Shown here one piece after another: positions 1-64,000 of a stretch of DNA of 64,000 bases; the stretch's first letter is position 1; each line of letters begins with the position of its first letter. The position numbers were made by a program, and so were the translations under genes. The DNA lies in contig NC_091936.1 in the NCBI RefSeq assembly GCF_041260155.1, positions 40,327,963 through 40,391,962 of the forward strand, in the 5' to 3' direction. The notes under the pieces were generated by a model. That model did no database searches. It was not told where the DNA came from and was given only the letters and a program-made list of their open reading frames with translations. This DNA comes from Ptychodera flava. Taxonomy: Eukaryota; Hemichordata; Enteropneusta; Ptychoderidae.

Positions 1-1536
1 TGAGCAAGCTACTTGTTGACCGAAGGCAGTCGTTTGTTCTGATATACGAGGTGACCTTTCCCTTTGTATTATTCGCCTCGTAAAGACTGCAGTATCCAGT
101 GCTGTTTCGTCAACACACAGTGAGAGTGAAATGACGAGGTGCATGTGTGATTATAGACAGTAGAGGGGGGGGGGAGATCCCTCCTCTACTGTCTATGGTG
201 TGATTAAAGCAGACAAGCGCTTAGCAAATTTATAGAATGATCTTTTTATCCTAATAATTTGATGAATGGTTAGGATACACTGTTACTGTTGGTAAATCGT
301 GTTTCGGAGTAAACACAATAGCATGACACGAAACAGTTACTGTAAAATTTGTTGGTACGAGTGCAGTGTGCAGTTTTTGTTTAGTTTTACACGCAGTGTC
401 AAGATAACTTATGATCACAAAATGAAAGTGCGGAAGTGAAGTTCACGAATAGACTTGGTTCAAGTCTGTGATTTGTGAATGTTTGAGTGGAGTGAACGCA
501 ATGATTTGTATTTTGCTTTCATGTGAAACGCGTGCGTGGGTGGAGTGGACGCTATGAGTGGGTGAACGCTGTACAGGGGAGTTTCACCCGGGTGAATCCG
601 GCAGAAACTAACTCACTACACTGCGCAGACTCAAAGGTAATGCATTCAATGGCTGGGAAAACCTCGCATGGGCTTCCAAATTCCGAATAGGTTTGTACGA
701 AATAGGAGAGACACAAGAGAAACTATTATTTTAAATGATTTTTTAATTAACCGACTTGAACCAAGTCTAGTTCACTAATTGAATGGAGGTCAAACCACCT
801 CGCCCGTAAACGAACGAATTTCGCTTTTGAACTTATACGACAATCTGAGACGGTCCCTTAGCGGGATACGTTTTAACATTGTTTTTAACATTATTCTATA
901 TGTATATTTCTGGAAACCATACTTTGCAAGGCACACTTTTCTCCTAAAGGTGAATCTATAGTCCTTTTCGGCAACTTAAGTTTTGTTTTGTGCCAGAAAA
1001 CATCTCTGTAGGAGATGCTCTATACACCAAAGTTGTTATTATGGCTGGGCAAAAAGTTTGTCATTGAAATTAAACACTGAATTGGAACTCAAGTGAAACA
1101 GCAGAACAGCGAAAACTGATACATGAAGTTGTACAAGCTGGCAACAGGATCAATTTGCTGGACATCAAAAAGCGTTGAAATGGCACCGTGACACAGATAA
1201 AGGATGGATATTGAGTAGATGGAGGAAGGCATTTTTCCAGAATGTGATTAATACGTTCACATTCCTCCGCCTCTTCAAGAATTATCCTCATATAAAGTAT
1301 TGTGGTTTGTTGTATCACTTTCGCTGCCAGTGTACACCGCACATATAGATTGCGTGGGAAATTAAAATACCACCGTGGTACAAGCTCGATGTCATATGAA
1401 TATAAACCAACGACTGCGGCCTCAGGATCTTTTCAAGAGTTAAAAAAACTTTGTTCAATCTGCACTTCTACACATAAGTCGTCAGTTAAGACATAAACTT
1501 ATGACTAACATAATTCGCCTGTTTCAATTTCTTAAG
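1..1536. other. Left-edge non-coding stretch (flank or intron 1 of SDR copy A)
   Basis: No exon is recognisable here. SDR exon 1, easy to spot in copies B-D, is absent, so it must lie further left if copy A is whole. The only structure seen is a short G-rich hairpin near 153-196. Confidence 0.5.
153..196. repeat. Short inverted repeat with G-rich loop
   Basis: Perfect 14-bp arms (ATAGACAGTAGAGG at 153-166 and its complement at 183-196) enclose a G-run. A related, less perfect version lies at about 46436-46485. It looks like the end or remnant of a small foldback element. Confidence 0.5.
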
Positions 1537-7331
<5,795 letters not shown>

Positions 7332-7574
7332 TTGGTAGTCCAAACATGGACAGAAAACGGTTCATAACCTGAAAATTTGTGGATTATATTCTGGTTTTGC
7401 CCATTCCCGAGTGTACGCATTTCACATATTACAATGAACAAAACGTTAATAACGTTAAGTTTGTCACATACCTGCTTGTAGAATAAAAACCCGCATTCCA
7501 ACATTGTCACTGTACGCTCGATTTATCTATGCGCTATTCGTATATTATCTGAAATCCTGTTTTTAACACAGTAA

Positions 7575-8186
7575 GGTAGAGTGCACCTCGGCGACAGATA
7601 TTTTGACCCTCAAATTTTTACAATTCTTTTCTGGTCTACCTATCACTTGTAGAGCTCATTTTAAAGCTCTGGAAATAAAAAAAGTTTCACCCCTTAGTTT
7701 TTCGAATTTTTCCCTATTAAGATAACATGAGGATGGCGGCCATTTTGAATTTGAAATATCGGTAAATATTAGGTAAGGCCAAAGTAATTAAATTCTTTGT
7801 TTTGCGTCCCAACCTGCTTAGGTTTTTAGGTTTTCATAAAAAAACACACACAGTGTATTTGAATAGGAAATTTTAGGACATGGCCGCTTAGCTTTTCTGA
7901 ACTAAAATTTTGTTACAATTTTTTATTTGCTGCAATCAAATTAAATTGTGTTAATTTTCTTGTGTGTGTTTTTCAGCCGCTTAGACGCGTACCTTTTCCC
8001 ATTTAGAGTGGACGCAAAACAAAGAATTTAATTACTTTGGCCTAATTTTCTTCTCTATAGCTAAGCTTAGCAAGGTGAGCCCTGACTTTACTCTTCATTT
8101 GGCAAGAGAATGGTTGAAAGTTCAATTTAGGAAGTTTGAGCAAAAGTAAGTTGAAGTCTTTCACTTTAAAGGCGCGGCATACTACC
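7575..8186 (+). mobile_element. TTAA-type MITE family A, copy A1 (interrupted by another MITE)
   Basis: Starts GGTAGAGTGCACCTCGG and ends in a complementary GCGGCATACTACC. The interior shares the family core (GATGGCGGCCATTTTGAATT) with the other copies. Without the nested insertion at 7777-8042 it is about 343 bp. Lies just downstream of SDR copy A. Confidence 0.8.
7777..8042. mobile_element. PIF/Harbinger-like MITE nested in MITE A1
   Basis: Perfect 33-bp terminal inverted repeats (7777-7809 and 8010-8042), beginning GGCCAAAGTAATTAAATTC. It is flanked by a 3-bp TAA duplication (7774-7776 and 8043-8045). Removing the element and one TAA restores the family A consensus across the site. No coding capacity; 266 bp. 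A TWA-type duplication and GGCC start fit a PIF/Harbinger derivative. Confidence 0.8.
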
Positions 8187-9935
8187 TTACAGTCGACCAG
8201 CTGAGAGGATAAAGGCATGAACTTTGCGCTATCCTCACTGAAATATTGAAATGAAAATCGTTTTTAATGCTGATGTCTTAGGTTACTATTTTAATAAAGT
8301 TATAAATTTTGCTATATATCTAATAGATATAACATTTATTTATTTATTTATTTTTTTTTATTTATTTATTTATTTATTATTCATTGCTTGATAGTTTATT
8401 TGTTTGTTTTCATTCAATTATTTTTGTTTGTTGAACTGTTTATGTAAAAATTTGTGTATGAAATAGACCAGGGACCATGTTTGAAATAATTTGGAATGTC
8501 AACCACCCAATTTAGGATATGAGCGTTTCTTTCAGTTGCGAAACAAAAAACACACTGAAAGATACGTTCTTCGACTCACTTTATCATTGCATTACCACAT
8601 TCAGCGACTTTTTTTTATAGAAAATGAATTTTCTGCACTATTATTATCATTACATGTCAAATGTCCGACTTTAAAGACTTTGGAATGACTTCGCAGATAT
8701 TGTTACTGTAGAGAAACTGAATTTTTTTTCGTGAAACTTACCATGTCAACATCGAGAAATAATGCCTGTTTGAATTTGCCTGTATCAATGTTTCACTGCA
8801 CGCATCTTTAAATAAACCGCAGGCTTACCGCACGGGGCGCTTGAATGCCAGAGGGGCCGGCTGAGAAGTATACCAACGCAGTAATGGGCGAATAACAGGA
8901 ATAAGCTACATCGTCTCATTGACACCATTTTCACAGATAACATGGCATAACATAACATTCAGGTCACAACGAATATCCATCATTTACTAGATTTTCAATG
9001 GAAATTTAATTTTCTAACTTAAAAGTTACAATTCATCTGGACAAATTCGAAATGCCCCTTTTCATGCATAGCAGGCCATCTGAAATATACGTCGGGTCGC
9101 TGCTTTTCATTCACGTTAAGATTCGTGCGACGGAATTTGTACAGTTTGAAATTGTAAACACTTAATAAGGACTGTAGAGGTCAAAGGTTACTCAACATAA
9201 AGTTGAGGAGGCATGTTATTATCACTACTGTAATTCATTTACGAACAGTAAGGTGCAAGATAGGCCGATAAAGTCGCCAAACTTTAAATAGACATTAACA
9301 AACGTGACTGGCGGGGCAACAAGGCTTAGCCGACGGCTATGTACTGTCTGCCCGCTGAAAGACATAAATTACAGGTAGCGCTGAGAAGCGGCAGTTACCT
9401 CACATTCCGCTCATCAGGATTGTCTTGCCGAGACTCCGAAAGTCTAAAATCGATACGGCCTGGGAATGCGAAAACGGAATTCTTTAAGGTGTCGTGTCGA
9501 CACTTCTCTACTATTAATTAAAAGAGCCCCATCAAGAATGGTGACGGATTTGCAGCTGCTATGACAGCTATGATCTCTCCTGTCAGGTCAAAGTCACTCA
9601 ACAAATGTGTAGGTATTCTTGCAGTGACTCCGTGCATCTCAATATTCACTCTTTCCAGCCGAGTCTGACATGTCAAATGGCTCTCACCTGATGTATTTTT
9701 AATTAGTTTCTGCATTCCTTCGCTGGCGTCCTATCGGGTGGTGCCAAGGACGTCACAGTTTAAACTCCATACTAAAGACAGTAAAGACCTATTATTTCCC
9801 GTGTATCTCGGTGTGTCAGATGATTACCGTCGTATGTTATCGAGTTTTACACTCAGGGTCAATTACTAATGAGATTTAAGTGATGAAGAGGTCGCGAGGA
9901 TGAGAAAAGTCAATTGATATCTTGTTCGCTCCTAT
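8187..9935. other. Intergenic stretch without recognised genes
   Basis: Contains a short (TTTA)n tract near 8335-8385. No exon or RNA gene was seen. Confidence 0.5.
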
Positions 9936-9939
9936 TTAA

Positions 9940-10300
9940 TGCAGTACGCACCTGAGGAGTGAATGACTTAAACTATCGCTAACACTTTCCTCATGGAAAC
10001 TTTCAAGTTAAAAAATTCTCTTACCAAATCGAAAACAAAAATCAGGGGTCACCGTGCAAAGTTCGGTACCAGAGTAACAAATTACCAAAAAAGTTTACCG
10101 ATATTTGAAATTCAAAATGGCCGCCATCCCTGTGCTAACTCTATGGAGAAAAACTACATTTTCGTTTAAAAAAAACTGAGACGGTGATTTTTATTCTTAC
10201 TGCAAGAGCTTTAAAATAAACCCAACAAGTGGTGGATCAGAAAGAATTAATTATGAAAATTTGTGAGTCCGAATATCTGTCTCCGAGGCGCGTTTTGCCT
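9940..10300 (-). mobile_element. TTAA-type MITE family A, copy A2
   Basis: Preceded by TTAA (9936-9939) and followed by TTAA with one extra T. Ends are diverged (TGCAGTACGCACC and GGCGCGTTTTGCC) but the interior, including AAAATGGCCGCCATC, is clearly the family core in reverse orientation. Confidence 0.75.
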
Positions 10301-10304
10301 TTAA

Positions 10305-13285
10305 ACATTTGTTTCGTCATGCCAAAGCCTCCCAAACGCGATGAGTTACGTAGATTATGATTTACTCAGAACTTGCAACTGCATATATTTGAAATTTTTT
10401 GGGGGCATTTTTGTTCAAACTGAAATAGTGATAAATGCTTCGCTTAGGCTGAGAGGTGGGGCTACTTGAACAGGGGCAACAAGTCAGCCAATTTCGAGAA
10501 AATGTTTTCAGATGTGTTTTGGAAATGTGAATTTACTATTCTTATGTATTTTGAACAAAATTTGGTGTGTATTTTTCTCACATTATTGTACCACTGATTG
10601 CTTAATACCGCACCATCATACAACTTTTGCCAAATGTCATGGACCAGAAACAAACCTTTCCTGTTTGGCCTGATGACGCGGAAATTTATAGATTCATGTC
10701 GTTTAGCACTTGATGAAAGTCTAGTGAACACGACACAGAGTAGGTCGTGTTTTCTGATTTTGGAAGGAGAGGGGGAAACTGAGGGTTAATTAATTACGTC
10801 AATTGGATATCTTAGCGTAAACGAGTGCAGATTAGCATTCGTATTGGTATTTCAAATGGCTGTATCAAACCCAGAATCTTTGGACCGAATACTCAGTTCT
10901 GATCCGCTACTTTCAATCAAGGGAGCATTGGTTTCATAGAAGCAAAGCGTAGATAAGCACTCTATAATATCGACCGAAATATGTTATCGAAGTATGCCCG
11001 CTGCGATGTTCTAGAAACGGGGACAGAGAACTTTTATCTTTGCGAAAAGAGGGCGACCGGTGCATGCCGGGATGGTCTGTCCATACACACAAAGAACGCA
11101 TGAACCCAAATTGTGCGATGACCTTCAGTCAGAAACACGGTATTTCGGTCGAGAAACCAAGTGCAGTAAAATATCTTTCTCTGGTAAGCTGTTGTAGCGG
11201 GGAACAAACGCTACTTTTACTACTTCAGCACAAATCGAAGGCATATAGCTGGCGGGAAAACTTTATTAAGGAGCAACTCGGATGGAGCGCCACTGAGACG
11301 GGAGAACAGGGAGGATGATTCTCGCTGTCTGCGAGATTTGCAGATCGGAAGGGCAAATCATAAGTTGTGAATATGACAGTGCGGCTGGGAAAATTTGCAA
11401 TTGAGAGAGGGAAAGCCGAGGTTTTTCGTTGTTTGGAGTTTTGAGAGAGGATCACGCTATTTTTATCAGTATTTTGTGAGGGGAGGATTTTTGTTTGCGA
11501 AGTTTCAGCTGTCCCAATCGAAATGTTAATTTTGTTTAGAATACCACATATTAAGTAAATTTCATTGTAAACACACCTGGGTATATAATTTCTCGAAATT
11601 GGGTGATTGGTTGCCCCTTTATCTCGGGTTAGAACTACTAGAAATAGGTTAGTTGGCTGTCCCTGTCATTTACCCTTGCTCCACATTTAGTAATTGCAAT
11701 TCCTGTTCAGATATATTGAGCGGCACATTTACAAACTTATTATGCGGTCAACGCAGGGAACTAATAAATAATGTGGCGTAATAGGCGTAAAGTTCTACAG
11801 TCAAAACTTCGTGTCGAGGCATGTTGTATCCGGCCCGATCACCCGACGCCGAGGCTGTAAATTTTGATTCTACACATGGCCAATTACATCACGTGTCTAG
11901 AACTTGTAGGTACTCCTGTAACATTCTGTATTATTTCAATAATCTCAAAGACAATTTTGATCGCATGTGCCAACATCGGGAGAGTGCCAAAAAAGACCCA
12001 GTAGACCGTACGCATGGTCCATCCATTTCATAAAGGGTTACTGCTATAAGTTAATGTGCTAAACAGAAAAAACCACCAGTAGATTTTGTCAAGTATGCTG
12101 GAGGTAAAAAGAAATCGATATCACAGTGACAGGTAAGCTTCTTTGTTGTAAAGGGATTTTTCCTGGGGGAAGACAGTTGGTTGGATAGAACCCTAATCAA
12201 GGTGATAATGGATGTGTAATATTTGCATATATGGTATACTTTTGATTTAACATTTCCCATGTATCATATCGTTTGCCATATTCATATTTTCTCCAGAATG
12301 TATGCTTTGACATTGACAAAAGAATTCTCCAGACAGTAAATATGTACACATCCTTACGAAAACTACCCAAAGCAGAGCATTTCTCGTACCTTTTCGCATA
12401 CCGTAAACTGTGTCGACTTTATGGGAACCGTAAGTTACGACGGGGTGGGGAGGGGGAGTTTAAGGATAAATTCAATGAATGTACTTCAAAATAGCTCCAA
12501 AGTAGTGACCACAAGAATTTCCTTACGGTGAAAGTGTTTGTCGGCTTATCCCAGACAAAGTGTACCATCTATAGAGAAGGGATGGGTTGGTGGGAAAAAA
12601 GGTAGTGTTTCTCGTATCCCACAACTTAACCTTGCTCTGTCACTACCAACGCTATTCAACGGAGTGATGCAGTCCAGTTATCTTGTTTCCTATTTACAGT
12701 ATGTCAATTTGCATATCGCGAATTGGTTTCCCCGGCCGTAAGTCATTAACACAGCATTTTTAAAGTTGAACATAACAGCTTGATGATTTTGCTTTCATCC
12801 CTTGCCATGTCACTTTGGTAACACTTTCTGTTTCAAAAACATGCAGACTGCGGGAGCGAGGTACAGCTTCATTCTCCATCAAAGTGTCAAAAGAGTGAGA
12901 GAGAAGAAAAAACAACAGAGAATCAACGGAAATGACGTTGGACTAAAATATCAAACCATACCTATAACGACAGACTTGAATTGACTGAGTGAAATATTAC
13001 TGCCCGAAAAGAACACATGTTGAACAGTCACAATGATAACGACAAGAAATGCAGAAAGAAGAAACAACATTTTATAGCTCTGGCCATTTCTCTGCGGTAA
13101 ATGTCTTGTTTATCATTAAATTCCATTTACTGTGTCATTCAGTTGTCGACGTTGCGTGGCCGCACGTGATTATCATTGAAGAGCTGTATCAAAACGGTGA
13201 GGTTTATGTTATGACTAATATCAACACTACTCACCTCTGATAAGCAACACCCGTCTTCATCATTTCTTGTCTGTCTAGTCACACA
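10305..13285. other. Intergenic stretch without recognised genes
   Basis: About 3 kb between SDR copies A and B. No splice-bounded coding segment, RNA gene or repeat family was recognised; the open frames here are short and without conserved motifs. Confidence 0.5.
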
Positions 13286-13705
13286 ATCCATCCATCCATC
13301 CATCCATCCATCCTTTGACCCAGCCACCCATCCACCCATCCACCCATCCATCCATCCATCCACCCATCCATCCAGCCACCCATCCATCCATCCATCCATC
13401 CATCTATCCATTCATACATTCATCCATCCATCCATCCATCCATCCATCCTTTGACCCAGCCACCCATCCACCCATCCATCCACCCATCCATCCATCCACC
13501 CATCCATCCATCCATCCACCCATCCATCCAGCCACCTCCATCCACCATCCATCCATCTATCCATTCATACATTCATCCATCCATCCATCCATCCATCCAT
13601 CCTTTGACCCAGCCACCCATCCACCCATCCACCCATCCACCCATCCATCCACCCATCCACCCATCCATCCATCCATCCATCCATTCATACATTCATCCAT
13701 CAACA
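13286..13705. repeat. (CATC)n minisatellite with higher-order units
   Basis: CATC/CACC tetranucleotide array. The interruption TTTGACCCAGCCACC recurs at about 13314, 13449 and 13603, and CATTCATACATTCATC recurs likewise, giving higher-order units of roughly 135-155 bp. Confidence 0.9.
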
Positions 13706-14115
13706 GAAATCAAGACGTTGACATCAACACGGAAAGGGAAGTGATTTATTTCAATATCCCAGTAAAGGTTTTTTAAGTTATCTATAATTCTCTTTGATGG
13801 GGTCGGCTCGAATATATTCACGATTGGATTCAGATATAACTTTCGCCAAAGCATTCAAAACTAATTCTACCACCTCTGAATGTTAGCATCAACCATCGAT
13901 ATCGAATAGAGTATATTTATAACACTTACGAATTGATTCTTAACGCGTAGTTTTTTATTTTGTCAAAAAGACCTTATGAAAAATCTTTAATATTTTATAT
14001 TGTGTCAATTACAATGAGTAAAAGAAATGTAATCGACATTGTTTAACTAAGAATTTCAAAATTTCATCGGCGCAGAGGTCCGCTGTTTTGCCCGTTTCTT
14101 GCCAATGTTTGGAAT

Positions 14116-20549
<6,434 letters not shown>

Positions 20550-20700
20550 GCTTGCGACAGAGCAATGTACACATATAAGTGTGACACACGTAGTGTGACT
20601 TGGTAGAGAACAGATGTTGATGAATGCAACCCTTTGTAGCTGCACCGCGACTGTGACCTTTGACACATCTCGTCTAAGAACTGTAGGCAGTGAAAACTGC
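20550..20700 (-). promoter_or_regulatory. Proximal promoter of SDR copy B with nuclear-receptor half-site
   Basis: Blocks conserved upstream of copies B, C and D include ACAGATGTTGA, AACCCTTTG-AGCTGC and TGACCTTT (20654-20661). On the gene strand the last reads AAAGGTCA, here extended to TCAAAGGTCA, a monomeric nuclear-receptor site of NR4A/ERR/SF-1 type, 105 bp before the ATG. Conservation among paralogues is seen; function is inferred. Confidence 0.5.
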
Positions 20701-20769
20701 ATTATTGTAGCTTTAAATAAAACAGTACTAGAATCGAAGTAGAAGTAGTTTTCAGGGGAAAACATGTTT

Positions 20770-22137
20770 ACCCTTCATACATAATGAGATATTTTCAAAA
20801 CACTTCAAATATACCAAAACCGACGTTGATTTGAATGCAACCAATGAACAAAAGACAAAATGGGACACTGACACTCGTTCTATACCTTATTGTGAACATT
20901 GAATACTTCCATAAAGACGTCCAGTGTACAAAATGACGGCGATACATAACTGCAAAAATGTCAAAAATTACTCTGCATGGATAATGTTGATTTTTTCCTA
21001 TTTCGACTTGCTTTCGTAAGACAAATAAACATCGCCACAATGTAAGAGAAAGCTGCTATCTTCATCAAGTGAAAGACACTGCCATTCAATATTTCATTAC
21101 AAAAGCTTGCATGGGATCAAAACTTTATGCAACAGTGTATGTTCAGCAACGTATGGTGAAAGTTGTGCGCAGAGCTTGATAATGCTTTTAATGTCTAACT
21201 GAATTATTAATCTTGTCTGGCTGCAAGCAGAGTTGAGGCTGTGCACAGTTGGCCAGCATTTCAGCATGTTTCAAGAAGCCAAACAACATACGCTTCTTTT
21301 CATATCAAGGGAAATTCATGAAAAAGGTAAAAAAGAACGACTATAGTCGCTTTAACAAAGTGAATGTGAACATAAATTCACTTGAAATCAATAAGCAATA
21401 AAGCTATCATTCAAACACAATATGAAGAAAAATACATTCAGTAAATGAAGGTGGACTGATTAAACGTTCCGATATAACTGATCATAAGTAATATTATAAA
21501 TTATATCATTAATGGCCTACGTAGAATGTGATTAAAAGATGCAAAAGTTGTTCTTCGAGCTTATGGTCTTCACTTTCAAGGAGGAATCTGTGATGGAGAC
21601 GAGGTCTGACAATTCTAAGGGACTTAAACTTGATTTGACAATTTCTATACGTCTTGCTCAGTGGCAATTTTGCAGTAGAGATTATTGTAATGGAAACAAA
21701 GGGGACTGGGTATCAGCCAAACATTACTTTTGCGAGGTGTATTGATAAAACTCAAAGAATTTGATGACTTGGCCACAATGATACGAAAAAAAAAACATCT
21801 TTAATGTCTGAATAATTGAAGTTAGCATGCATAGGGGTCTCTAAGACAACACAGTTGGCACGTTAATTCTTGACGAAATTGTCCGTAGCAACACCTCTAT
21901 GCCCCCTATGCATGTGATAAGGACCATTGTTGGGGCCCAGTCCACCTCAGCCATGACTAGTGGTTATTGATTTTAAATCTGGCATGCCAGATAAAAAAAA
22001 TTCTTAAATAAATGTCTCAGAGAAAGACAAAAATGACATGACTTATTGTTTTGAGGGCCCACCCGCTGACGTAGTTCTAAACTAAGAAAAAAGTTTCTAG
22101 CGGGCATTGTTATTTTTCTGGCATTCATGTCACCATT
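20770..22137. other. Intergenic stretch between SDR copies B and C
   Basis: AT-rich; no exon, RNA gene or known element recognised. Confidence 0.5.
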
Positions 22138-22600
22138 TTTTGCTCACGTGTTTACACACGTGAGCATATGTCGCAGCGATGTCTGTGTGTCTGTGAGTCT
22201 GTGAGTCTGTGTCTCTGTCTCTCTGTGTGCTCGATATCTCAAACACGGCTCATCAGATCAGAATCAAATCTGACACATAGATTCAGTTTGCAAATGGCAA
22301 GAACTGATTAGTTTTTGGTGGGTGTGGCTTGCTTACTTTTTGCGCATTTGCATAATTAATGATTTTAGAAAAAACGGATATATATTGACGACTGCACACA
22401 ATTTGATGAGATTTGCTACAAATATTGATCACACCAAGATATATCAGCCGTGAAAGATGTTAAGGGGTGACATGAAAGATACTTGCTAATTTGCATACTT
22501 AATGAACTTTCTTTACTACGGATATATATCTGAATTGACTTGATTAAAATTGACAAAACTTGGTATGTATATTGAAAATAGTATAATTTAACATTATTAT
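22138..22600 (-). repeat. Hairpin-headed repeat, family H, left copy
   Basis: Begins with the near-perfect palindrome GCTCACGTG...CACGTGAGC (22142-22165), followed by ATGTCGCAGCGATGTCTGTG and a body that matches 27840-28670 in inverse orientation. Non-coding. Together with the right copy it brackets the SDR copy C pseudogene. Confidence 0.7.
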
Positions 22601-23244
22601 GTGGTAGGGCAGTCCCTTTTCTGAGACACTTACTTCGGCTTCAGTGAGAGGAACATCTGACAAGTTTATGACGGTGGATGAGTTTGAGTGAATGTTTTCA
22701 GCATTGATTTGTGGAGTTTGTAAGTTCTCGTTACTCGGTGATGGGCTTGCAAGCTGTAAAAAATTAAGCTGGTTGAATCAATGATGTGGGTACTATCTCG
22801 GTATAGTTTCCATCGCTTAGTGTCACTAACTCTACGAACCATAATCTGTTTCCCACTGTTTAAGTTCATTGGATATGGCCGATTAAGAGTCAGGATTGAT
22901 ATAATGTCGCTGAAGTTTTTGTGGTGCTGAACAGCAAAACGTCAGTATTCGTTGATCAAGATATTGTGTAGCATGATGGAGGTCTTGTGTATTTTATCAT
23001 TCCTGTTATTTTTGATTTGTTTATAATAGAGTACCAGTTTCGCATACACTGGAAGTGAATGATTCCACCCTGGTTCTATACATTTCACATTTTCTTGTCT
23101 ATACTAAACATAAACTTGTCGTTAAAATGACCACTTTCTTTGATTTACTGGAATTTAATAGAAGTGCAGCATTTTGTTCTTTATTCCTTAAAAGCATATC
23201 GCTGGATCCTCATAGATGTATAACCCTCTGGTTCAAGAACACAG
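22601..23244. other. Downstream flank of SDR copy C
   Basis: No gene seen. The part from about 23030 onward aligns with 30465 onward, downstream of copy D. Confidence 0.5.
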
Positions 23245-23457
23245 AACACGATTGGAACTAATTTGGGATAAGTGGATGGTGAAGTAATGTCGATTCAGGC
23301 TGCAAATGTAACCTCATCTGCTTTTCTTTTCAAGTTTCACACTTGTGTTTATTGAGTTATTTGTAATATCGCAACATTCAGCAATAGGGCACCCAAAATT
23401 TTTGAGAAATTTGAAAAATATAAAGATCAGTTATCGGAAATTAGTTCCAATCGTGTT
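23245..23457. mobile_element. MITE with AACACGATTGGAACTAATTT ends, copy 1
   Basis: About 28-bp terminal inverted repeats and 213 bp total, non-coding. A second copy lies at 29376-29586. The homologous site downstream of copy D (around 30590) lacks it, so it inserted after the C/D duplication. ACAG flanks it on both sides. Confidence 0.7.
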
Positions 23458-23627
23458 ACAGTATTCAATGATTATTGTGGACCTTCCTTTTGTTCTCGAG
23501 GTTGGCCTTGTGTCGCTAGATTTCAAAATAAAATGACTTGAACGTTTTCTGTCGATCCGAAACTAACCTTAAATCTACAAGGTCAAGAGGTTGTATTCAA
23601 ATCCAAGGTTGAATACTGTAAAATTAA

Positions 23628-23812
23628 AGGTATACAGTCACCTGTAATCTAAATATACCCATATATGTTCAAAGGGGCGTTCCTTCGTATTCGAAATGCC
23701 CATGTGATGGCGCTGTTTTTTAAAAGCGGCCACCCGCTTAAAATCTGTGATTAGTTAGATTTTCTCTTTCCATGGTAACTGTGGCAAAATTGGAACAGGT
23801 GACAGTATACCT
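23628..23812. mobile_element. TTAA-type MITE family B with paralogous empty site
   Basis: 185 bp, terminal inverted repeats AGGTATACAGTCACCTGT / AGGTATACTGTCACCTGT (one mismatch), flanked by TTAA at 23624-23627 and 23813-23816. The homologous place by copy D (30751-30754) has a single TTAA and no insert. Non-coding. TTAA duplication suggests a piggyBac-like transposase, though the ends do not begin CCC. Confidence 0.82.
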
Positions 23813-23816
23813 TTAA

Positions 23817-24116
23817 CGTAGAATGCGCCTCGGGTCGGATATTCACACTCCCAGACTCTAATAATATTTTTTGGGAGGAAATGAAGATTTACCTGCTTAT
23901 TTATTGCGAAAATCGACAATATGATTTTCACCATATACTTAACGCGGGCATGGCGGCCATTTTGAATTCCCAGTGTCAGGAAGTTGGGTAAACTTTTTCT
24001 TTAATAGTACCAAATTTCCCAATGTAACCCTTGACTATTATTCTTGCGGGGAATGATTGAAAGTTCCCTGTCGTTGGGGCAAATTTACTCTTTCAATTTT
24101 GAGGCGCGTACTACCC
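23817..24116 (+). mobile_element. TTAA-type MITE family A, copy A4
   Basis: Starts right after TTAA (CGTAGAATGCGCCTCGG) and ends GAGGCGCGTACTACC. It sits about 275 bp beyond exon 4 of copy C, the same position as copy A5 by copy D, so this insertion predates the C/D duplication. Confidence 0.8.
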
Positions 24117-25084
24117 GAAACCAAACATCATTTACGATCCCCTTGATACAATCCGTTTTAATATGTTCAAAATGTCATTAGAATACGGTTTGCAACAAAA
24201 CCGACTAATACTACCACTTCTATATTTTGGCACCAGCCATGGATATAGAGTAATATTGATTTATTGCACCTACATATTGATTTTTAAAGCGTCCTAGATA
24301 CGCGTCTTGTGAAAAAAGGTCAAGAATAAATATTTACTATTTCCTTTTTTCAGTGCTTTGCGCGTTTCTAGTCAATATATGGACTTCAACGTTCAGTCAC
24401 CTAGGAATGACTTGCTTGCACTGGCAACCACTGATTCACCGGTTAGGTCTTTCAGTTTCGTTGCCATAATGCTAGAAACAAAATCAGATGAAGGGTAGAT
24501 CAGTTTGGGATCGTTATCTTCAACCACCCAAACAAGAAATTTGGCAGCCTCTTCAGCTGTATGGACATCACTCTTAGTAGGGTCAACAAAGTCGTCCCTA
24601 GCTGCGCGGAAGTCCCTCATCAGCTGACCGGTCTTGTCATCAACTCTATCGTACTTGACTCTCGCAAACATCTCGTCTTCTCTTTCTACGATAGGTGTCT
24701 CAACAGGGCCGAATGGGATGGTGCTCAAACTGCAGAATACAAGAGAACAGGCTTTTTAGTATTAGTGGTTTTACTGAATAAATTAACCATTATTGGAAGC
24801 GCCATTTCTCGCGTAGGGATTTCAAATGATAGCATTAATTTACAATAATATCATCCTTCGCTAACATGAATGCCACATCTTTTATATCGATCAACAAATA
24901 AACAAATGACTTGTCATTAAAATGTATTGTTAAGAGGTTTTCAAGGAACTGAAAATTCTGTATTTCTAATAGTCTAACGTACTGAATTTAGAATTAAAAA
25001 GGCCATTGACGATTAATTTTCTGTATTTCAGAAAATCTCTTTCTGATGTAGAAATTGTTAAAATTTACTTTGTGGCGTTGGTTA

Positions 25085-25145
25085 TAAACTTAGGAAGAGT
25101 CAGTAGGATGGAATGATGGATGGATAGATGGATGGTTTAATATAT
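25085..25145. repeat. Short GGAT/GATA microsatellite remnant in copy C
   Basis: A few GGAT and GATA units about 190 bp from exon 2, at the position where copies A, B and D have long tetranucleotide arrays. Confidence 0.6.
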
Positions 25146-25503
25146 AAGGAATGACGAAGGAGAGCATCTAAATAGGCAAACATGTACAAAACAGGTACAA
25201 TGGATGTATGGTGTGAAGGAAAGAAGTTTTACAAGATCTCAGTGACTTGGCTTCCGGTAGAAATTTAGATAGATACAGGAGGAACCATGGAAACTATTTT
25301 TGATTTTTCTTGAAATGACTTACCACAAATTCCAACAATACTGCTGACGTTGATTATTCTTCCCGAGCCCTGGCGTTTCATCACTGACAGGATAGCATGG
25401 ATTGTCCTTACTGCTCCAAAGTCATTGGTCTCCATGACACCACGGATGTCGTTCAATGAGAAAGTTTCCAATATCCCCACCAGTGTCACTCCTGCATTGT
25501 TAG

Positions 25504-26756
25504 CTACAGAAATTTACACAGGCCAATTATGGTCATTTGTTTCGCTCTTGTATCAGTATATGTAAGTAATTGCATCATTGTTTTTACATGAGAGTAATAT
25601 ATTATATACAAATTGCAATTTTAAGAAAACCATCATCAGCCTATGTGTTCACTTACTTAGCAATTTCCAACTCTTTGCAAAGCCCACTCCAACTCCCCTT
25701 CTTTTAAGTAGCTCATTAAGTAAAAGATGGACAGCTTTCACCTTTAAACAACTGGATTAGATTTTAAGTTTGTAGAACAATTCTCCACGTTGGTGATTCT
25801 TAGCACCAAGTTATCGCATGCGCAAGGAGTAGGCATGGAATAATTTCTGCCAAGTACATCGAGAATAGTGAAATGGTTTGAGGAACAGTGGTCATGTCTG
25901 AAGTTCAGGCATGTGTATAACAACTGATGATATTTAACTTCATTTGAACTAATGAATATAATATTAATTAAAGCTGCAAGCAGCTTCACGGGGCCCAAGC
26001 ACTTGCAAATACTGGCAAAAGGTGCCACAATGATAATCAATAACCCTCTAATGTCATAAGGTGCTTCATTCGGTCAAATTTAGAGCCTGTGGCACTTATT
26101 TATAGGCATTTACAGGCACATTTGTTAAATCGAGATAAAAGGTAGTGTGGGCCTGTTTGATATTGTGGCAAAAAGATTTTTTTCCCAAATTTATTCCTGT
26201 GTACGAAAAATCAGACATCTGGCATATTGGCTTGCCCAGAATTAGATATGCACATAATTGATGGATCCAATTATGATGATGAATGTATCGATGATTGCAT
26301 TGATAACAAACATTGACATGCACGAGCGACGTCGTAGGCATGCAGGCTTTTCATGAAGAGCTGGCAAGACAAGTTTGCCTCCCTATTCTACCAATATATG
26401 GGACTTCAGTGAAAGAGCTGCAAGCTAGAGCCTCGAAAATACCCTCCGTGGAGATTTTGACCATTCCCGTATTGTCAAATAACAACAATAACCATTGCTT
26501 TCTCATTTTTCACATACATATCACATTGGCAATCTATTGGTGGGCAAGCTTACAGTAGTTTGTTATAAAATCGCTTTGGACAGGAATGGTACAGAGCAAA
26601 GGGCATGTCAATAAACAGTAGCCATTAAATAATTCTGTCGTTACGATAACGTCGGCCACATAATCTATAAATAATTAACTGTGTACAACATACAAAAGTA
26701 TGTGAAAAAGGAGAACTTAAACTTTAGACAAATCACCAATAATGTCTTCAACTTAC
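25504..26756. other. Intron 1 of SDR pseudogene C
   Basis: Alignable in parts to intron 1 of B and D. The phrase AAAGCTGCAAGCAGC at about 25974 looks like the start of a dispersed repeat whose ~145-bp units are better seen at 28700-29760. No exon seen. Confidence 0.5.
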
Positions 26757-27019
26757 TCAGGATATCGATCCTCCCTTCGTCCCTGATCAGTGTTGTAAAA
26801 ATTGTCGACGGACTCGTCCTTTGTGACGTCCAGGTCACGAACAAACAGTGTCTTGTTCAGCATGTCTTTTCCACGCTTTTCAATTTCGCCTCTCTTTCCA
26901 AGGTTTCTCATGGTTGCATAGACTTTGTAAGGCTTGTCCCTGGCCTTTGCCATCTGCAGGGCCGTTTCCAGGCCGATTCCCGAGGAGCAATCCGTGATTA
27001 CGACAATTTTCCTCGACAT

Positions 27020-27190
27020 GCTGGCGTAGTTCGACAGACTGTATAGACTGTACACAAGATTTAACGCAGAGGTTAGCTGCACAGATGTTGATTAATGAGA
27101 CAACCCTTTGTAGCTGCTACTTGACCTTTAACATTTCCCGTCCACGAGAAGTTTGTGCAACTGAGTAATTGTTGTGGTAAATAGAAACAG
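27020..27190 (-). promoter_or_regulatory. Proximal promoter of SDR pseudogene C
   Basis: Keeps ACAGATGTTGA, AACCCTTTGTAGCTGC and TGACCTTT (27122-27129; AAAGGTCA on the gene strand), 103 bp before the ATG, as in B and D. Confidence 0.5.
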
Positions 27191-27198
27191 TAGTAGAA

Positions 27199-27234
27199 GC
27201 AACCGGTGATCACGACAATTTTTCTTCGACATGC
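27199..27234 (-). pseudogene. Truncated duplicate of SDR exon 1 start
   Basis: About 35 bp identical, apart from one inserted base, to the first 11-12 codons of SDR exon 1 (on the plus strand GCAACCGGTGATCACGACAA then TTTTTCTTCGACAT). It is followed up to about 27440 by a second copy of the promoter region, including ACAGATGTTGA and a diverged TGATCTTT. A tandem duplication of promoter plus exon 1 start, then truncated. Confidence 0.75.
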
Positions 27235-27839
27235 TGGGGTAACTCGACTGAGCTTTTATGCTGTTTAAACGTAATGGCCAGATTGGATACTGAGTTCAAC
27301 TGCACAGATGTTGAAAAATGAGCGAATAAGTTGTGGCTGCACTGTGATCTTTCACACTGCCAGTCTCAGGAAACTGTACGCTGTGAGAACTGCATTGTTG
27401 TAAATAAAAATAATAAGTTGTTTTCAGAAGGAATATTTATTCACCCTTTATATGAAATAAAATGAAAATTTACAAAATACTTAATGCTGCATTCACAAAT
27501 ACTGGCTAGGGAGGGCTTAGATGAATTCGAGGAAGGAATTGAAGGTTCTGTTGGTAGTACATGGGGTTGATTTAAAAAGTTTGCAGCGTGTGTAGGGGGT
27601 CTTAAAATGTTTTGGTTCCCTGGTTTTTACATTTTCATATACCACAGTGTGGTAGGTAATTCAAAAATCGCGTCAATTATATGTTGCTACCATATAGTTT
27701 ACAACACAAGTATACCAGATATGAACTGATTCATTATGTATTGAAGTTGTGTGTAAATTTAAACTTTTGCCACATGTTTGCAACGTCATGAACAATATTC
27801 ACCACAGATTAATTTTAAAGGTCATTAAGTATAAAAATA

Positions 27840-28670
27840 TGTACACCTTGATCCAGTAAATCCCGGTATACATCCTTAATTAGAAATGTCAATTAAATAT
27901 GTAAATTAGGAATTAAGTGAATTAAAATGCTTTAAATAATGTTTTATCAAAGTATCTTCAATGTATTTAGCAAGTTTCGACAACTTTGGTCGAATCAATC
28001 AAGATATATATACTTAATTAGGAAAGTTCAATAATTATGCAAATTAGGAATTGGCTGAAGAAAAAATGTTAAATGACTCTCAATAATGTTGTATCATAAT
28101 ATCTTTAATGTACATGGAAAGTTTCGTCAATTTTGGTCGAGTCAATTCAGATAGATATCTCTGATTAAGAAAGTTCATTAGATATGCAAATCAGGAATTG
28201 GTTGAAGCAAAAATGCTTAATGACTTTCAATAATGTTAAATTATTGTATCTTCAATGTAAATTCAACGTTTCGTCAATTTTGATCAATTCAATGCAGATA
28301 TATATCCCTAATTGGGAAAGTTCATTAAATATGCAAATTTGCAATTATCATTCATGTCACCCCTTAATATTTTTCACGGCTGATATATCTTGGTGTGATC
28401 AATATTTGTAGCAAATCTCATCAAATTGTGTGCAGTCGTTCTCAATGTATATCAGTTTTTTCTAAAATCATTAAGTATGCAAATGAGCTAAAAGTAAGCA
28501 AGCTACACCAACCAAAACAAATCACTTATTACCATTTGCAAACTGAATCTATGTACCAGATTTAATTTGGATATGATGAGCCGTTTTTGAGATATAGGGC
28601 GCATAGACAGACACACAGACACACAGACATCGCTGCGACATTAGCTCACGTGAGTGAACACGTGAGCTAA
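27840..28670 (+). repeat. Hairpin-headed repeat, family H, right copy with 147-bp tandem units
   Basis: The phrase GGAAAGTTCA and its variants start at 27882, 28021, 28168 and 28315, giving spacings of 139, 147 and 147 bp. Each unit includes TTCGTCAATTTTGGTCGAGTC-like and TATGCAAAT blocks. The right end is a 30-bp near-palindrome at 28641-28670 (TTAGCTCACGTG...CACGTGAGCTAA). Non-coding. Inverse orientation to 22138-22600. Confidence 0.7.
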
Positions 28671-28699
28671 AATGCGAGAAAATACTTGAAATTCTGGCA

Positions 28700-29760
28700 T
28701 CTAGAATTTGCAGAGTGTGTAAAGGTCTTACACATATTGGTGATTTCATCACACTTTGCACGTATCTAAACTATGTCATCATGAGGGATTTGCAAAACAA
28801 ATTCAAAGACGTCTGATAAGGCTTTTGAATAATGGAATTTTTTTTGCCAAAATTGGCAGAAATATTCTAAGAATCAAAACCTCGATTTCGTTACGATTTG
28901 AAGACATCTGAACATTTTTTACAAAAAATTACAATAATAGATTTGAAAATACTACACTGCAGATTTCATTACTATTTGCTCACATCTTAAATAGGTCACT
29001 CCTACAAACCAGTATACCAAATTCCAAAGTTGTCGGGTGAGTAGTTTTGGTGTACATGATTTTTGGACTAAAATTACAAAGGTAGCCTTGAAAATTCTAC
29101 ACTGCAGATTTCACTGTATTTTGAACACATCTCAACTAGGTCATTCCTACAGGAGAACTAGCATACCAAATTTAAAAGCTGTCCGATAATTACTTTTGAA
29201 AAGTAAGACTTTTTGACCAAATCACAAAAATAGCCACAATTTGCTCGCATTTCAACTGGATAATCCAACTGGAACCACTGTACCAACATTTAAAGCTGCC
29301 ACACGAGTAGTTTTGAAGTTAATTGGGTCATTCCTGGGAGAACCAGTGTACAACATGTCCGATATGATTTTGTTGAACACGATTGGAACTAATTTGGGAT
29401 AATTGGATGGTTAAGTAATGTCTTTAAAATCTACAAATGTCAGCTCATCTGCCTTTCTTTTTACATTACACACTTGTTTTTATGAGTAAATTGTAATGTT
29501 GAGACATTGAGCTATAGGAAACCTAACATTTTTGAGAAATTTGAAAAACATGAAGATCCAATTATCCCAAATTAGTTCCAATTGTTTTGTTGACCAAAAT
29601 TTACAAAAATAGCCTAAAAATAGACTTCATTACAAGTTGGATAACTGAAACCAGGTCATCCCAAGTAACAAGTAGATTTGACAGTTGGTGCAAATGAGTC
29701 GCACTAAGCATATGCAATTGTTAAGCTCATATTTTTATTTCAGATTTTTGTCACGACTTT
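28700..29760. repeat. Second non-coding repeat with ~145-bp internal units
   Basis: ACACTGCAGATTTCA-type blocks at about 28955 and 29098, with further degenerate units, each followed by a stretch like AGGTCATTCCTAC and TACCAAATT. The array is interrupted by the MITE at 29376-29586. No coding potential. Confidence 0.5.
29376..29586. mobile_element. MITE with AACACGATTGGAACTAATTT ends, copy 2
   Basis: Inverted repeats of about 28 bp and 211 bp length, matching 23245-23457. TTGTTG occurs on both sides and may be a target duplication. Confidence 0.7.
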
Positions 29761-30750
29761 TTGCCCGTCCAAGGGATGGTGCGCATGACGGTAATATTGA
29801 TATGCCACCGAAGGCGAGGTGACAGTGTTGTTTGTAGCTTTTCGCGTTTACTAAATGCACAATTCAGACAATTGTACTGGAATGTCGTCTAATTCAGGTG
29901 TATGATTCATGTGGAGTTAACTCCGCGTATCCTTTGAGCCATTGAAATACAGAAAATATACCGAGCAAATGCACAGGATGATGTTGTACACGCAGAAACC
30001 GTGGGCGAAGTTCAAGAAGGCCACGCTATCTAACCTCCCGTCCGATATCACATGAGTGGGTCTCAGCTTATTAGGTGTAATAAATAATCGACAAAATAGG
30101 ACTTTTCCAAGCCTGTTAACGTGCGTAAGAATGAAACACATATTAATGATTATTGCAAAATACGCGCTAAAGTAGAAACTTGGATTCAAATAATCTTCTG
30201 CATGGACGGTATGCACTGCATCTAAAAAAATTTTCACTATAAATTATGTGTTAGTTTCGTTTATTTTTGAAAAGTATCCGATTATATTGTAAAAAAACAT
30301 CAGACTTCGGCGCATGTTACCGCTGTACTGTTTAGGAGACACTACTTAGAAGAGCAGTGGACCTAACAGTATCCCAGGTGTTTAATCGGCTACTCGTACA
30401 ATAGAAGAAAAAAAATAATTATACAAATAAAGAGACAACCCAAGTAAACAGATTTGAGTGTGACCTAGTATCAGTTTGCATACATTGCTAGCAAGTGCTT
30501 CAATCATTGCTACATATCTTTCACATTATCTTGTCCGTTCATTCCTTATGCATATCCATATTAGAAATATAATCCTTTGGTACGATATTCATTATACAGT
30601 AATAATTGTGAACCGTCTCATTTTCTTCGAGGCTGGCCGTGTGTCACCAGATTTCGAAAAAAAATGGCGTTTTCCGAAGCTCCGAATCGAACCTTTCATC
30701 TAGGAATTCCAGAAGTTGTGTACAAATCAAAGGTGAGGAATACTGTAAAA
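29761..30750. other. Downstream flank of SDR copy D
   Basis: No gene seen. From about 30465 it aligns with the flank of pseudogene C at 23030 onward. Confidence 0.5.
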
Positions 30751-30754
30751 TTAA

Positions 30755-31102
30755 CATAGAATGCACCTCGAGCCAGATATTCAGAATCTCAGTCTTACAA
30801 TACCTTTTTGGACTATCACTTGTGGGGGCTCATTTTAAAGGTCTTTTGGTAAAAAGCCTTTACCTACTTATTTATTGTGAAAAATCGAAAATATGATATT
30901 CACCATACACTCAGCACAGGCACGGTGGCCATTTTGAATTTCAAGGGTCAGGAAATATTGCGGGTAAATTATGTCTCTAGTACCAAATTTTGCAATGTAA
31001 CCCCTGATTTTTATTCTTTATTTCAAAAGAGAAAGATTCAAAATTTCCTTTCGGAAGGTTTGGGCAAAGTTGATGTCTTTCAATATCGAGGCGAGTACTA
31101 CC
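30755..31102 (+). mobile_element. TTAA-type MITE family A, copy A5
   Basis: Preceded by TTAA (30751-30754), starts CATAGAATGCACCTCG, ends GAGGCGAGTACTACC. Orthologous by duplication to copy A4. Confidence 0.78.
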
Positions 31103-31377
31103 CAAAACCAAATTTGTCGTTTATAATTTTTCTTGATGCAATAGGTTCTAAAATGTAATTAGAATATGATTTGCAACAAAACCAACTAATATTACCACCT
31201 TTTGAATCTCGGTATAAATCGTGGGTATCGAATAATGCGAATTTATTGCACTTACAAATTGATTCTTCAAACGTGGTTGTTACGTGTTTTGTGAAAAAGA
31301 GTCAAGAAAATAATCTTTAATATTTCATGTTGTGTCAATGTCTTGCGCGTTTCTGGTCAATATTCGGACTTGGACGT

Positions 31378-34300
31378 TCAGTCGCCAAGGAATGACTTGC
31401 TCGCACTGGCAACCACTGATTCACCGGTTAGGTCTTTCAGTTTCGTTGCCAGCATGCTAGAAACGAAATCGGATGATGGGTAGGTCAGTTTAGGATTGTT
31501 ATCTTCCACCACCTCAACAAGAAACTTAGCAGCCTCTTCAACTGTTTGGACATCACTCTTCGCAGGGTCAACAATGTCGTCCCTAGCTAAGCGAAAATTT
31601 CTCATCAGCTGACCGGTCTTGTCGTCAACTCTATCGTATTTGACTCTCGCAAACATTTCTTCTTCTCTGTCTCTGATAGGTGTCTCAACAGGGCCGTATT
31701 GGATGGTGCTCAAACTGCAGAATACAAGAGAATGCATGGGCTTTTTAGTTTTCGCGTCGTGATTTGACTAAAATATCCTAAATAGGAAGCGTCATTTTCA
31801 CTACGGATTCCGTTAATTTAGTTTGAATCGGAAAGTAATCACAAGCACGGGGTTTGGGAGTCAGTGTTCAATGTAAGGTTTTGCACACCATATTCTGCCT
31901 TTAAAGCCCCAATAGCTGCGAATGTGTAATAAACCGATCTCAAAATATCCTCAGTTTTCAAAGAGTTTTCTTGGAATAAGACCAATTAAAGACTGAGCAG
32001 GTGTATAACACTGTATTAATTTTAGCTTTCCCGCCGTGACAGAAAAAATAAAGATTGCGACAACATACATGCACATCGTGTGGGTGCATTCAAGTAAATG
32101 GCATCATGCTTGTTTCTTGGATGATTACAATGTGTATTTGCACGAAATACTGCATTTTTGGTACTTTTCTTTGAGGTGCCATTTTACGGGTGCAGCACCC
32201 GTTCATCATTTAACTTGTTAAAATATGTCGTCGTTGTGGTCCAAATCAGGCAGTAGTGATACGTCTATACATGTCCTTCAGTCAGCACATTTACATGAAC
32301 CAACGTTGGTTTGAAAATAAAACTATGAAAATAATTCATATGATTCGCAGCTATTAGGGCTTTAATAAAACTCTTAAACTTTACTCAGTAGTCATTCAGC
32401 AAATTTAGAAAATTCAACATGACAGTGACACTGACACAAATCAACAACTTTTCTCTGTCAGCGTTGGCCATGACATTCCCATCAATTATGAGTCATGTAT
32501 TTCGGTGTGGGCCCTTGTAAGCGTCGAATGAGTAGAATCTGACACATGAGACAATTTTTTGAAATTTATTGATGCAAGAAAAGGAGATAACGATGAAGCA
32601 ATTTTCTTTTGAGACCGACATGTGATCACACATGGATATCTGCGTACCGGCAATAACTATAAACGTGAATACTTGTACTATCTGAAAAACGTTGTCAGTA
32701 ATGACGTGTAAATGTGCATTTACTGGCTGTATGTCTTTACTATTGAATAGATGAATTAAAAAAAATATTGTTTGAAAAAAGAAGCTATTCTGAATGGCAC
32801 TATAAGCGAATCCTACCACCACCAGTAAACGTAATGCACTCTTTGCCAACACTTTGAAATTTAATCACGTATTTATAAACCACTCTTGTTGTTTACAACG
32901 CCACAGTCCCTCCACAAACGCCTATTTCGAAAATGTGTGTCATTCACCAGCTTTAGTGATAAATGTTATCAGTTGCACTGGCATTTTAAACTAAAGAAAT
33001 AACTCGTAATATTCTTGTTATTTGATAACAGTTTTATGCATATTCATGTTAGCGCGTCCGCAACGTTGCACATATTTCAAAATATCTTAGAAAATTCTCT
33101 AGGTCCCTTCGTTGATATTAATGTAACTTTCTCATAATCCTAGCAAAAGTCACGGACTGTGCCTATACGAAGCTGCGAACCAATGTTGTGCGATGTGTGA
33201 TAGTGAGCGTGCGTGCGTGCGTGCTTCACGAACTCTACAACGTGTGGAGCGGTCTCAGTCAGAAAAATAACAACTTAGCCGGCTATTGAACCACTCTTTC
33301 TTGGGAGTGGAGATTTAGCCGAGCGGTTCTCTCTGTTGCCTCTCCGCTAGGCGACTGATGCCGTATGTTGTGGGTTCGAACCCGATTGAAAACTAGCCGT
33401 ATTTTTACGTTAGAACGCCTATCTAAACCAATTTTGCATAAAATTTTACAAATCAAATATACTCGATATTTACGACTGCTATCGCAGAGTGCCAGATTGT
33501 GCGTCGGCGTGGATTACACCACTCTGCGGCTCAGCTGCCAAGCGTCTAAATTTCGTAGTATCATATTTTGCTACCATATGATGTGACGGTCTAGAATGTG
33601 TAATTCCCATCTTTTTTCTCGAACAATAAACAAATAAAGAGTGTCATAAAGAGTCACTTAAGAGTATTTTGAACGGTTTGAGAAGATGCTGAAAACCATG
33701 TCAGGAGATTTGTCTTGGTTTCTATCTACCCTGTGTGACTATAGTCTCCCTATCTCCCTGTAGTATTTTCTATCCCAATGTCGACCCCAATTATTTATTA
33801 CTATACCAATCACCAACGGGGAGATTATCGCCCCGACTAAACAACATCTTAACACCTGCACGAGCGAGGAAAAATATTACCATTGTATTACAGTGCCAGC
33901 TGTGTAGTGGTTTTATGGATAATATATAATATTTAAGGTAAAAACTAGAGACCTTGAAGTTGTGCATATACTTACTAGACGTTGAATTTTCTCAGAGTTG
34001 GTGCAAGGGCCTCTGAGAACCCTTCAAGAGCGAACTTGGATGACGAATAACCTTCCGCAAAAGGGGCAGCTGTGTGGAAAGATGTTCGAGATAATGAGTC
34101 ATGATCAATTTAATGGATACTTTATCTGAAACGTTGTAACTTGAGAGACGAGAAGGCGATGTACGCAATGTCTGAAGATCTAAGGTGATGAAACGTTGAT
34201 GGCGTGAACAGGTAAAGACTTTAAGATTTCGACATATAGAGAGAAAAAATGTTGTCTTTCCAGTATAAGCCGAATTTGATATGTACCTTTCCTTGGCACT

Positions 34301-37300
34301 TTTATCTATTTCAGCAAACCCCTGTAGGATGTATAGATTTGTCAAATCATTTTCATTTTCGTTGCTTTCGTTAGTCTAAAGTCTAAAACTTACAAACATA
34401 CACCTTTTTACTTATATACCATATTTTCTCTAGCAATATTATCGGAACACATACATTGTGACAGAGGATGACATACATATAAAATGATGTATGTATGTAT
34501 GTATGTATGTATGTATGTATGTATGTATGTATGTATGTATGTATGTATGTATGTATGTATGTATGTATGTATGTATGTATGTATGTATGTATGTATGTAT
34601 GTATGTATGTATGTATGTATGTATGTATGTATGCGTTTGTGTGTGTTTGTTTGTCTGACATTGTCTGTCTGTACAGACAGACAGACTTAAAGATGTGGAG
34701 TGCGATGGACGGACTGACTGAATAATGGATGGATGGATTGGTGGATAGGGAAGGACAAAGGAGAGAGCAGTTGTATGTGTAGACGTACAAAAAAACCAGT
34801 AAAATGGATGGATGGATGGACGGTATGAAGGAAAGCGTTTTACAAATTCTTGGCGACTAACTTCCCGTAGAAATATATATAAACATGGCAATGTGAAAAT
34901 TATCTTTGATTGTTTTTTCTGCAATGACTTACCACAAATTCCAAGCATACTGCTGATGTTGATTATTCTACCTGAACCCTGACGTTTCATCACTGACAGG
35001 ATAGCATGAATTGTCCTTACTGCGCCAAAATAATTGGTCTCCATGACACCACGGATGTCGTTAAGTGAGAAAGTTTCCAATATTCCCATTTGTGTCACAC
35101 CAGCGTTGTTAACTACAGAAATTGGAAGAGGCCAATCAGAATCATTAGCGTCGCTCGTGTAACAGTATATGTCTAAGATTGGTTCACTTATTACACAAAA
35201 GAGTATTTAATAAGGTAGAACGCGCCTCGGGGACAGATATTAGGACTCTCAAACTTTTACAGTTCTTTTCTGGTCTAACATTTGTGGGGTTCATTTTAAA
35301 GCTCTTGGTGTAAGAAAACTTTTAAAGTCTTAGTTTTTCGAAAATCGAAAGTTTATTTTTCTCCGTAGAGTTAACACAGACTTTGCGGCCATCTATTGGT
35401 AAATCTGGGGTAATTTGTTTCTCTAATACCAAAATTTGCGCGGTGACCCAAAATTTTTATTCTTGATTTTGAAGGGTAATGGTTAAAATATTCCAGAGGA
35501 AAGTTTGTGCAAAAGTTTAGGTCTTTCACTTTCGAGGCGCATACAACCTTAAAGGTAATACGTATTGGAATTTTAAGAAAATCATCGTCGACCTATACAT
35601 TCACTGATGATGATGATGGAAAAGAGTCAATATCTGTCTAGAGCCAATCCTAAATCCCCTTCCTTCGGCAGTTCACAAGGTAAGAACTGGTCATCTTTAC
35701 CTGTGGAGCTACTGGAAGGGATATTTAATCGGTGTAACAATCCTTTACGTTGGTGATTGTTAGCAACGAGTTGTAAGGTGCGAAATGAGCGGGTGTGGAA
35801 TACTTTCTGTCGAAAAGCGCATCGAGATGGAGAGGTTGTTGAGGTACTTCGGGGTTCAATGTCTTTAAATATTCAATAATATCTAACCCGCGTTTTAGAT
35901 ATCCTTGATATTGTTCCATAGTGTTAAGCGTTCTGCTGTTGTATCTGCCAGCTGCCAACGTTGATATTTCAACCGTAAATGTTGTGTACAAGATACTGGC
36001 GTATCACAAAAAACTGCGTTCGACACTGTGGTCGAGCTGATTAGCTGAACATCAGTCTTTTTTATCAGGATGAAAAAAAATGACGGCAACGTGACTCCAA
36101 ATATGTTGCTTCTTATCGATTGACTAATTACGCAAACAGTAAATAAGTATGACAGCCCCTCGCATCGAAGCATGTTTTTCAGGTCACAATGTTATTCACA
36201 TGAATCTTTATAATCAAATCCGGCGTTTATTTTTCCGCTGCCTTCAAGCCATACAAAACTTTAAAGGGACATGTTCCCGATGACGTTGAACAGAAAGCAA
36301 ATTATTGAATATCTCAGAAATTCAAAGGAAACGGAGATTAGCAAAGTGTTGATTTGATAAATGGACACGTTGGTAATAAAACCGGTGTGACATGTCAAAA
36401 CATGCTCTTTTGAGTACACATGTCAGCTCATCCCATTATAATTCGATAAAGTGCTATTGCTGAAAAGATTACTATCGTCTACGTTTACCTGATATAGGCC
36501 CCTATATTAAAACAGATTTGTCAAATTGGTGAGAAGCGTAAACAATCAACTTCCACGCGATAAGTGGAGATCTCGTGTGATTCGCGAATTAACAAATGCA
36601 ACACTCCTCTCCCCCCCCCCCCCCTCATTCAGTGTTTAAAGAAATTACCTCTGTGGTCCCATTTTTCGAAAAACAAACCTTTCAAAATCGCCATGATTTT
36701 TAAGGCTTAGGACCTTGCAATCTGGGTCAAAGGTGTATGACACGTGATGCAGGTGCGACAGGGTCAAAGAGGAAGCCCATGCAAATCAAACAGATTAAGA
36801 CAATTAAATTAAGAGAAATTAATTAAAAGGTTTTATATATCTTTAATTTCAGTGCAAAGTGAGTGGGCAGAGGTGTCAAGCAGCGGGCGGAGTAGGAAAA
36901 TGATACAGTATTTATGAAATATGAAAAATAAACAAAACAGTTGTTTGTTATCATTTGACAAATCTACAATCTAGCTCGAGGCACCTGCTTGGTACGCCTG
37001 TAATGCTGTGAGGTTAAATGGTGCATTTATGGTTGTTGCTGTACAGATGATTACTTGGTTTGGAAATATTGAAATGCAAGAGCGCCGTCGTATGTGTAGA
37101 TGAGAAATGAAAACAAATTCGATGGCCTGCAGGCGTTTTGTGTGGATCTGGCCAAGGGATCGGAATTGGTCACCTTCACTTTTAATACTGGGATTGCTTT
37201 CAAGGCGTACTGAGTAGAAGCTTCGAGCACAATCGCCATGGCGATTTCGGGCATTCTATGTTTATCAAATTATAAATTAACTGTTAATATTGCTTTTATA

Positions 37301-37843
37301 TTTGTCATATTCCATAAAGAAATTATCACACTGTCGATCCCGCCTTCGGTAGACCGGCATACAAGTTGTTTGTGAGAAAATCACTTTAATGAAAAATGTT
37401 ACGGTGCAAATAAAGGGCATATGTCAATAAACAGTAGCAAATAACTATTTCTGTTACCAAGTTAATATTGAACACAAATCTATAAATAATTAACTGCATG
37501 CCACATACAACATTATGTCGGAGAAGGGAATGGTCATAACTAAAATTTAGCAAAACACCAGAAATGTCTGCAACTTACTTAGGATATCGATCCTCCCTTC
37601 GTCTCTGATCAGTGTTGTGAAAAATTTGTCGACGGACTCATCCTTTGTGACGTCCAGGTCACGTACAAACAGTGTCTTGTTCAGCATGTCTTTTCCACGC
37701 TTTTCAATTTGGCCTCTCTTTCCAAGGTTTCTCATGGTTGCATAGACTTTGTAAGGCTTGTCCCTGGCCTTTGCCATCTGCAGGGCCGTTTCCAGGCCGA
37801 TTCCCGAGGAGCAACCCGTGATTACGACAATTTTCTTCGACAT
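31378..37843 (-). CDS. RDH8-like: SDR copy D: RDH8/17-beta-HSD1-like dehydrogenase, complete
   Basis: Four minus-strand exons: 37579-37843, 34933-35112, 33976-34069 and 31378-31714; 876 bp, 291 residues. Exon 1: TGCSSGIG cofactor motif and YATMRNLGK. Exon 2: NNAG, ETNYFGAVR (catalytic Asn) and INISS (catalytic Ser). Exon 3: YSSSK (catalytic Tyr and Lys) and FALEGF. Exon 4: GPVET and the C-terminal region. At the exon 3 donor the genomic sequence reads GTC TAG, but splicing at TA|GTAAGT joins TA to T of exon 4 and gives Tyr, so this is not a stop. Same phases (1, 1, 2) as copies A and B. The tandem arrangement with B and C, all on one strand, plus shared promoter motifs, points to recent expansion and possibly shared expression. 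Likely substrate is a retinoid or steroid, by family only. Confidence 0.88.
31715..33300. other. Intron 3 of SDR copy D
   Basis: Non-coding; 32450-32650 aligns with copy B intron 3 (14690-14890). No exon seen. Confidence 0.55.
33305..33400 (+). ncRNA. tRNA-derived SINE-like unit (Pol III A and B boxes)
   Basis: A-box-like TTAGCCGAGCGG (33315-33326) and a perfect B box GGGTTCGAACCC (33372-33383), about 45 bp apart as in tRNA-Ser/Leu-type heads. The T arm pairs poorly and no full cloverleaf forms, so it is more likely a SINE head or tRNA relic than a working tRNA. Lies in intron 3 of copy D. Confidence 0.45.
34484..34635. repeat. (GTAT)n microsatellite in intron 2 of copy D
   Basis: About 38 nearly perfect GTAT units, about 300 bp from exon 2. 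GGAT units follow at 34723-34735 and 34806-34820. Confidence 0.97.
35214..35548 (+). mobile_element. TTAA-type MITE family A, copy A6
   Basis: Starts GGTAGAACGCGCCTCGGGGA, ends GAGGCGCATACAACC followed by TTAA. Left flank is ATAA, one change from TTAA. Located in intron 1 of SDR copy D. Confidence 0.85.
35640..37450. other. Intron 1 of SDR copy D
   Basis: Two blocks, about 35640-36200 and 36950-37450, align with copy B intron 1. No exon or RNA gene was seen. Confidence 0.55.
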
Positions 37844-37990
37844 GCTGGCGTAGTTCGACAGAGCACTGTGTACACGTAATAGCGGGACAGGAGACAGAGG
37901 TTAACTGCACAGATGTCGATAAATGAGCCAACCCTTTGGAGCTGCTCTGTGACCTTTAACACTACCTGTCCAAGATAACTTACACAGCGA
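37844..37990 (-). promoter_or_regulatory. Proximal promoter of SDR copy D with nuclear-receptor half-site
   Basis: Shares ACAGATGTCGA, AACCCTTTGGAGCTGC and TGACCTTT (37950-37957; AAAGGTCA on the gene strand), 107 bp before the ATG. Confidence 0.5.
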
Positions 37991-40722
37991 GATCCAATAT
38001 TTTTGTAGTTGCAAATAAAAGCAGTAGATAAGGTTGTAAAAATTACAGTCGTCACTTTTTTGGTTGGCTAAACAGAAATTATTCATGTTTTTTGGACTGA
38101 AAGTTCTAATACCCTTGGCGACAGAACGACTGGATTCCTTTGCCGTGTCGCAAATTCAAAACTGCCGTACAGTCAGCCACCGGCTCCGAGAGATTATCAG
38201 CAAACTTGCATTTTGTCCCAAGTGTTGTCTGGAATTTGTGATTACCAAGGAATCGATCTACTGTGATATTTAAAATTTTGGTTACGTGCCGCTTACTTTT
38301 TTCATTTATCGGTTACATCCTTGACCTGATTTGAATCCGGGATTCACGCGAGCCATAATAAAAATCTCTCTCATAGAAAAAAAACGTATCATAAAACATT
38401 GACTTGAAGCGTGCTGAGAACATAACGAGAGTATACTGCTGTGCACCAATCCTCCCTTGTTTCGTTGTACAATATGAATCATAATATCATGCCTTCTTTT
38501 TAAGTTGTTAACATTTTAAGACACTTTCATTGGTTAATTGGGGTCACGTACCCAGATCACTGAAATACTCAGGATATCCATCTAAACTATTTTATCACTT
38601 TACATTGTGTTTTGTGTTTTGTTTGAAAAGTATCAGAGTTTACCGAAAACGAGCGGCAAACGACATTAGCAGATTTCAGCGCTCTACTGAACATAGATAC
38701 TTTGTACTGAACGAGCAGAGCTCTCCGATCATTGTACGTACTTCATGATACCTTGGCCATGGAACCATTTTGTATTCACTTTTAACAATTTTTAGAAGAG
38801 CAGTCGACCTTACAATATCCGGGTGACCCCATCGACCACTCGTAAAAATGAAGAAAAAACCTATACTTGTAATGGAAAGAAAACCTGAGTATGACCTAGT
38901 AAAGTCTACACTGCAATACTGCAATATACTGAACGATTCCATAATTGATCTATACAAGAATTGTTTGATCATGCTCCAGGCAAGACGGTTTCTTGCAAAT
39001 CACGATTTCGTAAAAAATGTGGATTTTCTTTGATTTGTTGTCATGATAATAGAAGTAAAAGTTTCCTCAAGAATATCGCTGAATCGCATTGAGGAAAAAT
39101 AAATAATGATTGTAAAACTTTCTTGTACCAATATACAATGTTCCATATTTATCGTGAACAGTCGTCGGGATTATCCATGCGTCGACACATTTCGAAATAA
39201 AAGTGACTTTTTTATCCGAAGGTAAGATCAAGGTTCAAGGACAAGTACTAGTCCCTCAGACTCTGCAAAATTTGAACTTTTAATCCCATTAAAGTATATA
39301 TTCACAGAAAGTCAAGATATCGGTGAATGCTGTGATTTGTATTTTGTAGTAGTTGTTACATTGATCAAATGACAGCGAATTTAAATTACAGCACAAAAAT
39401 CAGGGAATCCCCCCCCCCCCTTGTACAAACTCCTGCGGTGTTTTCGATTGAAATTTGCTTGATCAAAAGGTGTTATATCAATCTTGGTGATAATTTTGAC
39501 CGGAAACAATGCAGCGTTTGTTCCTGGGAAATTCTAAACTAGATTTTTAGAGGTTGTGTAAATATTGACTGTCACGTGATCCTAATATGTACGAAATACA
39601 AATTACAGGACTCGCCAATATCTGGACTTTTAGAAAATATATAATTTTATGTACAAGAGATAACTGATACTATATCCGCGGTACTGTCAACTCCTTTCTA
39701 CGAGTTGCCAGGAAAATCTGTCGTGTTTTGCTTTCTCGTATTTGTATTTCACTAAATTTTTTGCACTTTCACTGTCAGGAAATATTTGAATATTTTTCCG
39801 ATAATAATATATTGCTTTTACAACTACCGGTAGTTTATAAAATCCTGTCATGTGGTTTTAAAATTTCACTATTTACAGATGGAGTGTAACAGTCTCCCGC
39901 TAGCTAAATACTGATTTTGTCAATCTTTATTGCAAATAAACCCAAAAATTAGTTAATGTTTTCCAGGGTCTGTCATTGCGACGAAAACGTTACATGTGCA
40001 ATGAATAGAAATCAAGCTTTTGTATCATCAATGTCATCGTCCGCCCGCACGGCTCGTTAGCCAGACAGGAGTTTCGGAAGCATCTGTCCGAACAGCAGGC
40101 CTCGGCAAGCGAAGATGCATAAATGTTGGGAAAAACCACAGGGCTTGCTCACAATATTGAAAATCTTATCGTCTTATCAAATTTGATCATAAGATTTCTC
40201 AGTTTGTTGCGCCAACACAAGCCGCTACAGGATCAAATTATTGTTCCCCTTCACCGTTAGTTTCAACTTGAAAATCCTCCACCGCGTCACAGAGTAACAT
40301 CATAGACTGTCTATGGTACTCTGTGACCCCGTGAAGTAAACTGGTTCTCCCCTTATGTTTAACTTTTTTCTTCGATCTGCAAGTATTTGCGATTTTTATG
40401 TATTTATTATTTATTTATTTATTTATTTTGTTTTTGTTGATTTTGTATTTATTTATTTTGTTTGTTATTTAGCATGATGCCCCTACGGCATAAGGGCTGG
40501 AGCTCTTCGAGTCATTGCACTTGCGTTAGGATAGAAATTACGAACAAACACACGCATGGTCATACCGAGTCAACCAGGAAGTTCCGTTGCAAGTTCCGTT
40601 GGCCCATGGAAATATGCTCGACAACCGACAACCTGACAACAGCTGACGTATTGCAAACTGTTTGCCAGTTTTTATGGTTTTGGGACAATATATTTTGAGC
40701 GTCTTCATTTGTTCTCCTCCAG
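37991..40722. other. Intergenic stretch without recognised genes
   Basis: Contains a C-run at about 39410, a (TTTA)n-like tract at 40400-40460 and a short palindrome near 40303-40319 (CATAGAC-TGTCTATG). No coding exon is supported before 40723. Confidence 0.5.
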
Positions 40723-40829
40723 GTTACCTCAAGAACAAGGCAGGGCCCGGCTCGAACGTTTTTGCAAAAATCATCACCGAATACAGTGGACCATGGACCA
40801 GTGGTCCGTATGGCTTTGAAAGTTTGATT
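40723..40829 (+). CDS. Candidate internal exon of unrecognised protein
   Basis: An open segment encoding GYLKNKAGPGSNVFAK, then IITEYSGPWTSGPYGFESLI. It is bounded by a good acceptor (pyrimidine-rich TTTGTTCTCCTCCAG) and a good donor (ATT|GTAAGT). Start phase is 1, end phase 0. I do not recognise the domain. It lies 1.7 kb upstream of the death-domain gene on the same strand, and its end phase is compatible with a weak acceptor at 42485, so it may be an upstream exon of that gene. It could also belong to another gene, or be chance. Confidence 0.35.
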
Positions 40830-41026
40830 GTAAGTTTAATACTTGATGAATCATAAACCCTAGAGAAATGTTACTTTCATCTTGACGTAAGAACTAAGGG
40901 AGAGGGCTTGAGGGGCGCGTTTAGCTGTTTCATAAGATGTATTTGGTACGACATGCACGAGCGAACTATTGATTAGAAGTGGATATTGAAATAAAAGAGT
41001 TTTCCTCTTGGGCCTCCTGGTGGTGA

Positions 41027-41202
41027 AGCTCTGCATGGCAGGGCCTCCCACCACATGGGAGGCCGTGTAACGCCAGTAACACACAGCCCTGCCACGCAGA
41101 GCTACTGGTAGTGTAGCTCTGCATGGCAGGGCTGTGTGTTCCCGGCGTTATGGCCTCCCAACATTATAACGTCGGGAACACACAGCCCTGCCATGCAGAG
41201 CT
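41027..41202. repeat. Two tandem hairpins with AGCTCTGCATGGCAGGG arms
   Basis: Units at 41027-41103 and 41115-41202 each begin AGCTCTGCATGGCAGGG and end with its complement, one arm with a single change. Unit 2 is a near-perfect 88-bp palindrome; unit 1 has a rearranged centre with its own inner palindrome (CCTCCCA-CCACA-TGGGAGG). A short GGTAGTG-like spacer separates and flanks the units. Markedly GC-richer than its surroundings. Confidence 0.75.
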
Positions 41203-41209
41203 GCTGGTA

Positions 41210-42425
41210 GTGGTACATGCTTATCAACTCAAAGTATAACCGCCGCTGCAGGCGGATTTCTACAAAACTTTGAAACAATGCACGATATATTGCATGCATC
41301 AATAAGAAAATGCTGTACGGAGTGCTTTGTACCCAAACCGTGTGTATACCCGCCGGGGGGAATTATGTTGCTGCATTGTAAGGTTTAGCCATTGAAGATG
41401 AATAATTTTCTGACGACTGGCATTCTGCACAGATGACATGTGTTCCTGTGCACATACAGCATTGACTGTACAACTTGCTGCTGCAGGCGACAACACAAAA
41501 TATTAACCAAAAATGTGTATGTGCCTTTGTGAAAAATTGATACAATTTTACTTTAATTATTGTATCTCAATCATTGATGAAGAAGATAAATCTAAAATTC
41601 TCTTCTTTATTAATCTTCTCGTCAAAGTTATTCCTCAGAGTATTGAGAAAATTAATTCAAGTTCAGGGCTGCTAAGATTGTTTCATAATTGTATACATAT
41701 AAATGGTAAATGTAGTGTTGTTATTTTTTGCATCTCAACCAATCAGATTTCTGTATTTTTGCCATTAATATACTGGTACATGTATAATACAATGTGAGGT
41801 TTTCATAAAACTACAGCAAACTATGCTTGAGGCCACAAGTCCAGTGTATCACCCTTCTTCCAGCAAAGGGCGACACATGGCACTAATGTCGGAGCTTTTG
41901 ACAGCCTGTTCAACTGCGCATTCGGAACATGAGACAAAGTCTGGCACTGCCAGTGAATTCCTTTGAGTAGTCTATAAGGCACCTGACTGTGCTTGGGATG
42001 CATGGATTTTTAGTGCACCAAAAATTCTACTCTTGAGGGTGTATGTATTACTGTATAATTACTGTAGAGTGATGATTGACGTGAAACTGGGGTGTTCACC
42101 AATCTTCCCTACTGCCTTTTATTTTTCTGTCTGGGGAAGCGAGAAACATCTTTTATAGAGTAAATGTATTTCTAATGTAACAATACCATGGGTAAATCAA
42201 TACATAAATAATACATTTGGTTTGATAGATATAATAAGCAATAATGATGGCGTGAGTAAACTTAATGTTATTTATTGGTAACCTGGTATTTCAATTTACA
42301 TTTCCAACTTCCAGCTTCCGTGCTGAAAGTGACAGATCAGATTAAGTAGTCAGTCACAGAAGAGCATGCAGCACTGACTGTATGATACTTTCTGAATTTG
42401 ATTCCTTGTGCTGTTTCTTTGGAAC
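41210..42425. other. Stretch without recognised genes
   Basis: AT-rich, no domain recognised. If exon 40723-40829 belongs to the death-domain gene, this is intronic. Confidence 0.45.
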
Positions 42426-42491
42426 AGGTGAGAGCCTTAAGTTTGTCCAACTGAAAGTGTTCAGCACCGAGTGTGAGGGCGTCAGCGGAAT

Positions 42492-44759
42492 ATGGCATCA
42501 AAACCAGACAAAGTTGTAAAGAAAGCATCTATGTCATCAGTATCTGTTACTGGTAATAGCAACTTTGTAATTGCAACAGGAAAAAACTGCCAAGTTAACT
42601 TTGGTAGAGGATCTCCTTCGCGACAAGACTCTTCAGCAAGCTCTGACAGTGATGATAAGAAAAGTGAGTAGTTCATTTCAAAGAATAAGTTTCATCTTTA
42701 GGCATGGTCACAAGTATGGCCCAGTATTTACAGGTTATAAACAGTAAGCGAGGGTATTTGGTTGCGGATATAGGACCTCTGGGGTGAAAATTAGCATATT
42801 TCGCTCTGTGATTATTTCCTGCCAAATATGCTAATTTCCACACCAGAGGTCTTATATCCACAACCAAATTGCCAAGCGCGCTGTTTATAACCTCAATGTA
42901 ATATGATAATGTTAAATAAAAAAGGACAATGTCGTTATTTAGGATGCAAAGTTGGGACTAGGGTTCAGGACCCTAGTCTCAATACAAACTCTAAAGGGAA
43001 TGTATCAGAAAGCACACCCATGCACATACAGTTGATTGCACTCAATACGGTAACGCAATGCATCGATATTGCAATTACACATTGAACTTGAAGAATTTTA
43101 CTTGAAAAAATGCTCAAAAAGAAACAAATTAAATATTGTTAAAAAATGTACCTGCACCACACTAAAATTTATCAATCAGATTAACCTCAAGCCGAAGACC
43201 TGTCGGACATAATGGCGCATTGAGCTGTCAAGCTGGAGTTCGAAATATGCGTAAGCTTCCAACTGTTACGCAGCATGCTAGTCTTCTTGTTGAGAATAAT
43301 TATCTTGGCACCAGCCAATCAGATGGCCAGATTAAAACTGAGTATAATATAATACACTTGTGCATATTTACTGCCATAGACTGATAGTGTAAGTGTCAAG
43401 AGTCTAGACCCTGTATTTTTCACTAGAAAGTTGAGGGGGGGGGTCACCCGGACGAAACCTGGCCATGTTCAAAAGTGATCACAAGTGGCTATTTTTATAC
43501 TAATGACCAGTGATCTTGACCTATTGACACTGATCAGATGTCTAGTTCCTTTTCTCAACTTTAATTTCTTTGTATTTCCCATGGTAAAACTTTGGAAAAT
43601 ATATTAAGATGAACAATGTTTAGACATAAATATGACATACTTTTATTAGAAAACAAGAATACAATCATAGAGCCATATGCGGTATGAGCCAAGCACCTTT
43701 GTAGGCACACTGGACAAAATAGTAGAAAGCTATTGATCAGTAGAAATCTCCCAATCAGCAGACTAATTACAGACATGTAATTAGATACAATTTTCTTTTT
43801 TCTGAAGAAACCTGATGATCAGGAGACTTTGTCTTGTCCTAGAATTGTACCACTAACAGTTTGAAACTGGTAATGTTTGAATTCCTGGATATGATTTTGA
43901 TGTGAAATTGTAACAAATGAAGTCTAGCAATGAAATACACACTTCAATTTCAGTTTTCCATGGAAGTTATCATTTTGAAACATGCAAAGAAAGCAATAGT
44001 GAAAATTTTCAGGACAATGCTATGCCTACCCTTAAACTTGATAATTTATACTTCTCTTGGCCAAGTGACCTATAGTTCTTGATGTGCATTTAATTTAATC
44101 CCGCAAACCCACCACTAATATATTTTTCTCATGCAAACTAGTAAACCACCATACTGTAATTCAAATGTAAAATAGTAAACCTAACACTTTTATGATATAA
44201 TTCATTAGTGTATGAAAAAATGTTCTGTTAATTTGTTATTATGTTTTGAAACTCGAGCTTCTCTGGGACAAAAACAGCACAACCAAACACATCACTTGCT
44301 TCAACATCTGCAGTAGAAGCAATCACGAGTGACATTTCACTACCTGATTTGGAACTTTCATCCAAATTTTAGGGGTGGGACGTGCACAAACATAGGGGCA
44401 CTAGTGCAGAGAAATGGCCCCATAGCCGGTTACCTTGCCTGATACTCTACTACTGTTTATGCATTTTGGTTTCAGGTTTCAGAAAGATTTTTTCACTGAT
44501 CTCAAAGAGATGCGCTGGCAGCTGGAAGACCTTGGTGCGTGAGTTGCCATGGCCGGATGGAATGCCTGATGATGAACTGGAAAATGAGATTCAAAGTATT
44601 TCAAGCAATAACCAGAATAACATACAAGAGCAATGTTACCAGGGGCTGTTCATGTGGACGCAGAGATACCGCAATCGATGCAAGGATGATGTCGTCTTTG
44701 CTTTGGAGCAGTGTGATTTGAAAAGTGTTGCTGAAGAAGTTGAAAAAATTGAACTGTAG
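42492..44759 (+). CDS. Death-domain protein with RHIM-like segment, about 151 residues
   Basis: Two exons are supported: 42492-42663 and 44476-44759, both phase 1 at the junction (donor AAAA|GTGAGT, acceptor TTGGTTTCAG). Exon 1 encodes a Lys/Ser-rich start, then VTGNSNFVIATGKNCQVNFG (residues 19-38), then a Ser/Asp-rich linker. Exon 2 is a death domain: helix 2 with W-KTLVREL, the ELENEI and NNIQEQCYQ helices, a conserved Trp, and C-terminal ALEQCDLKSVAEEVEK. Death domains oligomerise in apoptosis and innate immune signalling. The Gly/Asn-rich segment resembles RHIM-type amyloid motifs found ahead of death domains in RIPK1 and insect IMD, but the match is loose and is inference. The ATG at 42492 follows an in-frame stop at 42474. 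A good acceptor at 42426 would make this a 5'UTR exon; a weaker one at 42485 could join an upstream coding exon. Confidence 0.65.
42732..42893. mobile_element. Foldback MITE with AGGTTATAAACAG ends
   Basis: Nearly the whole 162 bp is an inverted repeat with arms of about 70 bp (AGGTTATAAACAG to a centre near 42810) and scattered mismatches. Non-coding; in the intron of the death-domain gene. Confidence 0.75.
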
Positions 44760-45621
44760 GACTTAGTGTGTGTGACCCTGGGAACGCGAATAATTGCAGT
44801 GTACCAGGCTATATTTACAGTTCACTAGTGGATCACTATCTTAAACTGACATTATACCTCAAGTGTCCTTTCACTCTTGCTGGGAATACTGGGACAGCAA
44901 AACATTGGCTTCCACTGTTGATACACAAGTTGGTCATTGGTACATCCGTCTTCCAATAGTCTTGTCCTGAGGAGAATCCGATCACATATTGCCGGCTCTG
45001 CAAAGATATAACAATGTAATTTGATTAACACAACAACAAATTATTTTGCAAAACAAAAATATAAACCAAAAGAGCACATGAATATAGAAAAAGTGTCCAA
45101 GCTGCACTAATCAGAAGTTTAAAGTCATACTTATTTTTGCAACTCACAGTACATTTATTAGCTAATGTTCAAGAGATTATACTTGTTGCAAAAAAATTGG
45201 CAATTTACAATTTTTTTGGCAATTTTGTATTTGTCATCCATGATAAACAGTAATTTTCTTAGTTTTATAAGGTACATTGTAATGTTTGATTTCAAACAAC
45301 AGTCCTTTCCCGTTGAGCAAAGTTATCAGATTTTACGGCTAATGGGACATGGTTGCAGGATAATAAGGAAGTGTTTATGACCCAGATATACCCATTGCTT
45401 CTATAGGAAGATGTGCAATGCCTCTTTGAACATGTATTTACACTGCTAAAGCATGTTGCACTGCAAGATTGCCTCATCTACCACAAAGGGGCCTTTAGCT
45501 GTAACTTGTGATGAATATTTTTCACTGTATTTGTCCTTCACTGTCAAACAAAGTTTCTTGTTCTACTCACAAAGTATGTTGAGATAGTGTTCAGCTTGTC
45601 AACTCAGCCTGTACATGTGTA
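44760..45621. other. Downstream flank of the death-domain gene
   Basis: 3'UTR probably starts here. No further gene was seen. Confidence 0.45.
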
Positions 45622-45625
45622 TTAA

Positions 45626-45835
45626 AGGTGCATTGATATTGTTGACAAGTGAATTCTAGTCCAGACTAGAATTTAAATGTAAACAATGACAGTGCATTTT
45701 ACATGCAGCGATGCTGTGTTGACAAACTGAATAGTGGGTATTTCAACACGCTTAATTGGGAGTAGAACAAGAGCTTGTGATTGATTTACAAAACAAAACT
45801 AGCGACAAAATCATCAAGTCGCAGGTACTGGCCCT
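45626..45835. repeat. Dispersed repeat, possibly a TTAA-type MITE (family D), copy 1
   Basis: Flanked by TTAA (45622-45625 and 45836-45839), begins AGG and ends CCT. The interior (for example AAATGTAAACAATGA and GTGCATTTTACATG) recurs at 58868-59035. Terminal inverted repeats are short and poor. Confidence 0.55.
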
Positions 45836-45913
45836 TTAACAATAGTTCTTCTCCGGAAAAAAAAGAACCCTATGTGTTCTACAGACTCGGTACGCCCAAG
45901 AGATCACATGATG

Positions 45914-45996
45914 ACGGTACAAACAAACCCACATGTGTACAAACTCGTATGGAAATACACTGTGTGCATTTGTGCATGTGGGTTTGTTTATACCGT
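45914..45996. repeat. Inverted repeat, ACGGTACAAACAAACCCACA arms
   Basis: Arms of about 26 bp with few mismatches enclose a 30-bp loop. It may be a small MITE or a structured transcript end. Confidence 0.6.
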
Positions 45997-45999
45997 GGT

Positions 46000-47790
46000 C
46001 TGTTTGAATTCCGGGTTTGACCTATTTTGTAGACAATGTTAGCTAGCCATGTTCAATGAGGCAGGTAGAGGCTCAACAGGCACAAGTTACTTCAGGTAAT
46101 AAGACTTGTAGAAGACATCAACTTTACGGTGGATAAAAGGTTTTCAAATTGAGATCATTTCTAAGATGTCAGCAGCGAAAGTTTTTCAACTTGTGCAGCA
46201 GCAAATTCTAGAATGATTTGCATTCTGGTAAGCTGGAAGGAAAATCAATAATCACTTCCTCATGGCCCAAGTTGATGCTTTCAGTTCTGTTAACATCTCA
46301 AATGACTACTTGAGGATTGGAAATCTGAAGAACATGACAAGGCCAGTGAATTTGGGAATAATGGTTTGGCTGAAGGAGACAGATTCCCATACTAGAGTAT
46401 TACTAGTAATGTAGATGAGGTATGGATTTAGCCAAAGACAGTAGAGGGGAAGATCCCACCCCTCCCTCCTGTACTGCCTATGATTCAGCCAAGTTGGTGT
46501 AGGCACTGACGTATTTGTTCGGTGGCTCTGTACCTTATGTTGAAGATTGAATTCTTTACAAAAATTCTGTGTAAGTTATTTGTATAGTTTATATACTTGT
46601 GGTAGTTCTATCATATTCCAGATGGCATTTACAGCACAAATAATTGAAAAAAATAGATCTGCAAAGTATTTTATGCTGTGATATGACAGTTTTTGTCACA
46701 GATATCATGAACTGAAGTTTTAATTCAAAATGCATGCGTTGGCACGAAGTGCAAAAGGCAAACTCAAATCTATATATTGACAGCATAGGAACTATGCAAA
46801 TACCATCTGGTAACTGTAAAATGCTGCAAGAAAGTGCTCTAGTCTTTCAAAGATTGGTCACTTTGACAAACATTTTGATCAATTTGTGGCTTGACATAGT
46901 CAAAAACACCTTTTGAAGAACGTTATCATCTTTTCCTCATGTTGCAATGATTTCACTTAAGAAGTGTGAATAAATGATCATGTTGTTACCTTGATTGCTT
47001 CCTGATCTCCCAAAGGAGACATTTTTTACAAATAATTGTTTTAAAAGGTCAACGGGCTTCATTTTTACACACAACAAAATGCACATTGGCCTAAAATGAT
47101 GAAATCTTGTATAATTAATCAATGAGGGAGATTTTTAAAAAGGAGTAAAATTTTAGATTTGTTTAAAATTGCCAGAAGATCTTCATTTTGGATGGCATGA
47201 TGTACTACCAGCAGTATTTAAATGACTTTTTTCTTAGTGGCAGTCTACGCATACTTGTCATACGTATCGCTGATGACAAATCATTAAATTTGTAAATTTT
47301 CCTCGAAGAAAGCCACCGTATTTTGATCTTGTAAACTCCAAACAGTGATATGAATCAAGAATAAATATTTTTGATTAACAATCAAGTAGTCATTCTGATG
47401 GTGCACTGAGATGATGTTATTGATTAGAGTGCAATTGTACACCGTAGGGATGCTCTCTGAGACAGTATGAAGACAAAAATAGAGAAGAACCTCTTGAAGG
47501 GCTTCCAAATGTGTAAAGGTTGAATAAGGGGGATTTTAAATTATCTCCAAGTTTCATTTTGTTATTGTAAAGCAGTGTTCACCCAAGGAATTTCTGATAT
47601 CATAGCGGCTAATTTGCATAACAATTCAATTGTCATGTTTATGAATTTCTATTGTTTTACCAAAATTAAAGAGTAGTGGCCACAAGCTTTAATTTCCCTT
47701 GGAAGAACACTGTAAAGGCTACACACCCAACACACTGCCATAATATTACATGCTCTATGTGATTCTAAAATTTCCATGTTGTATTGATTA
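46000..47790. other. Stretch without recognised genes
   Basis: Includes a diverged version of the 153-196 hairpin motif at about 46436-46485. Otherwise no structure recognised. Confidence 0.45.
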
Positions 47791-47794
47791 TTAA

Positions 47795-48121
47795 AGGAAC
47801 AAAGTCAGCCATTTTTCATGAATTTTGTTTGATACGAGATACTACTTATATTGTTTGACATGTTGAAAGATACTGAATGAATGGGTGACCATGCATATAT
47901 TCCAGCCCGGTTTTAGACAAATTAAATGAAACCATGGCGAAAATGAATTAATGGTCATGACCATTAATTCATTTTCGCAATGGTTTCATGTATCGTGTCT
48001 ACAACCGGGGTCAAATATATGCATGGTCACCCTTTCATTCAGTATCTTTCAACATGTCAAACTATATAAGTAGTGTCTCGTATCGAACAAAATTAATGGG
48101 AAAATGGTCGAGTTTGTCCCT
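47795..48121. mobile_element. Full-length foldback TTAA-type MITE (family C)
   Basis: 327 bp, almost entirely one inverted repeat with arms of about 163 bp. Ends are AGGAACAAAGTC and, complemented, AGGGACAAACTCG. Flanked by TTAA at 47791-47794 and 48122-48125. The centre around 47957-47963 is a perfect palindrome (AATGGTCATGACCATT). Non-coding. Confidence 0.88.
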
Positions 48122-48280
48122 TTAATATAAATATTTATAAACAAGAAATGTATTTTTTAAGTGTGCCCGTCTATCTGATGTTGCACACAGGAAATCCTGA
48201 ATAAGCATTGATCCTTTGAGAAAAGTGGCCTGATACGTCATCACTCACCAAAATGCCAAAGAATCTTTGATCTTGAGGTA

Positions 48281-48850
48281 TGTTATGTAGGTCATTTCCC
48301 CCACACTCATCATGACCTGAGTTCAATCAGTCTAGAACATTCCCAAGGTCACTGCCCTTGATGACCTCACAACCTTGAATTCAATTAGTCATGTTTGGAA
48401 TGTTCTGGAAAGTTGATTAGTTGTGTAAGGGAGATAATTTTAGAACAGTAATTAGCATGTCAATAAAAGTTCTAGATTGTTCTTACATGCCTTTATAAAG
48501 GGACGTGCACAGCTTCCAGTCAGACTTTTGGGATCGTGTCTCTTGTGTGTTACTAAACTCCAGCAGTAGTCATTCTCAAGACTTTTCAAGACCTTCACTG
48601 TCAACGCTGGATTTATACTGTGGTCTTTGTGCAGCTTCAAGCCTGCAAGCCAAAGGACTGTTCATTCATCCAACTGACTGTTACAACTCTGAGACTGGAG
48701 CTTTGCCGTCCCAGCTGAGATAAGTAGTCTGTACACTTTTAAAGCTTGTACTCTGTCCCTAACTTAGCAATTAGTTTTTTTTCGTAATAAATTTTGTTTA
48801 AACGTTAACTGCTGAGTTCACCCTTTTGTTCGTTTTCTCTGCACGTAACA
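48281..48850 (+). repeat. 5' LTR of the Gmr1-like element
   Basis: 570 bp, starts TGTTATGTAGG and ends CACGTAACA (TG...CA). Contains TATAAA-like and AATAAA sequences as expected for promoter and poly(A) signals. Short open frames inside it are not genes. Confidence 0.93.
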
Positions 48851-51800
48851 AAATTGGGGGCTCGTCCGGGAGACGAATATTTTGAGCCGTTTGACAACAT
48901 TTTGCCTGCCTTTTTTAAAAACTACAGTATTCTGTGAACTCAGCGAAATTTAATCATGGCGGAATTTAAACCAGAGGAAATGGATGACCTTGATCAGGAC
49001 ACATTTGATTCCCTCAGAAAAGACGACCTCATGCACTGGCCAATTTCCTTAAAGTAGAAGTCAAAAGATCTATGCGCAAGAGGGAAATACAGTACCGTAT
49101 TGCCAAACATCTAGTTGATTTAGGCCAATTTGAGGAATCCACCCTGAAAGATTATGAGCCCGAGTCTACCTCTGAACTCAGAAAATTAGAATTAGAAATG
49201 CAGACAAATTTGGAGATCAAGAAACTAGAATTACAAATGGAAAAAGAGAGACAGGCATTAGAAAAAGAAAAAATACAAATGCAATTAGAAATGGAAGAAA
49301 GACAGAGAGAGAAAGATAGGCAGGAAAGATTAGAAATGAAACGTTTGGAGCTTGGACAGTCAGGAAAATTCTTCCCTTCAGACAAGTTTGACATCACTAA
49401 GCATTTCAGGTTAGTTCCCCTTTCCAAGAAAAGGATGTTGATAAATATTTCCTTCATTTTGAGAAAATTGCTCAGAGTCTGAGTTGGCCTAAGGAGTCCT
49501 GGTCTATGCTTTTGCAGAGTGCTTTGGTGGGTAAAGCCAGAGAAATTTACATTCAGTTGTCAGTAGAGCAGGCTTCAGATTATGATTCTGTAAAGGAATT
49601 AATTCTCAAGGGCTATGAATTGGTGCCTGAAGCTTACCGTCAGAAATTTAGGGATTGTGAGAAGGCGAAAGACCAAACTTATGTTGAATTTGCTCGAACA
49701 AAAGAACAACTGTTTGATCGTTGGTGTTCTTCGGAAAAGGTCAGTCAGAATTATGACAAATTACGACAACTTGTTTTGATTGAGGAATTTAAAAGGTGCA
49801 TTCGGAGTGACATCAAGACATTTATCAATGAACAAAAGGCAGATACATTAGAGGTTGCTGCACGTTTGGCCGATGATTATTCATTGACCCACAAATCTTC
49901 ATTTCTCAGCAAACCATCCCAGTCCTTTTCATACAGAAACAATGCAGGTAAATTTAACTCGTCCTTTTCATCCAAGAATTTTTCAAAGGACAGTAGGAAA
50001 TCAAATGACAACAGTTCACAGAGTTCAAGTAACACTTCCACATCATCAAATCCCAAGTCTCAATCTCCTTCTGACAAACAGTTCGGTACACTTTCTTGTA
50101 ATTATTGTAAGAAAGACGGCCATTTAATGTCAGAGTGTTTCAAATTGAAAAGAAAACGTGAAGGTCAAAGTGGTCAAAGTGGATCTAACCAACCGGCTTT
50201 ATTTCTTCATCAACTCAATTAGAGTCTAATAATGTGTGCAACACATTTTCTGAGGTTAAACCCCTCTTATCCCCAATTAATGAGGTCAAGGTCAATTCTT
50301 CTCAAGATAGCATTATGGGTATTTTCGAGCCATTTATTCATAATGGTTTTATATCACTTTCTAGTGATTTTTCTTCCGCTACCCCTGTCAAAATTTTAAG
50401 AGATACCGGGGCTTCCCAGTCTCTTTTGTTGGCAGATACCCTGCCGTTTTCTGAAAAGTCATTTTCAGGTTCTAAAGTTCTTATTAAGGGGGTAGATTGC
50501 AATGACTCATTCCTGTTCCTCTCCATAATGTCTATTTGTCTTCGGACTTTGTTTCTGGACCTGTGACTTTAGGTATTAGGCCTTTTTTGCCTTTTGAAGG
50601 GATTCACCTTCTTCTTGGAAACGACCTTGCTGGGGACAAGGTCATTACTAATCCACTTGTGACTGATAATCCTAGTTTAGATCAGGATCCAGAGCCAATT
50701 GAACAAGAGATACCCGATTTATTTCCTTCATGTGCCATTACTCGAGCCATGTCAAAGAAAACTTCCGAGAATCAAAATACTCTCAAAATAATGTCACAGA
50801 TGTTGACTTAAATGACACCTTTCTCAGTCAGGTGTTTGACACGGATCATTCCGTTATCCCTCGTGGATTTGAAACTTCCAGTAAACTTCTGCTGACCAAA
50901 GTCCGACATTTTCTAGATCAAATCTCATTGCAGAACAACACAAAGACCAGATATTTTGTCTTTGTTTGACAGGGTAGATGATGAAGGTAAAACTTCAGAT
51001 AGCTCTGTTTCCTATTATACAAAATCTGGTATTCTCATGCGTAAATGGAGACCTCCAGATGTTTTGGTTGATGACGATTGGGCTATAAAACATCAAATTG
51101 TGGTTCCAAAGCCCTACCGTGTTGAAATATTGCGCCTGGCCCATGAAACGCCCTGGGCTGGTCACTTAGGAGTCAGGAAAACTTATCATAAAATTCTCAG
51201 TCACTTTTATTGGCCTAATCTCAGGCAGGATGTAGCACATTTCTGTAAAACTTGTCACACATGTCAAATGGTAGGAAAGCCAAATCAGACCATTCCAAAG
51301 GCCCCTTTACAACCAATTCCTGCATTTCAAGAACCATTTAGTAGGATACTAATAGACTGTGTTGGGCCCCTACCAAAAACAAGATCAGGAAATGAGTACA
51401 TGCTGACAATAATGTGTACATCAACCCGGTTCCCAGAAGCCATACCACTGAGAAACATAAAGACAAAGACTATAGTGAGAGCTTTAGTCAAATTTTTCAC
51501 TTTATTTGGCCTCCCTAAATGTGTCCAGTCCGATCAAGGCTCCAACTTTATGTCTGGAATTTTTCAACAAGTAATGGATCAGCTAGGCATTAAACAGTAC
51601 AGGTCATCCGCCTATCATCCAGAAAGTCAGGGTGCTCTTGAGCGATTTCATCAAACTTTGAAAAACATGATTAGGACCTACTGTTTTGACACAGAGAAGC
51701 AGTGGGATGAAGGAATTCATTTTCTGCTCTTTGCTGTTAGAGAGTCAATTCAAGAGTCTCTTGGTTTTAGCCCATTTGAGCTTGTATTTGGACATACAGT

Positions 51801-53108
51801 CCGTGGCCCACTTAGCTCGTTAAAGAGAAATTCCTGTCTGACGACGATGATTGTCTGATATTTTGCAATATGTGTCAGATTTTCGTACAAAACTCTCTAA
51901 AGCATGTGAATTAGCCAGAGAAAATCTTGAGTCATCTCAGCAGTCAATGAAAACCAAATATGATAAAAGCACCTCAAAACGGAAGTTTGAACCAGGTCAA
52001 AAAGTTCTTGTTCTACTTCCAATTCCTGGCAAACCACTCCATGCTCGTTACTTTGGGCCATATCTAATCGATAAGAAATTGAGTGATTTAATTACATCAT
52101 AATAACACCTGACAGGCGAAAACAAAAACAGCTATGTCACATAAATATGCTTAAGCCATATTTGGATAGGGATAATCCTACTATAACTCAGCCTGTCAGT
52201 GCAGTCAGTTCAAACCATTATGAAGATAGTGATACTGAAACTGACTTAAGTGAAAATACTCTAAACTCAAAGCTGGGCTCGGTCAAGCTTCAGAACTCAG
52301 AAATCCTGGAGAAGCTGGAGTCTACAAAGTTGGCACACCTCCAGCCAGAACAACAACAACAGGTAAAAGAACTGCTCCACGAATATAAACACCTGTTTCA
52401 AGATGTTCCAACGAGGACAAACATCATCTACCACAACGAAGATGTCTGCGACAGTAATCCAGTGGAACAACATCCAGACGGACTGAATCCTGCGAAAGCG
52501 GAATATCTCCAGGAGGAAGCCAAGTATTTGCCGAACAATGACTTTATCGAACTCAGTAAAAATAACCGGACTTTGCCGTGCATACTTTATGCCAAATTCA
52601 GTGCCATTTCAAGTTTTCCAACAACAAATTGCAAGAAGATAGTCATGGGACATCCTGTTTGCTACTTTTCACGCAAATTTAACAAATCTCAGAGAAACTA
52701 CTCTACAATTGAAAAAGAGTGTTTATCTTTGATATTAGCTTTACAGCATTTTGAAGTTTATGTTACTTCTTCAAATCAGCCAATAGTGGTTTATATTGAT
52801 CACAACCCTCTTGTTTTTCTGCAGAAATTTAAAGGCAAAAATCAGAGATTGCTAAGATGGAGTTTAATGTTACAGGAGTTTAATCTTGACATTAGACATA
52901 TCAAAGGCAGAGACAATTTAATTGCAGACTGTCTCTCTCGTATTTAGAAATTATTGTTGTTCACTTTCAAGAAATTTTATTGTTGTTCACTTTCAAGAAA
53001 CTTTACTTTAGAGTAAAACAAAATTTGAGTACTTAAATCCTTTTCAAGATTACATTTGTAAAAGAAAGATTTTTCTTTGAAAATTTTCTTTTTTTTGAAG
53101 AGGGGGTG

Positions 53109-53680
53109 TGTTATGTAGGTCATTTCCCCCACACTCATCATGACCTGAGTTCAATCAGTCTAGAACATTCCCAAGGTCACTGCCCTTGATGACCTCACAA
53201 CCTTGAATTCAATTAGTCATGTTTGGAATGTTCTGGAAAGTTGATTAGTTGTGTAAGGGAGATAATTTTAGAACAGTAATTAGCATGTCAATAAAAGGTT
53301 CTAGATTGTTCTTACATGCCTTTATAAAAGGGACGTGCACAGCTTCCAGTCAGACTTTTGGGATCGTGTCTCTTGTGTGTTACTAAACTCCAGCAGTAGT
53401 CATTCTCAAGACTTTTCAAGACCTTCACTGTCAACGCTGGATTTATACTGTGGTCTTTGTGCAGCTTCAAGCCTGCAAGCCAAAGGACTGTTCATTCATC
53501 CAACTGACTGTTACAACTCTGAGACTGGAGCTTTGCCGTCCCAGCTGAGATAAGTAGTCTGTACACTTTAAAGCTTGTACTCTGTCCCTAACTTAGCAAT
53601 TAGTTTTGTTTTCGTAATAAATTTTGTTTAAACGTTAACTGCTGAGTTCACCCTTTTGTTCGTTTTCTCTGCACGTAACA
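53109..53680 (+). repeat. 3' LTR of the Gmr1-like element
   Basis: 572 bp, nearly identical to the 5' LTR. A direct repeat of GTA flanks the two LTRs, consistent with insertion into the left end of MITE copy A7. Confidence 0.93.
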
Positions 53681-54028
53681 GTAGAATGTGCCCATGTTGT
53701 AGATATTTGGACTCTTGTCACAACACTTTTTCGGCCTACTTCTTGAAGGGGCTCATTTTGAAGCTTATTATTATATAATAGAAAATTTTTCACAGACTTA
53801 TCTTTTTGAAACTCGATAATTCAAGAATTGCCCTTAGAGATAATGCCGCGATGGCGGCCATTTTGAATTTCAAGTATCTGTAAATATTGGGTAGTTTTTT
53901 CTGCAGGCACCAGATTTTGTATGGTGACCCCTGATTTTTATTTTCTACTTCAAAAAGGAACATTTAAGTTTCCTTGCGGAAATTGTTAGCAAAATTCAAA
54001 GTATTTTATTTTTGAGGCACGAGCTACC
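53681..54028 (+). mobile_element. TTAA-type MITE family A, copy A7 (split by the LTR element)
   Basis: Main part of the MITE lies right of the 3' LTR (GTAGAATGTGCCC... to GCACGAGCTACC, then TTAA at 54029-54032). Its first bases GGTA remain left of the 5' LTR at 48277-48280, preceded by TTGA. Clear nested insertion. Confidence 0.8.
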
Positions 54029-54034
54029 TTAAGT

Positions 54035-55120
54035 GATGGTGACAATTTGACTATTGAAGCTGTATTTGGATTTTATCCATGCATCCTACGAGACAAATGA
54101 AATGCGGACATAAAACAATAAAATGTACTTGATGTCTGCTGTAACAGTAGTATTTAGAATGAATTTTGGTATGTGTTTGCTTCTCATGTTTTCATTCATC
54201 TACCGTGTCTTTTATGTTCATTAATTGCCACACCTGTGAATTAGTTTTCAGTCATGTTCTGGAAGAGATTGGTACGTTTCCAAATACACAAGTTCTCATG
54301 TACATGGATTTAAGAGATGCGCAGGTTTTTGATGAACATATCACCTGTCATTCCTTGGTGCCTACTTTTGAGCTGATGGAAGGATCCAACTGCTGGAATA
54401 TGCTTGTAAATAATGATATGTTCAACAAACTGGGAGTTTGACAAGGTGGCATATTTTAGCATCTCAATGCAAACTGTATACTGTCTTGTCAAAGAAAGTG
54501 TTATATGCAAATACGTACAAAGCTATCCATGTGTCTTTCAACACATCACTCGAGATGTGGTTTTTCACAACACGGACCATGCTCAGTGCATCAAAGTATA
54601 AACAACCCAGCTCTTAATGCTAAATTTAGAAAATATGATGTACTACCAATGCCAAACTGAAAACGAGAACTAATCCTTCCACCTGTGGAGGGACCATGAT
54701 TGAACTCATACTGTCAATTAGTTGATTAACACTCACTACATTTTATCAATAATGATGCTGTGATGGTCTCTTTGTTGTCTGCCGTGTACTTAAAATGTGA
54801 ATACCGGTAGTCTTATGTTGTCAACAATGACTTTGTTTTGTAAGTTTCTCAATAATTGTTCAATCTGGCCTAATAATATTGACAATATAGAACCTTCATG
54901 AATCAGTGAAGTCAGTAAACACGTGACAGCATGAATTTCTTAGTCACTTGAAATGTTCAAAACATTTTCAGTGAAGCCTCCGTGGCATTGTCTTTCTATG
55001 TTATTTTCATAAATTTAGTTTCACACACAGCCTCTCATCCTGTACTCTGCAGTTCTTTCACTTCTTCGATCAGATATCAAACTACAGTATCTAATTGCAC
55101 TTACAATTGTAAAGTGCTTT
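54035..55120. other. Stretch without recognised genes
   Basis: An open frame at 54166-54441 has no recognisable domain and no convincing splice or start context. Nothing else seen. Confidence 0.4.
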
Positions 55121-57960
55121 TTTAGCTCACATTTTGTTTTATGTATATGATATACCAAAGAGAGCTTATATAAGTCGGTGGCATCTGTATGTATATGTAT
55201 GTATGTGCAGATGCGTGTCCGTCCACATCAAAAACTCCAAACTGCAGTACCTTCCATCATAGTATTTGTTGTACAGATGCATCCAGGGGTGGAGATGTTA
55301 ATTTGTTCAAATGAACATACCAGAGTCAAATATATGCAAATGAGGTAAAAAAAGGTAAATTCAGCAAATTGGTAAAACTCTGTAACCACTGGCCAGATTT
55401 GGGTGAACCTTGGTATACAGGTTCTTTATGTAGACGTTACTTAGACGTTAGTTTTGTCCAAATTATGTGAAATTTTTATAGTTGTGTTTTGGGGGCAATT
55501 TTTCCCATTTTTGGTAAAAAATCATCTTCTCCGATATCACTTGTCCCATTGCTTTGGCACTTGGTATGCATGATCCTAGGGTTGACCTCTGTTAGCTTTG
55601 TCAAATTGTTGTGAAGTTTCCATATTTGTATTTTTGAGGCAATTTTTCCCATTTTTTGGTCAAAAAATCATTTTCTCTGAAAGTTCTTGTTAAAAACTTT
55701 ATATACTTGATCCTAGGATTGACCTCTCTCTGATGTGTGGTAGTTGTGGTGAAACTTTCATATTTGTAGTTTTGGGGCAATTTTTCGCATTTTTGGTAAA
55801 AATATCATTTTCTCTGAATTACCTATTCTGATTGCTTTGAAACTCGGTACGCATGTACCTAGAGGCAACCTTTTTGATTGTCTTCAAATTGTGGTGAAAT
55901 TTTCATATTTGTATTTTAGGGGCAATTTTTCCCATTTTTTAGCTCGCATTTGGTATATGTATATATACCAAAGAGAGGTTATCTTATAAAGTGAATCAGC
56001 TCATTTGCATGCCATTTGCATGTCTGTGTGTATGTGTGTATGTCTGTTAGTCCGTCCAGATCAAAAACTCCTAAACCGAAATGCCTGCCATCTTAGTATT
56101 TGGTGTACAGGTGCACCTAGCGGTGGAGATGTGAATTTGTTCAAATAAACATGTCAGTGCCAAAAATATGCAAATGAGGGGAAAACAGGAAAAATCCTGC
56201 AAATGGCTAAAACTCTGTGAGCACTGGTCAGATTTGGTTGAAACTTAATTTTGAGGTGTAATTTTGGAGCAATTTTCCCGATTTTTGGTCAAAAATTTAT
56301 TTATCCAAAACCTACTGATCTGATAGCTTTGATATTTGGTATACAGGTATGTAAGGTTTATCTCAATATAATATAATATATTAAAATTAGGTTGAAATCA
56401 GCAATTTTGTATTTTTGGGGCAATTTTTGCCTATTTGTGTCAAAATTTTTTTCTGCTAAAACTACTGATCTGGTAGCTTTCATATTTGGTCTACATGTTC
56501 CTTCTGTTTATGTTAATATGATATATTGAAATTAGGATGAAATCTGCAATGTTGTATTTTTGGGGCAATTTTTCTCATTTTGGTAAAATAATTTGTTTCT
56601 AAACTGAAATTTATCAGTCTGATTGCTTTGATATTTAGAAAACAGGTTCCTAGGGTTTATGTTAATATGATATATTGAAATTAGGTCGAAATCTGCAATA
56701 TTGAATTTTGGGAGCAATTTTTGCCATTTTTGGTCAAAAAAATTGTTTCTCAAAAACTACTTGTCTGATAGCTTTGATGTTTAGTAGGCATGTTCTTACA
56801 GATGATTTTAATTAAATATGTTCAAATTATGATAAATCTGTAATTACCGTAGGTATTTTTTCAGCTATTTCTGCCATTTTGGTCAGGCCGACCTTAAGTG
56901 GTCTTGCAAAGATTCCTCCTTCATCAACACATACATCACAAAAAGTTATTCTCTACATAACATAGCCAAGCTCTATCAGCTGCTAGGTCGCTTATTTTAA
57001 ATTTTCAGAGAAAAATCTAAAGTTTTGTTTTTTAGCTCATATTTGGTATACCAATGTGAGGTTATCTTATAAGCTGAAGTCTGTGACGTCTATATGTATG
57101 TGTATCTGTATGTGTGTATGCATGTATGTATGTATGTATGTCCGTATGTATGTATGTATGTATGTCTGTGACGTCTATATGTATGTGTATCTGTATGTGT
57201 GTATGCATGTATGTATGTATGTATGTCCGTCAACATGAAAAACTCACGAACCTCTGCACGTGTCAGCTTGGATGTATCCTTGGCTATAGATGGGATTTTG
57301 TTCAAATGAAGTTTGCATTGCCAAAATTATGCAAATGAGCTTTAAAAATATGAAAATGGTTGAGAATTAATAACTCAAGAACCGCTGTTTTGATTGCTTT
57401 GAAAATTTGTGTGCAAGTACCTTAGGTGAAGCTTATACACTTCTATGAATATCGTGATGACATCTTATATTTCATATTTTTGCTGAATTTTTGGTTATTT
57501 TTCTCAATTTAAATAAAAATTCTTCTCTTCTCAAACTGCTTGCCCAATTGCTCTTAAATTTAGGTTAGATGTTTGCAAGGGTGTTACCCTTCTAATTTGT
57601 TGAAATTACAACAAAATTGGAAAAATTACTTTTGGGGGGCATTTTTGTCATTTTTGGTCATAAAATCTTAAAAAAATTTTATTTTTAAAACCATTGGACA
57701 GACTGCTTTTATATTTGGTATGCAGGTGTCCAGGGATAACAGTAGTTAGATGTGTGTAAATTGTCCGGAAATATACAAATTTGTATTTTTAAGACAATTT
57801 TGTCATTTTTGGTCAAGAAAACTTGATCTGAAAATTACTTGTCTGATAGCTTTGTAAAATTACTTGTCTGATAGCTTTGTAATTTGGTATAAAAGTCCCA
57901 AGGGGTATTATTAGATAAATGTTCTGCTCAAAGTGTTGGGAAAGCCCCAAACTTGTATAT
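55121..57960. repeat. Hairpin-headed non-coding repeat cluster (three heads) with ~145-bp units
   Basis: Three heads beginning TTTTTAGCTC followed by ATTTGGTATA-type sequence lie at about 55123, 55940 and 57030. Each is followed by a TATG-rich tract and TCCGTC-CA-ATCAAAAACTC. Behind the heads run degenerate units marked by GGGGCAATTTTT, starting at 55492, 55636, 55774 and 55919, then 56266, 56417, 56562 and 56711 (spacings 138-151 bp). The unit also contains TTGCTTTGA-ATTTGGTATGCATGT-like sequence. No coding potential. Later heads seem inserted into, or tandemly joined to, earlier ones. Confidence 0.65.
57076..57232. repeat. (TATG)n tract with a duplicated ~84-bp block
   Basis: The block starting TCTGTGACGTCTATATG occurs twice, at about 57080 and 57164. 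It is part of the third hairpin-headed repeat. Confidence 0.8.
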
Positions 57961-58867
57961 TTTAGGTAATTTTCTCAGTTTTTGACCTTAAATGACCTAC
58001 ACCAACCCAGGGTATGTTGTGATACAGTTTCGAAGGCTGTGATCATAATTTTGTCATATTTGGTATCAATATGTTGTAAAATTTGATCCAGAAAACAAAA
58101 CTGTGGTTAATTTTTTCAGTGTGGACCAATTTTTGCAGCTTTTCCATGTAAGGCACACAAGAACTGATGAGAAATTTGGATCCAGGGTAATTACAGATGT
58201 CATAATTAACCCCCACAGTGGAAGGCATTTCACTTTCTGTAACTAACTTAAGTACTGTTTACATTCGAATGTTCGCACTCATAGCATTAATTAAAAAATC
58301 CCCAAGATTGTAAATACATTTCCTGCCTTATGTAAATATGGTCAACCAAGGGATGGAACATTTGATATTCAGGAGGGGTAGGGTCCAGAAGTTTGATTAG
58401 GTAGCATTACTTTTTTCCCAGATACTTTGTACACTTTTCCCCCACTCTTTATTTTTCCCACTCTCCCACCTTTTCTTTTTGTCAAGCCTTCTCTAGCTGA
58501 TTTTTTTCTTGACATTTGCTTACGTATTTAGGATCTGCTTGTCCTATTTCTATAGAAGTTGATATGCATTTTCCTAAAAATGACCCCAGTACCTAAGTTG
58601 GAGACCTTGTTTGCTTTTGTCATTCTTGTTTTTCTGGTTTGAATATTTCTTGAATGGACCAATTCAAACCGAATGTGAGCACATAGTGTCCTTGACGGTA
58701 TTTTTTTTAAATAATTGTCTCTGACATGGCTTGTCCGATTGCTTTTAAACTTGGTATGCATGTTTCCAGGGGTAAACTTAGATAAGTATACTTACTCTGA
58801 CCTGCGTATACTTACTCTGACCTGCCCCATCGAACCCAATGTGAGCCAGGTGTCATTGACACTATGT

Positions 58868-59035
58868 GTATTGTTGACGAGGAAATTCTGGCCCGGACTG
58901 GAATTCAAATGTAAACAATGATAGTGCATTTTACATGTATAGACGTTGTGTAGACAAGCTAAATAATTAGTCTTTCAACATGCTTTGGGAGTAAAACAAG
59001 AACTTGTGATTGACACACAAGACAAAAATAGTGAA
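58868..59035. repeat. Dispersed repeat (family D), copy 2
   Basis: Matches 45640-45815 (AAATGTAAACAATGA, GTGCATTTTACATG, GAACTTGTGATTGA). No clear terminal TTAA. Confidence 0.6.
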
Positions 59036-59559
59036 AAAAATCATGAAAAGTTACAGCTACTAAGAAATGTTGCTCCTGCTATTTTAGATGTTACAAGCCA
59101 TGAAATGTGACTGCCTATATTCAGCTCATTACGCATAAACACGGGCATTCCGACCTAAATATACATGCCCAAAGAAAAGAACACACTAAAAGCAATATGA
59201 TGAAGCTGCTCCTCTGCGTTTACCTACCGCTAACTCAGCAATAACGTCGCTACTTCATGCGACCATGTAGCTGATTCTTGGCAACTGTGATGATTGAGTT
59301 TTGAAAACGGCTTTCATATTCACACAAGATTTAAAGTTTGCATTGATAAGTCAAAGCAGAATGGATGTCAAAGGACTTTCAAACATTGACTGAAAGGTAG
59401 CCGCAGCGTTGTTCATGTAAACAAAGTAATTTTAGGTATATTTTATAGAGGGCTCACCGAGCATCTGACCATAGCGATTTGAAACTTGGGTGCGGTTACC
59501 GTGTGGGGTGGAGTAACGGTTAATCAATTGTGTCAGTTTACATCAACGGTTAAACTTAC

Positions 59560-59736
59560 GGATATAAGGTATTTCTCTTCTTTATTTTGACGGATTCCTT
59601 GTTTTAATTTCTTCTCGTGCTGTGGGTAAACAGTTCTAACGATTCTGTTATGTACAATCACAGTCCCTCCACCAAATGTTAACAATGCAGATGTACAAGC
59701 CAATAAGGTAAAAGTATCCGAGAAATTCAAAACCAT
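59560..59736 (-). CDS. Candidate first coding exon, small membrane or secreted protein
   Basis: 59 codons from ATG at 59736 to a strong donor (ATATCC|GTAAGT) in phase 0. The peptide starts MVLNFSDTF, then a hydrophobic stretch rich in Leu, Ala and Gly at about residues 8-29 (TLLACTSALLTFGGGTVIV), then a charged part with VYPQHEKKLKQG. This suits a signal anchor or a single transmembrane helix. A CCAAT box and a full CRE lie upstream. No downstream exon could be recognised among the repeats at 54-59 kb, and I do not recognise the family. It could be chance. Confidence 0.35.
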
Positions 59737-59757
59737 TTTAATAAGATACGTTATTTT

Positions 59758-59781
59758 GTTTTATCGGACAATCCGATAAAA
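59758..59781. promoter_or_regulatory. Perfect inverted repeat TTTTATCGGA-caa-TCCGATAAAA
   Basis: Ten-bp perfect arms with a 3-bp spacer, 20-45 bp upstream of the candidate minus-strand ATG. May be a protein-binding dyad or a small cruciform. Confidence 0.35.
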
Positions 59782-59832
59782 TGATACTCAATGTATGTTT
59801 AAAAACACCAAGCATTTCTTGTAAAGTACCCG

Positions 59833-60015
59833 TATTGGCCAATCACAAAAGCCAGATAACGACCATGTTTTCTGGTTATGTCAAGATGTCATCGCAAGTG
59901 TGTCGCATGATCTCTAAATTATCAAAAATCTTTTTTAGATGGAAGGTAAAAAAGGTTAATTTTCCATTAAACGCGAAAGTTTTGGGTATTTTGTCAAAAA
60001 CGTATCATGACGTCA
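59833..60015 (-). promoter_or_regulatory. CCAAT box and CRE upstream of candidate exon
   Basis: ATTGGCCAAT at 59833-59842 and the full palindromic cAMP-response element TGACGTCA at 60008-60015, about 100 and 270 bp before the ATG of the minus-strand exon. Both are common proximal promoter elements. Confidence 0.35.
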
Positions 60016-60152
60016 TATAAAGATCCTACGGGCTTATATCAAATATTCAAACGCCATAATGTGAGCCGAATAGAATAATAAAGTTGCGTCTTCCAGCAAG
60101 ACACAGACGACTTAACGAACACAAAATGTACCAATACCATTGCTACCGTTAA

Positions 60153-60400
60153 GGTAATACACCCCTCGAAATGGACAGTTTAAAATCTTTGCTCAAATAT
60201 TCCGTTCTTTCTCAAACTCAACAAAAATGAACTAGGAGTCATGATGTAAAGTTTTGAGTTAGAGAAACACACTACCAATTAACAACTTTGATCGATATTT
60301 GATATTCAAAATAGCTGCTATACTTAAAAAGGCTGCTATGTTAATCTCTGGAGAGCACAGGATTTTCGATTTCACTAAAAAGAAAATTGGGAAAATTCCG
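60153..60400 (-). mobile_element. TTAA-type MITE family A, copy A8, degenerate
   Basis: TTAA (60149-60152) followed by GGTAATACACCCCTCGAA and a diverged family core in reverse orientation. The far end is not recognisable. Confidence 0.6.
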
Positions 60401-62660
60401 ATCTTGATGGAATCATAGCATCTTAGATTGAAAAGGGCGCAGCTGTTTAAACTCTGAAAGAAATTGATTGTTTATATTTGGGAATATTGACAATTAGGAA
60501 ATGTCTTAGAATCCTGATTAATTAGAAAACGAAGTACTCTTCACAAACGATATTTCTCATGCTTCAAAGTAAGTCTGCGCGTGCAGCAGTCCCTGAATAT
60601 TATCGTCAATACTTACTTTTCCCAGAAGCTGTGTTCCGAACTATCTTATCATGACTTCATATCACGATAAAACGTGGAAACCCATGCTCTGTATGAGAAA
60701 GCAACATGCAGTAATGCTTCAGAGACACATTTTACGAAAACAAAAGTGACAAGACATTTTTCTTTCTCATTGATGCAACTATTTTCCTTTCTGTCACAGG
60801 TTTCAAATAAAGGTTTTTTTCCATCAGTAAAATAATAGTTAACAAAATGCGGTTTTTTGTCATTATTAGCTGTGCTTTCTGGAACTTTTCAGGGAATGTA
60901 ATTGGAAGGTTGGTAACAGTCTAACTACCAACTGAAATATTAATGCTGTTCTCTCTTTGATATTAATGATTGACATCAATTTATGTACAACGGTTTTGGA
61001 CATCTGGTTATGCAGAAAGTATACATTGAAAGCTCATTCAAAATACTGTATAAAACTTTAAAATCGAAAATTCTGAATTCCTATATCACAGCTGACATGT
61101 TCACAATTTCAAAAATACGGTCAAAACTATTGAAATCTAATTCAGGCGTAGCGGGTCGTAAAATTAGAAAAAATTGAATTCAGTTTTCAAGAAAATTAAT
61201 TGAAATAGTTTGAAATGTTCATACAATGTTGAAATAAGTGACTAAGTTACCGTACCATTACATTTCCCCCGACAGTCCCGGCAGTGATTGGTAGGACCGG
61301 AATTATCTGATCACGGCACGTTCCAAGACTTGCACAGTGACAGCGATCAACACTTGATCTTGTAAAACAGTTGATCAGAGTTTGTCAATACCAAGACAAC
61401 TGCCACAAGTTTTCTGAGGTTATAATAAATGTAAAATTGTGTCAAATTTTATATGCTATTTTTCTCTATCTCCCTTGCCGCGACATCTTTTCGATTGGCC
61501 ATAAATTCGTCGTAACGCTGAGTCAACCAGTAGAGCTTCATGCAGAGTTGCCCCTGTCGTGAACGCAAACATGCAGACTCACTCATCAGCGATACAAGTC
61601 CTCTTTTACTGTAATAGTTTTAGTACTGAAACTTTAAACTTTTTCTAAATTATTGACTGTTTGTTACTTTACTCTGTTTATTGTTTTGTACGCATAATGA
61701 ACAAGTGTTTTTTCTCAGTTTTTGTACAGCTAAGTTACCGCTTGTGTATGAATCGCCCCGCACTACGTTTACAAACAATGTAAGTAGTCGACTTTATACT
61801 GTGCGGATTAATCCGCTACGTGATCACACCAAGTTCCCATGCAGTAGAAATGTTTTCAACTTGTTTTAGTAAAGCATTTCTGATTCAATACAAGTCCAAT
61901 CTCTCCTCATCTTTAGTTCATGGGTGTACAATTACTTGGAACAGCAAAATCCCGATTGGCACTTAGGGTGTGCGTTTGTAGACACTGGTGTTTCCTATAG
62001 TGTCCAATCTCAAACTGCTTGCACTTAGCAAATCGTGTATTATTAATAGACGTGGTGGATTGGCCGACTTTGGCATAAATGATACCAACCACCACCTCAA
62101 AATGAGTATGGAACTCGAAAAAGCATTTTTCTGTGTGTATTTCCTGTCTACATTTGTTTTATGATGTAAACCTTGTTTCTTTTATTTTCATGGTTTCAAT
62201 TTGAGCTTCTACTCGAAGTGAAGATTATTATTATATTGTTGTTGTTGTTTTTGTTGTTGTTGTTGTTGTTGTTTTGTTTTTATTGTTATTGTTATTATTA
62301 TTTTATAATTCTCAAAGAAGTAAAAATGATATACTGATCCTTTTCATTAACTATTCATTTGATTTGTATGGCTTTCTGTACAAAACGTAAACACAAAAGC
62401 TGAAAGAAGATCAAAGTTTCGATTTTCCTCTAATTTTAGTATGTTGTTCAAGCAATACCAAATGAGTCTAAACCCGCCGAAAACATTTGCGCTGCAATTT
62501 GTTTCAGGTAAAATCATAGATTGACTGGACTATTATTGCAACAAAGAAGAAATTATTTGCCAGAATGGCCAGTGATAGAAACTTTTGATGTCTGCATTGC
62601 ATATTGATTTTGTAAAAGTAAATAAACGCTGCCCTGTGATAGTTTAACAACAGTTTAAAT
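60401..62660. other. Upstream flank of the GPCR
   Basis: No gene recognised. Contains a (TTG)n tract at about 62239-62276. Confidence 0.5.
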
Positions 62661-62816
62661 TCATTGGACAGGCTAGTTATCTGTTCTTTTCGGGGGTGCC
62701 ACTCCAAATGGTATCCCGATGAGGTAGTTGATCGGCAGTTATGCGGCCGTTTCGCCCATACGATTATTTCAGACTCTAAGCTTCAGAGAAAGCACTTCGC
62801 ATACTCACTCCTTCCC

Positions 62817-64000
62817 ATGCCAATTATGGAGTACAACTACACAAATACAAGTTTATCGACAGAGTATGGTTTATCACAGAACGACACATTGTTGTATGGT
62901 AACGTCACACAAGATGGAGATGATGGGCTTGACATTCTGGACCATAAAAGACCCAGCGACTGGATGATTCCAAAGAATTGGTTCATCGGCATACTCTCCG
63001 TTGACAGTATTCTGATCATCGGCGGCAATTTGATGGTCATCCTTGCAGTCTTACTGCAGCCAAAGTTGCGGAAATCTGCCACAAATCACCTCATTATATC
63101 GCTCGCCTTTTCTGACTTAAGTGTCGGTCTTGTTTTCGGGCCCTCTCAAATAGTCTACACCATCATCAGGTATCTGGACCTGTCAAGCGACCTTGTCTGT
63201 GATATCGTCATCATGCTGATGTACACCGGCCAGAACACGACCATCCTGACTCTTATGGCAATAGCGGGAGACCGCTATCGCGCCATCGTGCAGCCCTTCA
63301 AGCCGAAGATGACGGTGAAACAGTCCCGCATAATCACGATACTGATGTGGCTGGCGGCTTTTGTCTACTCAGCGTATGAGATTAAGGTAATATGCACCTC
63401 GAAAGTGAAAGACTTAAACTTTTGCTCTAACTTTCCTCAAGGAATCTTTCAATCATTCTCTTTCAAAATCAAGAATAAAAATAGGGGGTCACCGTGCAAA
63501 TTTTGGTAGTAGAGAAACAAATAACCCAAGATTTACTGATATTAGAAATTCAAAATGGCCGCCATCCCTGTGTTAACTCTATGGCGAAATATAAAAAAAT
63601 TCGAATTTCAAAAAACTAAGCCGGTGAAAAGTTTTCTTTCACCAAGAGCTTTAAAATGAACCCCCACATGTGGTATATCAGAAGAGAACTGTAAAAGTTT
63701 GAGAGTCCGAATGTCTGTCCCCGAGGTGCGTTCTACCTTAAGCTTTTTGGAATTGTTCGCTACACCTTTAAGAACAACGCCACAATTTCAATGTGTACAT
63801 CCCTGCGTAAGTTCTCCTTGACCCTGGAGAAACCAATGACTTTGACTAACTTGGTGGTGGCGTACATCCTCCCGCTCCTAATCGTTGCTTACTTCTACCT
63901 CCGAATGATCGTTGCCCTGTACTTCACGAAATCACTGAATGACGAGTCGAAACGGCGGAAGCGCAAGGCCATCAAAATGCTACTCGTAGTGGTGATCCTG
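62817..64000 (+). CDS. Class A (rhodopsin-like) peptide-type GPCR, 3' end off window
   Basis: Exon 1 runs to 63386; exon 2 is 63743-64000 and continues beyond the edge. The N-terminus is rich in N-glycosylation sites (NYT, NTS, NDT, NVT). TM1 has GGNLMV, TM2 LAFSD, TM3 a Cys before it and GDRYRAIV after it, TM4 the conserved Trp (ILMWLAAF). Exon 2 gives extracellular loop 2 with its Cys, TM5 with ILPLLIVAY, a basic loop (KRRKRKAIKM) and the start of TM6. This suits receptors for short neuropeptides (orexin/QRFP/NPY-like), ligand unknown. Start: ATG at 62817 or 62826, just before the glycosylated stretch; an upstream in-frame ATG at 62664 would add an unlikely N-terminus. The intron between TM4 and loop 2 is a MITE. 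Without splicing the frame stops at 63509 and the receptor would end after TM4. Confidence 0.88.
63386..63737 (-). mobile_element. TTAA-type MITE family A, copy A9, forming the GPCR intron
   Basis: 352 bp from GGTAATATGCACCTCG to CGAGGTGCGTTCTACC, flanked by TTAA at 63382-63385 and 63738-63741. The intron runs 63387-63742: the donor is TTAAG|GTAATA (its last exonic G is the first base of the element) and the acceptor is TTAAG| (second TTAA plus a host G). Element ends and intron ends coincide to within a few bases. Compared by eye, this copy is among the best preserved of the family. Confidence 0.9.

Follow-up and report, generated by a model that had tools for sequence, protein, structure and literature searches.

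The right-hand end of the window, which is the whole 64,000-nucleotide stretch of DNA analysed here, carries a plus-strand gene for a rhodopsin-like GPCR that runs off the window end. Its reading frame extends from an ATG at 62817 over 570 nt up to 63386, is broken there, and resumes at 63743 to continue to the window end. When joined, the two exons (Table 1) encode 276 aa in a frame that stays open up to the window end. The joined translation (276 residues) matches Pfam 7tm_1 with 124.8 bits, the pieces from exon 1 and exon 2 matching successive stretches of the profile (1–119 and 125–210, respectively). Exon 1 has four N-glycosylation sequons and what we take to be the DRY motif of class A receptors. 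By sequence, the closest solved relatives among the best 60 of 551 matches are cholecystokinin receptor A (E 1e-15) and neuropeptide FF receptor 2 (E 7e-15). Counted on the alignments, the TM4 tryptophan, presumably W4.50, is separated from the ECL2 cysteine by 30 residues both in the GPCR and in cholecystokinin receptor A, and by 38 residues in neuropeptide FF receptor 2. The 30-residue spacing would fit the exon junction without proving it, and the support it lends is modest since the length of ECL2 differs among receptors.

The break in the frame coincides with a MITE of a family that we call family A. The last base of exon 1, at 63386, is at the same time the first G of the element. The coordinates of the MITE and the TTAA duplication on its sides hold as they were given in the first-pass annotation. 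The insertion site is GAGA-TTAA-G. It lies where TM4 ends, with the break in phase 0 between Lys and Leu. The 16-bp inverted ends of the element agree at 13 of 16 positions, and the ends of the family are of the GGTAGTATGCGCCTCG type. The window was scanned for TTAA followed by 16-bp inverted ends and a second TTAA, with at most three mismatches and 100–700 bp in length, and 30 first-order Markov random windows served as the control. Four such structures are found in the window, the GPCR element counted, while the random windows give a mean of 0.07 and a maximum of 1, which rules out a chance origin of TTAA with such ends.

Besides the GPCR element, three TTAA-flanked elements were noted. The one at 7788–8031, nested in a family-A copy, has 236 bp between the TTAAs and inverted ends that agree at 16 of 16 positions. 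Those at 23624–23816 and 31901–32365 have 185 and 457 bp between the TTAAs, respectively, with one mismatch each in the 16-bp inverted ends, and are unlike family A by eye. The element at 23624–23816 directly adjoins the 3′ end of the family-A copy at 23817–24115.

Table 1. Features of the receptor gene, the element inserted in it, its candidate splice sites and the further family-A copies of the window. A slash marks an exon–intron boundary.
Feature	Positions	Strand	Description
GPCR exon 1	62817–63386	+	Likely ATG, N-terminus, TM1–TM4; ends ATT AAG, phase 0; from translation and Pfam 7tm_1
Left TTAA	63382–63385	+	Target-site copy, remains exonic
MITE, family A	63386–63737	+	Kolobok-type, 352 bp; TTAA on both sides, RR..YY ends
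5′ terminal inverted repeat	63386–63401	+	GGTAATATGCACCTCG; bases 2–3 are the GT of the predicted intron
Predicted intron	63387–63742	+	356 nt, AAG/GTAATA ... CCTTAAG/C; best-scoring of 193 frame-open donor/acceptor pairs
Acceptor-like AG within element	63645–63646	+	TTTCTTTCACCAAG/A; top of 63387–64000, 7.1 vs 3.7 for 63743
3′ terminal inverted repeat	63722–63737	-	GGTAGAACGCACCTCG (minus-strand reading)
Rival acceptor AG	63724–63725	+	CGAG/G, exon start 63726; 17 nt upstream of the proposed acceptor, use shifts the frame
Right TTAA	63738–63741	+	Target-site copy; gives acceptor AAG with host G 63742
GPCR exon 2	63743–64000	+	ECL2 with cysteine, TM5, start of TM6; cut at window end; from translation and 7tm_1 125–210
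Family-A copy	7575–8186	-	Split by nested TTAA element 7788–8031
Family-A copy	9940–10299	+	5′ end TGCAG, not GGTAG
Family-A copy	15336–15665	-	Flanked by two exons of dehydrogenase gene 1; right end illegible
Family-A copy	23817–24115	-	Beyond last exon of dehydrogenase gene 2
Family-A copy	30755–31102	-	Beyond last exon of dehydrogenase gene 3; place matches 23817–24115
Family-A copy, nearest relative	35214–35548	-	82% identity; intron 1 of a tandem short-chain dehydrogenase gene, ~100 bp from exon
Family-A copy	53681–54028	-	3′ end adjoins right LTR of a retroelement
Family-A copy, weak	60153–60321	+	E 1e-4; TTAA before it; begins GGTAATAC

The TTAA target duplication is exact on both sides of the GPCR copy, and the ends of the element are of the 5′-RR ... 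YY-3′ form, GG...CC. TTAA together with purine-purine/pyrimidine-pyrimidine ends is given as the mark of Kolobok versus piggyBac (PMC9587614, PMC2872659). By its target site and ends, the MITE in the GPCR exon fits the Kolobok superfamily as a putative non-autonomous member; the first-pass annotation had named no superfamily. Kolobok elements including the Xenopus T2-MITEs are described as sharing with it the TTAA duplication, RR/YY ends, inverted repeats and the existence of non-autonomous members, and differ in that the T2-MITE ends carry AGGRR where the GPCR MITE has GGTAG (PMC6004289, PMC9587614). The piggyBac-type CMITEs of corals also have the TTAA duplication and short inverted repeats, and one coral copy is reported from a presumed intron; the ends of piggyBac are CC[C/T]T (PMC2872659). 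A piggyBac origin was rejected, as the GPCR MITE has the ends GGTA...TACC.

Between the two exons we predict an intron that consists of the 352-bp element plus one TTAA and of no other sequence, as the first-pass annotation had stated in describing the intron as one family-A MITE alone. Joining of 63386 to 63743 yields the empty-site sequence base for base with the reading frame restored, which bears out the scar-free restoration proposed there. When the element is kept in the message, stop codons appear, and the retained 356 nt are not divisible by 3. The boundaries are GT-AG with the flanking exon consensus (AAG/GTAATA and TTAAG/C), donor positions +5, with no G, and +6 being off consensus. 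Of the earlier description as a visible, "complete spliceosomal intron", the GT-AG boundaries and the restored frame stand as predicted, and the intron itself stands as a prediction rather than as something visible.

Splice sites were scored with scoring matrices for donors and acceptors. The proposed donor ranks second among the 50 GTs in 62817–63742, in which the GT at 63726 scores highest, and its score of 6.8 lies between those of two donors of the neighbouring dehydrogenase genes (5.3 and 7.7). The proposed acceptor at 63743 is weaker placed: it ranks fourth among the 29 AGs in 63387–64000, with the frame disregarded, and its score of 3.7 is near the low end of six neighbouring dehydrogenase acceptors (3.4–8.3). 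The three AGs that outscore it, at 63647, 63442 and 63546, are all within the element. No branch-point motif of the forms YTNAY, CTRAY or YNYTRAY is present in the last 80 nt of the predicted intron, and the acceptor is 204 and 313 nt away from the two CTNAY matches in the intron. Near the 3′ end there is a single pyrimidine stretch, TGTCTGTCCCC, which stands before the GAG acceptor at 63726 and not before the AAG. The message might be spliced mainly to another acceptor, such as the in-element AG at 63647, the GAG at 63726 or the in-frame site at 63773, mostly with a truncated or altered product and a partial loss of function. The higher scores of the in-element AGs speak for this, as does the position of 63726, which lies behind the pyrimidine stretch and is met first in scanning from upstream. 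However, GAG is the least favoured acceptor triplet, and splicing to 63726 shifts the frame. Splicing to 63647 would leave element sequence with an in-frame stop in the message, and 63773 would drop 10 residues that can be aligned to known receptors. We consider the use of mainly another acceptor quite unlikely. A weakly spliced, partly leaky intron is, judging from these sites, a real possibility.

Among 100 shuffles of the predicted intron RNA, 99 fold less well than the real sequence (z -2.98), and in the predicted fold the inverted ends are paired, the donor GUA with the UAC near the acceptor. Such a fold is expected of any MITE and is no evidence of splicing. It could aid splicing by joining the ends or hinder U1.

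The seamless geometry was taken in the first-pass annotation as a sign of splicing, and it carries much less weight than it was given there. An insertion of a family-A element with an intact end at any TTAA produces AAG/GT, and an acceptor AG arises whenever a G follows. A G follows TTAA at 134 of 846 sites, both strands of the window taken together. Any insertion at an exonic TTAAG produces the same look. A purely disruptive insertion would show it in about 1 of 6 cases, given these 134 sites, and by this estimate the geometry would favour a spliced over a merely inserted element only about sixfold. Further support for splicing comes from the pair 63387/63743, which ranks first among the 193 frame-open pairs, and from its donor and acceptor scores, both of which fall inside the small range of the neighbouring dehydrogenase introns (2 donors, 6 acceptors).

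The element might therefore be an unspliced insertion that merely disrupts the gene, as a null or segregating allele or in a young pseudogene, with the geometry built in at TTAAG. Large outbred populations commonly carry null alleles, and the weak branch-point and acceptor context agrees with this reading. What stands against it is the state of the exons: on either side of the element the reading frame stays open, and the class A motifs that were checked are retained. The frame is unbroken across 828 coding nt. In comparison with its nearest relative, the GPCR copy has 19 private changes and the relative 25, with 5 ambiguous; these were polarised by the other copies over 335 positions after exclusion of 17 gap columns. 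The 19 private substitutions in 335 positions suggest that the element may be of some age, but the exons are undecayed. In a tree of eight copies, from which the weak copy at 60153 was excluded, the terminal branch of the GPCR copy is 0.073 substitutions per site, which sets a maximum for the time elapsed since insertion, as the tree does not sample closer copies from the rest of the genome. Some copies in the alignment overrun their ends by up to about 20 bases into neighbouring sequence, which makes their branches slightly too long; the ends are exact for the GPCR copy and for its nearest relative. In neutral simulations of 828 coding nt, which assume 0.15 indels per substitution with 80% of them frameshifting, the frame was kept in 0 of 4000 runs at 0.073. 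It survived in 0.8% at 0.04, in 8% at 0.02 and in 28% at 0.01. The undecayed exons despite the 0.073 branch count in favour of splicing, and as evidence this is moderate, since the branch gives no more than a ceiling for the age of the insertion. We regard a purely disruptive insertion as unlikely, though worth keeping in mind.

The other members of the family show what the element does elsewhere in the window. A BLAST search returned the element itself and 9 further rows, which correspond to 8 further elements because a nested insertion divides one copy into two halves, each with a row of its own. The four near full-length matches have 74–82% identity. The 5′ end is GGT in 8 of the 9 copies. 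Six of the 9 copies have an intact left TTAA. A right end is legible in 6 copies, of which 3 have the right TTAA intact; in one case this TTAA also ends a neighbouring TTAA element. Exact TTAA on both sides is found in the GPCR copy only, among the 9 window copies. An exact-pattern scan found no family-A members in viral contigs (end motif 1 match, core motif 0) or in genome contigs (1 match); when these matches were compared with the element by BLAST, the viral one gave no match and the genome-contig one only 12–17 aligned bases.

Four tandem short-chain dehydrogenase genes are present in the window, at 1536–7328 (+), 14125–20549 (-), 24396–27019 (-) and 31381–37843 (-). No exon 1 of the plus-strand gene lies within the window. 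In the gene at 24396–27019 the exon 1 match changes frame near 26777–26826, and this copy may be broken.

Five of the other family-A copies can be placed relative to exons, all of them in the dehydrogenase array, two inside introns and three past last exons; for the remaining three (9940, 53681 and 60153) no exon is known. No whole-intron copy was found among the 8. The copies at 23817–24115 and 30755–31102 occupy matching places, and their insertion is therefore probably older than the gene duplication. At the place that matches the copy at 35214–35548, two aligned sister dehydrogenase genes carry an intron without the element. Judging from this alignment, the copy is a MITE inside an older intron, with about 100 bp of intron left before the exon, in contrast to the GPCR copy. 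This copy is also an example of the common insertion of transposable elements within introns, and the GPCR element might likewise have invaded an older intron at its site. However, no intron sequence flanks it: beyond the TTAA copies there is coding sequence on both sides, which joins up to an uninterrupted receptor, and both remnants of an old intron would have to have been deleted to the base. With no intron remnant between the element and the exons, a MITE inside an old intron appears nearly excluded, and we consider it very improbable.

Hence, we suggest that the MITE in the GPCR exon is most likely a transposon-made intron, a reading that we consider probable and that remains a prediction from the DNA. 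A non-autonomous Kolobok-type transposon was pasted into an exon of a peptide-receptor-like GPCR at GAGA-TTAA-G with duplication of the TTAA, as the anatomy of the site shows. In the sequence, the first three bases of the element, GGT, set the donor AAG/GTAATA at the left junction, and the right TTAA together with the host G provides the acceptor TTAAG. U2-type splicing would then remove 356 nt and rebuild the old series of codons, so that the gene presumably outlasted the insertion, with the element as its new intron. In the transcript, the inverted ends are predicted by folding to pair, which might draw the splice sites together. Insertion at an exonic TTAAG would work in either orientation, owing to the inverted repeats at the ends and the palindromic TTAA; the inverted ends would supply a donor both ways, in agreement with the first-pass annotation.

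The annotation also named the element an introner. According to Gozashti et al. 2022 (PMC9860276), introners occur across many lineages with varied recruitment of splice sites, and only families with four or more introns were retained in the survey. Its criterion is similarity that extends at both ends up to the boundary, within 5 exonic or 10 intronic bases. The GPCR element ends 1 nt from the donor and 5 nt from the acceptor, which is within these limits. As to similar whole introns in unrelated genes, there is 1 candidate among the 9 family-A copies of the window, where at least four are called for. The name is apt for the way in which the element would act and does not yet extend to the family: the GPCR MITE appears to work like an introner and is so far a single, opportunistic instance in a MITE family that is ordinary in other respects.

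A likeness is found in Chrysochromulina sp., a unicellular alga. Its introners, as described in the legend of Fig. 2C of the survey (PMC9860276), have a 4-bp duplication, a donor in the element and a co-opted acceptor, like the GPCR MITE, in which the G of the acceptor AG is host sequence. Unlike the GPCR MITE, which has inverted ends, an animal host and a single known case, the Chrysochromulina family is described with no inverted ends and with multi-copy introns. Most introner families in the survey leave the length of the mRNA unchanged, as is predicted for the GPCR MITE, and among animals and land plants introners are reported from only two groups, both animal, of the 3,325 eukaryotic genomes surveyed (PMC9860276). 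Table 1 of a 2012 review lists 35 transposon-insertion introns in Oryza, Drosophila, Oikopleura and Zea (PMC3443670). These share with the GPCR case an insertion into a gene followed by splicing, and the elements differ. The seamless model of the review is a duplicated AGGT target, whereas in the GPCR the AGGT spans the junction between TTAA and element and only the AG recurs at the right. Among the literature matches listed (titles, abstract openings and term counts, with subscription papers mostly outside), none describes a Kolobok or TTAA introner, and a fungal paper (PMC8476143) is the only one with both "Kolobok" (once) and "introner".

Transposon-made introns are already known and are rarely reported in animals; the superfamily and the host group of the GPCR case may be new. 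We tentatively raise a broader idea, which we regard as doubtful but not far-fetched: GGT-ended Kolobok MITEs would be splice-ready by construction, and Kolobok would be an unrecognised intron-making superfamily with many such introns in an animal lineage. If this is true, exonic TTAAG sites would be a steady supply of scar-free new introns in animals rich in GGT-ended Kolobok MITEs. The origin of new introns in animals is poorly documented. As the 2012 review puts it, why inserted transposons get spliced, or whether some are spliced preferentially, is not understood (PMC3443670). If confirmed, the GPCR case suggests an answer for one superfamily, in which the target site and the first three bases of the element spell an exon–intron boundary, and many such introns in the genome would let the Kolobok ends and target site explain why.

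Several further features were observed in the window. Rfam, at gathering thresholds, and a tRNA scan of the window gave 0 matches. An open frame at 44373–44759 encodes a Death domain (Pfam PF00531, 35.1 bits). Along with the rhodopsin-like GPCR and the overall style of the genes, this domain points to an animal host. Degenerate repeats of families D8, D9, D11 and D19 occupy 55447–58778, several of them at a spacing of about 140–155 bp. An LTR retroelement with an integrase (rve, Integrase_H2C2) lies at about 48266–53680 and is presumably young, because stretches of its two long terminal repeats are 97–100% alike.
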